A stretch of 54,142 bases of DNA from a virus. The notes below the pieces were generated by a model. The model was not told the DNA's origin. It worked only from the letters and a program-made list of their open reading frames with translations, and made no database searches. The DNA lies in IMG/VR virus record IMGVR_UViG_3300025914_000221, positions 1-54,142 of that record; one strand, 5' to 3'. Of the stretch, positions 1 through 54,142 are shown piece after piece (within the stretch, counting starts at the first letter, position 1; every line of letters starts with the position of its first letter). A program made the position numbers and the translations under genes.

Positions 1-1695
1 AGCTGAACTGTTGGTTGCTGTCGTACCAGGTACAGGTTGTGTTGTCAAACTGGCTGGCGTGTCCCCATTAGTAAGCCCGGAATAGGTAATCGTTAGCGTA
101 GGCAAAGCTGCTCCGTATACCTTAGTTTTATTATCGGTTGTTACGATCAGTAAAGCCTTGGTTACTGTCAGGATTCCGTTTATATAGTTGAAGCTATAGT
201 TAACTGCAGTTGCGCCTGAAGGCGTGATCGGATAGGTACCTACTACCGAGCCGGTATTGGCCGTAGTAGACAAGCTCGGCTGAGAGGTCAGAACTGAGGA
301 AGGTTCTCCCAGGACGAAGCCGCTGAAGCTAGCTGTTAATGAAGGGTTAGCCCGGCCATAAGGCTTGGATTGCGGGTCTGCTGTTACAGTCAGTACTGCT
401 TTATTGATAGTCAGGCTCTGAGAAATAGTAGTCGTCCCATCTGTAGCTGTGATGGTACAGGTACCAGATTTGACAATGTGTACCTTACCAGATACAATAG
501 TTGCTATAGAGATATCAGAAGAACTATAAGTAATTGGGTTAGGTCCTATTGCTCCCGGATCGAAGTCAGCAGCTCCATAGGTTCTGGGAGCCAGGCTACC
601 GAAAGTAAGCCCGGTCGTGTTCCATGGGCTACCAGTCCATAAAGGATTTGGTAATAATGCACTGGTAATTGTAGTATCATAACCAAACTGTGGTGTATTG
701 GTAGACATACTTACCGGTGGTGTTCCTGCGATCGGAGAGACAAACCAGCTGTATTTATTATTGTTATGATTGGTAAAGTTGACCTTATTGTTTGTACAGG
801 TCCAGTTAGCAGGTGTAGTACCTCCTCCGAAGTATCCTACCGTGATCCCCTGAGCTGCTATTACACTGTAACTTCCGAATATCTGGTTGTTATCTGCAAT
901 GATATTGCTACCACCAACCAGCTGTATACCAGCATTTCCAGCATTTACAATCTTATTATTATAAACCCGCTGGTACCCTCCGCCTACATCTCCAAGAGTG
1001 ATACCACAGTATCCCCTGGTATTCAGGGAGCCACCTAACAGGTTGTTATCATGTACCAGCATATAGCTGGAAGCAGTACCAAAACTTTGGTACAAAGAGA
1101 TCAGGTCACCTACACCCAGAGTATTCTGGCTCATATCCGTATAGATATTATTATAGGCTACCTCCTGGCCACTACCAACTGAATTATTAAACTGTATTGG
1201 GGATCCGCCACCATTACTATGGCTATCATTATCGTGTATGTTAGCAAAGTAATTATGAAGTATTTTAATATTGGCAACGCCTCCAGAGCCACAGTGCCAT
1301 ACATTGACGCCCCGTATACCGGTATTGATATAGCAGTTATTGATAGTAATGTCGTGTATACCAGAACCTAAGTAGATGATGCCGTTAGGACTAGTATTGT
1401 TCTGTAGTACCAGGTTATTAATGGTAATGTAGCTGCCACTGATCTGGAGCACAGGAGCATTGGCTCCTCCTCCGTTCAGTACAGCATTATTACCGGTACC
1501 GTATAAGTCGAATGTTATGGGATTTCCAACAGCCCCGGAGGCAGAATAGTTGATCGTACCTGTATAAGTACTTCCTTTTTTAAACAGAAGCCTGTCTCCT
1601 GCGGCACCTACTGTAGATACCCTGCTCATTGGCCAGGGGCTTACCTGGGTTCCAGACCCACCACTGACTACTGCAGGGTCAAAGTAGTAATCCAT
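1..1695 (-). CDS. Tailspike-like beta-helix protein with Ig-like/MBG domains (partial, C-terminus off the window)
   Basis: The frame is open for 565 codons from the ATG at 1695 to the window edge with no stop, so the C-terminus is missing. Residues 1 to about 300 are Gly/Asn/Ile-rich with short repeated turns (for example ITINNLVLQNN, HDITINNCYI), typical of a right-handed parallel beta-helix of the pectate-lyase or phage tailspike type. Residues about 345-430 resemble a bacterial Ig-like (Big) domain. From about 432 there are two MBG-type repeats, recognisable by PYGRANPSLT and VYGAALPTLT; these are usual in secreted Bacteroidota proteins. The likely role is host-surface polysaccharide binding or degradation. 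It is the last gene visible in the late block and is the second beta-helix spike in the window. No catalytic residues could be assigned, so a purely adhesive role is also possible. Confidence 0.82.
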   Translation of the reverse strand, partial: MDYYFDPAVVSGGSGTQVSPWPMSRVSTVGAAGDRLLFKKGSTYTGTINYSASGAVGNPITFDLYGTGNNAVLNGGGANAPVLQISGSYITINNLVLQNNTSPNGIIYLGSGIHDITINNCYINTGIRGVNVWHCGSGGVANIKILHNYFANIHDNDSHSNGGGSPIQFNNSVGSGQEVAYNNIYTDMSQNTLGVGDLISLYQSFGTASSYMLVHDNNLLGGSLNTRGYCGITLGDVGGGYQRVYNNKIVNAGNAGIQLVGGSNIIADNNQIFGSYSVIAAQGITVGYFGGGTTPANWTCTNNKVNFTNHNNNKYSWFVSPIAGTPPVSMSTNTPQFGYDTTITSALLPNPLWTGSPWNTTGLTFGSLAPRTYGAADFDPGAIGPNPITYSSSDISIATIVSGKVHIVKSGTCTITATDGTTTISQSLTINKAVLTVTADPQSKPYGRANPSLTASFSGFVLGEPSSVLTSQPSLSTTANTGSVVGTYPITPSGATAVNYSFNYINGILTVTKALLIVTTDNKTKVYGAALPTLTITYSGLTNGDTPASLTTQPVPGTTATNSSA

Positions 1696-1698
1696 AAC

Positions 1699-1716
1699 TT
1701 ACTGATTTTACAGTAA
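1699..1716 (-). other. Small hairpin just upstream of the tailspike start
   Basis: TTACTG and CAGTAA form a 6-bp stem with a 6-nt loop, ending 3 nt before the tailspike ATG. It could hide the start region in longer transcripts. It is short and AT-rich, so chance is a fair alternative. Confidence 0.3.
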
Positions 1717-1742
1717 AGCTATAAATAATTTTGTATTAACAA
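1714..1742 (-). promoter_or_regulatory. Possible Bacteroidota-type promoter for the tailspike gene
   Basis: On the minus strand TTG, an 18-nt spacer and TAGCTTTA lie in the 59-bp gap before the tailspike. The -7 box differs from TAnnTTTG only at the last base. A related element, TATA then CTTTACT then AAAATC, recurs before the small gene starting at 2779. Confidence 0.35.
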
Positions 1743-1754
1743 GGGTCGTGCAGG

Positions 1755-2081
1755 TTATTTTTGCTTATCAGGGATGAATATGATCTTGCCAGGTTCTCCC
1801 CTGGGGTTAGAATAGGGTTCTAGCTTTAAGTTAATAGTATTGAACTTAATATCATTTAGGTGCTGCACACTGTCTATCTTCCTGTTTAGCATAGTAGCTA
1901 CAGATGTGATCTGCTCTTTTGATTCGATACGGCTATCTTTAATATCTCCTTTTAGCCCATAGTAGCATCCGATAATGGCTATCAGTATGGAAACTACTGC
2001 CGGTACTACCTGGAATAGCATAGTAGACCATTTTACATTCTTCATGTACTGTGATAGGTCTTGCTGTTGTTGATGTGTCAT
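1755..2081 (-). CDS. Small single-pass membrane protein (lysis cassette candidate)
   Basis: I place the start at the ATG at 2081, giving 108 residues, because it makes a 4-bp ATGA overlap with the stop of the preceding gene. An upstream in-frame start at 2111 would add ten residues and overlap that gene by 34 bp. The N-terminus is polar and Gln-rich (THQQQQDLSQ). One hydrophobic helix follows at about residues 21-43 (FQVVPAVVSILIAIIGCYYG), then a charged, probably coiled-coil region and a Pro/Gly-rich tail. The family is not recognised. Its position as last of four coupled small genes, three of them membrane proteins, fits a holin, antiholin or spanin-type role, but nothing in the sequence decides between these. 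Confidence 0.65.
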   Translation of the reverse strand: MTHQQQQDLSQYMKNVKWSTMLFQVVPAVVSILIAIIGCYYGLKGDIKDSRIESKEQITSVATMLNRKIDSVQHLNDIKFNTINLKLEPYSNPRGEPGKIIFIPDKQK

Positions 2082-2266
2082 GACTGTTTCGGCTGATGGT
2101 TCTCTTCGCATTCAAGTAATCTCAACTTTAGCTCTTTATTCTGTCTTCTCAATTCTTGTACTTCTTTGAAGGTACTGGTAAATAAATATAAGTTTAATGC
2201 TGCAAAAATCGCACCACCTACTAGTATCACTGCAAATAATAAATTAGATAGGTCATGTGCGCTCAC
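2078..2266 (-). CDS. Small membrane protein with coiled coil (spanin- or holin-like candidate)
   Basis: This 62-residue protein starts with GTG at 2266, inside the end of the preceding gene (14-bp overlap). It has an N-terminal membrane helix at about residues 9-30 (LLFAVILVGGAIFAALNLYLF). A heptad-rich charged stretch follows (FKEVQELRRQNKELKLRLLE), then a short polar tail with one Cys. A membrane anchor followed by a coiled coil is the layout of inner-membrane spanins (Rz-like), which act at the last step of lysis, but small holins and other anchors can look the same. It is coupled to the genes on both sides. The function is inferred from layout and position only. Confidence 0.6.
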   Translation of the reverse strand: MSAHDLSNLLFAVILVGGAIFAALNLYLFTSTFKEVQELRRQNKELKLRLLECEENHQPKQS

Positions 2267-2612
2267 GGTGTTTATAGATATAAAGTATTAAGGTAATAAG
2301 TAAAAACGCTGCTACTTGCCAATTCCTGTCATAAACCCATGGCGCCGATTTTTCCGAGACAAATATGCAGAGTTCGTAGTATCCGGATATAAATATAATA
2401 TTTCCGATTAAATACCGGATACAAAACTGTTCAAATTTACTTAGTTTCTGGACACTCTCTGACCAGATATAAAATAAGCTGCCAAATACTACTATAGGAA
2501 CTACATTAAATACTACCTGACACATTCTGCACCAATCCCCAAAGTACAGATGACCTGCCAGGAAAAGTGGATAAAAATGTGTCAGAAATAGTATTTTAGC
2601 CTGTCTACTCAT
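2253..2612 (-). CDS. Multi-pass membrane protein, holin candidate
   Basis: This 119-residue protein has at least three hydrophobic segments: about residues 34-50 (VFNVVPIVVFGSLFYIW), 65-85 (YLIGNIIFISGYYELCIFV) and 98-112 (VAAFLLITLILYIY). A fourth, shorter one may lie near the N-terminus. The C-terminus is basic (KHRER), as expected for a cytoplasmic tail. The ATG at 2612 overlaps the stop of the preceding 56-residue gene as ATGA, so translation is probably coupled. Size, three to four helices and location beside tail-fibre genes fit a phage holin, but I do not recognise the family. No endolysin is visible in the window. Confidence 0.62.
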   Translation of the reverse strand: MSRQAKILFLTHFYPLFLAGHLYFGDWCRMCQVVFNVVPIVVFGSLFYIWSESVQKLSKFEQFCIRYLIGNIIFISGYYELCIFVSEKSAPWVYDRNWQVAAFLLITLILYIYKHRERT

Positions 2613-2779
2613 GGTTTAGGATGGGTAGGATCAGGAGGTACCGGATCTCCGGTAGTATCTGCCAACAGCTCTGGCCGAGCCCTCAGATTCTCCAGTTCTT
2701 GTTTCCAGGCTGCTAATTTCTGTTCCGTATCTGCAATAATAACCTCTAAGATCTCGATTGCCTTTTCTTTTATTGTCAT
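2609..2779 (-). CDS. 56-residue helical protein at the head of the small membrane-protein cassette
   Basis: This short frame starts at the ATG at 2779 and encodes 56 residues. The first 36 form an uninterrupted charged/hydrophobic helix (beginning MTIKEKAIEILEVIIADT), followed by a Pro-rich tail ending in PTHPKP. It has no membrane helix. Support for it being real is the ATGA overlap of its stop with the start of the next gene, its own intergenic leader with a CTTTACT motif, and the fact that it fills an otherwise empty 200-bp gap in a tightly packed genome. The function is unknown; it may be a cytoplasmic regulator or partner of the membrane proteins that follow. Confidence 0.6.
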   Translation of the reverse strand: MTIKEKAIEILEVIIADTEQKLAAWKQELENLRARPELLADTTGDPVPPDPTHPKP

Positions 2780-2816
2780 GATTTTTAGTAAAGTTTATAC
2801 CATCTTGAAATGGTTG

Positions 2817-5800
2817 TTATTGTGCTATCTGAGCATAAAATAAATAAGTTGTACTGGCGGTAAGTCCACCTGACCCTACTTTTATAACGTATACAGTTGT
2901 AGTAGTACTTGCATCATCAACATATATCTGAGTAGTTCCGCTTAGTGCAGCAGCAGCGGAGTTTACAGGGGTTAATATAATCTTAGGCGCCGCGCCATAA
3001 GCTACGTTAAATGTTATTGTTGCTACTGTTGCCGAAGCTGTAGGTGATGTTCCGGTTGTGATTGTTACCTTATGCGCCAGATCATTCCCGCTAACCGACA
3101 CTGTAGGTGATGTACCTGCCCCGGTTCCAGCTGCTATTGTTGGAGCAGAAGACGAGCCAATGATATGTTTTACAGATATGGTGTTCAGTAACGCCAGGTT
3201 TGATGAGTTATCCAAGCTCATTATATCCGTATAGGAGCCGCTGTTATTGGTACTTGTCCTTTCAGCCCAGAATAATTTGGATACAGGAGGTGCCCCAGCA
3301 GTATTTCGCACACCGTTAGTCCATTCTGTCCAGTTGTTTACTGAACCTGTCCATGCGGCCCCCATCCACCTGGTAGCATATGAATTTTGTACCTGGGCAC
3401 CAGATGTTGCCGCTGTAAAGTTTATTTGGGTTAGGCCATCTGTAGTAGTAGAAGTCCCCACACTAAAGCCATGGACCCCCCAGCTACCACTTGTAAATCC
3501 GTTACCGAAATTATCTACTTGGAAAACGTTTGTTCCCGAACCACCTCCTATATAAGAAGATATCGTAAAATATCCGAAATTATTAGACTGATTAGACTGA
3601 GACGTTAATCTAAATTCCATGTTTGAGGATGCGCCTCCGGTGTATACAGGTGATAATAATGATATTGCAGGCGAATAATAAGTGGTACCAGATGAAGCTA
3701 ATCCAGTTGTATTATTTGCCACCTTAATGTAAGGTGTTAATGTACTACTTGCCGAATTGTTCTGCCAGATATGCTGTCCTGTCCAAGTTGGTGCAAATGA
3801 CTGATCTACAGTTGTTAAAAGTGCTTGCCAAGCTGATCCATTATAAAATACCGGAGTTTTCACACTACCACCGCCAGTTAATGTTCCTAAATAGGTCGGT
3901 GTTGTTGCGTCGGTTACGTATGTTTGATCTCCTAAATTACCAGCAGGTAGTGTACTGACTGTATACCCTGCAAAGCCATTGGGAGAACTATATACTTTCG
4001 CTTGCTGCGCATAGTCGGATATTACCGTAGCTATGTTCTGGTACAACCTTATATAGCTAATTGCATTCGGTGACGGGTTTATAACAGAATTACCAATAAA
4101 TACTACTCCAGGCATCGTTAATGTACGCCCGCCAGTAGCATCCTGTACCACTGACAGATAAGCCATGTCCCCCGATACATTATTAACTTGGTTTACCGTA
4201 GTATTACCCGTTAAGGTAATGGTCGCATAAGTGCTTTTACTATAATCCCAATTTGCTACCCCCGCTGAAATTGATAAAGTCTGCTGTCCCTGATTTCTAT
4301 TTAAATTTACTTTTGTAGTTCCATTTGGGGCAAAACTCCCTGTAAAGTCTGTTAATATAGTGCTTACTCCAAAGTTAATATCTCCAACTCTAACTACATT
4401 ACAATTTCTTACTGTTAAGGCGGCTTTAGTTGCATCAGTTGTATTAAGGAAGTTAGTACCAATTGATATATTCCCCATCGAGCCGCCGCCTATTGACGGG
4501 TCTATATAAATAGGATAACCTGCACCACCAGAAAACTCATTGTTGGATATATTAACATTATTAAAGGAAACTCCCGATGCTGCAGTTATTTTCAATCCGT
4601 ATTGACCGTAGTTCTCTACCGAACAATTCGACATTTGGAATAGAACTGTAGAGGCTTGCATGTTCACATCTATTGCAACATTTGGAATACCGGCTCCACC
4701 AGCATTAAATTTAACATTATTAAGTTTTAAGCCGCCACCGCTCTCATACCTTAATGATGTAGCTGAGGTGCTGTTGCAATAGAACCAGGAACTTGTTATA
4801 GACTGGTCACCTGCATCCGGTAATGCCACATCTTGTATCCTCATATTATAACGAACCGGGAAGGAGAAATGACAGCCATCTATTTTCCAATCCCACCCAT
4901 TGACAAAGTTGATATTATCGTAAAAGTAAAGGACAGAGGCATCATTCATCCTGAATCCTATCGACTTATTCAGAACTATTCCTGCCCCTGATGATGGGAA
5001 TGTACCAGATGTATTTGAATTTCTAATACAAATGTTATCTACAGAACAGTTATCTGCCCCGATGGTAAAGGCGTTTGCCGTTAATGAATTTGAAGTGACA
5101 GTAGATATCGCTATATTAAAGCTTGTTCCCCCTGATTGCATACCCGCAATACCACCTGCTCCTAATATTTGAGTACTATTTGAAATGGATATGGCAGAGG
5201 ATATAAGATAGTTTCCTGGTGGAAAATATAATACACCACCTGTTGACGAGATTGCATTAGCGGCATTTTGTATGGACGTAGTATCGTTTGTAGTACCATT
5301 TCCAGTTGCACCATAGTCTAAGACATTTACCCATTTTAAACTTGATTGTTTATTATTAAACGTATTCCAATCCGTATTTGATAGATAGCCATTTGTTGAT
5401 GTAGTCGCTTGCGTTATGCCTATTGCACCGGTTGAACTATTGTATGTAATAGGGGCTGTGTTCGATAATGAAGAAAGCGTAATAAAGCTGGACGGATTGC
5501 CAGTTAACGGATAAGCATCGGTGATACCGTACCCACCTAAAGTAGTAGGTTTACCGGTTATAGAAGACCATGCCGGTGTAGCACTGGTTATATCTGAAAG
5601 CAATGCAATCGTACCACCTACATTTCTAAATGTAACAGATGTTGTACCTGTTAATAAAGTAGTTGGGTAGTTAATATAAAAAGCGTTCGTACCATCAGTA
5701 ACAGTTATTTGAGATTTGAGATATGACGTGTAATTATTAGCTCCGTTATGCAATTCAAAGCTGTTATAAGTTGCAGCAGTATACAAATTAGTATTGGTTG

Positions 5801-7544
5801 TTGATTTAACCCCGATATTTGCCAAATCACTATTTACTGTGATACTTGCCCCACCATTGAAAATCAAGTTACCACTCATAGTTCCACCTGTTAACAACAG
5901 GTACCGTGCATCATTTGCATCTCTGGAATAATAAGGCGAAGTGTCATTAGCAAAGATATTCCCGGTCATGTAAATGTTTCCTTGGGCATTAATATCGTTG
6001 CTGAATGTTTTAACCCCACTCACCGTTTGTGTACTTGTGGAATTGACTGCATCAGTAATACCGTAACCGCCTAAGGTTGTGGGCTTGCCGGTAATGGATG
6101 CCCAAGCTACAGAACCAGAGCTACTACCTCCTACTACAATCCACTGAGTGCCATTCCATCTCCCCAATACGGAATTACTTCCTCCACCAGTTATAACTGC
6201 GCTATAAGCGGCTGTAGTACTATCAGAAAAATTGTGAAGTTGACCTATGAAATTACCTCCGGCATAACTACTTACTGTAGTTTGTAAGGCAGGCAAATTA
6301 CCGTATTGAGCATATTGGTATTGATTCATTGTAGGATGCACCGTATATAACCAATATGAGCCGCTACCAGTTCCTACAATAGATGTGTGGCCTATAAGTC
6401 CTATATTACTTATTCTATCAGCTACTAATATTCCATTCTCTGCGGATTTCTGGCCCATACCAATACCCCTAGCTAAAGTCGCTCCTGTATTAGTAACATA
6501 AAGCTGAACTCTAACATTATCTGGTCCATAGTCATTTCCAACTTCCACCATTGCGGTGGGATAATTTGTTAGTGTAGTATCAGATGTGTAGTACATCCTA
6601 CCTCCTGAAGCCCCTACTACAAGTGCTCCTTGCTCATTTGGGAGTACATAATTTCCTCCAAGGATTACTTCAAAACCACTTGAACCGCTTAAAGAACTAT
6701 CTGTAAGCTGTAGAACATGATTTTGTGTATTAATAGTAGTATTTCCTGTTAATGGTCCTCCCAGAACTATTCCAGAACCATCGGAGATGCTCAGGCCGTT
6801 CGTAGCATTTGGTGCCCAGGGGTTATCGATAGTTCCTCCGGGATCTGAAAAGGTAGGGCCTCGTCCAACTAACGTACCAGGAGCAAAGTACATGGTAGCT
6901 GTAGAAGTAGCTTCTGCGATTGCATCAGTTACCGCTCCCCAATCAGGTATCCACCTGGAGTCCAGTTTACCAAGAGATGAATAGTCATCTGTATAAACCA
7001 GTCCCTTAGAGAAGATTGCATCGGATACTCTCATTCCCAGAGTGTAGTCCATAATCAATCCTGTGGTAGATGCTCCGGAATTAATCTGCATCAATGCCTG
7101 GTCTTTACCGGCAATAAGAGAAGTAAAATTAGATCCACTACTATAGGTAGCACTAAAACCTGTACTATTAATTCCCACACTAGAACCTGAAGAAAGTTCT
7201 GTAAAAGAGAGTGGGGTTGTACTGGAGAAGCTAACAGTAGTAGGCTGTATTAAAGGCCCTCCCAGTTCCAGGTAACTCCCGTTAGGTGTAATCCCGTTTC
7301 TGCCTCCGGTAATCGCACTAAGTGGTTCTACAAATAGTTCCTGCAGGTTCTGGTACTGGGTAACTCCATCGCCATTCTTATGGGAGATGACCTGTGCAGG
7401 GCTACTAGTATCTGTCCCGTAGATTGTCCTGCCCAGTTCAAATATTTGGGTAGGATCTATCTGGGAAACAGGTATCCTTAGGAGCTGTATCTTTAGCCCC
7501 TTAATGCCTATTCCTCCTGGCGAATATGTATCTCCCTGGCTCAT
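2817..7544 (-). CDS. Large tail fibre / tailspike with pectate-lyase-like beta-helix
   Basis: This 1575-residue protein is a composite fibre. The N-terminus (residues 1-110) is probably the virion attachment part. Two copies of the fibre motif ITGKPTTLGGYGITDA lie near residues 486 and 665; this motif recurs in many phage tail fibres. Near residue 738 a Pectate_lyase_3-type start follows (VLDYGATGNGTTNDT then VLYFPPGNYLI), leading into a right-handed beta-helix to about residue 1060. The last 500 residues are Ser/Thr/Gly-rich beta structure, likely trimerisation and receptor-binding domains. The expected role is recognition, and perhaps cleavage, of a host surface glycan. The gene starts 4 bp after the preceding 80-residue gene ends, so they are co-transcribed. 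No catalytic acids could be assigned with confidence. Confidence 0.88.
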   Translation of the reverse strand: MSQGDTYSPGGIGIKGLKIQLLRIPVSQIDPTQIFELGRTIYGTDTSSPAQVISHKNGDGVTQYQNLQELFVEPLSAITGGRNGITPNGSYLELGGPLIQPTTVSFSSTTPLSFTELSSGSSVGINSTGFSATYSSGSNFTSLIAGKDQALMQINSGASTTGLIMDYTLGMRVSDAIFSKGLVYTDDYSSLGKLDSRWIPDWGAVTDAIAEATSTATMYFAPGTLVGRGPTFSDPGGTIDNPWAPNATNGLSISDGSGIVLGGPLTGNTTINTQNHVLQLTDSSLSGSSGFEVILGGNYVLPNEQGALVVGASGGRMYYTSDTTLTNYPTAMVEVGNDYGPDNVRVQLYVTNTGATLARGIGMGQKSAENGILVADRISNIGLIGHTSIVGTGSGSYWLYTVHPTMNQYQYAQYGNLPALQTTVSSYAGGNFIGQLHNFSDSTTAAYSAVITGGGSNSVLGRWNGTQWIVVGGSSSGSVAWASITGKPTTLGGYGITDAVNSTSTQTVSGVKTFSNDINAQGNIYMTGNIFANDTSPYYSRDANDARYLLLTGGTMSGNLIFNGGASITVNSDLANIGVKSTTNTNLYTAATYNSFELHNGANNYTSYLKSQITVTDGTNAFYINYPTTLLTGTTSVTFRNVGGTIALLSDITSATPAWSSITGKPTTLGGYGITDAYPLTGNPSSFITLSSLSNTAPITYNSSTGAIGITQATTSTNGYLSNTDWNTFNNKQSSLKWVNVLDYGATGNGTTNDTTSIQNAANAISSTGGVLYFPPGNYLISSAISISNSTQILGAGGIAGMQSGGTSFNIAISTVTSNSLTANAFTIGADNCSVDNICIRNSNTSGTFPSSGAGIVLNKSIGFRMNDASVLYFYDNINFVNGWDWKIDGCHFSFPVRYNMRIQDVALPDAGDQSITSSWFYCNSTSATSLRYESGGGLKLNNVKFNAGGAGIPNVAIDVNMQASTVLFQMSNCSVENYGQYGLKITAASGVSFNNVNISNNEFSGGAGYPIYIDPSIGGGSMGNISIGTNFLNTTDATKAALTVRNCNVVRVGDINFGVSTILTDFTGSFAPNGTTKVNLNRNQGQQTLSISAGVANWDYSKSTYATITLTGNTTVNQVNNVSGDMAYLSVVQDATGGRTLTMPGVVFIGNSVINPSPNAISYIRLYQNIATVISDYAQQAKVYSSPNGFAGYTVSTLPAGNLGDQTYVTDATTPTYLGTLTGGGSVKTPVFYNGSAWQALLTTVDQSFAPTWTGQHIWQNNSASSTLTPYIKVANNTTGLASSGTTYYSPAISLLSPVYTGGASSNMEFRLTSQSNQSNNFGYFTISSYIGGGSGTNVFQVDNFGNGFTSGSWGVHGFSVGTSTTTDGLTQINFTAATSGAQVQNSYATRWMGAAWTGSVNNWTEWTNGVRNTAGAPPVSKLFWAERTSTNNSGSYTDIMSLDNSSNLALLNTISVKHIIGSSSAPTIAAGTGAGTSPTVSVSGNDLAHKVTITTGTSPTASATVATITFNVAYGAAPKIILTPVNSAAAALSGTTQIYVDDASTTTTVYVIKVGSGGLTASTTYLFYAQIAQ

Positions 7545-7548
7545 TTAT

Positions 7549-7791
7549 TTATTCTAATATGGGGTCTTGACTATCCTGTATAAAATCCAGGTCTACCAAC
7601 TGGCAGCCTCCTGTCGTATTATTCCTGGCTACCAGGGTAAAGCCTCCTGTAACATAGGGTGTAGTGGGGCATGCTCCAGAACCAGGTTGAGAGTTCCCGC
7701 CCTGTGAAGCATCCTTACAGCCACAATCTTCCTGCTCTACGGGCTTTTGTACCGGGGCAGGGTCTGGTAATTTACGGGTAAGCGGGTCCAT
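7549..7791 (-). CDS. Small Pro/Cys-containing tail-region protein
   Basis: This 80-residue protein overlaps the preceding gene by 20 bp and ends 4 bp before the large fibre gene. The N-terminal half is low-complexity and Pro-rich with a DCGCKD motif. The second half has more order (TPYVTGGFTLVARNNTTGG). It contains four Cys in all. I do not recognise a family. Its place immediately before the fibre suggests a fibre adaptor or small virion component, but that is position-based inference. Confidence 0.6.
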   Translation of the reverse strand: MDPLTRKLPDPAPVQKPVEQEDCGCKDASQGGNSQPGSGACPTTPYVTGGFTLVARNNTTGGCQLVDLDFIQDSQDPILE

Positions 7792-8041
7792 TGAGTATTC
7801 CTGATAAAGTCCTGATCTGTGTAAATATGAATTCTACTTGCTGCTGGCTAAGAAAGTTGGTTTCCGAAGCCGGGTCAAACCGGCTTAGTGCCCGGATATA
7901 CAACCAGAGCAAGGTAGAAGCTTTATATACCGGGCCAGTTCTCATCCCCCAGCGACTCCCGGTAACTCTTCTTAACCTGTAGGAAGAGAAAGCATCCTGT
8001 GCGTCAGCATACTGCTGGTTAAAGCTATCTACTGTTACCAT
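7772..8041 (-). CDS. Small tail-region protein of unknown function
   Basis: This 89-residue, mostly helical protein (for example VEFIFTQIRTLSGIL) has no membrane segment or signal peptide. It starts at an ATG inside the end of the 254-residue gene (7-bp overlap) and overlaps the next gene by 20 bp, so the three are translated from one message. The family is not recognised. A tail or fibre-attachment role fits the neighbourhood. Confidence 0.6.
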   Translation of the reverse strand: MVTVDSFNQQYADAQDAFSSYRLRRVTGSRWGMRTGPVYKASTLLWLYIRALSRFDPASETNFLSQQQVEFIFTQIRTLSGILNGPAYP

Positions 8042-8793
8042 ACTCTGGATTGTTTAAGGCACCTGCTCTGTACAGAGAGTGCCAGATCATTAGCGCCAGC
8101 TATATCCCCGGCATTAAACCGGGCGGTAGCAGCCAGCTCATCCATAGTCAGCTCAACTAAATTCTCAAGTTCTGTATCAGTTATGGAATCTACGGTGTAA
8201 CGGGTAAGCCTATCATCAATCCGGTTCTGGCCCATAGTCTGGATAAGCACATCGAGTACGACCTGGTACCACTGGTTACAGTGCTCAGTCGTGTTTGAAC
8301 CCCCGTAGGGGGTATCGAGTGTAATAATTCCCCCTGAGATACTCTTTACCAGATACAGTACTGTCGGCTGGGACTGGAAGGAGATATACATCCCTGACTG
8401 TAAGGTAGAGATATCCAGGTCCATTACTGTAACTGTAGACTCTCCTGGTATCGTAGTTACCGTACCAGACATCGCATAGCCAGAAAGGAATTGTATTTCT
8501 TCTACCCCGTCTGGTAGCAGGTTCAGAACCGTAGAAAGGCCTGTGTTGATGGTCGTGATGGCATAGCCTGCTTCTATATCTGACTGCTGATAGCTTCCTG
8601 AGATCAGGAGCCAGTTACAATCTCGATAAAGTTTCCAGCGGAGCTGTACCAGGGTAGTAGCTCTTACCGGATTAGGCGTACCATAGCCTCCGGGATTGGT
8701 AGTACTGTTGTAATTTCCTGTCGTATCCTGTACGATAAGGGTGGTTCCGTCTGCACTCAGACTAACCTTACTAAGTTTAAGTTGCAATCCCAT
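8035..8793 (-). CDS. Beta-rich tail-region protein of unknown function
   Basis: I start this gene at the ATG at 8793, giving 252 residues (MGLQLKLSKVSL). An in-frame TTG two codons upstream is less likely and would sit inside the promoter box. The first 170 residues are Thr/Ser/Gly-rich beta structure. The C-terminal 60 are helical and acidic (ELENLVELTMDELAATARF). It has its own strong promoter in the gap behind the giant gene and heads a run of overlapping tail genes that leads to the fibre. The family is not recognised; a tail or fibre-anchoring structural protein is the best guess. Confidence 0.7.
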   Translation of the reverse strand: MGLQLKLSKVSLSADGTTLIVQDTTGNYNSTTNPGGYGTPNPVRATTLVQLRWKLYRDCNWLLISGSYQQSDIEAGYAITTINTGLSTVLNLLPDGVEEIQFLSGYAMSGTVTTIPGESTVTVMDLDISTLQSGMYISFQSQPTVLYLVKSISGGIITLDTPYGGSNTTEHCNQWYQVVLDVLIQTMGQNRIDDRLTRYTVDSITDTELENLVELTMDELAATARFNAGDIAGANDLALSVQSRCLKQSRVW

Positions 8794-8796
8794 AGC

Positions 8797-8826
8797 CAAA
8801 TATAATTAAATTATTGATCTATCAAA
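8797..8826 (-). promoter_or_regulatory. Bacteroidota-type promoter behind the giant gene
   Basis: The minus strand reads TTTG, 18 nt, TATATTTG, a full match to the Bacteroidota consensus TTTG/TAnnTTTG. It occupies exactly the gap between the giant gene's stop (8827) and the next ATG. The -7 box ends 3 nt before the ATG, predicting a leaderless or nearly leaderless mRNA. Confidence 0.65.
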
Positions 8827-11800
8827 TTAAAAGGGATTTACCTCATCCCAGAAGGTATCCTTGTCTGCGTTCTCCCTATCCTTGTTAATCTCATACAGGC
8901 TGGAGGAGAATGGCAGGTTCTTCTCTATCAGGGAAGCTCCTTTACGGTCACCTTTATTCGTGTAGGTTTGCTCGTCCGGACCCCCTACTGCTTCGTTTAT
9001 TCCTCCCGCAAGCAAAGCATAGAAGCCTTTACCTATCTCCAGGCTCTTTTTAACCACAGCCGGAGGTTGCAGGGCAGAGTCTGCCATTACCGGTACTGCC
9101 CACTGCTCGAATAACCTGCCGGTCATTTCCGTAGTGAACTCTTTTAAGGTATCCTTTTCGTTCCGTTTACCCAGTAAAGCTGCACTCATCGTGAGCATAG
9201 AAGCCCAGGTTCCCAGTGCTACGCTAAAGTCGATTACAGATTTACGCTGTTCGGTAGAAAGGTCCCCCCAGTTATAACCGGAGTTCTTAGCCATGCCCAT
9301 ATAGTTCATGATCAGTCTGCCCATTACCTTGGCTCTGCCTTCTACTACCCGTGCCCGCCACTCGTAGACATCTTCCCCGTCACGCTGTTTCAGCTGGCCG
9401 GCGCTGTCCATTACCTTCTCAAACTGACCTATAGACGGGTCCTCGTATTTGCTCTTAAACTGGTTTACCAGCATTCCCGGGATCCAGCGTTTGAACATCA
9501 TCAGAGCATCTCCCAGGATGGTAGCCTGTACAGCAGTCTTTTCATCAGAGCGGTACCCGCCTTGCAGCTTGGCTATTCCCCTGTGGATCTTCTGTACTTC
9601 CATCGGGTGCAGGCCAGATAAGGTATCGAAGGTACCATCTGGCAGCTGGATCTTACCCCGGGTGAAGTCGGCAGGGAGCTTGAACTCTCCTGTAGTTTTA
9701 TCAAAAGAGTTTTTGTACATCTCGTACATAGATTTCCCAGCATACTTCCCACCTTCCACCTTCAGGTTCTTGAGGAAACTCAAGGCATATTGTACGTTCA
9801 CTACCTCTTCCGGCATCTGGTACAGGTAAGCAAAGTTATGGGTAGATAATAGCCTTGCTCCCCTGGTCATCGAATCCGATGGGGAGATCCCCATCTCATT
9901 CATCGCAGGGTATAACCTCAGCTTTTTAGCCAGTTGGTGTATAAAGTCCGTATCCGTATTACCGGTTAACTGGGTAAACTGGCTACCCATAGCCTCTTTG
10001 TAGTTAGCTACCATACTCTTTGGCGAAAGATCCAGTTCCTTGGTGTTAGTGCCTTTAATCCCTCTCAGGATCCCGTTCACCAGTTCCTCTTTTCCCTGCA
10101 TATATTCCAGCTGGATCGCATTCTTCAGGCTCCGTGCAGGCTGTAACCATAAGGTCGAAGCAGCAAAGCCTGACTTCAGGGAACGGTAGATCTTTACCGG
10201 AGAAATATTATAGTTCTCCCCATCCTTACGGTATACAGCCATCCCCTGGCGGGTCAATTTTCCAGAACCACGGAGAAGTCTGTCGCCTATCAGTACGTTA
10301 TTGATCTGGAAGTCCAGGAAGCCGGCTGCATTCTTAAAGGCAGGGTTACCATTCATATCATTCCGGGTCTCCAGGTAGCCTTTCAAAGCTTGCCCGGCTA
10401 CCCAGCTATGATCCAGGTGTTTCTTATTGATCATCTGCTCCATGTACTTTTCAAAGGCCAGCTGCAGGTCCATCGAGTAGCTGTCCGGAGAAGCATAGGT
10501 ATTGGCATTTCCCAGGAAGCGTACAGGCAGGCCGTAGTCCTTCTGGTTATAGCCTTCTATATTATTCTCAAAGAAATCGGTAGCATGGCGCAGGAAGAAA
10601 TCTTTCCCGTAAGCAGCTATACCAGAGAGCCCATTACGGGTAGCTCGTTGCAATACTTCTTCATGGGTGATTGCTACCCGGGGAACGAAGTTGTCTTTAT
10701 ACTCAAAGGCAGCACCTCTTCTGGACTTATTATACAGGTCCAGCTTGGTCATTGGTTTACCTCTGCTATCTTCTCCTACGATGGCATTCTTACCCATGAT
10801 CATGACTTCATGGAAGATATCCTTCATCTCCTTGGCCATATAGTCGGAGAGTGCCTTTTCTGCGGTAGAGAGCTTGTTATATTTCTCATCTCCCTTTACA
10901 GTCAGGCCACGTTCCAGGTATTTAGTCCCGGTATCCGGATCTATAGTCTCTTTCTCGTTCCACAGGTTCTGGAAGACCTTCTCCTTATTTACCCAGGCTA
11001 CGGACCTTTCCAGTAAGTTCTGGTTCATCCCTTTCTCTTTCAGAACCGCACCAAGAAGTCTCTTGAATTCCCGCTGCTTAGTATCGAACTCAGCCCGTGC
11101 AGCTTCCTTACCAGCATTCAGCATAGAAGCATAACTCTGAATATATGGGTTATGGGTGTCATTCAGGTTAGCCAGGTATCGGGTCATTGTAGAGATCTCG
11201 TACTTGGAATCCAGTTCCCCGGAGAAATCTACCGGGATTAGGCTGCTCCCCTGCAGGATCTTCTTCATCAGGCGATCCCTGGTCAGCCTTTCTTCCCGGG
11301 TCCATTCCTCAGAGCTGTCTTCTGCTTTACGAAGCTCTACTGTAGTTACCAGTTTCTGTAGTTGCAGTCTTAAGCTTTGCATGGTTTCTGCTTCGGAAGC
11401 TCCATTAGAGTTCAGCACATCCTGGGTATAGTCAGCATCTCTTGGTGCATTATATTCCCTTGGGTCGAACAGTTTAGGGGATTTAGCCAGGAGGGCTTTA
11501 TATTTAGCCGGCTCTTCGTTCCTGTAATACTGCTCAATCATCCGCAAGTAATCGCTTGTTTCTACGTTCAGTGCATTTCTACCTTGGGTAGCCTCGTACT
11601 CATTCGGGATATGCATCACAGTCAGGCCGTCAAACTTCGCTTCCGGATGCTCTGCTTTAACCATTAAGGCATACAGTGTTACCTGTAGCTTGGCACGGTC
11701 CAGCGGGTTATCGGTAATCTGATGCTCCTGCAAGCCATACTTCATGATATTGGAAGTATATTTATCTTTCAGTCTTGCGCCGGTTTTCCAGTCTACGATC

Positions 11801-14800
11801 TTTAGCCTGTTGTCAGGTCTTACTATTAACTGGTCAATCTTACCTGCACCGATCTCTGGTGAGGCTACCTTGATCTCAGAATAAATCCGGTCTCGCTGGT
11901 TCTCGGGAACTTGGTCTCCTACATGAATACCTGCATTATCCAGAACCTTGGAAAGGACTTTCTTATCGGTGATCCAATTATAAGCATCTGCCCTGGTTTC
12001 GCTTTGTGCGGCCAGAGTTTCTATTTTCTTGGTAAGCTCCAGTTTGGTAGCCGGATCCATAGTAAAGAACTGCTGTAACTGGGCATGGATAATATCTCCC
12101 TTGAGCTGTCCCTGTAACTGCAGTTTCTTCTTCTGCTCCTGGTAAGTGACTTTATCCATTTCCACTCCGTCAATGATCAGCTTTCCACCTGGAGGCGTAT
12201 TCCGGAACATCCGGTCGGCGTCCCGCTTGGCGATCGCATCTTCGGAACTCATGGTAGAACCGTCCGGGTTAGTATACTCTTGTTTCTTACGGAAGGTGAA
12301 GTTGTCTATTACCCTGGAAATACGGGGCAGGATATCTCCGTTTACCTTATAGGTATCTCCCTGCTTGCCATTGATATCGATTTCCGGATCCTTGATATTA
12401 TCCTGGTTAGACAGTAACTTCTCTATAATGCCCTCCGGTTTATCCAGGTCCTTGGAGTACTGCACGTCATCCTGGATACCGCTCAAGTCCAGCTTCACTT
12501 TGGTATTGGCCAGGATATCAGCAATATCCCCAATCCTTAGCTTAACCATATCTTCGTTAGCCAGGTCCTTAATAGTCAATGGTTCCCCTCCTTTGAGTTT
12601 GGTCAGAACCTGACGAACTAGGTTACCAACAGAGCGCATCAACCTTCTCACTAAGGTTCTGAAACTACCCTCCTTTAGTTTACCAGCAGCTTCCTGGCCT
12701 ATAGCAGTTACCAGGGCTTCTCGCTCCTGTGCACTACTGGTCAGCTCAGGATAGGCTGCCTGTACCCTACGTAGGAGTATCCTGCCCTCAGGGCTTTCTT
12801 TAAGTTCTATGCTTAAACTTTGATACCAGCCCGGGTTATTCTGCTGGATAGCTGCCACCAATGGGTGCGCTACCTCATGGAAGGGTGTGTCCCTGGTCAT
12901 CAGTCTTGGATCCAGGTTGATCCGGTCTCCATAGATCGAGCCTTTCTTACCACCCGCAGCACCTTCGGCAATATGCAGATCCAGGTTAAACCTACTGGCT
13001 ACATCTGTCGCAATGGCTGTAATAGCTGCCGCTTCATCCGGTGTATTAGGTTTATCCACAGTGTTAGGAACAAGTGTAAAACTTTTCTTGGTTTTATCCA
13101 CCAGGCCTTCAGTTACCTTATCTACGATACCAGAGATCCCCTGTTCCCGGGTTTCATTAGAGTATGGGTAAACGATCACATGCTGACCAGGTTTGATATG
13201 CTCGTTATAGGTTTCATACTTTCCGGTACGGATATCTGCAACAGGTACCGGAATAGTTCCTTTACCAAAGTAATCTTCTATGGCATAATTTCCATCGATG
13301 GCTCTATCTGCGCCATCATAGCCCCCGGCAAAGTTCTTGTAGCCCAGCTTCTGGTAGTATATTTTATCACTGTCTACGTCATTTACCCGGATATAAGCAA
13401 CATCTCTTCCTCGTTCGATACCACCTTCTCTCCTACGGATGAACTGTGGCAGATCATCTTCGGAGTATTTACGGTCCCCGTTTTCTTTTACTACCGGGTT
13501 CTCATAGGCCTGATTCCAGTAATACTCCCCGTCATAGCCGGAATGTACTGCTACGGCTTCGTTACCGATACTGGTATATTTAGGCTGTCCGTCCTCGTCC
13601 AGGGTGTGGATAGGCTGTATCTTCTTCGAGGAGATGTAAGGCAGTCGGTCGATATTGTTTACTGCCAGCTTAATAGCCAGGTTATCTGCCAGGTGCTTTA
13701 ACGGGCCGGAGATCAGTGTGCCTTCTTCATCCAGCTTGGAAGCCTGCACCTTATCCCTCAGGTCACGGTTAATAAAGTCTGAAAGCGGCCTCAGGTATTC
13801 GGAAGGAATAAACATGGAGTAGTTCCTTACGCCAAAGCTCATCCCATAGTTCAGGGCGGCATACTTTACCAGGTCCTGTTTCAGGCTTTCATCCCTGATC
13901 GCTGAGAAGCCATCCTGCATCTCCACAGATTCTTCTGCGGTAGGATTGGAAGTATTGGCAAACTCCAGGGTCTTAATTCCATAGCCCCTGTCCTTTACTG
14001 CAATACGCTTCAGGAACGGGTTCTGGTCATTATCTGCCAGCTTCTTATCTTCTGCCAGAACCTGAGAGATGCGGTCTGCGAACTGCTGGCCCCAGGCAAC
14101 TTTCCCGGTTACTACCCGCTCGTTTTTGGATTTCTTACCCGATACAGTTACCGGCTCCTGGTCCTGTAGTTCTGAACTATAATAAGAAGAGACCAGGTAA
14201 CTCATTACCTCATTCTTCAGTAACTCTATATTCTTATTCTGGTCCCCGGCCAGCTTGATCTTCATGGATCTATCCAGCTGTTTAGCCAGAGACTGCACTT
14301 CAGGGAAGTGTTTGATCAGAGAAGTATCTATCCCTTTCTTCATCCACTGGAAGGTGTCATAGGCTGCAGCGATATTCGGTTGTGCCTCGAACAGCCTATC
14401 CAGGTTAAAGCTAAACTGATCCGAAGTGTAGAACTTGCCATCGGTTACTGTACCGATCTTATTCCAGGTATCCTGCTTGGTAGCAATATCCTGGTAGAAT
14501 ACCGGCATATCCTGTACGATAGAGATTGCCCGGGAGAAGTCTGTAATATCGTCTCCGATCTTTACTAACCGTTCGAACTGTTTCAATACATGGAACTGGT
14601 GGTTAAATTCCTCTATAGTTTCCCCGAAGCTATTAGCCTTCAGATATTTGTCCAGAACCTTAGGAGAGAGGGATTCTGCTTTAGGCAGTTCCCTGCCCTG
14701 CAGTTCCATCTCGATATCCGAGTATTTGGCATTCTCCAGTAAGCCAAGCTTTACAGCATGCTCTGCCATCTCTGCCTTCAGGTTATTCAGGACGGTAGAT

Positions 14801-17800
14801 CTGCCACCATCTATAGTAGAGTACCACTTGATCACTGGCTGCAGCATCAGTCGCATCGCATCGGTCAGTGGCATACCTATTGCCTTGGCTGCAATATATA
14901 CGCCCCCGGTACGGTCAGTAGCATTCATTAGGTAGAGCTTCTGGTCCTTTACGTTATCTACCGAGGTATTTACCAGCGCGTCCAGCTCACTCCACATATT
15001 CCCGCCTGTATGGTCCAGTTCTGTGAACTTATCGTAGGTCTTGTCCCCCAGAGTAATGCCAGGGTTTTCTCCCTGTAGCTGCGGGTATTCATCTCCTGCT
15101 TCGGACTTACCGGCACGGGACATATAACTCAGCGCTTTCATGCCGTTAGCGAATACGCCTACTAAGCTTGCTCCCTGGAAATTAGAATTGAACATCTTCA
15201 TATTATCCAGGATCCTGGAAGTATTCAGGTTTAGTTCCGGCTTAATCCCCAGTTCCTTAAAGCTGTTATCGATTACGTCGGTAGAGATCGGCGTTAGCAT
15301 ACGCTGCCGGTTACTCTCATGGGATATGGTATCCAGGAAGGACTCGGTAACAATATTGTTCAGTAGCTGATCGTGTAGCTTTTCCACGTCTGCCAGTACG
15401 CCTTTATCTCCTGCATACTCAATCCGGTGACGGTCCAGTTCTGCACGGAACCTGTCCGGGTTGAACTTTAGACTGCCATCCGCTTCCCTGTAGTAACCTA
15501 CCGGGTGCCCCTTATCGATTACTTCAGTGCCATCCTGGCGCCATAGCCGCTTGGAAGACTGTTCCCTGGATATGGTATATAAGCTATCCACGTCAAAGTC
15601 AGAACCGTGTTGGGCTACGAGCTCGGCAGGTGCGATCACTACGTTAGAGCCTTTATCATCATAGAAGCCGGCTATCTTCAGGGGTACTGAACTATGTAGT
15701 TCCGTCGATGGGATACGGAAACCCATCATATCCCCGGTCAGGAAGTCCCCCGGGTTTGCTTTATCCGCATAGATCTTTGGTAAGATCACTTCTGCATGCC
15801 ATCTGCCGGTAGCAGGATCCTGTTTGTACTCCAGTCTTCTTGGATGATCCAGGCTACTGCTTACGTTTTGGCCGTATCTGCTCCAGAATTCCTCCTGTCC
15901 CTTGGGGATCTCGGATGGGATATCTGCGCCATAACTACTCTGCAATACCATCTTACCCCCAGGGAACTTGATCTTCACGGTTCCTTTGGAAGTAATGTTG
16001 GCCATCTGGATGAGGGCCTTGTCTGCTATATTCGGGAAGTTATAGTTAATCCCTGACTTGAGCATCTCCTGGATACGCTCGTTACCTACCCCGGAAAGGG
16101 TACGGATGATCGAGCCGGCTGTAAACTTACCCTGCTTATCCAATGAGTTCTGGGAGAGCCGGGCTATGCCCCGGGTTACTTTCTCTGCAATGGCGGAATA
16201 TACCTGGTTAGCTGCTTCGATATTAGGTGCCCCTGCATCTGTCAGCTTATGCATTACATTCAGAAAGTATCCTAACTGTGTCGGGTTAGCTACCTTATCA
16301 TAAGCGTCATGATTAGGGTTTAGCTGCAGCCGATAGTTGTCGTTGCTTAAAGACAGTACTGACTCAGACGGGATCTTTACTGCTCCTTCGTCTGTAGGCA
16401 GAGTTACCAGTTCTTTTGGTGTACCTACCTTATCTCCCGTACTGAATACGAATTCATGTACTGGTCCATCCGGATGGTTCCGCATAGCATCTCTTAGTGC
16501 TTCCAGTTTAGGGAACCGGCTTACCAGGTCATCCGATAGAACTACAGAGGAGTACTTCAGCATAGTAGGAACATAGTTACCATCTCCACGGTCTGCCACT
16601 TCGTAATGGGCAGGCTTGAATACTGCTCCGGAATTATAAGCCTGGCCAAAGCCCTGTACGATCTGGTCTGCACGCTCGGGGAGCATATAACCCTGAGCAT
16701 CGGTCAGATCAAAGCCTTCTTTCTTCAGAGTAGCTTTTAACTGGGTATCGTTAAAGATATCGGACAGTAGGTTACCTTGCAACTTGATATCGTTGGAGAT
16801 CGCTACCCTGAATTTCTCCGGCATGAAGAACCTAGAGGATACCATCCCCTTGATCCCCGGGGCGAATACCCCGGACATACGCTTGATCAGGTCAGCCGAG
16901 TCTTTAAAGTAGTTCATGTTCCCTGCTACTGCCTGGTTCAGGAAGAAGCTGTTCACGTAGTTGTTCAGGCAGAAAGACTCCACGGTAGCCCGGAGATCTT
17001 CATTGGAAGGATAATTCTCCTTCTCATTGATCTCTGTTTCCAGTACCTGGGCATCTGCAGGCAGGATAGCTTTGCGTGGATCCTTCATCAGGCGCATGGT
17101 TTCATGCATACCAGAACCAAGAGGAACTTTCTCTCTGCGGAGGGTTTCCATTACTTCCTCTGCATGGGCCTTAAGCTGCCCGATCATGTGCCCCGCTACC
17201 TGACTCTTTAGTTCTGAACTCTCCGAGATTTCCTGGTAGATTCTACCAAGTTTAGCACGGCCTTCAGGCGAGTTCCGGTGTTCAGAAACAGGCTTGCCTT
17301 CGAGCTTATCCTTATGGAGTTCCTCGATAGCCCGATGCATCTCGTCAAAGTTGACTGCTTTAAATCTATCATAGTTTTTTATGTCGGTTCTATCCGGCTG
17401 CTCCAGGTGCTGCTCGATTCCTTTGATCAGTGCTTCCTTGATCTTGGCCTCAGGTAGTACCCGTACACTGGCTCCCAGCATCCTCGGACGGTTGGAAATC
17501 GTGTAGAAGTTCTGCATATAGGTCAAAGCCGCATCATTGTTCCCGGAATTAGTCTTCATGAAAGACAGGAAGGCATCCGAGAAGTTCCTCTTCAGCCACT
17601 GGGTATTGGTCTCCTTAGAGTAGGTCACAGCAAACTCTTCCTTACCTTCCTGACGCTGGCCGTCATGATCCAGCAGCTCATAGATCCGGTTGATGTCAGA
17701 ACCGGCAAAGATGTTCTTAGCCAGTACCGGGTCCTTGAAGTGTTCCGGCAGGCTCCTCAGTTTGGTATTGCTTTTCTCAAAGTAGCCAATGATCTTGCCT

Positions 17801-20800
17801 ATCGTATCGTGTGCCTGGCTGCCATTATGGAACAGGTAACGCTTGGTACCCGATACGTCCATATAGGAAGAGGCCCGCTGTTCTGCAGAATGGAGCGTGA
17901 GCAGCCGGGTAAACCTGTCCAGTAGCCCGGTATTATTCTCTAAGGCAGCTGCTACCGGGTTAAAGTCTTCCGGAGTAGATTCATCCGAGTCATCCCGCTG
18001 TGGTCTTGGTTCTGACTCAGCCTGCTTGATACTGGCTTCCAGTGCCTCCAAATCCCCATGGACTGCGTTCACCAGGCCGTTATCTACAGGAGGAATACTG
18101 GTATGGCCTTTAATCCCCATACGCTCAGCCAGGAAAGCTAATGCTTTTGCCTTACCTATTCCCCGTTCTGCACTTAAGCTATTAAACCTGGCCCAGTCTT
18201 CCTGGCCAAGCTTGCTGTAGTTCTGTTTGAAAGCATTCTCTACTTCTACGGTCTTGATCCGCTCTGTCCCGTAGTTCTGGGCACGGAAATACTTCAGGGT
18301 CGTTTTAAAGCCTCTTACCTCTTCAGCGATCATAGGAGTAGACTCCCGCTGGGAAAGGAAAGTAGACATCAGTTCCCTGACAGATTCCTGGGCCTGTAGC
18401 TGACGGAAATATCCCTTAGCCTGGTCCATTCCTACTATATCGGCTACCTGCTGCAGGAATTCTGTAGTGGACTTCCCTTCCCGTTTGATCACAAAGTTCC
18501 GCGCATCTGCCAGAACCCCGGTAGCGGTACTGTGGGTAAGGTCCTGGTTCTCGGTTGAGGTAACGAAAGTATTCTCATCCAGGAAACGGTTATGCCCGGG
18601 TAACTCTATTTCCTGACTCCGGTACCTGCCCTGCTCGTCAGTCTGCCCGGTACGGAAGCTATAGGAACTTCCTTTAGCATTCTCTATGGTATTCAGGATA
18701 TGGTTTACAACCAGTGCTGCATCCGACCTGCCTGATAGGTTGATCCCCATATCGGCAGCCCTTCCTTTGATCTGGTCGGTAAAGTCCGGGTCAGAACTGG
18801 AAAGTCCGGCCAGGGTTTTCAGGCTTTGCAGGTATACGAAGCGAGGATTCACCCTGGAAGCCTCCTGGCCATTCTTTCCAACGGTCTTCGGCCTATAGAC
18901 AAAGCTCAGGAAGTTCTTCACGTTCTCTGAGATCCTGGTCTCATTGTTCCGTTCGTCCGATTGTACCGTAAAGTCCGTTAGGCCGGTCGAGGCTTTATCC
19001 AGCTCTTCAGATTCGGCACGCTCGATGCTTTCCGGGTCGTTATACTGTTCATCCTCTTCAAACTTATCCAGGTCGGCTTTGGTTTTAAAGTTAGGGTACA
19101 AATCTTTCCAGAGGTCCTTCAGGGTGCTGTAGCCGTCATCCCCCATGAACCTGTTCAGGGTAGCATACTGCTGGTTAAGTGCAGCGATCTCCTCAGAGAT
19201 AAAGTCTACGTCAGAACTATGCTCTGCCTTCAGTTCGGGATCAGTCTCTAGCTCATAGCTCCTCAGGCTTTCCTGCTGCGCTTCTACCAGTGCATCCAGG
19301 TCTTTACTGATCGTATTAAACTCGTTCTTGAGTTCTTCATGGATAACCGGGAGTAGTTCCTTCTGGGTCAGTGGCATATTCTCCAGGCTATCGTTCACGT
19401 AGTTCCTGTAGATAATCCCCTGTACTTTCTGGGAAGCATTCTTATACTCCTGTATGGTTCCGTACTTCTTAATATCAGAGAAAGCCATACGGGTATTGGA
19501 AGTCTCCGGGCTCTTTACCTGGAACTTACCATCCTCGATCTTTTTAAACAGGTCAGAGATCGTGCCGGCATTGTCTTTAGCAAAGCCGATCCAGGAGAGC
19601 ACCTTATTAAAGAGCTGACGGATACGGGAACCATAGGTCTCTGGTGTCCGTTGCCAGTTCATAAAGTGATCGGCCAAAGCTTCCTCCAGGTTCTGAGGAG
19701 TCATCTTGCCAAGTGGATCGAATGCTTCGCTGACACGCTGACGTTCTTTCGGGGTCAGGTAATCGTTATAGATCGCATGGAAGATCTCATGCCGAACCAC
19801 TTTACTTCCTACCGAACCATCATCTTCCCGAAGCAGGATCTTACCATCCTGGAACAGTCCAAGCAGATCTTCTCCGGGCTTCTGCAGTTTCAGCATCGTC
19901 ATCCGGTCAAGGAAACTGGCTTCTTCTGGTTTCATCCCGGGGAGCATCTGGGAGATCATCTCCCTGGCTTTATCTATAGTGATCAGCTGCCCGGTATCTT
20001 TACCACGCTGGGAACTATCGAATAGCTTGGCAGATCCGTAACGGTCCTCCCGCAGCTGTTTCATTTCCTTAAGCAGCTCGATCTTCTCCTTGCCTTTAGC
20101 TGTAGCAATCCTGTCCTGAAGATCAGTAATCTTCTTCTGCAGTTCTACTTCCGAGCCTGGAGTAGTGGCGGGTACTTTAACCTCTTCCGCTCTTCCAGAA
20201 CCGGATGGAGTCTCGATGCCTTCGTGGCTAACCGAGATGACTGTCGGATGGATATCCTGCAGCTTGGTGCCTACCATAGTAGCCAAGGTATCTGCATTGG
20301 CTTTTGGATCTTTACCTAAGGTATTGAACTGGTCGATATCTAGTGGTTTACGCATATAGGTACGGGTAGTCTTGGTTCTGCCATTCCTGCCCTGTACATT
20401 AAACTCCTGCTGGGTAAGGTGCCTGCCAGCATCATCGAAGTTCTGGTCCCCTACGATCATATTCAAAGTGTCCAGGGTAACCGGACTGGTCTCTTTCAGT
20501 GTCTCCAGCCTGGCCAGTTTGCCCAGGTACTCCGATTTGGTATCCGGGTCGATACCAGACTGATCCAGGATCTTCTTCCCGGTATCCAGTATCCCTGTGC
20601 CATTGTCCGAAGAAAGCTGGCGTACTTCCCTGCTCAACTGCGCTTTGATATCTGCCCTGTCCAGATCAGCTTCTTCCAGTTCCCCACTGGCTACTTTACT
20701 CTCTCCCAGGATCTGGGCCAGTAATGGCCTTGCCCTGGAGATAGCCGTGTTCCCGCCTGCATCTGTCATCAGGGATTTACCGGTCGATACGGCTACCCTG

Positions 20801-23800
20801 CCCTTAGAAGCACGCTGGGCAGCAATATCCTCTACCCGGATACGGATATTCCCGGCGAATTCATTAGTCTTGGCCAGTTGATCAAAGGCTTTCTGAGCAG
20901 GTCCCTTTCCTGCTTGCAGCTCATAGGCTTTCTTATAGACAGCTTTACGGCCAGTATTGCCACCAGTCCCTTTAAGCAGAACTCTGCCAAGGCCGGTTTC
21001 TTCTTCTCCTTTTGCAGGTATATGTTCATAGTCCGGGTATTTATCTGCTTCTTCTTTATTCATTAAGGCAGCACTTTCCCTGACCCCATAGAGCTGCATA
21101 GCCAGACTCTGGGCATGTGGAAGTACCGAGGCCAGTTTAGCAGCATTGGACGGATCCAGCAAATCCTCCAGTTCTGGGGGCATAGAAGACCGGTCATCCT
21201 CATTTACTTTATTCAATGCGGATTCCAGGTCCTCCCGGGTATAGTTCTCCTTCACCCTTACCTTTGGTTCTGTACCGGTAGCTGTATCTTCGTGTACGAT
21301 CTCCAGGCTATTCTTCAGTGCCTTTACCAGTTTGCTATAGGCAGAAGAGCCATGGTCGATACCAGTCTGGCGCTGCAACTCTGTAGCAGTATCCCGGTAT
21401 TTCTTTAGTGTAGTATAGTGCTCGCTCTCCTGGTCCAGGCGGTTAGCCGTCAGCCTTACGAACTGAGCGTTCCGGTAATCGGTTGCTCCCGGCTCTACGC
21501 CTATTACTGCATAGGGGATACCCGGATCTGGCGTAAAACCACCAAACTGGTAACGGGCACCTTTAGCTTTGGAAGCAGCTACCTCGTTCTTACGAAAGAT
21601 CTTATAATGTACCTTATCCCCCTTAGCCTGCTGATCAGGGTTGGAATGATAGAATTTGCTTTTGAACAGGTCAGAGATATGTTTTAATACTCCGGTTCCT
21701 TCTACCGGCTGATTACCATACTGATAAGTCAGACGCTGTGCTGCAGAGATCTGTCCCTTACGTAGGATAGAGTTTTTCAGCTCTTCTGGCAGCTTACCTG
21801 CCTTGGCGCCTTTAGGATTAATTGCATCTGCTCCGGAGATCGGGGTAGAGGTCTTGATCCCTTCCTTGATCCAACCATACTGCGGGAACTTCTGGATCTC
21901 CTCCTGAAAGATCTTGGAAATGGGCACGTAAGTCCCGTCTTTCCCCATAGCCATGACGGTTACGCTATCCTGCCCATTGTTCTCCCGGGTGTGGAAGTAG
22001 TAAACCTGGGAGTTTACTCCAATATTACTTTGTCCATTCTCATCTAGCTTTAATGCCGGGAATGCTGCCGATTCGATGTTGGGGAGGATATGCTCAGAGG
22101 GTAGAACCGTAGTAGGATTGATGTCTGCTACAGGTGGTGCAGGTGTTTCCGTATCCGGCTGGGTATCCCCTTCCGGTTCCATATCTCCCGGCAAAGTCTG
22201 TTCATCCGGAACAGACGGCGTCTCTGCTACGATCTCCTGTTCCTCGGGAACTTCCGGATCGGTCGCCTTATCCAACGGGCTCTCGTTAGCTACCTGCTCT
22301 GCCTTGGTAACCGGAGTTACCTCTAATGGCTGACCGGTAACGCCCTGCTGCATCAACTGCTGCTCTTCGGTACGGGCCTTGATATAGTCTCCTTTTGCCT
22401 CAGCACCTTTCCTGTCATTGGTTTCTTTCTCATAGATCAGGCTTTGATCGATGGTATTCTTTCCATCGGCATACTTGATATAAGAGTATTCCTGAGCACG
22501 GGAAGCTGCTGTATACATGGCAGCATTATACTTCTCGGTATCATAGAAGTTCTTAGGGTCCAGATCGACATAAACTTCGTCATAGGTCTCGCTCTGTGCA
22601 TCGTAAACAGAGATTACCGGAACGCCGCTAGAACCGTAGAAGAAGAGTTTAGCTGGAGTATCGGTGATAATCACCCGGGTTCTAGGCGTATAGCCAAGTC
22701 CGTTAGGATCTTCTGCAGCCTGGTTAACCTTAATAGCATCCAGGATCCCCTGGGCTGTCTTGCCGGTATGGGTACCTACCGCATGTGGCGTGTACTCATC
22801 TCCCGAAGCGCGGACATTGATGCTTCTTACCTCTTCCGGGTTATCCTGGAAGATATCGGAAGTCTGGGTCACAGCAGATACGTCACTCCTATAGACTACA
22901 GTCAGGGGATTGATTACCCTGATCCGCTTGGCGTCCGGGTTAGAAGATGGGTCTGTGATATCCTGGTTCCTGAAAACTTCAGGAGAGGCTTGGGTAGGAT
23001 CCCCCAGGATCATGACCTTTAGCCTGTCTGCAGGAGAAAGATTCTTATTATGGACCTGTACCTTATTCTGAAAGTCTTTTAGCTTATCAGAGCTTACCCG
23101 GGCATACTCATCTACGATAATCAGTTTCTTACCGGCAGGGATTTCCCGATCCATCAGCTCGTCTATCGTTACGGACTCCGTCCCCAGGTGGGAACCTAAC
23201 ACGCCTGCTGCTTTAGCGGTGGCCGCAGAAGAAATGATCTCTTCCGGTTTTAGCCCGGAAAGACCAATTAACCACTTCATGGCTACTGAAGTCTTGCCGG
23301 TACCTGCTATCCCTCTAAGGAAACCCCAGCCCGCAAACGGGCCGGTCGTAACTTCCTTATCAGCTTTTAGCCAGGCCAGTCCATCCCGTATAGCGATCTC
23401 CTGCTGGGTAGTCGGAACGATAGCACCGGTAGCATTTTCGATCTCTTTCCCTACGGTAGTTTCCAGGTTCAGTCCAGAACCAAGGAGATGGCTCACCTGC
23501 TTGGCGGAGACGATTTCTCTATAAGACTTTAGCACTGCCTGTAGTTTCTCCTTGGTAACCCCCAGGGAAGTGTCTCCTGCAGGCAGCGCGTTTATACTAT
23601 CTTCAAATGCTGCCAGGTCATTATTCTGGCGAAACAGATTGATCGGGCTATACTTTCCTTCATTGAGTTCTGTTTGCCCTTCTGTCATACTGCGCAGCAA
23701 GGGAACCAGATAGATCTCAGGTGCTTCTCCAAAGTTGGTCTTCAGGTGCTTACTACTCCTTGGTTCTGGTAGCGCCGCTACTGCAGCCGATACCTTATCT

Positions 23801-26800
23801 TCCAGGCTGGATAGCAGTGCTACTTTATCCGTCTCGGTAGCTTTGGTCTTGATAGTATGCAGAAGTGCCTGGCTGCCTTCATAGAAGTTACCACTGGCCA
23901 GGTTACGGATCTGACTGAACATATCCTGCAGTTTCCCGCCCAGTATACCATCTGCTATATTAAAGGTAGCCGGATCGGTAATGCTATTGGTCTCCAGGTT
24001 AAAGCCCAGGGCAGAAGCGATCTGTCCTGCATGCTGTTGACCAATATAGCTTTGGATCGCATCCCGTTTCACCTGGTTTTCTGCCACGGCCTGCTGTACC
24101 TGGGCCAGCCTGGCCAGTATTTCGTCTGCCTTGGTAATCAGATAAGCATAGCCATCCTGTCCCTTCAGGTCACCATTTTTCATCCGGTCCTCCATCGCAT
24201 CCCGCATGAAGGTGACGTCCTGGATAGCCCGGGCTACTGCCCTGCTATCGGCATAAGTATCTTTTACCCTGCCATTATCTATAGCATTTTGCAGGACATT
24301 CTCTGCCTTATCGAAGTGCGTTTCAGCAAAGCGTCTGTTCAGGTACTCTTCCTGTTTCTCCGGGCTGCGCTGTAACCTGTCCAGCTCGGTATCGTTTGCT
24401 TTCTTAGCCAGCAGATCAGTGCTGGTCTGGATAGCTTGTTCCCGCTGCTGCACCTGCTTACTCAGGTCGGCGTACTCCGGATTAGGATCCGGGTAACCTT
24501 CCTCGTCTTCTATGACTTCAGGCGTAGCTGCCAGTTTCTGCTTATCCTCGGTCAGCTGTTTACTTTGCTGATCGATCAGGTCCTGTAGCTTGGCCTTGGT
24601 ATTACTATCCAGGTTGTCAATCTTATCGTGGGCATAAGCAACTACTTCAGCCAGTGGTGTCTTGCCTTCCCTGGCCGAGTCGATCATAGACTGCAGCTGG
24701 AGCATATCCTTATACTGGGCGCCCGCCTTGAACTGGGCATCATTCCGCATACCGATAGGTACTGCCTGCCTGTCCAGCGGGTTCTGGTTAATAGCAAATA
24801 GGTTAGTGCCATTATTCAACTCATCCCCTTTTACCCAATTGACATCCCCGGTACTCGGGTCCGTCTGGGTAGGATAACCTATTCCCTCTTTGGCATTGAA
24901 CTCTGCTAATCTATAGGCTGCGGTATTGGTCTTTTGGTTGTTCTCCTTGGTGTTCTCTTTTTCCAGTGCCGCTTTAGACTCGAACAAATCATTGGTCAGC
25001 TCGTGACGGGAAGAATTGAACTTATCCCAGTGCTTAAAGACTTCATCCGGCTTATTAGCCAGCTGGGAAGAACGGTCCAGAGAGTCCTGGTGGAGTTTGT
25101 CCAGAACCTGAGACTCAGCCATTAGCTGGTCCATATCAGCTCCTGGTTCTGCACTCTGTTTCTTCCGGTCCGCTATCATATCCAGTAAGGCTTCCCGCTT
25201 GGCTGCCTCGTAGAACAAGGTCCTGCGCACACTTTCATTGAAAGCGGTGCGGCTGGGATTATCTCCTATCTTAGTTAGCTTAGCAGCCTGCCTGCCGGTC
25301 TTATCCCACATATCGAACAGCTTATCCAGCAGCATGGAATTATCGTTTACTGCTCGGGAGATATTGGCATCTCCTTTAGCTGTACCGGTAGAAATAGCAG
25401 TCTGGGTTTTGACAGAGGCTTCCTGTCCCTGTTCCGGGTCAGGTGCCTGTTGTGCTGCAGAGTCTGCTACCTGGTTATCCTGTGCCTCTTTCTCGGCTAC
25501 CTTGCCCTGTTCCCGTATCCGCTGGGTATGGAACCACTTCAGGAACTGGCGTGCCTGGTCAGTATTCTCATAGCGCCCGCTTTGCAGTTCTGAAGCAATT
25601 GCCTGGGATAAGGCTACCTTCTCGTTTAAAGATGCCATATCTGAATTGCCGGCCAGTACAGCTGCCGTCTGGGAGTCCCAGAGTTCCTTATGCTGTAACA
25701 TGCCAAAGACCAGCTTCTGGATCTTGGCAATATCTTCTACAGGTTGTCCGTCTTCGTTTAGTTTTAATTTACCAGCAGGATCTGTCTGGTAGATTCCCTT
25801 CATAGCTTCTGCATAGACACCACCGTAGAGCCCGTCTGCTGCCTGCATGGCTTTTAGATGGCCTTCCATAGCTTCGTTATACTGGCCATTAGCACCAAAG
25901 CCATGTACGGTAGCTGTACCTGCTCCCAGGATAGAGCCCAGGATAATACTCTTGATCCCTTCCTTCTGGGTGAAGTTATCCAGGAACTGCTTTACATAGC
26001 CATACTTTGAGTCCCAGGCATTTCCACCTTTCCCGCCTACTGCCTGGTCCACATCATATTGCTGGATAGACTGCTGCAGGTTCATGGCTACAGGACCACC
26101 TACCAGCGCTGCCTTACTGATCTCTTTAGTATCCAGGAAACCGGTCTTTTTCAGTACGTCGGTATTGGTCCCGTTCTTGATATCTTCCAGGGTAAGTTTG
26201 CCTTCGTTGACTGCCTTCTTGATATCTTCATTAAGAAGTCCCATCGATTCTTTTCCTCTCCCAAGGAAAAGCTTGGAAGCCCAGATCGATGGAGCTAGTT
26301 CAGTCGCCATCGTGGCCCAGAAAGTGTTATTGGTTTTCTCGTCGATCAGATCCTGGCTTTCTTTAATCTTCTGTTCTACCTTATCCGGAGCATAGAGCAT
26401 ACCAGTCTCCGGATCCACGGTATTGGTATACTTCTCCCGTAGCTTGGCCTGTATCTGGTTAGCTGTTCCCTTAGCCTGCATCGCAGAGATAGAGGCTGCA
26501 TTCAGGAAGCCGACTGTTTTAGTTGTAAAGTTATTAGCTGTTGCTGTAGCGATACGCTCAGTAATAGGAATACTCTGGTAAAGCTCTCCCAGGTTAGTAG
26601 CTTTAGACAAGGCACCTGCTCCCTTGGCCAGTCCTTCTGTAAGCCCTGCAGCACCTTTAGCACCCAGTGCCATAGCCATTACGAACTCTGTACCATCAGC
26701 GATATCATCTGTCCAGAACTTGGAGGACAGCAGGTGGGCGCCCAGGTTGTCGGAATCGTATTTAGCCGAAGCATGCTGTGGTAAAGCTGCCTTGAGTTCT

Positions 26801-27273
26801 GTAGCAACATCGTCTACATACTCATTGATTGCATTGTCCGGAGAAGAAGTGAATTTGGCAAAGTCTTCTGCTCCCAGGATCTTGGCCGTACCACTGATCA
26901 TGTTCTGTACCTGGTCTACAAACTTGGTAGCAACCATCGGTACGAACTTTAGCAGTGCCCGGCCAACATCAGAGTGCATCGGGTTACCAAACAGGAATGG
27001 CTGGGTAGCTGCCAGGGTATGTTCCTGATCCGTGGGGTTGTTATTAAACTGCGCTCCCTTGGAGATCGCATAGTCGTACTCGGACTTGTCCTGGTTTCCG
27101 AATACATTATTCAGGGCATCAGTAGCCTCCGGGCGGTTATCCAGGCCCTGATCTATCGTTTGTCCTATAGCGTTATTACGCTGGAAAACCGGGTTAGTAC
27201 CCAGTTCATCCGATATACCTACGCCTGTTTGGGCAGGGGTGAACCTGCTTGGAGTACTCTGCTGCTTTCCCAT
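8827..27273 (-). CDS. Giant multidomain virion protein: SF1 helicase, two zincins, RNA polymerase barrel, RecB/Cas4-like nuclease
   Basis: One open frame of 6148 residues. In order: an Ala/Gly-rich amphipathic N-terminal region (about 160-460) that could form a pore; an SF1 helicase (Walker A GTGKT with K1327, D1388-E1389, GDPTQ 1424-1428, motif V YDAQSET around Q1560 lacking the usual HKxQG, motif VI R1592); an acidic Pro-rich linker (about 1650-1730); zincin 1 (HEIFH 2495-2499, likely ligand E2530/E2531); an RNA polymerase beta-prime-like barrel (RIP 3853-3855, DFDVD 3892-3896); zincin 2 (HEVAH 4799-4803, E4850 or E4852); a PD-(D/E)XK nuclease (D5147, DWK 5161-5163, then LQVTLYALM); and a helical tail ending TFWDEVNPF. 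crAss-like phages package virion RNA polymerases with a comparable motif, so ejection with the DNA is expected. It may be cleaved by its own zincin domains (inference). Confidence 0.9.
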   Translation of the reverse strand: MGKQQSTPSRFTPAQTGVGISDELGTNPVFQRNNAIGQTIDQGLDNRPEATDALNNVFGNQDKSEYDYAISKGAQFNNNPTDQEHTLAATQPFLFGNPMHSDVGRALLKFVPMVATKFVDQVQNMISGTAKILGAEDFAKFTSSPDNAINEYVDDVATELKAALPQHASAKYDSDNLGAHLLSSKFWTDDIADGTEFVMAMALGAKGAAGLTEGLAKGAGALSKATNLGELYQSIPITERIATATANNFTTKTVGFLNAASISAMQAKGTANQIQAKLREKYTNTVDPETGMLYAPDKVEQKIKESQDLIDEKTNNTFWATMATELAPSIWASKLFLGRGKESMGLLNEDIKKAVNEGKLTLEDIKNGTNTDVLKKTGFLDTKEISKAALVGGPVAMNLQQSIQQYDVDQAVGGKGGNAWDSKYGYVKQFLDNFTQKEGIKSIILGSILGAGTATVHGFGANGQYNEAMEGHLKAMQAADGLYGGVYAEAMKGIYQTDPAGKLKLNEDGQPVEDIAKIQKLVFGMLQHKELWDSQTAAVLAGNSDMASLNEKVALSQAIASELQSGRYENTDQARQFLKWFHTQRIREQGKVAEKEAQDNQVADSAAQQAPDPEQGQEASVKTQTAISTGTAKGDANISRAVNDNSMLLDKLFDMWDKTGRQAAKLTKIGDNPSRTAFNESVRRTLFYEAAKREALLDMIADRKKQSAEPGADMDQLMAESQVLDKLHQDSLDRSSQLANKPDEVFKHWDKFNSSRHELTNDLFESKAALEKENTKENNQKTNTAAYRLAEFNAKEGIGYPTQTDPSTGDVNWVKGDELNNGTNLFAINQNPLDRQAVPIGMRNDAQFKAGAQYKDMLQLQSMIDSAREGKTPLAEVVAYAHDKIDNLDSNTKAKLQDLIDQQSKQLTEDKQKLAATPEVIEDEEGYPDPNPEYADLSKQVQQREQAIQTSTDLLAKKANDTELDRLQRSPEKQEEYLNRRFAETHFDKAENVLQNAIDNGRVKDTYADSRAVARAIQDVTFMRDAMEDRMKNGDLKGQDGYAYLITKADEILARLAQVQQAVAENQVKRDAIQSYIGQQHAGQIASALGFNLETNSITDPATFNIADGILGGKLQDMFSQIRNLASGNFYEGSQALLHTIKTKATETDKVALLSSLEDKVSAAVAALPEPRSSKHLKTNFGEAPEIYLVPLLRSMTEGQTELNEGKYSPINLFRQNNDLAAFEDSINALPAGDTSLGVTKEKLQAVLKSYREIVSAKQVSHLLGSGLNLETTVGKEIENATGAIVPTTQQEIAIRDGLAWLKADKEVTTGPFAGWGFLRGIAGTGKTSVAMKWLIGLSGLKPEEIISSAATAKAAGVLGSHLGTESVTIDELMDREIPAGKKLIIVDEYARVSSDKLKDFQNKVQVHNKNLSPADRLKVMILGDPTQASPEVFRNQDITDPSSNPDAKRIRVINPLTVVYRSDVSAVTQTSDIFQDNPEEVRSINVRASGDEYTPHAVGTHTGKTAQGILDAIKVNQAAEDPNGLGYTPRTRVIITDTPAKLFFYGSSGVPVISVYDAQSETYDEVYVDLDPKNFYDTEKYNAAMYTAASRAQEYSYIKYADGKNTIDQSLIYEKETNDRKGAEAKGDYIKARTEEQQLMQQGVTGQPLEVTPVTKAEQVANESPLDKATDPEVPEEQEIVAETPSVPDEQTLPGDMEPEGDTQPDTETPAPPVADINPTTVLPSEHILPNIESAAFPALKLDENGQSNIGVNSQVYYFHTRENNGQDSVTVMAMGKDGTYVPISKIFQEEIQKFPQYGWIKEGIKTSTPISGADAINPKGAKAGKLPEELKNSILRKGQISAAQRLTYQYGNQPVEGTGVLKHISDLFKSKFYHSNPDQQAKGDKVHYKIFRKNEVAASKAKGARYQFGGFTPDPGIPYAVIGVEPGATDYRNAQFVRLTANRLDQESEHYTTLKKYRDTATELQRQTGIDHGSSAYSKLVKALKNSLEIVHEDTATGTEPKVRVKENYTREDLESALNKVNEDDRSSMPPELEDLLDPSNAAKLASVLPHAQSLAMQLYGVRESAALMNKEEADKYPDYEHIPAKGEEETGLGRVLLKGTGGNTGRKAVYKKAYELQAGKGPAQKAFDQLAKTNEFAGNIRIRVEDIAAQRASKGRVAVSTGKSLMTDAGGNTAISRARPLLAQILGESKVASGELEEADLDRADIKAQLSREVRQLSSDNGTGILDTGKKILDQSGIDPDTKSEYLGKLARLETLKETSPVTLDTLNMIVGDQNFDDAGRHLTQQEFNVQGRNGRTKTTRTYMRKPLDIDQFNTLGKDPKANADTLATMVGTKLQDIHPTVISVSHEGIETPSGSGRAEEVKVPATTPGSEVELQKKITDLQDRIATAKGKEKIELLKEMKQLREDRYGSAKLFDSSQRGKDTGQLITIDKAREMISQMLPGMKPEEASFLDRMTMLKLQKPGEDLLGLFQDGKILLREDDGSVGSKVVRHEIFHAIYNDYLTPKERQRVSEAFDPLGKMTPQNLEEALADHFMNWQRTPETYGSRIRQLFNKVLSWIGFAKDNAGTISDLFKKIEDGKFQVKSPETSNTRMAFSDIKKYGTIQEYKNASQKVQGIIYRNYVNDSLENMPLTQKELLPVIHEELKNEFNTISKDLDALVEAQQESLRSYELETDPELKAEHSSDVDFISEEIAALNQQYATLNRFMGDDGYSTLKDLWKDLYPNFKTKADLDKFEEDEQYNDPESIERAESEELDKASTGLTDFTVQSDERNNETRISENVKNFLSFVYRPKTVGKNGQEASRVNPRFVYLQSLKTLAGLSSSDPDFTDQIKGRAADMGINLSGRSDAALVVNHILNTIENAKGSSYSFRTGQTDEQGRYRSQEIELPGHNRFLDENTFVTSTENQDLTHSTATGVLADARNFVIKREGKSTTEFLQQVADIVGMDQAKGYFRQLQAQESVRELMSTFLSQRESTPMIAEEVRGFKTTLKYFRAQNYGTERIKTVEVENAFKQNYSKLGQEDWARFNSLSAERGIGKAKALAFLAERMGIKGHTSIPPVDNGLVNAVHGDLEALEASIKQAESEPRPQRDDSDESTPEDFNPVAAALENNTGLLDRFTRLLTLHSAEQRASSYMDVSGTKRYLFHNGSQAHDTIGKIIGYFEKSNTKLRSLPEHFKDPVLAKNIFAGSDINRIYELLDHDGQRQEGKEEFAVTYSKETNTQWLKRNFSDAFLSFMKTNSGNNDAALTYMQNFYTISNRPRMLGASVRVLPEAKIKEALIKGIEQHLEQPDRTDIKNYDRFKAVNFDEMHRAIEELHKDKLEGKPVSEHRNSPEGRAKLGRIYQEISESSELKSQVAGHMIGQLKAHAEEVMETLRREKVPLGSGMHETMRLMKDPRKAILPADAQVLETEINEKENYPSNEDLRATVESFCLNNYVNSFFLNQAVAGNMNYFKDSADLIKRMSGVFAPGIKGMVSSRFFMPEKFRVAISNDIKLQGNLLSDIFNDTQLKATLKKEGFDLTDAQGYMLPERADQIVQGFGQAYNSGAVFKPAHYEVADRGDGNYVPTMLKYSSVVLSDDLVSRFPKLEALRDAMRNHPDGPVHEFVFSTGDKVGTPKELVTLPTDEGAVKIPSESVLSLSNDNYRLQLNPNHDAYDKVANPTQLGYFLNVMHKLTDAGAPNIEAANQVYSAIAEKVTRGIARLSQNSLDKQGKFTAGSIIRTLSGVGNERIQEMLKSGINYNFPNIADKALIQMANITSKGTVKIKFPGGKMVLQSSYGADIPSEIPKGQEEFWSRYGQNVSSSLDHPRRLEYKQDPATGRWHAEVILPKIYADKANPGDFLTGDMMGFRIPSTELHSSVPLKIAGFYDDKGSNVVIAPAELVAQHGSDFDVDSLYTISREQSSKRLWRQDGTEVIDKGHPVGYYREADGSLKFNPDRFRAELDRHRIEYAGDKGVLADVEKLHDQLLNNIVTESFLDTISHESNRQRMLTPISTDVIDNSFKELGIKPELNLNTSRILDNMKMFNSNFQGASLVGVFANGMKALSYMSRAGKSEAGDEYPQLQGENPGITLGDKTYDKFTELDHTGGNMWSELDALVNTSVDNVKDQKLYLMNATDRTGGVYIAAKAIGMPLTDAMRLMLQPVIKWYSTIDGGRSTVLNNLKAEMAEHAVKLGLLENAKYSDIEMELQGRELPKAESLSPKVLDKYLKANSFGETIEEFNHQFHVLKQFERLVKIGDDITDFSRAISIVQDMPVFYQDIATKQDTWNKIGTVTDGKFYTSDQFSFNLDRLFEAQPNIAAAYDTFQWMKKGIDTSLIKHFPEVQSLAKQLDRSMKIKLAGDQNKNIELLKNEVMSYLVSSYYSSELQDQEPVTVSGKKSKNERVVTGKVAWGQQFADRISQVLAEDKKLADNDQNPFLKRIAVKDRGYGIKTLEFANTSNPTAEESVEMQDGFSAIRDESLKQDLVKYAALNYGMSFGVRNYSMFIPSEYLRPLSDFINRDLRDKVQASKLDEEGTLISGPLKHLADNLAIKLAVNNIDRLPYISSKKIQPIHTLDEDGQPKYTSIGNEAVAVHSGYDGEYYWNQAYENPVVKENGDRKYSEDDLPQFIRRREGGIERGRDVAYIRVNDVDSDKIYYQKLGYKNFAGGYDGADRAIDGNYAIEDYFGKGTIPVPVADIRTGKYETYNEHIKPGQHVIVYPYSNETREQGISGIVDKVTEGLVDKTKKSFTLVPNTVDKPNTPDEAAAITAIATDVASRFNLDLHIAEGAAGGKKGSIYGDRINLDPRLMTRDTPFHEVAHPLVAAIQQNNPGWYQSLSIELKESPEGRILLRRVQAAYPELTSSAQEREALVTAIGQEAAGKLKEGSFRTLVRRLMRSVGNLVRQVLTKLKGGEPLTIKDLANEDMVKLRIGDIADILANTKVKLDLSGIQDDVQYSKDLDKPEGIIEKLLSNQDNIKDPEIDINGKQGDTYKVNGDILPRISRVIDNFTFRKKQEYTNPDGSTMSSEDAIAKRDADRMFRNTPPGGKLIIDGVEMDKVTYQEQKKKLQLQGQLKGDIIHAQLQQFFTMDPATKLELTKKIETLAAQSETRADAYNWITDKKVLSKVLDNAGIHVGDQVPENQRDRIYSEIKVASPEIGAGKIDQLIVRPDNRLKIVDWKTGARLKDKYTSNIMKYGLQEHQITDNPLDRAKLQVTLYALMVKAEHPEAKFDGLTVMHIPNEYEATQGRNALNVETSDYLRMIEQYYRNEEPAKYKALLAKSPKLFDPREYNAPRDADYTQDVLNSNGASEAETMQSLRLQLQKLVTTVELRKAEDSSEEWTREERLTRDRLMKKILQGSSLIPVDFSGELDSKYEISTMTRYLANLNDTHNPYIQSYASMLNAGKEAARAEFDTKQREFKRLLGAVLKEKGMNQNLLERSVAWVNKEKVFQNLWNEKETIDPDTGTKYLERGLTVKGDEKYNKLSTAEKALSDYMAKEMKDIFHEVMIMGKNAIVGEDSRGKPMTKLDLYNKSRRGAAFEYKDNFVPRVAITHEEVLQRATRNGLSGIAAYGKDFFLRHATDFFENNIEGYNQKDYGLPVRFLGNANTYASPDSYSMDLQLAFEKYMEQMINKKHLDHSWVAGQALKGYLETRNDMNGNPAFKNAAGFLDFQINNVLIGDRLLRGSGKLTRQGMAVYRKDGENYNISPVKIYRSLKSGFAASTLWLQPARSLKNAIQLEYMQGKEELVNGILRGIKGTNTKELDLSPKSMVANYKEAMGSQFTQLTGNTDTDFIHQLAKKLRLYPAMNEMGISPSDSMTRGARLLSTHNFAYLYQMPEEVVNVQYALSFLKNLKVEGGKYAGKSMYEMYKNSFDKTTGEFKLPADFTRGKIQLPDGTFDTLSGLHPMEVQKIHRGIAKLQGGYRSDEKTAVQATILGDALMMFKRWIPGMLVNQFKSKYEDPSIGQFEKVMDSAGQLKQRDGEDVYEWRARVVEGRAKVMGRLIMNYMGMAKNSGYNWGDLSTEQRKSVIDFSVALGTWASMLTMSAALLGKRNEKDTLKEFTTEMTGRLFEQWAVPVMADSALQPPAVVKKSLEIGKGFYALLAGGINEAVGGPDEQTYTNKGDRKGASLIEKNLPFSSSLYEINKDRENADKDTFWDEVNPF

Positions 27274-27277
27274 ACAA

Positions 27278-27285
27278 CAAATATA
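27278..27285 (-). promoter_or_regulatory. TATATTTG box abutting the giant gene's start
   Basis: TATATTTG lies 4 nt before the ATG of the giant gene, in the 28-bp gap after the 801-residue gene. The arrangement matches the portal and 254-residue genes. No clear TTG/TTTG upstream box is present at the right distance, so it could be a weaker promoter or a start-region element. Confidence 0.4.
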
Positions 27286-27301
27286 GAAACAGTTCTGACA
27301 T

Positions 27302-29707
27302 TTAAGGTGTGTTTACACGCTCTTGTACCTTGGAGTTTGCATTTTGTGAGAAGTCATGCTTACCCAGCATAATGGCTACATCATCCACGGAGTTCTTAAT
27401 GATCCCTGTGGGCTCATCGTTTCCGGTTACCGGGTTACGGGCATAGATCTCATAACGTTTCCCCTCACTACCTCCTGGCCGTATGCGAACGCTTAACTGA
27501 TCGTTTAAAGGATAGACCACGGAAGAAGGTTCCCTGTTCTGAAGTTGCGAGGTACTCATGTACTTGAATGCTCCTTCCCCCAGTCCGGCTAAAGCCTTCT
27601 GCTGGCGGGAGGTAGCATACTGCCTGTCTCCCACCTGTCCGGCTACCTCGATCATCCGGGTCTTGATCTCCCGGGCCATTGTAGGATCCAGGTTATCTAT
27701 TGCAACTACCTTCTGGGTTCCGTCCGGTGAATAGACAGTAGCAGAGATCTTACCATCCGGTGCTGGCTCCTGGTTTACCAGAACCTTAGTGGCACGGAGG
27801 GCTTCCCTTCCTTTGGTCGTGGTAGGATCAGCTCCAATGAGCTTAGCCAGGCTGGTCGTGCTTCCGCCTGGCGTGTTCAGGTCCCGGAGCTGCAGTGCTC
27901 CGGACTGTGCCTGGTCATTCATAAAGCCGGTAATCCTGCCGAAGCCATCTGAGTCATTAGTTGGCGCTATGGAAGTATAGCCGGGCAGGCTGGTTTTATT
28001 GGCATTGAACTTGGCCATTCCTTTATCCAGTGCTTCTGCGTAAGCTGCCTTGGCACGGGTATAAGGGCCACTCACTCCGGGTAACTTATTCATCAGCCGG
28101 GTTGCAAGGTTGATATTCGGATCCTCCTTAGATCTCAGCCCGTTTACAAAAGTATTATAGTCCAGTGGCTTACCAGTACCTCCCTTGTTCTCCTGCATAT
28201 CTTTCACATAGTTCTGGTAGAGCTTCTTGGTATCTGCTCCCGAGACTTCCTCCAGCGCAGCCGTATTGGCTCTATGGGAGGCCAGTTCAGACTTTGCCTG
28301 GTAATAGGTATTTCCCGCAGATTGCAGACGGTCTGCCAGGTCAGGGTTAGTAGCTTTGAGGGTACCAACTAGCTGAGCCAGTTTGGTACCATCTTCTGTA
28401 TAGATCTGTGATAAGGCAATATCTTTCTTAGGATCCCCGGTAGCCAGTCCTGCCTTGGTTAAAGCTGCCTGTACAGAAGCTTGCAGGCTTTGCTGCATCC
28501 CGGTAGTGGCCTGCTGCTTTTTTACGTAGGTATCGGTAATCTGGGTAGGGTCCTGGTCTTCCGTATGGAAGGCAGGGTTCTTAATTAACTGGAAGTCTCC
28601 ATTAAATTTATCCATCTGGTCCAGTGCATGCTTAGCTTTCATTAGCGCCCATTCATCCGTATGCTCTTCCTGGGTTACCTGCTTGAATCCAAACAGGTCT
28701 CCCATCAGCTGATTGGAAGGGTCGCGCATTTGCTGGGCAGTCAGTTCATTATAGACGGCACGTTTGGCTGCAGATTCCGACATCCCGGAATCGACAAGCC
28801 TTTGTACCTGACGGCTTACCGGGGATACCTTAGCATCCTCCAGGCTCATTCCTGCCGCCCGGGCATGAATAGCAATATCATGATCTGACAGGCCTTTCTG
28901 GCGAAGACGCTGGTAAGGGGACAAGGCGGACTGCTTTAGTCCGTCTGCGATCTGGTCATCATTTAGCTTATAGTTCTGAAGCGTGACATCCCGGTTGATC
29001 ATTGCCTTTACTTCCGGGTCAGTCTGCTGGATCTCATCGGCCAGCCGGGCCATTATCTGCGGGTCACGCAGCTTGGTTGTCGTACTGATCCGGTAGCCAC
29101 CTATAGAGGTAAAGCCATTCTGTTTGATATCCGCTTCTTTCTTGGAAAGCAGATCGGCCAGCTTCTTATTCACATCCACGTCTTTGGCATAACTCCAGTC
29201 CTGTATAGCGTTTAGCTTTACCTTTCCATTGGCATCCCGGTAGAAGGTACCCGTTTCCGGATCGATAGGGGTCTGGTTCATATCCTGGATATACTGCAGG
29301 ATCTGTGCCTTCTTATTCGGATCCGCAATATTTGGATCCCCCTGTACTTTCTTAGCGATGGTGGCAAAATCATTCTGCCGCTGGAGTAAGGGCTGGTACT
29401 GGGCTACGAAGTTCATCGCATCCCTATGGGTTCTGCGCCCCATATTCTCATAATCTCCCCGCTCGGAGCGCTCCTGTAACTTCTGGTAATACTCCTGCTT
29501 CAGCTCATTAGCATACTGCGTATCGGAAGCAAAGCCAAGGTGCTGCAGGTTAGTCAGTGCCTCGGTCAGTTTATCGTCGGAATCGGCTGCATCGTTATAG
29601 CGGGTCTGTACCAGGTTAGAGTAGTTCGCTATCTCCGGAACTATAGACCCTACGTATTGTGACATGTACGGACTATCCGCCATCTTCACCTGATCATATA
29701 GTCCCAT
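27302..29707 (-). CDS. Helical internal virion (cargo/ejection) protein
   Basis: This 801-residue protein is almost entirely helical and hydrophilic. Long Gln/Lys/Asp-rich stretches run through it (for example ANELKQEYYQKLQERSERGD near residue 70). It has no signal peptide or membrane helix. The ATG overlaps the stop of the preceding 967-residue gene by one base (TAATG), so the two are translationally coupled. It sits directly before the giant polymerase-containing gene. In crAss-like phages the genes between the tail-hub block and the virion polymerase encode proteins packed in the capsid or tail and ejected into the cell. I infer that role from position and composition; no catalytic motif is visible. 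Confidence 0.7.
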   Translation of the reverse strand: MGLYDQVKMADSPYMSQYVGSIVPEIANYSNLVQTRYNDAADSDDKLTEALTNLQHLGFASDTQYANELKQEYYQKLQERSERGDYENMGRRTHRDAMNFVAQYQPLLQRQNDFATIAKKVQGDPNIADPNKKAQILQYIQDMNQTPIDPETGTFYRDANGKVKLNAIQDWSYAKDVDVNKKLADLLSKKEADIKQNGFTSIGGYRISTTTKLRDPQIMARLADEIQQTDPEVKAMINRDVTLQNYKLNDDQIADGLKQSALSPYQRLRQKGLSDHDIAIHARAAGMSLEDAKVSPVSRQVQRLVDSGMSESAAKRAVYNELTAQQMRDPSNQLMGDLFGFKQVTQEEHTDEWALMKAKHALDQMDKFNGDFQLIKNPAFHTEDQDPTQITDTYVKKQQATTGMQQSLQASVQAALTKAGLATGDPKKDIALSQIYTEDGTKLAQLVGTLKATNPDLADRLQSAGNTYYQAKSELASHRANTAALEEVSGADTKKLYQNYVKDMQENKGGTGKPLDYNTFVNGLRSKEDPNINLATRLMNKLPGVSGPYTRAKAAYAEALDKGMAKFNANKTSLPGYTSIAPTNDSDGFGRITGFMNDQAQSGALQLRDLNTPGGSTTSLAKLIGADPTTTKGREALRATKVLVNQEPAPDGKISATVYSPDGTQKVVAIDNLDPTMAREIKTRMIEVAGQVGDRQYATSRQQKALAGLGEGAFKYMSTSQLQNREPSSVVYPLNDQLSVRIRPGGSEGKRYEIYARNPVTGNDEPTGIIKNSVDDVAIMLGKHDFSQNANSKVQERVNTP

Positions 29708-32610
29708 TATTTAGTTAAGTCTGAGCTGCTGGTTTTAGATTGTTTATATAGTTTAAGTTCTTCCGGAGTAAGTACAGTAGACTTCCTACCCAGTACATCC
29801 GCTGCTGTTTTATATTTGTCCAGAACTGGAGTAGACTTCTTGGCTTGCTCAGCCAGGTTCTTATCCACTGCTGTCTGGGCATCACGGTCTGCTTTATCCT
29901 GCTTGGAGATCCTCTGGAAGTGATTATCCAGGTAGTCCATATCTTCCTTGCTCAGGTGCTTGGCAAATAGCTGCTTAGCTCCCCGGTAAGAAGCACCTGT
30001 ATTATCCTTCAGGGCTTCGATCATCAGGCGCTGTTCATCCAGTCCTTCTGCTTTCTTATCCCGCTGGATACCCTGGATCTTCTCTGAGATACTAGCCAGG
30101 TTCTGGCCGGTCAGCTCCTGTCCTTTGATCTGGCGCTCAGTCAGTTCCTGCTGATACTGGTTGCGCAGGGAATTATTCCTGGCCCGCATCTGCATATTCA
30201 CTTGGTTATTCTGGTTACGAATACCGGCATTGGCCGTTTGTTCCGCTTCGTTAATGCCAGCTACGGCCCGTTCCTGCTGTGCCAGGTTAGCTGCACGGGT
30301 AGCAGCGACTGCTGCTCCAGTATTCAGGCTTTCCTCTGCTGTCTTGTTTGCACCACGGGTTTGTCTTACTGCTTCTGCACGGGATGCAGAGTAATCTACC
30401 AAGGCTGGTGCGATCTCTGACTCCAGCACAGGCGCATTAGGTAAGGGTAGTTTACGGGTAGCCTCGTACAGGTTCGGCAGGAAAGGCGCTACAGCAGAAC
30501 CTGCAGTATTAATCTTATCGATCAACCTGCCTTTCCGGGCTACTGTTCCGGTGCCCGAAGAGCTTCCAGAACCTGGTGAAGAGGTAGAGGCTACTCCATT
30601 GGCCAGGGTTCCCAGCTGTTTGGTAGGCGTTGTATCAAGCGTAATAGGGGACATGCCTGGATCCGGGGTATTCAGTTCCGGCAGGTCCGGTAATACTCCC
30701 GGAGGAGTTACCTTAGGTAGGGGAAACTTGTCCCCGCCATCTGCCATCCGTTTATAAAGCTTCCCTCCTTTAGCCAGTTTAACCGGGTTGGTATCTTCCA
30801 GGTGCATCAGCTCATGGCTATACTTTCCTTTCATCTTCCCGCCATTAGCCATACTGCCTTTGTCCAGTTCATTCGGGATTCCCATGGCCTGCTTGGTGGC
30901 TTCCTGCTGCTGCTTAAGCAGATCGGTTTGCCTGTCCAGTGCTTTTAACGTATTCCGGTTAACGATGGTATCGGGTTTCTTTTCTACCTTCCCCTGTGCA
31001 CGGGCAATCTTTTCGTGGGTCTGTGCAAAGCCCAGCTTCTTAGAGAAGACAAAGTCCCCGTTCAGGGTCTCATCTCCTTCCAGTTCTACCCCCTGGGCAG
31101 GAAACTTTACACCACCATTGGCATGGGATGGGCCTTCTACCTTGGCATTACCAGCAGACAGGTTTTCTAGTTTACCACCATTAGCGCCCATTACCATCCA
31201 GGGATATTTATAGCTGGGATCAGTCGTCTTAAATACTTCTCCGCCATTAGCCCCATGGTACCACTTGGCTGCATTACGTGCAAAGTTGGCCATCTGGCGT
31301 ACATGCGGATCAGAACTATGCAGCGCTTCCGAAGTTGTCTTACCAGTCCTTTCCTTGTAAGCAGTAAAGGCACCCCTATGGGAAGGCTTAATATGGATGC
31401 TTCCTCCTGACCCTTTCTGCACGAGTTGTTCCTGGGTACTTTTAGTCGGGTCAGAAAAGCCCATATTCTTCCCATTCAGGATAACAGACGGAAAAGTAGC
31501 CTGGGAAGTCTTGCTCCCCAGCCAGCCATCTACCTGGGAAAGATTTGGCATAAATTCATCATAACTCTTGGCGTCTGATTCCGCCTTGTGCTGCTGTACC
31601 CTGTTCCAGGCTTGCTGCCGGTAATCCTGCAAGTTCTGCTGGATAGCAGGGATAGAGTCATACCGTAAGGTAGTATTGGGATTGGTCTTGATGTAATCGT
31701 CCATCAGGTTCTTGCCCATATTCTTGTCTCTTATGTCAAGATCCGGGCTGCCGGCCATTCCTCTTTCCTTTGCAAAGCCAACGAACCTGTTCCACTCCGA
31801 CTTCAGGTTATTGCTTACCGGCCTGGGAGGTGTAACAGGTTTAGCTGTTTTCGGATCTCCACCAGTACCCATCTTACTCAGGTTCTGGGTCGGTACCTTA
31901 GGTAGGTAGGTTTTATAAGGGCCTGTCTGATGCTTGATATTATAAGCAGGGGGAACTACTCCACCTTTAGCCATATGGGATAACTGCCTGCCAGGAACAT
32001 CTGCTACTGGTGGCATTACCCTTTGTTTAGGCTGTACTGGCGCCATCGGCTTCTTTAGCCGGGGAACCTGTGGTAAGGTACCTTTCATCGTACCACCCAT
32101 TGCATAGTAGGAAGCCTGCAGGTTACCATATTTTAGACTTGGGTTGGCTGCAATCTCTGCCCCGGAACGGGCATTACGGTCTTGCTGTTCCTGTACGCCT
32201 TGTGCCCGGATAGCAATCCCCTTGGCTTTCTGGGCTTTCTTATTTCCGAGTAAGCCTTCTACTCCTCCAAATATAGCACCTACGCCTGCCCCTATCGGTC
32301 CGGCTACGGAGAATCCTAAAGCCACATCTTTCAATGCCCCACTGGCTATAGCCCCTGCATTGGACTGTACACCATATTTGTCTTTTGGAGATAGTAGATT
32401 TATACCGGTATCCAGTATACCTGCCCCAGCATTAACTGCATCCGAGGATATACCACCACCTTTCTTTCCATAAGACTCCCAGGCAGAACTTCCTGTATCG
32501 GGTAATATATTGCCGTCTTTATCGGTGAGCAGGGAATTATCCCCACCTGCAGCCATCTTCTTATACTGGGATAGCAAACTCTTTTTTGCCGGTTTAATTG
32601 CTGTTTTCAT
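29707..32610 (-). CDS. Large virion (cargo-type) protein with repeated xAxGG motifs
   Basis: This 967-residue protein has a Gly/Ala-rich hydrophobic segment near residues 95-120 (FSVAGPIGAGVGAIFGG) that could insert in a membrane. At least seven short motifs of the form [M/L/G]-A-x-G-G are scattered through residues 20-630 (MAAGGD, MAKGGV, GANGGE, GANGGK, HANGGV, MANGGK, MADGGD). A conserved patch (IHIKPSHRGAFTAYKERTG then MANFARNAAKW) and another (GVKFPAQGVELEGDETLNG) recall domains I know from Bacteroidota phage structural proteins. The C-terminal third is a long helical, Gln/Ala-rich region. Its start overlaps the preceding stop (TAATG). The likely role is an internal or ejection protein acting with its two downstream neighbours; this is inferred from context. 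Confidence 0.72.
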   Translation of the reverse strand: MKTAIKPAKKSLLSQYKKMAAGGDNSLLTDKDGNILPDTGSSAWESYGKKGGGISSDAVNAGAGILDTGINLLSPKDKYGVQSNAGAIASGALKDVALGFSVAGPIGAGVGAIFGGVEGLLGNKKAQKAKGIAIRAQGVQEQQDRNARSGAEIAANPSLKYGNLQASYYAMGGTMKGTLPQVPRLKKPMAPVQPKQRVMPPVADVPGRQLSHMAKGGVVPPAYNIKHQTGPYKTYLPKVPTQNLSKMGTGGDPKTAKPVTPPRPVSNNLKSEWNRFVGFAKERGMAGSPDLDIRDKNMGKNLMDDYIKTNPNTTLRYDSIPAIQQNLQDYRQQAWNRVQQHKAESDAKSYDEFMPNLSQVDGWLGSKTSQATFPSVILNGKNMGFSDPTKSTQEQLVQKGSGGSIHIKPSHRGAFTAYKERTGKTTSEALHSSDPHVRQMANFARNAAKWYHGANGGEVFKTTDPSYKYPWMVMGANGGKLENLSAGNAKVEGPSHANGGVKFPAQGVELEGDETLNGDFVFSKKLGFAQTHEKIARAQGKVEKKPDTIVNRNTLKALDRQTDLLKQQQEATKQAMGIPNELDKGSMANGGKMKGKYSHELMHLEDTNPVKLAKGGKLYKRMADGGDKFPLPKVTPPGVLPDLPELNTPDPGMSPITLDTTPTKQLGTLANGVASTSSPGSGSSSGTGTVARKGRLIDKINTAGSAVAPFLPNLYEATRKLPLPNAPVLESEIAPALVDYSASRAEAVRQTRGANKTAEESLNTGAAVAATRAANLAQQERAVAGINEAEQTANAGIRNQNNQVNMQMRARNNSLRNQYQQELTERQIKGQELTGQNLASISEKIQGIQRDKKAEGLDEQRLMIEALKDNTGASYRGAKQLFAKHLSKEDMDYLDNHFQRISKQDKADRDAQTAVDKNLAEQAKKSTPVLDKYKTAADVLGRKSTVLTPEELKLYKQSKTSSSDLTK

Positions 32611-33452
32611 TACCTGTAAGATTTAGAGATGTCTGCATCCAGATCATGCAGGGTAATCTGTTTATCGTTGTTGTTGTCGAACTCAAATCTAATGATAAAA
32701 TACTTACCTTCTATCAGTCTTTTCTTAAACCAGGGGATACTGGCAAGGGGAGTAGTATTGCTCGTATCGATGGCATAGTCTGCAAAGATATCCAGCAGGA
32801 AGTTCACGCCCTGATCCTTGACCACATCCCGGAAGCCATTAAAGGTCCACTTAAGTTCTGTGTTCCGGTTATTGCTATCCTCCAGGGAGATCTTATTCCG
32901 GTCTAGCAGGATCCTGCCTGAGGTCTGGTAGTTGTTCCAGATCGTAACGGCTGTAATGGTTTCATTATAGAGTGCCGGCGCGTTATCGATAGCCGGGTCA
33001 TTCCCTGCTCCCCTTACTTCAGATACCCAGTTCACAGAGTCCAATGTGAGTGCGGGATAAGGTTCCAGAACCTGAGTATAGCGGGCCTGGCCTGGCAACT
33101 TAAGAGCGGACATCCCTGCAAAGACGACATCGATAAAGAAAGGATTTACGGTACTGCCAAAGTACTTGCCTCTCGGCCCTTCGTTAATATAATAGCCTCT
33201 TCCATCCTTTAAACACATAAAGCGGTTACGGGTATGGAAGTAGAAGTCCGGGTTATAATCATGGTAGAAACTCCAGCCCCTGCCTAAAGCATAGCTTAAG
33301 GTAAAGCCTGTATTTAGTAAACTGCTCTGCGGAACATCTGAGAATTCATAGCAGACTCCGCCTATTTTCTGCAGATAGATACAACTCCCGTCATCTACAT
33401 CAGCGCCGGGGTTATAATTCTTTGCCCATGGTACAGTACATCCTGGTGTCAT
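32610..33452 (-). CDS. Muzzle/hub-like tail protein with N-terminal Asp/Cys motif
   Basis: This 280-residue protein begins with GCTVPWAKNYNPGAD followed by DDGSC. That is a calcium-type motif common at repeats in secreted Bacteroidota proteins. The body (GWSFYHDYNPDFYFHTRNRF, then PFFIDVVF) resembles a pattern I associate with the C-terminal part of crAss-like tail hub or muzzle proteins, where FHDY is recurrent. Here it is a separate gene, with a small unrelated gene between it and the 1377-residue hub candidate. Its start makes an ATGA overlap with that small gene, and its stop overlaps the next start (TAATG). It is probably a virion tail component. The family assignment is from memory of sequence patterns, not a search. 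Confidence 0.65.
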   Translation of the reverse strand: MTPGCTVPWAKNYNPGADVDDGSCIYLQKIGGVCYEFSDVPQSSLLNTGFTLSYALGRGWSFYHDYNPDFYFHTRNRFMCLKDGRGYYINEGPRGKYFGSTVNPFFIDVVFAGMSALKLPGQARYTQVLEPYPALTLDSVNWVSEVRGAGNDPAIDNAPALYNETITAVTIWNNYQTSGRILLDRNKISLEDSNNRNTELKWTFNGFRDVVKDQGVNFLLDIFADYAIDTSNTTPLASIPWFKKRLIEGKYFIIRFEFDNNNDKQITLHDLDADISKSYR

Positions 33453-33772
33453 AAGTCTATTTCTGGTAAGGGAACTGTTTGACCTTTAAGTTTATGTCCG
33501 CAATCTGGTAAGAACTGTATATTGCCATCCCTTACAAAAGAGTGGCACCTAATATCAGGGTTATCACACCATACTAAGATAGAAGGATTAATGGTTGGCT
33601 TTTCTTCATTACCATTCCAGGTCCATACACTATTTCCATTAGGGTCTCCATCAATACCTGCTCTTACCCTGGGAGTATGATAACTCTCGCAGCCTGGGCA
33701 CCAGATCCAGACTAAATCCCCCAGGTCATTGCCTGAAGTATCTGTACTACTTAATAGTTTTGCTACTTTCAT
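33449..33772 (-). CDS. DUF6527-like small phage protein
   Basis: This 107-residue protein has the pattern I know from DUF6527: WIWCPGCESYH near residue 22, WTWNGNEEKPTINPSI near 50-65, then RCHSFVRDGNIQFLPDCGHKL and a Pro-rich end. Cys and His pairs (CPGC, RCH, DCGH) could bind a metal. Such proteins are widespread in phages of many hosts and their role is not established. It is linked by ATGA overlaps to the genes before and after it, so it is made with the tail proteins. It separates the hub candidate from the muzzle-like gene. Confidence 0.75.
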   Translation of the reverse strand: MKVAKLLSSTDTSGNDLGDLVWIWCPGCESYHTPRVRAGIDGDPNGNSVWTWNGNEEKPTINPSILVWCDNPDIRCHSFVRDGNIQFLPDCGHKLKGQTVPLPEIDL

Positions 33773-36700
33773 GTGATATGGATTGTTATGGTTACATCTA
33801 TGTACAAACTTGGGTTCACGGTATTATAGCAGCGGATTACCCAGATATTATCGATCCCTGCAACCAGGAAGCTATTGTTTAATATAGTAATATTCCCAAA
33901 GGTACCGCTTGTCGGGTCAATATCAATATTGATTGCCCCAGTATTGTTATAGGATTCCAGGATATAGTCTACCGGGTTAGAGCAGGTAGCTGCCAGGAAC
34001 AAACCTATTAAAGTACCATTTGGCGTGGTATGGCCCGCAGTAAATACACTGGTACCAGACCAGGTTGGCGCGGTAATCCCTGGGTCTACATATACCGGTA
34101 TAGAAATGGTTGCCGTTACCCCATTCATTGTCAGGGAAATTCCCAAGGTATAAGATGGTGTAGTTGTCCGGTTAATGCTGGAATTATCCGCTATCGTAAT
34201 TGCGCCTGTTACGCTATCAATTGCAAATACGCCTGCGCTATCACCGGAAATGATCTCCCAGTCCGGAGTACCTCCATCCCGGTTAGAGCCCATCATTACG
34301 CCTACCGTATCGCCATTACTGATCGTATCCAGTATATGGAATACCTGCGGACCTATCACTGGTGTGCTTGGTACGTGGATGAGCGTCACGGTCTGGGTAG
34401 ACGTGGCAGTGTTCCCGTTGTTATCGGTTACCTGTACCAGTAAGGTAAGTACCGGAGTAAGTACCCAGTCGAATACAGTCGTATTCACTACGGTAAGCTG
34501 CCCGGTAGTATGGTCTATAGCCACTGCGCCATAAGGGTTACCACTAATGATACTATAGTAGTATGGAGTAGCCCCATCCGTAGCCGTTACCGTCCCGATA
34601 ACCGTACCGTTTGCAGAATGCTCATCCAGGCTAAAGGCGCCATCGGTCATCTGTGGGAAGGGTACGCTGTCGCACATAAACCCTGAAGTATTTACGCCCT
34701 GAAACACCAGGAACCTGCCCCGGGTATAAATGATACTTACTCCTGCTGTTAGCCCGGCAATAAATTCTGGAGTAGGCTCATAGCCGGGCACAAAGTTCTG
34801 TAGGCCAACAACCAGGTTCGTATTCTTGATCGTGAGCAAGATCCGCCTGTAGCGCCAGTCATATCCAACGGTGATCCCGTTCCCGGAAAAGACATCGGTT
34901 TGGCGGATCTGCATATACTTCATCAGGAAACGTTCTACCCCGTCAGAAAGGTTATTAAGCTGCTCCCCGTCAAAGAGAAAGAACTCTCCGGTCCGGGCAT
35001 CCGGAAATACATAGCCTGCAGGCGTCAGGTAGCAAGCCAGCGGGTGCTGGGTACCTGCATAGCCCAGCTTGGAAGGCCTGGTCTCTTTAGGCGTAATGGC
35101 AAAGATATCCCCAGATCCCAGGGTAATTTGTGCCAGGTCGGTATTCAAGGTCTCCTTGCTTCTGGTTCTGTAAAATGCTTCGGTCAGGTGGATGATCAGG
35201 ATGTCTCCCATTCCCTGCAGGTTAGCTATCGCTCCTTTATCTTTTACAGTCTCAAAGTAATCCAGTGCATTAAAGTTCTTCCAGTTATTTACTTTTCCTT
35301 CCGCTATCTGCTTAATGCTCCTGGTAATCTTATGAGGAGAACGGGAGACGAAGATATCGAAAGGGGAAGCCGGTGCAATACCATTCAGTAGGTTACCTAC
35401 TGCATTGACGTCTTTACTGTAACCGATCTGGTTCGGGTCTGTGTCCCTGGAGTAATCAGCCAGGAAGCCAAGACCTGCCCCGGCTGTATTTTCTTTAGGT
35501 ATAAAGCCGCTATAGATATTCCCGGGCAGTTCATAACGCCCTGCCATATTGCTTACAGTTTCCCCGATGAAAGTACGGACTACCTTTATGCCATCTGTAG
35601 GCAGTGTTTTCCAGTCTTCCCTGCCTACATCGTTCTGTACATCCAGGTCAGTTACCAGGCCATAAGTATTGAAGCTATTATAAGAAAGGAAAGTATCTCC
35701 CCCATAGATCGTCTGGTCAGAACCGGATTGAGCGGTATTGAAGGTATAACCGGTACGTACCAGAGTCTGGTTATAGAAGGACTGGTAGAGATTATCCCGG
35801 TAAACCATCAGGTTAGCCAGGTAGGTCTGTTCAAAAGCAGGAGGGGTATTATTTCCCCGGTCATAGTCCCTTCTCATCCAGGTCCAGTTAGTCATCTCCA
35901 TCAGCCCGCTATCTGGCACCGGCAGGTGACAGGCATAACAGCTTTCCAGCCGGGTATTGTTAATACTCCCGCTAACTTCATCGTTTACTACATACTGCCC
36001 CTCGTCTATCCTGCGAAGCGCAGCACTATCCGGTACGGCTAGCGGGGCGTCTACGTAGGGAACATGGTTACAGTAATCCAGCCAGAAACAAACCTGGTTA
36101 GCGTTATTGACAAAAGTATTGGCATTGGTTGTCGGGAAACGGATCACCAGTCCATACTGCACGGATAGATGGGTAGGCGAAATCGAAGGCCTGCTGATCA
36201 GCAAGTCCAGCGCATGGAAACGGACGTAGTTGTCTACGGGCCGTAAGGACTCCGGGTCACTGGTCCCACCGGCACTATGGGTTCTTTGATAAGAGCCCCA
36301 GTTCCCACCAGAGAAGCGGATATTTCCTGCATGCCCCGCATAGGCCTGGTTAGACTGGGTACCGAATAACAGCAGGCTTTGCCCCTGTACGGTAGCATTA
36401 TTAAAGTCCCGCTGGGCATAATGGATCTCCCAGCCAATCACCCTATTCTGCAGTTCTGGCGGAATCTGCACATTGAAAGCTTCCAGCCCCAGGGTATCCA
36501 GTACAGTCCTACCATACTCCGGGTTTGCCGAATAAAAGTTATTCTTACAGAACCGTAGGGAAGGGGTACGGAAGTGCCTTACCGGCTGTCCCCTCAGGTC
36601 TGCTCCGCCCAGGCTGGTACTATCAAAGTCAGGTGTATCCGGGTAGACTTCGCCCTGGTTTACCCAGACCCCGAAGTCCCCGGAGTTATCCGAAGTATCG

Positions 36701-37902
36701 ATATTCTTTACTGTATCTTCCAGCATGAACTTTGGCTTATTAAGCCCCTGTTCAGAACCAAGTGAAGAGGTAGCCAGGTCTGCCGATATAGGGGCCGGTC
36801 CCGGAATAATAAACCCACGGGTACTCCTGCCGGTATTGAGCTTCAATACGATATAGAAAGCATAGACTTCCTGGTGCATAAAACCCCGCTGTTTACCGGA
36901 ATCGTTTAAAGGTACCGGGTGTACACCTGCCGTTAACAGGCTGGACTTCCAGCGTAGTCGAACCAGGTTGGCATACTGCTGGTAGTCAATAATGTTCTCT
37001 TCGTACATATCCCCCATATACAGCGTATCATCCAGCTGTGTCATAGCGCCTATATTCTCATAGAAAGCTCCCGGGACGAGTACTTCGTCCATGGTGATCT
37101 GGGTGACATTCTCCCCGCCTGTATAGATGAACTGCATGGTAGCCGCTACCTGTAGTTCTGGCAGCTCATAAGGCGTATCTACCCCGTTGACTTTCTGTAC
37201 CACACAAATGATCAGCGTGTCAAACCGGGTATCTACATCCGTCAGGTTAATGGTTAAGGCCTTACCCGTGTTACTGCCCGGGATAGTGGAATAGTGGTCG
37301 TCTGTTGCAAATAGCGGGGCAGATAATGTCCCGTAACGGGTCTGTGTCCCGTCCTTTTTCAGGTAGCGTACGGCTACATAATAAGCGCCCATTCCCAGGT
37401 TACCCCCGCCACTGATCTCCAGGTCTATCTTTGGAAAGTTGGACTGCGGGAATAACAGGAAGTCATTCAAGGTAGTCCCTGGCGTAACGGTATTCATAAA
37501 CCGGGGCGGGTTAGCGCCGGCTGTGTTATTCAGCTCAAACCAGGCAACCTCGATCTGGTCCAGGAAATTCCTGCGGGCTTCCCCTTTGATAGGCCGGGTC
37601 AGGTCAAAGTTCAGCTTAAAGCTCTTGGTCGCGTCATTCAGGATAGGGGTATAAACGTCATTAGCCTCATCAAAGAAGCCAATTGCAGAGTAAACATTGT
37701 CTGTAGAAAAGATGATCGGGTAAGTGTCAGTTTCCACCACACCTATTGGGCTGTAAGGAATATTCACAGAACTTGGGAGAAAGCCGGGTTCGTTTTGTAC
37801 TGCCCTGCGGTTACGATCCCAGATCCCGTTTTTTCCATGCCAGTAAGTATCCGGAGAAGCCTCCTGTGGCTTGGTACTATTAACCAGTCTTTCGGGCTTC
37901 AT
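33769..37902 (-). CDS. Tail hub / muzzle candidate with C-terminal cadherin-like repeats
   Basis: This 1377-residue protein has a large beta-rich N-terminal part (about residues 1-1080). It starts MKPERLVNSTKPQEASPDTY and carries many strand-turn units, resembling the large tail-hub/muzzle proteins of crAss-like phages (compare P22 gp10-type needle-base proteins). Residues about 1083-1377 are three cadherin-like repeats of roughly 95 residues (for example EHSANGTVIGTVTATDG, then AIDHTTGQLTVVN; later FAIDSVTGAITI). Such repeats often bind calcium and stiffen fibres or mediate adhesion. The start overlaps the 268-residue connector gene as ATGA, and its own stop overlaps the next start in the same way. 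Hub identity is inferred from size, order and pattern; the cadherin-like repeats are clearer. Confidence 0.72.
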   Translation of the reverse strand: MKPERLVNSTKPQEASPDTYWHGKNGIWDRNRRAVQNEPGFLPSSVNIPYSPIGVVETDTYPIIFSTDNVYSAIGFFDEANDVYTPILNDATKSFKLNFDLTRPIKGEARRNFLDQIEVAWFELNNTAGANPPRFMNTVTPGTTLNDFLLFPQSNFPKIDLEISGGGNLGMGAYYVAVRYLKKDGTQTRYGTLSAPLFATDDHYSTIPGSNTGKALTINLTDVDTRFDTLIICVVQKVNGVDTPYELPELQVAATMQFIYTGGENVTQITMDEVLVPGAFYENIGAMTQLDDTLYMGDMYEENIIDYQQYANLVRLRWKSSLLTAGVHPVPLNDSGKQRGFMHQEVYAFYIVLKLNTGRSTRGFIIPGPAPISADLATSSLGSEQGLNKPKFMLEDTVKNIDTSDNSGDFGVWVNQGEVYPDTPDFDSTSLGGADLRGQPVRHFRTPSLRFCKNNFYSANPEYGRTVLDTLGLEAFNVQIPPELQNRVIGWEIHYAQRDFNNATVQGQSLLLFGTQSNQAYAGHAGNIRFSGGNWGSYQRTHSAGGTSDPESLRPVDNYVRFHALDLLISRPSISPTHLSVQYGLVIRFPTTNANTFVNNANQVCFWLDYCNHVPYVDAPLAVPDSAALRRIDEGQYVVNDEVSGSINNTRLESCYACHLPVPDSGLMEMTNWTWMRRDYDRGNNTPPAFEQTYLANLMVYRDNLYQSFYNQTLVRTGYTFNTAQSGSDQTIYGGDTFLSYNSFNTYGLVTDLDVQNDVGREDWKTLPTDGIKVVRTFIGETVSNMAGRYELPGNIYSGFIPKENTAGAGLGFLADYSRDTDPNQIGYSKDVNAVGNLLNGIAPASPFDIFVSRSPHKITRSIKQIAEGKVNNWKNFNALDYFETVKDKGAIANLQGMGDILIIHLTEAFYRTRSKETLNTDLAQITLGSGDIFAITPKETRPSKLGYAGTQHPLACYLTPAGYVFPDARTGEFFLFDGEQLNNLSDGVERFLMKYMQIRQTDVFSGNGITVGYDWRYRRILLTIKNTNLVVGLQNFVPGYEPTPEFIAGLTAGVSIIYTRGRFLVFQGVNTSGFMCDSVPFPQMTDGAFSLDEHSANGTVIGTVTATDGATPYYYSIISGNPYGAVAIDHTTGQLTVVNTTVFDWVLTPVLTLLVQVTDNNGNTATSTQTVTLIHVPSTPVIGPQVFHILDTISNGDTVGVMMGSNRDGGTPDWEIISGDSAGVFAIDSVTGAITIADNSSINRTTTPSYTLGISLTMNGVTATISIPVYVDPGITAPTWSGTSVFTAGHTTPNGTLIGLFLAATCSNPVDYILESYNNTGAINIDIDPTSGTFGNITILNNSFLVAGIDNIWVIRCYNTVNPSLYIDVTITIHIT

Positions 37903-38705
37903 ACATCAACCCTCCCGCCCCAGTTCCAGTCCACATGTGCTCCCCAGTGGTACTCATGCGGGAACATGTTCAGGTGACGCATGATCTGTTCGTCCATTTG
38001 TTCTACTGTAGGATAGCTGATCTGAGAGATGGCTTTTCCTGCCCAGTCGTTCCATTCGGCTTTGGCCATCTGGTGGTTCATTACCTTATCTTCAAAGCCT
38101 GCTTCGATCAGCTTCATTCGGTTGTACCAGTATAAAGCTTCCTGGTAATGCTCCACATCCGGGATCAGCGGGAAGTTGTTCTCGTCTACCGGTATGGTTC
38201 TGTACCATACCCGGATAGTGGCACATTCCATACTGGTCTGTATCTTGGTGCCATTCAGGTACCACCATTCATGCTCAATCCAAGGCAGGGTATATAACCG
38301 CTGGATGATATCCCTTGGGAAAGGATTTCCACCGGTATAATCATCCAGGCTTTGTATCGGATCCCCCGCAGTAGAATAGATCGGTACATCAGATACAAAC
38401 AGGTTCTCCAGGAAGTTGTTCCTGGCATGGAAGTTCTGGTAATTCATTCCCTCTACGTTATACTTTAGCCTGCCTCCCCCTGAAGTTACCGAGAAGATGC
38501 TTTCTGCCGGGATATTCAGATTGGAAAGATGGAACTTAATATTAACTTCCTTGCACCTGATCTCCAGGCTGTATTTAGTCTTTAGTTTCCGTACGCCTTC
38601 TGCGATCCACTCCGGAATACTGTCAACGTAGTCCGCTTCGACTCCCTTGATATTTCTCAGGATCCGGCTGACTACTAACTTGGATGATGTCCAGGCGGTT
38701 ACCAT
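37899..38705 (-). CDS. Head-to-tail connector / ring protein (P22 gp4-like in crAss-like phages)
   Basis: This 268-residue protein matches a pattern I know from crAss-like tail stabilisation or ring proteins: a helical N-terminus (IPEWIAEGVRKLKTKYSLE), then a beta region, then VDENNFPLIPDVEHYQEALYWYNRMKL near residues 175-205 (the motif spans more than one helix). Such proteins stack under the portal and build the neck. It starts one base after the previous gene ends and overlaps the hub gene as ATGA. The assignment rests on this motif and on gene order; a search against known gp4-like proteins would settle it. Confidence 0.75.
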   Translation of the reverse strand: MVTAWTSSKLVVSRILRNIKGVEADYVDSIPEWIAEGVRKLKTKYSLEIRCKEVNIKFHLSNLNIPAESIFSVTSGGGRLKYNVEGMNYQNFHARNNFLENLFVSDVPIYSTAGDPIQSLDDYTGGNPFPRDIIQRLYTLPWIEHEWWYLNGTKIQTSMECATIRVWYRTIPVDENNFPLIPDVEHYQEALYWYNRMKLIEAGFEDKVMNHQMAKAEWNDWAGKAISQISYPTVEQMDEQIMRHLNMFPHEYHWGAHVDWNWGGRVDV

Positions 38706-38706
38706 T

Positions 38707-39297
38707 TTATGCAGTTTTAGCTACTGGCGGGCAGTAGGGAGTGAATGGATAGTTATACTTCAGTACCGGGTTAGCCTTATTGGCATTAATGAACTTCCTC
38801 TTTAACCCGGAATTCGAGGAGTCGAAACTATAGAAAGTCTCATTGGTGATCTGGCAGCTTTTCTTCCAGCAGATCTTGCAATAATCCTCATCGGTGTAAT
38901 AGACAATCGGATGGTCTGGTTCTGTCTGCCGTAGCTTCCGTGTCTCTTCGAAGTTAGGCTGCAGCTTGTTAAAGTTCCTGCCCAATCGTCTCGCCCGGAT
39001 ATTCCCCAGCCTGGAGCCCAGGTTAAAGATCGTTCCTTCAACGATCATATCAGCCGCCATCTTATTATAGGTCTCCAGGATCCTGCGGAACAGGGCATAG
39101 GTCATAATGATCCTGCCTTCTTCCCGGGTGCGCTGTCCCTGCCGGGAGATCCTTCCCCTGTAGAGTATCTTTACCCCGCTACGCTTAAAGTTATAATCGT
39201 AGATCAGGGTAAGCTCGGGGTCTTCCTTTATTCGTTTCAGGCACCAGGCCTTGTAAACATCAATTACGGTGTTGTTCCTGGGTTTGACTATCTGCAT
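38707..39297 (-). CDS. Conserved crAss-like connector-block protein
   Basis: This 196-residue protein is basic in its first half (GVKILYRGRISRQGQRTREEG, then FNLGSRLGNIRARRLGRNF) and Tyr/Lys-rich in its second half (YYTDEDYCKICWKKSCQ, then LKYNYPFTPYCPP). I recognise this combination as a short protein kept in crAss-like structural blocks, probably a neck/ring component, although the exact subunit is uncertain. Its start lies inside the end of the preceding gene (38-bp overlap), with no later in-frame Met close by. It has five Cys, some of which could bind metal. Confidence 0.65.
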   Translation of the reverse strand: MQIVKPRNNTVIDVYKAWCLKRIKEDPELTLIYDYNFKRSGVKILYRGRISRQGQRTREEGRIIMTYALFRRILETYNKMAADMIVEGTIFNLGSRLGNIRARRLGRNFNKLQPNFEETRKLRQTEPDHPIVYYTDEDYCKICWKKSCQITNETFYSFDSSNSGLKRKFINANKANPVLKYNYPFTPYCPPVAKTA

Positions 39298-39937
39298 TGA
39301 CTTCTATTGTTTTAGTATCAGTTGTCCCTTTCTCCCTGAGTTCTGTCCCCAGGATCGCCTGGATGATCTTTTGCTGGATATCCCTTGGTCCGGGGTATTC
39401 TATATCATCATCCGTACAGTCGGCACACCCACAGTCGCAGCGAAAGCTATTGGCTTCCCGTACATCGTCATAGATCGTATCTACGCCGATGGCTGGCATA
39501 TCCAGGGAATTAAAGATCCAGATGTATTCATTTAGCCATAGAACCTTGGGAGAAGCGCCGGTATATTTCGCATCGAGTGCAGCCTGCAGCTCGTGCATCT
39601 GGTCATAAACCTTACCAAAACTGGTGAGCTTATTGACAGAACCAACGAAATCAAAGAGGGTACCGTTTGCCCGTAACGGGGTAGGAATCTTGCATTTGGT
39701 TCTGGATACCCGGATATCGGGAAAGCCTGGCCATTCGGACACGTTCACAACTTCCAGTGGCACCTCGGTATACTGCTTGAAGAATTTCCTGTCCCTCTTG
39801 TTCTGTTCCAGGGTGTCCCTCCGGAGACGGGAGTACCAGATATCCACCAATACCTTCATTTCCTCGTTAAAGGCAGTATCCAGTTGCCTGCCTGCCCGTT
39901 CGGCCAGTATCTCAGATATCTCGTTATAGGTTGCCAT
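39260..39937 (-). CDS. Connector / ring protein with Cys cluster
   Basis: This 225-residue protein has a helical N-terminus (ISEILAERAGRQLDTAFNEE) and a central motif RTKCKIPTPLRANGTLFDF followed by VGSVNKLTSFG. I associate this pattern with crAss-like ring or neck proteins. Near residue 170 there is an unusual cluster CDCGCADC followed by acidic residues, which could bind zinc. The C-terminal 40 residues are polar and probably disordered. The gene follows an 84-bp gap with a terminator hairpin, so it may begin a new transcript, although no clear TAnnTTTG box is visible before it. Confidence 0.65.
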   Translation of the reverse strand: MATYNEISEILAERAGRQLDTAFNEEMKVLVDIWYSRLRRDTLEQNKRDRKFFKQYTEVPLEVVNVSEWPGFPDIRVSRTKCKIPTPLRANGTLFDFVGSVNKLTSFGKVYDQMHELQAALDAKYTGASPKVLWLNEYIWIFNSLDMPAIGVDTIYDDVREANSFRCDCGCADCTDDDIEYPGPRDIQQKIIQAILGTELREKGTTDTKTIEVNADSQTQEQHRN

Positions 39938-39965
39938 GGTACTAATGTAAAATATTTATCCGGTA

Positions 39966-39998
39966 AAAGAAATAGCCCCCTTAGAAAAGGGAGCTATT
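39966..39998 (-). terminator. Rho-independent terminator after the 458-residue structural gene
   Basis: On the minus strand a 12-bp stem (AATAGCTCCCTT with AAGGGGGCTATT, one G-U pair) closes a 4-nt loop and is followed by TTTCTTTT. It lies in the 84-bp gap between the 458- and 225-residue genes. Confidence 0.75.
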
Positions 39999-40021
39999 CT
40001 CAATTATAAACCCTCAAAAAA

Positions 40022-41398
40022 TTATGCTGCGAGTGAGAAGCCTAATATGGTGCCTATAGCCAGGTCAGGACTTGATGCAGCTCTTGCGCCTGCATTGGCC
40101 CCTACCGGTACCGGTGTAATAATGTACAGATGCGGATAATGTGTCCTTGTATTTACCGCATTTGGTTCTGAAGATACCCTTCTTGGATCCAGGTGGTAAA
40201 TATTGTAGGTCAAACCATTTACTACATAGCTGGTTGGGTAACCGAAATCCAATGGGGTTACGCCCTCACCAGGATAGTTGGTGGTTACGCCTTCAAAGAT
40301 CCAGCCTTCTTTTTCCAGGGCCAGCACATGGTCGTAGAAGCCTGAGCCTTCCACGAATGGAGTCGGCGTAGCTACGGTAGCCAGGTTCTTGATCGGACCG
40401 CGTGTAGCGATACGGAAGTGCTGCTCGAAGAAGCCGGCAGTGATGGTAATGGTATAAACAGTACCCGAGTTCGAGATGGTAGCGGTAAACGGTGTCTGTC
40501 CGTTCAGTACGTCATCACGGTGAACCAGGTCAGCCACATCATTAATGCGGGCTACGATATTGGTTAGCGCCTGCGCCAGTGTTGGCGTAGCAGTTCCCTT
40601 ATAGCTATCTCCGATCACAGAGTCATAAGCCCAGGTTGGGTACGGCTCGTTACCCGGAGTGGTCTCGATCAGTGCAATCTCGATATCGTCTCCTATCACG
40701 GTAGGCGTATAGAGCGAGACATCGATCACGATCGTGCTGATCTGTTTAACCGGGGCAAGGTATGGAACCCTGCGGGTACGGGTAGCGTCATATTCTACTG
40801 TAGTCGTCGTCTTGCAATACGTATCGCGTTTCTGGGCTACAAAGTATTTCTGTCCTGTAGTCAGTGCCTGACCAAATCCGGTTGTAGCCGTATTGGTTGT
40901 AGGCAGTGTGCCTGAAGTACCCCCTGTAGCTGACGTATCTGTAAAGCTATTGGTTACCGAGGTCTGGAAGTTTGCTTCTGCACCTGCAGTTGTGCCTCTC
41001 CAGATCTGGTAAGATACTGCTCCTGGTACGGCATCCCAGTTCAATGTGTTGGTCGAAGTAGCTGTGGTTGTCGTAATAGCAATCTCATTGCCTGGCAAAC
41101 CGTGTCCTGCTGCATTGATAGGAACGATAGTATAGTAATAAGTGTTCGCTGTGATAGATCCTGCGCCAGTAGCTGTAGAGCCTACCAGGTTCTTTACAGT
41201 TCCCAGTGTTCCGTTAGCAGCTAAGAGCGCCATAGACAATGCATCAAAAATGCCTACTTCACCATCGGCAGCATTGGCCTGGAAGAGAGCATAAGTAGCT
41301 TGGCTCGTATAAGCCTGGGCACCGGCGATCAGCACTTCGGCATTCTCGCCTTTCGTGTTACTCTGCCACCGGAATTTAGATAGTGAAGGATTTGACAT
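40022..41398 (-). CDS. Virion structural protein with inserted fibronectin type III-like domain
   Basis: This 458-residue protein is beta-rich. Residues about 68-155 look like a fibronectin type III domain (NTYYYTIVPINAAGHGLPG, then LNWDAVPGAVSYQIWRGTT). The rest has Thr/Val-rich strands and a C-terminal conserved-looking part (GFYDHVLALEKEGWIFEGV). FN3 and Ig-like domains on phage structural proteins are usually displayed on the virion surface and bind weakly to glycans or mucus. Its place between the capsid region and the connectors suggests a head fibre, decoration or neck protein; I cannot say which. It starts 17 bp after the preceding gene and is followed by a terminator. Confidence 0.65.
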   Translation of the reverse strand: MSNPSLSKFRWQSNTKGENAEVLIAGAQAYTSQATYALFQANAADGEVGIFDALSMALLAANGTLGTVKNLVGSTATGAGSITANTYYYTIVPINAAGHGLPGNEIAITTTTATSTNTLNWDAVPGAVSYQIWRGTTAGAEANFQTSVTNSFTDTSATGGTSGTLPTTNTATTGFGQALTTGQKYFVAQKRDTYCKTTTTVEYDATRTRRVPYLAPVKQISTIVIDVSLYTPTVIGDDIEIALIETTPGNEPYPTWAYDSVIGDSYKGTATPTLAQALTNIVARINDVADLVHRDDVLNGQTPFTATISNSGTVYTITITAGFFEQHFRIATRGPIKNLATVATPTPFVEGSGFYDHVLALEKEGWIFEGVTTNYPGEGVTPLDFGYPTSYVVNGLTYNIYHLDPRRVSSEPNAVNTRTHYPHLYIITPVPVGANAGARAASSPDLAIGTILGFSLAA

Positions 41399-41415
41399 GG
41401 TTGTAAAGTTTTAAG

Positions 41416-42489
41416 TTACTCTTTGTTTAACATCATCGACTGTAAGGCTACCTGCCAGTCCGGGTTCATCGTTAATTCCTTGATCGTTACCTGTGTACGG
41501 TCCACGATCTGGGAGTGAAACTCTTCCGGCAGATCACAATCCACACTCAATGCTAAAGATATTTTTGCCGGTTTCCTAATGTAGGAAATTATTAAGTTAT
41601 TAACTATGAATTTTGTATCGTGATACACCCGGAGCAGATTACCATCTACAGAAGATACTGGCGTAGAAGGCCTTGTCCGGGCAAAGGTAGACTTCAGGAC
41701 ATTACTCCGGGCAGAGCCCTTGATCAGCCGGTTTGGTACCGGGTCACGGTCGTCCACCTTAGCTGGAATAATTAACGGTGCGGAAAGATAGTTCTGTACA
41801 GTTTCTGTGGCGTTAACAGTTGTCCCGTCTATGGTCAGCGTATTCCCTGCCTGCTGGGCGGGCATTACTGCCAGGATACAGCCTTGCTTATAAAAGCTGC
41901 CATACCGCTCCCAGAACCAAGTGGTATTGCCACCGGGTAGGGACCAGAGCTGGTTCATCAGGTAAGCTTTATAAGTAAAGAGCTCCTCCGCTGTAGGCAG
42001 CCCGGGACCTGAAGACTGGGAAATGATTGTCGTTCCACCCAGAACCAGGTTCATATTGACATAGAAGGGTGCATTATCCAGTACTGACTGCTTTAAGGGA
42101 AAAGCATAAATGAACTCCGGGTTGGTGGTAAAGTTGACCCCTTTATAGTACTCTGTCTTGTTACAGCTCTGTAGGACCACGGAGAAATCGTCCACCAGGT
42201 AGGAATAATCTCCGGGTAGCCAGCCAAATACAGTACGGTCGGTAAGGGCTTGTTTTCTTACGGTAAGCACCTGGTCATTGACAACCAGGGTACGGATCGC
42301 ATCCAGGTCTACCTCGGTCGCCTCGAAGCCCAGGGAATCCTGGTCCTTCTTGATACGGTCCTTGATAAACCGTTCCACTTCCCTGTTCAGGAGCCAGTCA
42401 ATTTCAGATGGATCAAATTTCCTGTTGATATTCGATGCGATCTTCTGGGTAACCAGGTTCACATCGATATGCATCTCCTCGACATTCAT
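41416..42489 (-). CDS. Head-tail connector / ring protein
   Basis: This 357-residue protein has a helical N-terminus (VTQKIASNINRKFDPSEIDW) and a long beta middle. Its C-terminus reads YIRKPAKISLALSVDCDLP, EEFHSQIVDRTQVTIKE, and then a helix. The YIRKP, CDLPEEFH and IVD combination is one I know from crAss-like connector/ring proteins under the portal. It overlaps none of its neighbours: 18 bp separate it from the preceding gene and 17 bp from the next. Both gaps share a TAACTT-(T)AAAAC run. The family call is pattern-based but fairly specific. Confidence 0.7.
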   Translation of the reverse strand: MNVEEMHIDVNLVTQKIASNINRKFDPSEIDWLLNREVERFIKDRIKKDQDSLGFEATEVDLDAIRTLVVNDQVLTVRKQALTDRTVFGWLPGDYSYLVDDFSVVLQSCNKTEYYKGVNFTTNPEFIYAFPLKQSVLDNAPFYVNMNLVLGGTTIISQSSGPGLPTAEELFTYKAYLMNQLWSLPGGNTTWFWERYGSFYKQGCILAVMPAQQAGNTLTIDGTTVNATETVQNYLSAPLIIPAKVDDRDPVPNRLIKGSARSNVLKSTFARTRPSTPVSSVDGNLLRVYHDTKFIVNNLIISYIRKPAKISLALSVDCDLPEEFHSQIVDRTQVTIKELTMNPDWQVALQSMMLNKE

Positions 42490-42507
42490 GGCGGAACGGT
42501 TTTAAAG

Positions 42508-43755
42508 TTATTTTATAGTATCCGGGGTAGGTTCGGCTGCCCTGCCATCGTTGATGGCTACAGGTGCTTCCTCCCCATCCTCCAGGATGATATCGTCTCC
42601 CTCGGTACCCGCTTCCAGGTCCCCTAAGGTACCCGCTTCTGCTACATACTCCGGTTCTGGCTCTACCTGGATATCCAGTCCGGTAGCTTTAGGCTCATCC
42701 GGTGGTTCTGGTTGTCTTTTACCTTTGGTACGGTCAATAGCCTCTGCCGCTTTTGACTGCTGGCGGGTAAGCCGTGCTTCCAGCTCATCATCGCTTTCCT
42801 TATGGAAGTCCTTCATCTGCAGATCTTCTTCCAGCTCTACGGATACGGAATTCTTAGCCCAGGCATTCTGCAGGGCTGCTTTCAGGCTGGCGAATACGGC
42901 TGTATTATGGCTATCCTTCAGGTACAGGACTGCTTCCAGTAAACTGCGGCCTATCTCGGTATTGCCATTCAGGACACGTTCTCCCACGCGGGTCAGGATC
43001 TTGTAGTGTACCAGTTCTTCGATCATGTACTTGATCTCCAGGTTCTTGTCGCCGGAGATCTTCAGGAAGTCTGCAGGGTTCTTTTCTGCGATATCCCTTA
43101 GGCGGGTAAGTTCTTCTCCTGCCCTGAGACTATTGACATTCACGCCCAGCAAAGTCAGGTACATCCGTACCGTTCTTGGATTAGTTTTTACGGCTACATA
43201 TTTCAGTAAGGCCTGGTCACGCATTTCGTTAGAACTCAAGGTAGTGGTTTGTGCCTTAGCTGGGTCATGGACGTAGAACCTGCGCATCTGGTTGCCCTTG
43301 GCGTCGTCTTCTGTTTCCCCTTCCAGGCCTGCCCCTACCTGCGGATGCCCGATGATCTGCCGGTAGCGCAGGTATTGCTCTACGTTCAGGGGCAGGTTCT
43401 CCCTGGAGATAGGCGCCTTATTATCGATATACAGGCCGATCTCCAGCGGTAACCCGTCTTCGTCCCTTGCCGGGATCGACATAGCCGGGATCTTGGAATT
43501 TATATTGGAATAATAGTTATTTACTTCTTTACGGAAGTCCCTGTCCTCAGCCGGAATACCCAGCACATGAGGAAGCAACAGGTTTTCTTCCGGGATCAAT
43601 AGTCCTGAAGCAGGTCTTGCAGTACCCTTGGCAAAATAACTGCCTACCGATACGGAACTACCTGCAAAGTACTCTTCCAGTTCTGGCCTCTCCGAGGTGT
43701 CGAACAGGGATTTACGTCTGATGTAGACGATGTGGGAGTTTGGATGATTTTCCAT
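42508..43755 (-). CDS. Capsid-region protein with acidic disordered C-terminus
   Basis: This 415-residue protein has a mixed, ordered part (residues 1 to about 330) with no recognised catalytic motif. A long acidic, Pro-rich tail follows (for example PEPPDEPKATGLDIQVEPEP) and is almost certainly disordered. It follows the capsid gene after a 106-bp gap that holds a hairpin, a TATATTTG box and the conserved CCAAACAATACAGA leader, so it probably has its own promoter. I do not recognise the family. A minor capsid, head-completion or packaging-related role would fit the position. Confidence 0.65.
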   Translation of the reverse strand: MENHPNSHIVYIRRKSLFDTSERPELEEYFAGSSVSVGSYFAKGTARPASGLLIPEENLLLPHVLGIPAEDRDFRKEVNNYYSNINSKIPAMSIPARDEDGLPLEIGLYIDNKAPISRENLPLNVEQYLRYRQIIGHPQVGAGLEGETEDDAKGNQMRRFYVHDPAKAQTTTLSSNEMRDQALLKYVAVKTNPRTVRMYLTLLGVNVNSLRAGEELTRLRDIAEKNPADFLKISGDKNLEIKYMIEELVHYKILTRVGERVLNGNTEIGRSLLEAVLYLKDSHNTAVFASLKAALQNAWAKNSVSVELEEDLQMKDFHKESDDELEARLTRQQSKAAEAIDRTKGKRQPEPPDEPKATGLDIQVEPEPEYVAEAGTLGDLEAGTEGDDIILEDGEEAPVAINDGRAAEPTPDTIK

Positions 43756-43757
43756 TT

Positions 43758-43773
43758 TCTGTATTGTTTGGTT
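43758..43773 (-). promoter_or_regulatory. Conserved leader element before the 415-residue gene
   Basis: The minus strand carries AACCAAACAATACAGA just before AAATG. The same element precedes the scaffold and GroES-like genes, and a close variant precedes the 183-residue gene. It may be a translation-start or leader signal. Confidence 0.5.
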
Positions 43774-43778
43774 GGTAT

Positions 43779-43786
43779 CAAATATA
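43779..43786 (-). promoter_or_regulatory. TATATTTG -7 box before the 415-residue gene
   Basis: TATATTTG lies 23 nt before the ATG. The -33 position reads TTT rather than TTG at 19-nt spacing. With the leader element downstream it forms the same layout as the scaffold promoter. Confidence 0.5.
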
Positions 43787-43803
43787 GTATTTTATTAGTT
43801 AAA

Positions 43804-43844
43804 GGAAAGGGGCTGCCACTTTTCAGTAAACAAACCCCCTTTCC
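43804..43844 (-). terminator. Possible terminator hairpin after the major capsid gene
   Basis: GGAAAGGGG and CCCCTTTCC form a 9-bp stem around a 23-nt loop, followed on the minus strand only by TTTAACTAATAAAA. The U-tract is weak, so this may be an attenuator or an mRNA-stabilising stem for the abundant capsid message. Confidence 0.45.
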
Positions 43845-43861
43845 AAACTAATACAGCTCTT

Positions 43862-45379
43862 TTATAGGCCTGCAGTACACTGCAAGTCGAAGCATTTGTT
43901 TGCACGCAATAGTTGTATGCCACGGGTAGACAGCCTGGTATAAGACGACTTATCCACATCCGTTGCCAGTAATGCCGAGTTCAAGTCAGAGTTAAAGTTA
44001 CCTTTGATCTGTAGTGACTTAGGCATAGTAGTTAAGCCTTTCAATACACCGTCCAGTAAAGCACGGTTTTTCTGGCATACTACCTGCAGGTTTGGCTGGC
44101 CATCATAGTCGTTATCGTCTATGAATACCATACGGTAGCTTTCCAGCGGATAACCTGTTTCCGGGTGACGCGGAGAAGCTTGTGCTACCTTGCCATGGTC
44201 AAACAGCGGGTTATATTTTACCTTGATAGTGTAGCCATCAATGTGATAGAACCCGGTGAAGAAGCCGCCCAGCATCAGATCGCGTCCGGTACCGGTCACG
44301 AACTTGTCAGCGATGTCGCCACCGCCAAAGCTGGTTAAGAACTTGATACCTTCTGCTTTCATTGCCGTATCGATCGCACGCATACCGCCTTTACCCGTCA
44401 TCAGGGTAATGGTCATGTTGTCGGCATCGGTCTGAGAGAACAGCGCATCACCGATCTTGTTCTGCAAGCCCTGGTAGGTCAATGTAGAATAAGTCGATTT
44501 ATTGGTAATCTGTTCCAGGAGGCCAGAACCAAGAGGAATGACTTTACCGGTCAACACGTCTTTCAATGGAATAGAGCCATTGGCCAGACGGTTATAACGG
44601 CTATACCAGTACTGGTGCTCACATTGTGATAACCAGGCTTTCTCGAACTGCCACATGAACAGGTCCATCCATACACTGGTTTCTTTTCCGTTAGCTGCCT
44701 TTACGGAGATATTCATCACCTTATCAGCAGCAGCACCTGCCCAGCTTAAGCCGGCACGGATGATACCCATCTGGTTCTTGTATTTACCAGGAGCAACCAT
44801 TACGGATTCAGTAGTACGGGATTCGGATTCCGGAGCTGCAGTGAAGAGCTCTACCCAGCGGGTACCGGCAGCCAGTTCTGAAAGCGGACAGAAGTCAGAT
44901 GCAGCAGCTGCAGATAATACTGCCGTATATTCCCATTCATTACCTACCTTGATAGGGTCCTGATTGATGAAAGCCTGTACCTGGTGTTCTGACTGGATGA
45001 TGAAGAAACGTTTAATCCAGTTGTCCGTGAAACGGATCTTGAATTCTGAGTTACCTATACCAGGCTTGTTGCCGGTGGTATAGATAGAAGATGCGATAAC
45101 TGATACCTTAGTATCCCTGCCCATTACCGGGTAGGTAAACTGGATATCGTCCAGTTCGATCTGAGTGCCTTTCAAGCCTGAATTGTAGCCAACGCTACCA
45201 GTGGTCATGGAAGACAGAGGGAACTGCTTGGTGTAATCTCCCAGGATGTATACTAACTTCCTGGTAAGTTCGGACGGTTTGCCTTGACGTTGATGGTAAA
45301 AATTCTGCTCATCGAGCATCGATTTACTATCGAAGATCTGCTCCTGTACCTGGTACTTTAACGATGGTCCGCGATTCAT
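43862..45379 (-). CDS. Major capsid protein (crAss-like, HK97-fold expected)
   Basis: This 505-residue protein has the size of crAss-like major capsid proteins (about 490-510). Its N-terminus is hydrophilic (MNRGPSLKYQVQEQIFDSK) and the sequence is a soluble alpha/beta mixture with no membrane segment or catalytic motif. The region near residues 240-260 (DLFMWQFEKAWLSQCEHQYW) resembles the aromatic segment I know from crAss-like capsid proteins. Its place directly after a scaffold-like gene and two genes after the portal is the strongest support. It is followed by a hairpin, suggesting its message level is set separately from the genes after it. Identification is by pattern and order. Confidence 0.8.
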   Translation of the reverse strand: MNRGPSLKYQVQEQIFDSKSMLDEQNFYHQRQGKPSELTRKLVYILGDYTKQFPLSSMTTGSVGYNSGLKGTQIELDDIQFTYPVMGRDTKVSVIASSIYTTGNKPGIGNSEFKIRFTDNWIKRFFIIQSEHQVQAFINQDPIKVGNEWEYTAVLSAAAASDFCPLSELAAGTRWVELFTAAPESESRTTESVMVAPGKYKNQMGIIRAGLSWAGAAADKVMNISVKAANGKETSVWMDLFMWQFEKAWLSQCEHQYWYSRYNRLANGSIPLKDVLTGKVIPLGSGLLEQITNKSTYSTLTYQGLQNKIGDALFSQTDADNMTITLMTGKGGMRAIDTAMKAEGIKFLTSFGGGDIADKFVTGTGRDLMLGGFFTGFYHIDGYTIKVKYNPLFDHGKVAQASPRHPETGYPLESYRMVFIDDNDYDGQPNLQVVCQKNRALLDGVLKGLTTMPKSLQIKGNFNSDLNSALLATDVDKSSYTRLSTRGIQLLRANKCFDLQCTAGL

Positions 45380-45399
45380 GGTCTTTTATTTGTTTTGTT

Positions 45400-46536
45400 T
45401 TAATCTAAGTCTCCTAGTGTGGTGATGGTTGCACCATTTGTTGAAGAGCCTTTTGGCTTGGTCCCATTTCCTATGGTCTTTACCAACCTCTTCGTGTTCT
45501 GTGTCCTGGCTTCCCGTTCCACCAGCTCCTTCAGGTTACCCTTTTTAAAGCTAAAGAACTTCTCCTTGAAGAATTGTTCCAGGTTATCATTGGTTAACTC
45601 CGTGATGGCGATAAACTTGCCGCCGTCATAACGGATACTTTCTTTTACGGACTTACCGAATGCTGCCCGGTCTTTTTCCGGGATCACCAGCCCGCCTACT
45701 TCACCGGTAGAAACTACCTTATCGATGTAGGTATTGAGTTGGCCAACTGCGTCCGATTTGACTTTATTAGCCTGCTCGGCATCCAGCCTTACCTGCTCGA
45801 TCTGTTTTTTCTCCCAGGCTGCTTCTTCTACCAGGGCTGCTTTTGCAGCTTCTTCCAGTTCATCGTCTGCAATCAGGGTCTTAATGGTACTGGCGATCAT
45901 CTTTTCAGACAGGCCCTTACGGGTCATATTCCGTACCATCACATCTTCCTGCAGCTTGGTATCATTCTCCAGTTCTGGCTCAGTTGGTAAAGTTACCAGC
46001 TGTTCTGCTACTTTGAAGAAGTCCTCCTTCTTTCCGCCCGACATCAAATGGTCCAGGAAAGCATAAGCTTCCGGATAATTGGTCTCGATAAAAGACTCGA
46101 AGCTGGCTATTCCCTGGTCGATCAGGAAATTCTCCCGGATCAGGGCGCCTTCCGGGCTTACCGGGTCTATGTCTCCGTAGTCGATCTCCGGGGCATCTCC
46201 GCCTCTTAGCTTATCTACCTCATCCCAGAAAGTTTCTTCCTCTTCGTCCTCAGGTGGAGTAGCAGGATCTTCAGCAGGTTTAGCTGCTTTCTTCTTAGCT
46301 TCCTCTGCTTCTTCCTTCAGCCGGGCTGCTTCTTCCGCTTCCTGCTTTTCCTTGTCCAGCCTTGCTTCTTTCTCCTCATCTGTTTCGTCCTGTGGCGGAG
46401 TGGGAGTCGGATCTGGTTTAGGGTCTGGTACCGGGTTGTTTTTATCCTCATTTTCAATATCTTCCAGTGTTGGCGGAAGTGCATTTGGATCAGGATCCGG
46501 ACTCAATTGTCTGCGTTGTAAATACTGTAAGAACAT
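45400..46536 (-). CDS. Scaffold-like acidic coiled-coil protein
   Basis: This 378-residue protein has a long Pro/Asp/Glu/Lys-rich disordered region (about residues 10-105; for example EEKEARLDKEKQEAEEAARL) and then helical segments. It has no recognised enzyme motif. An acidic, helical, partly disordered protein encoded just before the major capsid gene is the usual layout for a phage scaffolding protein, which guides procapsid assembly and then leaves. Around residue 102 it contains TFWDEV, the same six residues found at the extreme C-terminus of the giant polymerase-containing protein. That is a possible docking site for loading that protein. It has its own promoter and conserved leader. 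Confidence 0.7.
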   Translation of the reverse strand: MFLQYLQRRQLSPDPDPNALPPTLEDIENEDKNNPVPDPKPDPTPTPPQDETDEEKEARLDKEKQEAEEAARLKEEAEEAKKKAAKPAEDPATPPEDEEEETFWDEVDKLRGGDAPEIDYGDIDPVSPEGALIRENFLIDQGIASFESFIETNYPEAYAFLDHLMSGGKKEDFFKVAEQLVTLPTEPELENDTKLQEDVMVRNMTRKGLSEKMIASTIKTLIADDELEEAAKAALVEEAAWEKKQIEQVRLDAEQANKVKSDAVGQLNTYIDKVVSTGEVGGLVIPEKDRAAFGKSVKESIRYDGGKFIAITELTNDNLEQFFKEKFFSFKKGNLKELVEREARTQNTKRLVKTIGNGTKPKGSSTNGATITTLGDLD

Positions 46537-46537
46537 A

Positions 46538-46553
46538 TCTGTATCGTTTGGTT
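46538..46553 (-). promoter_or_regulatory. Conserved leader element before the scaffold gene
   Basis: The minus strand reads AACCAAACGATACAGA ending one base before ATATG. It differs by one internal base from the copies before the 415-residue and GroES-like genes. Confidence 0.5.
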
Positions 46554-46556
46554 ATC

Positions 46557-46586
46557 CAAATCTAATTAATAAAACAGCCCCTGCAA
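46557..46586 (-). promoter_or_regulatory. Bacteroidota-type promoter for scaffold and capsid genes
   Basis: On the minus strand CTCTTG, 19 nt and TAGATTTG match the Bacteroidota consensus, with the same CTCTTG and the same 19-nt spacing as the portal promoter. The TTG lies in the loop of the preceding terminator hairpin. The expected leader is under 20 nt and is made mostly of the conserved element. Confidence 0.65.
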
Positions 46587-46595
46587 GAGGGGCTG
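46564..46595 (-). terminator. Rho-independent terminator after the portal gene
   Basis: On the minus strand CAGCCCCT-CTTGC-AGGGGCTG is a perfect 8-bp stem with a 5-nt loop, followed by TTTTATTAATTA. It lies in the 95-bp gap after the portal stop. Confidence 0.8.
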
Positions 46596-46631
46596 ATAGG
46601 CTTATTAATTATACATTATTATTCGTTAAAG

Positions 46632-49082
46632 CTATTTAGCCGGCTTAGGCTTGGGTTTTGCCTTGGCGATCTTCAGATCCATTGCTTTACTATGCTTGGC
46701 AATGCGTTCCTTGGAGGCAATCTCTTTCTGCTTGGTTATATTCTTCTGCTCCTCGATACGGATCCTGGCCTTTTCCATTGCCAGTTTATTGGATTCCGAC
46801 TTGTTATGCATCTCCTTATCGGCAAACATCCGGTCACGCTCGTTGGCGCGGGCCATGATTGCATCAATATCTGCACCATCTGTTGTATCCGGGTTCATCC
46901 CGTTTGCTACTTCCTGGATAGCCAGGTTGATATCTCCCTGCAGGATCACCAGTTCTTCCTTGCGGGTATATTCCTGGTTCATCTGCTCGGTATCCAGTAA
47001 GCTTTCGTATTCCTTGAACTGCTGATCCAGCTGTATCTTCTCGATCTCGTTCTGGTGCTCAGATTCAGCCTGTTGCTGTTGCAAGGCAAGCTGTTCTTCT
47101 TTTACCTTCTTGAGTAATCCCTTGAGTTTGGAGATATTATCCGCTGTCTCCATCTCGATAATGGTAACCGGGTCCTGTCCGTTCTGGGCAAAGGCCTGGC
47201 AGTACTGGCGAATACGTTTTAGGGCATCATTCTCGGCTCCGGAGTCAGAGACCATTACACCCAGTTCTGCATAGCAGTAGTAATCCGGGTTGATATCCAG
47301 GAGCTGTGTCCGGGCATCATCGGTTGTATAGGCAGCCCGCTTACCGGTACGGTTTGCAATCTGGCTACAGTTAATTAGCCCTTCTATCTCCGTCCTGCGG
47401 AAGCGGTCGAAGTCCTGGAAGATCATTTCCGTGATCACAGAACTCTGGAAGACGGCTTCCTGGTTACCGCCTACGGTATCAGATGGGGCTGTTTCTGCTT
47501 TACGCTGCCGGGAAATACCCAACTGGCTATCCCACTCAGATTTACAGAACTCCATGATCGAGATGATCTCCTTGATATGCTCAAACATGGAAAGGTCCAT
47601 CACCTGGTAGGTATTCCAGGACTTATCTACTCCAACCTGGTTACGGTCCAGCAAACCCCAGCCATGTGCCTCGGCATAGTAGATAAACTTTTCTTCGTCC
47701 CATCCTTCATGGGTATAAGGGATGGCATTCTTATCGATCAGGGCAAACTTCCCCTTAGACTTGGTAATGGTTCTTTCCAGGATAATGGACATGATACAGT
47801 ACATGATCTGGAAAGGAATACCCAGCTTGGTCACAGAGATATTCTCCGCATGCTGGTCAGAGAAGTTATAGCCGTTATAGCTTAGTTCATGTTTAGAGAA
47901 GTCATTGATCTGGTTAGGCTGATACTCCGGAGGTCCCATCTCAGTATAGATATCGTCTCCTATCCGCCAGCCTTCCAGGATCTGGGTAACCCACTGCCAG
48001 TCTATCGTTTCCCCGAAGTCCGGGTTAGGCTTATAATCTTCCCCTACTAAATCAGAGTATTCTTCTCCTGTGAATGGGTCGGTTCCCTTCAGGTAACCTA
48101 CCTTCTGCATGCCTTTCCACTGGTAGTGGTAGACCGGCAGCTTGTTGTACTGGTAAGTTTGGTTATTCTCCAGGTAGTTATATAAACTTGCCGGAGAACT
48201 AATAGCCGACATCTTTTCAATGTTGTCAATATCTCCCGGGGTAATACTATCATAGAACCGGTCCACTACATCGGGTACGGTCCAGAACTGTCTACGGCAT
48301 GCCCAGCTCCCGTCCTTGATAAACTTCTCATGCGGGGTCTTATCGTAATCCAGTTCCAATGGGGGAACGTGGTGATAGAATGTCTTATCCCGGAGTACTC
48401 CCTTATAACTCCTGCCTTCTCCACAGATCAGGATGTCCTTGAGAATGTCCTGTAGCTTATCCTTTACCCGCTGGTCATCCATTACCAGGTCCAGGTCAGT
48501 CTGTGCCTGCGAGGCCAATATATCTTTAAAGCTGTTGGCAAATTCCTCGGTCAGTTCTTCTGGCATTTTTATCTGCTGGGAGTCCACGCCTGTTGGCGGA
48601 GTGGCATCTGCAGCCGGGTCGGTAGACTGTGCCCCGCCCATAGCTGCGTTGGTCGCATTGATAAAGTGCTGGCTCAGGTTCTGGAAGACGGCTTGTTTCC
48701 TGGCCTCCAGGAAGTTGTTATAGCCCTGCTCTCCTTTGACTACGATCTGGTAGGGGAATGGCCGTTTTGGATACTCTCCCCGTAAGAGTTCTACGTTTGG
48801 CCGGATAATATTGTGTGGTCTTACCTTGGCGCCCCAGTTCTCATATTCCTTCTTCTGGGTAGAGTAAGGATTCATCACATGCGTAAACCAGGAACTCGGG
48901 AAACGGGAGTTGTAGATATTATACAGACCCAGGATAACATTCTGCCTGTCTCCTGATCCCATCGGAGAATGGAAGTGAGAAGTCTGCAGACCCCAGTCTA
49001 TATTCCGCTTGAACCACTCGTAATTATTAGCTACCTTCTCCGACCAAGATAGCTTCTGCAGGGGTTTTGCGCTGGGTATCAT
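46632..49082 (-). CDS. Portal protein
   Basis: This 816-residue protein sits directly after the large terminase and two genes before the capsid gene, the usual portal position. Residues about 505-560 carry a pattern I know from large Bacteroidota-phage portals (LGISRQRKAETAPSDTVGGN, then VFQSSVITEMIFQDFDRFRR). The C-terminal 200 residues are a long charged coiled coil (KVKEEQLALQQQQAESEHQN and onward) ending in a basic Lys/Pro tail, KAKPKPKPAK. The portal ring forms the DNA entry and exit channel and is where the terminase and neck dock. It uses a TAG stop, with a TAA two codons later. A strong promoter abuts its start, so translation may be leaderless. Confidence 0.85.
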   Translation of the reverse strand: MIPSAKPLQKLSWSEKVANNYEWFKRNIDWGLQTSHFHSPMGSGDRQNVILGLYNIYNSRFPSSWFTHVMNPYSTQKKEYENWGAKVRPHNIIRPNVELLRGEYPKRPFPYQIVVKGEQGYNNFLEARKQAVFQNLSQHFINATNAAMGGAQSTDPAADATPPTGVDSQQIKMPEELTEEFANSFKDILASQAQTDLDLVMDDQRVKDKLQDILKDILICGEGRSYKGVLRDKTFYHHVPPLELDYDKTPHEKFIKDGSWACRRQFWTVPDVVDRFYDSITPGDIDNIEKMSAISSPASLYNYLENNQTYQYNKLPVYHYQWKGMQKVGYLKGTDPFTGEEYSDLVGEDYKPNPDFGETIDWQWVTQILEGWRIGDDIYTEMGPPEYQPNQINDFSKHELSYNGYNFSDQHAENISVTKLGIPFQIMYCIMSIILERTITKSKGKFALIDKNAIPYTHEGWDEEKFIYYAEAHGWGLLDRNQVGVDKSWNTYQVMDLSMFEHIKEIISIMEFCKSEWDSQLGISRQRKAETAPSDTVGGNQEAVFQSSVITEMIFQDFDRFRRTEIEGLINCSQIANRTGKRAAYTTDDARTQLLDINPDYYCYAELGVMVSDSGAENDALKRIRQYCQAFAQNGQDPVTIIEMETADNISKLKGLLKKVKEEQLALQQQQAESEHQNEIEKIQLDQQFKEYESLLDTEQMNQEYTRKEELVILQGDINLAIQEVANGMNPDTTDGADIDAIMARANERDRMFADKEMHNKSESNKLAMEKARIRIEEQKNITKQKEIASKERIAKHSKAMDLKIAKAKPKPKPAK

Positions 49083-49086
49083 AGCA

Positions 49087-49116
49087 CAAATATAATAATT
49101 GGTTTGTCTTATACAA
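49087..49116 (-). promoter_or_regulatory. Bacteroidota-type promoter for the portal gene
   Basis: The minus strand carries CTCTTG, 19 nt and TATATTTG, with the TTG inside the last codons of the terminase gene. The -7 box ends 4 nt before the portal ATG, so the transcript should begin at or next to the start codon. Confidence 0.65.
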
Positions 49117-51238
49117 GAGAGTCGTTCAAACTAATGTACTGAGTGTCATCGGCTGTTCCGCCAGAACCAAAGGAAGGCCGGTTAAACATATCTCCTGCCG
49201 GCTTGCGGGTAGCCCGCTGGTTCTCCTCGATCTCATGCTCCTTGAACATGTACATCATCACGATTCCGCTGGAGATCCTGTCCGCATTCCGCACCCCATT
49301 GTACTTGACGATCTCCTGCAGGAAGGGGATATCCTTTACCGTATGTAGGTTGTACAGGATGTTCCCCATAGGCGTAATCCCCCTGGGTTTCATCAGCCAC
49401 TGTGCCAGGTAGGAAAGCCCGTTCACCTTCTCATCGGTAGAAAGGTTCATAAAGTAGTTCCTGTTCTTCTGGTTACTGTTCTCCTTGGTATTGAACTGGC
49501 TGGGCTCGAAGTGGAGTTTATGCAGTTTATTCTTCCGCTTAAAGTAGTCATAGAGCCCTTGTCCCCCACCTGCAATTTCCGACTGTATCCTGCAGTTATA
49601 GTAGTCTGAAAGATAATCGGTAATCCGGTAAGCTGTCTCCAGGCTTTGCGGTCTGGCTGTATACCAAGCTACGATCTTATCCCCGTAAGGGTGCTGCTGG
49701 GTCTTTTGCATGATCACCTTGACGCTCCAGAGGGAAGTCAGGTCTTCTGCCTGGTCCTTATAGTAAGGATCGACCACTACGTCATAGAGCCCTTCGTAGG
49801 CTAGGCCGAACCGGTCGGTAATAGGCGGATCCATGATCGTCACGCAGCCATTCAGGTCATCATCCATTGCATGCGGGTACTTGGCTATCGGCAAAGCTCC
49901 TGGTTCTGGCTTAAAGCGGATCTTTCCGTCCTTATCCGGGTAAAGGATGCCATTCTGCAAATCAGAGGTCAGGTCAGGATTGACCTGTAACTGGCGTAAC
50001 CACGGGAGTACTTCTGCTACCGGGAAGATATTAGTTGATAGTCGCTGCAGGGCTTCTGAAGGCGTACGGGAATACTCGGCTACCCTCCGGTCCAGTTTCT
50101 TGGAGTCCTTGAGCAGGCGTTTTTTGTCCCGTTCCTTCTCGTCATACTCCAGGGCTGCCTCCTTATCTACATTCCCGTCATCATCCATGAATGAACTATA
50201 GGTCAGGTAACAGGGAACGTAGTAGCCGCACTCGGTAGCTTCCATCCCTTCTTCCCAGATGTTATTGAAGGCCAGGATATCGAAGGCATCCGGGGTATTG
50301 AAGATCTCTTCCAGCCCTTCGATAGAGGGACCTTCCTCACCACCTGTACCGAAGACAGAAAGCTGGCCGGTCATGATATCCCCATCCCGGTAGGACGGAG
50401 AGGCAATCTCCCATGCTTTCAACAGGTTCTTGAAGGAACCTGCCTCTTCAAATACGCCCTTGATCCCATCCTTACCACGGACTTTCTCCGGGTCATTCAC
50501 GATTACCCCAATGATCTCCGACTGGTAGCCATGCGGGTTACGCTTCTTATCCAGGTAACTGGCCTTCTGGTGCATCAGTGTATTATGCTCCATCCGGTTC
50601 TTGAGCCACCAGCCCATCGTATTCTTATTCAAATGGTCTAGTTGGTCCTTTACCTTATTGAGGATACCATCCTTGGTTAAGAAGTCATCTTTGGAAGCGA
50701 AGTAATAGGAGATGGATTTGGGGATGAAGTTATAGTTATAAACGCCATCTGCTGCTTCCTTATAGGAGAAGCCTGCACGGCGGGTTTTCAGGCAGCCCAG
50801 GTTTTTACCCACCAAGTAGTCTTTAACAGGCAGACCCTCGATCTGGAGTTCTGCTACCTGCTCTTTGAGCATGCCTTTCATGGCAATCTCCTTGGCCCAC
50901 CACCAGTTATAGTCTACTTCCCAGAACCGTGGAAAGAGGAGCTCCTTAGGTTGCATGGCTCTGATCTCCCGGATAACTCCTTCTTTGAATACGTTATTCC
51001 CGGAGCCCTCTTTAGCTACGGTCATCTTGATCGGGGAGAAATTCAAATACCAGTAATGCCGGCCAGTGATCTTCAGATCTCCAACCTGGTAACCATTCTT
51101 ACAGCGATCTTCCTGCGTCTCCCAGAAGAGTTTATATTCGGGATGGCCCTTGGGAGCTTTACAGTAGGTACCATCCCGCTTAAATACTATAGCAGCTTCA
51201 GAGAAATACCTGGTATTGACGAAGGTCCTGAGTGCCAC
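49109..51238 (-). CDS. terL: Terminase large subunit
   Basis: This 709-residue protein starts with GTG, one base after the preceding gene ends. The ATPase half shows a terminase-type Walker A variant, KTRRAGFSYK (151-160), and a Walker B GVFEEAG with E264-E265. The nuclease half begins near D490 in VVVDPYYKD. Aromatic-rich segments (VDYNWWWAKEIAMKG) precede the ATPase. The layout and length fit the crAss-like terminase, which docks on the portal, pumps DNA into the procapsid and cuts the concatemer. No small-subunit gene could be named, although one of the short proteins upstream may serve. Downstream is the portal with its own promoter, whose -33 box lies in the end of this gene. Confidence 0.88.
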   Translation of the reverse strand: MALRTFVNTRYFSEAAIVFKRDGTYCKAPKGHPEYKLFWETQEDRCKNGYQVGDLKITGRHYWYLNFSPIKMTVAKEGSGNNVFKEGVIREIRAMQPKELLFPRFWEVDYNWWWAKEIAMKGMLKEQVAELQIEGLPVKDYLVGKNLGCLKTRRAGFSYKEAADGVYNYNFIPKSISYYFASKDDFLTKDGILNKVKDQLDHLNKNTMGWWLKNRMEHNTLMHQKASYLDKKRNPHGYQSEIIGVIVNDPEKVRGKDGIKGVFEEAGSFKNLLKAWEIASPSYRDGDIMTGQLSVFGTGGEEGPSIEGLEEIFNTPDAFDILAFNNIWEEGMEATECGYYVPCYLTYSSFMDDDGNVDKEAALEYDEKERDKKRLLKDSKKLDRRVAEYSRTPSEALQRLSTNIFPVAEVLPWLRQLQVNPDLTSDLQNGILYPDKDGKIRFKPEPGALPIAKYPHAMDDDLNGCVTIMDPPITDRFGLAYEGLYDVVVDPYYKDQAEDLTSLWSVKVIMQKTQQHPYGDKIVAWYTARPQSLETAYRITDYLSDYYNCRIQSEIAGGGQGLYDYFKRKNKLHKLHFEPSQFNTKENSNQKNRNYFMNLSTDEKVNGLSYLAQWLMKPRGITPMGNILYNLHTVKDIPFLQEIVKYNGVRNADRISSGIVMMYMFKEHEIEENQRATRKPAGDMFNRPSFGSGGTADDTQYISLNDSLV

Positions 51239-51239
51239 T

Positions 51240-51536
51240 TTACTTTTTCTTGGTTATTTTAACTCTTAAAGTCATAGCAAAATCTTGGGCTGCAGGCTGC
51301 AATTGCTGTATCCAGCTAATTTGATAAGGCCCCAAAGTTATTCCTACCTCATTATTGATCCCTCTGTATAATCCTGGGTTACTTAGAGCGGAGTATAGTA
51401 ATCTGCCTATGGCATCCTGATATTCAAACTCAGTTAGCCCTTCTTCTCCTGTACCCTGAGTCAAACTTTCTATCTGTTTCTTCAGGACATTGTATTCATC
51501 CAGATCAATGATCACCTGTGGTTTGCTATGGGTCAT
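51240..51536 (-). CDS. Small protein between co-chaperonin and terminase
   Basis: This 98-residue protein has an N-terminal helix (VIIDLDEYNVLKKQIESLTQ), an acidic linker, and a second part with a Tyr/Gly-rich turn (SNPGLYRGINNEVGITLGP) ending in basic KITKKK. It has no membrane helix. The start overlaps the GroES-like gene's stop as ATGA, and its stop is one base before the terminase GTG, so all three are translated together. Its place directly before the large terminase would suit a small terminase subunit or packaging accessory, but no sequence motif supports that specifically. Confidence 0.6.
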   Translation of the reverse strand: MTHSKPQVIIDLDEYNVLKKQIESLTQGTGEEGLTEFEYQDAIGRLLYSALSNPGLYRGINNEVGITLGPYQISWIQQLQPAAQDFAMTLRVKITKKK

Positions 51537-51904
51537 AATACTGCCAATATATCCTGTTCCCGCATGATCAGGTAAGTGTTACCATCCAGGATGATCTCCT
51601 GCCCGGAGTACTTCCCAAATAGGATACGGTCCCCTTCTTTCACGGAATTAGGAATCGTGCCATGAGTAGTAATAGAACCAGGCCCTACTTTAAGTGCAGT
51701 ACCTTTGAAAGGGCGTTCCTTGGCAGAGTCAGGGATAATGATACCGGACTTAGTGACGTTCTGTTCATCGTCCTCTTTTACCAGAACCCTGTTATCAAGA
51801 GGCCTAAAGGTCTCTATCTCCGGTATTGTGTAATACTCTTCTCCATTAATCGTATGGACAGTATTTCCGTTCTTGTCTTTCTTTGTTTTTATAGTCCTTG
51901 CCAT
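51533..51904 (-). CDS. groES: GroES-like co-chaperonin (Cpn10)
   Basis: This 123-residue protein contains a full Cpn10 domain from about residue 33. It has FRPLDNRVLVKEDDE, then the mobile loop NVTKSGIIIPDSA with the hydrophobic triplet III (55-57) that in this family contacts GroEL. GTALKVGPGS, VKEGDRILFGKYSG and EIILDGNTYLIMREQDILAV follow. The first 30 residues are an extra, charged extension compared with the usual 97-residue GroES. By analogy with T4 gp31 and other phage co-chaperonins, it probably works with host GroEL to fold the capsid protein or the very large virion proteins. No phage GroEL is visible here. It is coupled by ATGA to the 98-residue gene and has the conserved leader before its ATG. 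Confidence 0.93.
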   Translation of the reverse strand: MARTIKTKKDKNGNTVHTINGEEYYTIPEIETFRPLDNRVLVKEDDEQNVTKSGIIIPDSAKERPFKGTALKVGPGSITTHGTIPNSVKEGDRILFGKYSGQEIILDGNTYLIMREQDILAVL

Positions 51905-51921
51905 TTCTGTATAGTTTGGTA
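51905..51921 (-). promoter_or_regulatory. Conserved leader element before the GroES-like gene
   Basis: The minus strand reads ACCAAACTATACAGAA directly before ATG, matching the copies before the scaffold and 415-residue genes. No -7 box fits in the 21-bp gap, which favours a translational role for the element. Confidence 0.5.
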
Positions 51922-51925
51922 TTAG

Positions 51926-52525
51926 TTAATATTCATCAGGGTCTTCCCGTACACCCTTCTCGGCATCTCCCCGCATATCCAGGGTCTCGTTAATTTCCAG
52001 TCTGACCTTCTCTTCCATCTCCTGGATAGCCATTTCCAGCTTGGGCATATTGGTAATCGCATCCTGTATCTTCCGGATATCGTACTTGAGTCCGCCTGAG
52101 TTGGTCTCATCAGCGAAGTTTACATTCCTTAAGAACTTATTCATTGCTAGTTTAGAGGCCTTCATATCCCGCAGGGTTTGCAGGCTCACAGAACTATGAG
52201 AGACCATATCCTGGTACTTGGTCAGTGCATACATGAACTCCTCGTCTGTCTGCATCTCCTTCCACTTATCTGAGGTGATTTGGGAAGCTTGTAAGCTAAA
52301 CTCCAGCCTACGCTCATACTCTTCCTCTTCGTAGGGGGAATGGAAGTCCTCAAGCAGGTAGATCAGGGTAAACTCCCGGGTAGCTTTCTTCTTGTACTTC
52401 CCGGAGCCATCTCCAGCTGAGCCTTTATCCCTTGCCAGTAAAGCCCTGAACTCAGGTATTAAACTGATCCAGGGCTTATTCAGCGTTACCATATTATTGT
52501 CACCAAGTTCAAATAGCTTTATCAT
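51926..52525 (-). CDS. Conserved-looking protein upstream of packaging genes
   Basis: The frame gives 199 residues from the ATG at 52525. A second in-frame ATG at 52492 (MVTLNKPWISLIPEF) would give 188 residues and avoids the 17-bp overlap; I cannot decide between them. The N-terminal segment PEFRALLARDKGSAGDG, then KKKATREFTLIYLLEDFHSPY, resembles a protein I recall next to terminase genes in Bacteroidota phages. The rest is helical and acidic (KLEMAIQEMEEKVRLEINE). The role is unknown; a packaging or DNA-binding accessory fits the position. Confidence 0.65.
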   Translation of the reverse strand: MIKLFELGDNNMVTLNKPWISLIPEFRALLARDKGSAGDGSGKYKKKATREFTLIYLLEDFHSPYEEEEYERRLEFSLQASQITSDKWKEMQTDEEFMYALTKYQDMVSHSSVSLQTLRDMKASKLAMNKFLRNVNFADETNSGGLKYDIRKIQDAITNMPKLEMAIQEMEEKVRLEINETLDMRGDAEKGVREDPDEY

Positions 52526-53060
52526 CCTCCTTTTGCTTTAAGCGTTCAAACTCAAAACCAAGGTAGAAGCGGGCCTCTGTCAGGTAAGTCCAGGACTGTG
52601 TCCTGCAGATAGCAGCTTCTCTAGAACCAGGAAGATTAGTGAGCTGCTTTACCTTTTCTGCTATAGAGCCTATTACCTGCCTTAATAAATCTACCCTACT
52701 CACATGGGTTGGCAATTCTGCCCAAGGTTCCGGGTCTATTGTAGTATAGATAGTCTTATCGTTTCCTCCTGGAGCAATACTGACCTTACTATCCGTTGGT
52801 TCTATATCTGAGACAGCACTCTTGCCATCCTTGTAAGGAGAAGGTTCATCCCCATACTCTGCTAATAGCTTACCTAACCAGGCTTTGGAGAATAACAGAC
52901 ACTGAGTACAGGACTCTACCTGGGCACTCCAGTCTGTATCATCTATTATCTTCTCTCCTGGAGAAGGTTCGGTACCCTGCATTAGTCTTTCATTAATGTC
53001 TTCTGAGTACCTGGCCAGACTATCTAGGTCCAGTCTCAGTTGTTTGATCTGCTCTTTCAT
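52509..53060 (-). CDS. Unknown protein with an Acb2-like C-terminal pattern (tentative)
   Basis: This 183-residue protein begins with a helix (IKQLRLDLDSLARYSEDINE). Its middle is polar with two Cys (ESCTQC) and probably flexible. Residues about 120-175 form a two-helix pattern, RVDLLRQVIGSIAEKVKQL, then SREAAICRTQSWTYLTEA and RFYLGFEFERLK. The SRE-x5-T spacing and the L-x-EA run recall Acb2-type cyclic-nucleotide sponges (SREQSLALT-KLEEA), with a four-residue insertion here. Known Acb2 proteins are much shorter, so this may only be a similar helical hairpin. The gene overlaps both neighbours and has a variant of the conserved leader before its ATG. The function is unproven. Confidence 0.55.
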   Translation of the reverse strand: MKEQIKQLRLDLDSLARYSEDINERLMQGTEPSPGEKIIDDTDWSAQVESCTQCLLFSKAWLGKLLAEYGDEPSPYKDGKSAVSDIEPTDSKVSIAPGGNDKTIYTTIDPEPWAELPTHVSRVDLLRQVIGSIAEKVKQLTNLPGSREAAICRTQSWTYLTEARFYLGFEFERLKQKEDDKAI

Positions 53061-53331
53061 TTTTCTGTATTGCTTTTGGAAATTGGGTTGCTTTTTTCTT
53101 TATAAAGTTATAGTTCTGCGTAGCATTCTGTATCTTCTTAGGCTGGATATGAAACTTCCCCAGGTAGGGCCAGATGACGCCTTCCAGGTTACCTTCCCGT
53201 ATCCTGTCCGCTGTAAAATCAGACTGTGCTGCTGCTATTTCTGCCACCAGGCTTTCCGACACGCCCAGGTGTACGCTTACTCTTGTGACCAGACCCGGGT
53301 TGTGGATCTTCTTTGGTTTCGGTTTTTTCAT
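53020..53331 (-). CDS. Small basic protein, possible HU/IHF-like or HTH DNA-binding protein
   Basis: This 103-residue protein starts with a Lys/Pro-rich tail (MKKPKPKKIHNPG). A helical part follows (VTRVSVHLGVSESLVAEIAA), then QSDFTADRIREGNLEGV and a strand-like WPYLGKFHIQPKK. Similar short proteins in Bacteroidota phages, with a final FGKF-type motif, are often called HU/IHF-like. I recall this pattern but cannot verify it. The first 37 codons overlap the end of the preceding gene in another frame (113 bp), and there is no later Met to use instead. It ends in TAG and overlaps the next gene by 41 bp. Confidence 0.6.
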   Translation of the reverse strand: MKKPKPKKIHNPGLVTRVSVHLGVSESLVAEIAAAQSDFTADRIREGNLEGVIWPYLGKFHIQPKKIQNATQNYNFIKKKATQFPKAIQKNERADQTTETGPR

Positions 53332-53779
53332 TTTGGTTCTGTAAGTCCTGTAAAGCTAAGTTATACATTAAACCCGAAGCTATCAAGAACCCGATACAGT
53401 CGAAAGAAACCTCCGGGAAATAGCCGTTCATGTTCTCCATCTCCCTGGCCGTCTTGAACTGTACTGCCTTGGTATAGATATCCGAGGTCTTTCCTTCTTT
53501 GGAAAGCGTAATGCGGAATAAGGTATAGCCAAAGTAACCACTGGCTTCCTTTGCTTTTTCAGCATATTCATACTTATCCAGCTTTGCTTCAAAGAAAGGC
53601 GCAGCTTTCTTATCTGCCAGATGCTGTCCGATTGCAGCTTCGTTAAATTTAGCAATAGCCATATCGATCTCGGAGATAACGATCGCACTGGCCTGGGATT
53701 TGGTAACCTTACCCCTGTTAGAGGCTGCTCCTACCGTCTCTGCGATGGGCCTGCCGTTTAGTCCATAAATTGTACTCAT
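53219..53779 (-). CDS. Unknown protein following the nuclease gene
   Basis: This 186-residue protein has an ordered part (residues about 25-150) with helices (SEIDMAIAKFNEAAIGQHLA) and a mixed segment (ASGYFGYTLFRITLSKEGKT). The last 37 residues are low-complexity (QPGSGHKSKRTPGRVGKPGG) and overlap the start of the next gene, as expected if that gene's frame was overprinted on a disordered tail. Its ATG overlaps the nuclease gene's stop as ATGA. I do not recognise the family; an early or DNA-metabolism role beside the nuclease is possible. Confidence 0.6.
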   Translation of the reverse strand: MSTIYGLNGRPIAETVGAASNRGKVTKSQASAIVISEIDMAIAKFNEAAIGQHLADKKAAPFFEAKLDKYEYAEKAKEASGYFGYTLFRITLSKEGKTSDIYTKAVQFKTAREMENMNGYFPEVSFDCIGFLIASGLMYNLALQDLQNQNEKTETKEDPQPGSGHKSKRTPGRVGKPGGRNSSSTV

Positions 53780-54142
53780 CTGTTCTTGGTTTGGAAGCTT
53801 CTAAGATAATCAATCCTGTGAGAAACCATAATGTTTATTTCATCCTCACAGTAAGGAACAAAATAAGAGGTAGGCTCCAGGCTTGGTGGGAGTATACCCA
53901 GTTCCATGACGAGGGCCGTATCCTGCGGGTCGAGCTTATAGTGCAGTACCTCGAGATCGAGGAGCTTATAGCCATGCTGGATCAGTAGCCAGGCATAGAA
54001 GCTCAGCTGCGCGGTGTAGTGCCCCAGGTGACAGTCCGGGAAATTGGTAAAGGGATACTTCATTGGCCTGTTCATATAGGACTCCGTGCGGAACTCCCCG
54101 TTGGTCTTATAGTCCTTTACCCGGAAAGTACGGTTAGGATAG
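53776..54142 (-). CDS. PD-(D/E)XK nuclease, Cas4/RecB-like (partial, N-terminus off the window)
   Basis: The frame stays open to the right edge, so an ATG at 54075 is internal and the true start is outside. The visible 122 residues begin with FRVKDYKTNGEF, which contains the D-x-K of the PD-(D/E)XK core. Then comes GHYTAQLSFYAWLL, the Q-x3-Y helix typical of RecB/Cas4-type exonucleases. The C-terminus is a mixed region without a visible Fe-S Cys cluster, although the N-terminal Cys of Cas4 would lie outside the window. In phages such nucleases act in recombination or end processing. It is a separate gene from the nuclease domain of the same superfamily inside the giant protein. Confidence 0.78.
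   Translation of the reverse strand, partial: YPNRTFRVKDYKTNGEFRTESYMNRPMKYPFTNFPDCHLGHYTAQLSFYAWLLIQHGYKLLDLEVLHYKLDPQDTALVMELGILPPSLEPTSYFVPYCEDEINIMVSHRIDYLRSFQTKNR

Follow-up and report, generated by a model that had tools for sequence, protein, structure and literature searches.

The window analysed here, a 54,142-nucleotide stretch of viral DNA (IMG/VR record IMGVR_UViG_3300025914_000221), belongs to a crAss-like phage, as is evident from its capsid, portal, TerL and muzzle proteins and from its gene order. The late genes lie on the minus strand in the order P0004, P0001, P0003, TerL, portal, P0006, capsid. P0001 (51533..51904, minus strand) encodes a phage co-chaperonin GroES/Cpn10 of 123 aa, recognised by profiles, structure matches and a predicted model, and is flanked by P0004 (51926..52525, minus; 199 aa) and P0003 (51240..51536, minus; 98 aa). 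These are followed by the genes of a crAss-type TerL of 709 aa (49109..51238, minus; phrog_6681, 6.2e-94, and placement in a tree), a crAss-type portal protein (46632..49082, minus; phrog_6547, 9e-86), P0006 (45400..46536, minus; 378 aa), which takes the place of the unnamed gene intervening between portal and capsid in named crAss genomes, and a major capsid protein of 505 aa (43862..45379, minus; PF23898 Crass_capsid, 1.3e-59), a possible client of the co-chaperonin. The order TerL, portal, unnamed gene, capsid is common to the window, Carjivirus, cr8_1 and cr3_1; a megablast search of window positions 30000-54142 against a phage collection gave no match. Also on the minus strand are a crAss muzzle protein (33769..37902; PF25731, 1.4e-29) and an open frame for a giant protein of 6,148 aa (8827..27273), the other client proposed in an earlier, sequence-only reading of this DNA. 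The giant protein contains a helicase-like AAA domain and a PD-(D/E)XK nuclease domain, and positions 2817-7544 encode a possible tail fibre or spike of 1,575 aa, which has a pectate-lyase-like domain (PF12708, 8.7e-17).

The sequence-only reading had placed the co-chaperonin gene correctly at 51533-51904 and described it as coupled to terminase genes, which the spacing bears out. The frame runs on the minus strand from an ATG at 51904 to a TGA ending at 51533, its stop overlaps the start of P0003 by 4 nt (51536-51533), and P0003 ends 1 nt before TerL. P0004 is separated from P0001 by 21 nt, and the two are probably read together. By position only, P0004 is a candidate small terminase subunit; it gave no significant family or structure match, and homologues are found upstream of TerL in many relatives. 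In a single comparison of P0003 with the 132-aa protein at the matching place in the sister record L076, a 15-residue similarity was observed (E 0.004).

The motif TAnnTTTG is a Bacteroidota promoter element. It occurs 8-60 nt upstream of 4 of the 26 gene starts tested (P0001 excluded; mean at random places 0.52), a count equalled or exceeded in 8 of 2,000 random draws, and is absent from the 70 nt preceding P0001. Given this enrichment, and the hosts listed for related phages (Flavobacterium, Bacteroides), a Bacteroidota host is likely. The sequence CCAAACNATACAGA has three exact matches (window 43758, 46538 and 51906, minus strand), each located just before a gene start (P0008, P0006 and P0001, respectively); allowing up to 3 mismatches gave 15 matches, which is the chance level. 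The pattern ATACAGA(0-4)ATG occurs six times in the window against 0.76 expected, four times at listed starts (P0001, P0006, P0008 and the gene starting at 53060) and twice within genes.

Two other IMG/VR contigs carry the P0001 gene in the same position, with 0 of 372 nt different. A special conservation of the GroES gene in sister contigs was considered and rejected, as the neighbouring genes are equally unchanged: the four genes from 53060 to 51240 are free of differences in L001, and so are those portions of them that were compared in L002, while L001 differs from the window at 36 positions in TerL and at 29 in portal. The identical four-gene block beside differing TerL and portal genes thus indicates a mosaic of strains, rather than a mark of the GroES gene. 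More broadly, window positions 39260-53779 compared with L001, L002 and L014 display gene stretches with no or few differences beside genes with ~1.5-3% mostly synonymous differences, a mosaic that suggests recombination.

Domain, motif and structure of P0001

A complete Cpn10 domain, as had been claimed, covers residues 33-122 of P0001. The PF00166 match has an E of 5.7e-30 and 103.6 bits (cut-off 21.1) over profile positions 2-92 of 93, phrog_3188 (co-chaperonin GroES) matches at 2.8e-24, and 15 NCBIfam GroES models match, one of them above its cut-off (NF001531, 109.8 vs 96). Likewise, solved-structure sequences matching P0001 are Cpn10-type chains, with E down to 1.5e-26. The assignment is far beyond chance. 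The GroEL-binding motif in E. coli GroES is GIVL. The corresponding motif of P0001, located in the mobile loop NVTKSGIIIPDSAKE, is GIII (residues 54-57; 51734..51745, minus), as the sequence-only reading had noted, and GIII is found in 65 of the 79 bacterial GroES sequences measured. From alignment, the roof-loop span comprises residues 75-90, PGSITTHGTIPNSVKE, between anchor glycines 74 and 91 (51635..51682, minus).

The AlphaFold2 model of P0001 (27 sequences, pLDDT 86.8) is a Cpn10 barrel and has the fold of GroES. All 33 listed PDB matches at E ≤0.001 are Cpn10-type chains (GroES or Cpn20), with Z 11-14 against GroES chains and 8.7-8.9 against T4 gp31. The second Cpn10 domain of algal Cpn20 (7ekq) also aligns with P0001 (7ekq_R, Z 10.0), albeit Cpn20 has two whole Cpn10 domains and P0001 one domain plus an extension. 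Apart from its unusual extension, P0001 is clearly a phage GroES of a fairly ordinary kind.

The charged N-terminal extension, previously put at about 30 residues, is indeed present and in frame, and comprises residues 1-32 (51809..51904, minus). Strands are predicted at residues 5-9, 15-19 and 22-25 and a short helix at 29-32, with block pLDDT values of 81-84 over residues 1-30 in the AlphaFold2 model. Codon 1 is the sole ATG, GTG or TTG ahead of codon 88, and consequently the extension cannot be trimmed by assuming a later start; the upstream gene ends with a stop codon in the P0001 frame, 24-22 nt before the P0001 ATG. Possible N-terminal extensions are also seen in several other phage Cpn10 frames.

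Cpn10 genes in crAss-like relatives

CrAss-like loci were collected from IMG/VR by capsid (best 80 of 433) and by TerL (best 80 of at least 502) and, before any tree was built, were sorted into sets alpha, beta and gamma according to their TerL score against the window or their capsid score. The sequence-only reading had proposed looking for the gene in relatives, and Cpn10 proved to be often present in other crAss-like phages and rare among the window's closest. In a subset of the loci, a TerL-fetched sample of 47 virus records and 6 named genomes, Pfam Cpn10 was found above cut-off in 29 of 53 records (29/47 virus records, 0/6 named). The corresponding figure for whole records (50 of 72, shorter contigs being dropped) was 3/50, or 7/50 when E values up to 1 were allowed. 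A model iterated from the P0001 matches retrieved 99 open frames from the loci, including repeats and the window's own.

Positions relative to TerL were counted after dropping four repeats of one contig and loci without TerL. The Cpn10 gene of set beta (77 contigs) lies 1.2-2.8 kb upstream of TerL, and is present in 54 of the 58 contigs that have 1.5 kb or more of upstream sequence (missing in L116, L125, L137 and L160) and in 46 of the 48 that have 3 kb or more (missing in L116 and L160). In set gamma, 10 loci (among them near-copies and one fragment) have it downstream of the capsid gene, at a distance of 1.0-1.2 kb in eight and of 1.9 and 3.4 kb in two. One 95-kb contig (L072/G088) has Cpn10 at position 801 and the capsid gene near the other end, which is the gamma position if the genome is circular. 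Set alpha, the closest to the window, has Cpn10 upstream of TerL in 1 of 31 contigs with at least 1.5 kb of upstream sequence (L097), and a search of whole alpha records with model A13 matched 2 of 21, namely G095 (L097) and G079, where the gene lies elsewhere. Six alpha records of 87-99 kb (G053, G056, G058, G062, G063 and G074), near-complete as judged by length alone such that any of them may be a fragment, gave no Cpn10 match with model A13 or with a search model of the gut-type protein described below; likewise, the 60-kb sister record L076 gave none by Pfam, model A13 or the gut-type search model. The 69 other phage loci examined that have a canonical Cpn10 (L004, L005 and 67 more; one contig counted twice) had no crAss TerL, portal or capsid within flanks of ≤8-10 kb.

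The Cpn10 proteins come in two builds, distinguished by the span between the anchor glycines. Identical rows, rows of <75 residues and the G079 Cpn10 were left out of this comparison. P0001 has a roof span of 16 residues, the 79 bacterial GroES have 12-17, and 9 of the 60 Cpn10s from other phages have ≤10; the latter two sets are biased to the canonical form because they were fetched with patterns shared by P0001 and GroES. The span is 7-8 residues in all 49 beta and other crAss rows and 8 in all eight gamma rows and in L097; in total, 58 of 58 measured IMG/VR crAss-type Cpn10s are without the GroES roof loop (examples are L119, L135 and L130 in beta and L058, L071 and L060 in gamma). For T4 gp31, a passage of PMC6318259 gives a mobile loop of 22 residues versus 16 and describes the roof loops as absent. 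The roof lengths and the gp31 build, taken together, indicate that the crAss-type Cpn10s share the missing roof with gp31 and that P0001 does not. Like T4 gp31 and RB49 CocO, P0001 is a phage-encoded co-chaperonin, and like gp31 it has a Cpn10 barrel, but it has neither the longer mobile loop nor the roof absence reported for gp31 in that passage. Its resemblance to bacterial GroES (PF00166; Thermus Cpn10, 4v4o and 1wnr) extends to the whole domain, GIII, the roof and the loop lengths, the spacing before and after GIII being that of bacterial GroES, from which it differs by the 32-residue N-terminal extension and by being phage-encoded beside TerL. The roofless crAss-like Cpn10s (defined here; A7, A8) sit, like P0001, in a packaging or head module; they differ from it in roof span (7-8 vs 16), in standing apart in the best tree and in gene position.

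A related protein was found in cr1_1 and in 32 other phage records, some of which are double entries of one genome. In these 33 records it is annotated as 'chaperonin' or 'putative chaperonin' in 25 and as hypothetical in four, the remaining four records being unannotated; its length is 125-143 aa in the six inspected, and the seven records inspected for taxonomy belong to Suoliviridae. This gut protein has no Pfam match up to E 10, an E of 0.11 against the phrog GroES profile and a weak profile link to Cpn10 (67%; 12%), and its five matches among solved-structure sequences were topoisomerase chains (best E 0.066), with no Cpn10. A structure was predicted for one IMG/VR member (9 sequences, pLDDT 79.2). 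Its 13 best Foldseek matches are Cpn10 chains, none at E ≤0.001, and it scores Z 8.1 against Thermus Cpn10 (the best) and 7.8 against gp31, a range that may mean only a common arrangement. As judged from this predicted structure, the gut Suoliviridae 'chaperonin' probably has the Cpn10 fold, and like P0001 it lies upstream of TerL. Unlike P0001, it has no recognisable GIII in the alignment, and a long hairpin (strands 32-46 and 52-64) is predicted for its mobile-loop region. The gut-type search model gave no match in three Intestiviridae (W04-W06) or in Flavobacterium phage W02, and W02 matched model A13 weakly (2.8e-4). This part is not new, since GenBank already names the gut protein a chaperonin.

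Origin of the roofed gene

A genome-contig scan with P0001 alone yielded 78 pattern matches and no relative. A second scan, performed with a three-row alignment, yielded at least 583 relatives, of which the best 80 were used; among these, which come from many phyla, bacterial GroES sequences are up to 57% identical to P0001 over about 91 residues. Other phage Cpn10s reach 55%, and seven aligned crAss-type rows 25-34%. These best 80 of at least 583 relatives do not allow a bacterial donor to be named, and no clear signal of foreign codon use or GC was seen in P0001.

In a quick tree of 131 rows, based on few columns, 19 beta sequences, seven gamma sequences and L097 group together (93) with P0001 outside, in a loose phage set beside bacterial sequences; the G079 sequence is placed elsewhere on a long branch. 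Similarly, a 44-row tree has 16 crAss-type Cpn10s on one side of a branch (99/99), P0001 not among them. Joining P0001 to the crAss-type Cpn10s costs 6.8 log units, which is not rejected (p-AU 0.134), and P0001 could be a slowly evolving inherited gene that shares its descent with the roofless type. The TerL tree, built with one in five beta rows and leaving out L001, L002 and TerL frames of <550 residues, places the window within the 36-row alpha set (support 95) as sister to L076 (99), with a long-branch warning at that point. Within these 36 rows, a Cpn10 is found in the locus of the window and of L097 only.

With its GroES-length loops and its roof, P0001 looks like a separately acquired bacterial-type GroES, and separate uptake of a bacterial-type gene is the simplest account. 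Alternatively, P0001 could be an inherited crAss-type Cpn10 that stayed near the bacterial form and kept its roof, which would be in keeping with the p-AU value for one clade and with the occurrence of crAss-type Cpn10 in two other sets of the virus group as well as in L097 of alpha. This is unlikely, as every one of the measured crAss-type sequences is roofless, P0001 falls outside their group in the best tree (99/99), no Cpn10 is detected in the nearest relatives, and the gene occupies a different position.

The extension offers a further, weaker lead on the origin of the gene. Its predicted outline is a strand, an NG turn, a strand and a short helix, in agreement with that predicted for the C-terminus of crAss-type Cpn10s (strand, DG turn, strand, helix), a likeness spotted after the fact. 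Against a first crAss-type model, from which window-like rows were excluded but which still included L005, the extension scored 5.8-6.1 bits on the C-terminal hairpin, a score reached by 6 and 13 of 5,000 shuffles (36 and 32 residues, respectively) and by none of 2,674 segments of other window proteins. Since L005 had been fetched via a pattern from the extension itself, the model was rebuilt without L004, L005 and L010. The score then fell to 4.5-4.8 bits; 18 and 31 of 5,000 shuffles scored as high, as did 2 of the 2,674 segments. With the bacterial Cpn10 model the score was 1.2-1.6 bits, matched by 376 and 481 of the 5,000 shuffles and by 128 of the 2,674 segments, and for a mixed model containing P0001 itself the score was reached by 2 of these segments. 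The likeness to the hairpin is a weak lead: the extension could derive from an earlier Cpn10 or be a hairpin by chance. The bolder scenario, in which a roofless co-chaperonin was an old head or packaging part of crAss-like phages, arose independently of T4 and was replaced in the window's lineage by a roofed, bacterial-type GroES, with the C-terminal hairpin of the former protein persisting as the N-terminal hairpin of P0001, seems rather improbable.

Function and wider pattern

Our preferred reading, to which we assign a probability of roughly two in three, is that P0001 is a working GroES-type co-chaperonin separately acquired by a crAss-like phage with a probable Bacteroidota host. Copies of P0001 would form a roofed ring, presumably heptameric, with mobile loops that dock through GIII on host GroEL. 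Produced late, the ring could supply an extra lid, or extra folding capacity, during the bulk synthesis of head and other late proteins. The lineage of the window, in a clade mostly without detected Cpn10, would have gained a GroES of bacterial type immediately upstream of TerL, independently of the roofless Cpn10s that, similar to gp31, are found in the packaging or head modules of other crAss-like clades.

The sequence-only reading had invoked T4 gp31, with P0001 as a specialised co-chaperonin that would widen the GroEL cage to accommodate the capsid protein or segments of the giant protein. The location of P0001 in the packaging operon fits this proposal, as do the T4 precedent, where GroES cannot replace gp31 for gp23 according to a part of PMC3012670, and the size of the capsid protein, whose 505 aa are near gp23 (about 56 kDa in a passage of PMC6318259). 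Still, the loop and roof lengths of P0001 are those of GroES, and its model is nearer to GroES than to gp31 in the Z scores given above; a gp31-like build was rejected on these grounds, and cage widening of the gp31 kind is not supported. The six 87-99 kb alpha records encode capsid proteins 59-64% identical to that of the window and have no detected Cpn10. The sister record L076, also without a detected Cpn10, has a homologous frame of 6,144 aa; over a tested piece of 1,000 aa of the giant protein the identity is 35%, and none of 11 further records matched this piece. Consequently, neither client appears to need a phage GroES in that clade, the idea that the capsid or giant protein is an obligatory client was rejected, and the P0001 gene may be dispensable. 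The gp31-like proposal as a whole is therefore distinctly unlikely. That P0001 has left folding altogether and serves a structural or regulatory role, with the extension as its working part, is very unlikely despite the predicted structure of the extension and the possible extensions of other phage Cpn10s, as GIII, roof and barrel have all been kept.

Phage co-chaperonins have their standard model in T4 gp31. The wider pattern, with roofless Cpn10s in the head or packaging modules of crAss-like phages and a single roofed lineage, is a more interesting result than P0001 itself. With a recurrent roofless crAss-like Cpn10, the question of why a phage carries its own GroEL lid could be put to the test in a second virus group, by natural comparison between sets with roofless lids, a set mostly without a detected lid and one lineage with a bacterial-type lid. 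Among the titles and abstract openings found in the open-licence literature on crAss-like phages and GroES or chaperonins, the Cpn10 of crAss-like phages is absent, and a word search of the main text of PMC7886860 returned no GroES, chaperon or Cpn10. As for other phages, part of PMC11348598 reports GroEL and GroES genes in 155-190-kb phages of the Flavobacterium immuto group. Among the contigs retrieved here, a 127.8-kb virus contig (L005:9977-11892) carries a Cpn10 gene directly followed by that of a 538-aa protein which, by eye, is GroEL-like.
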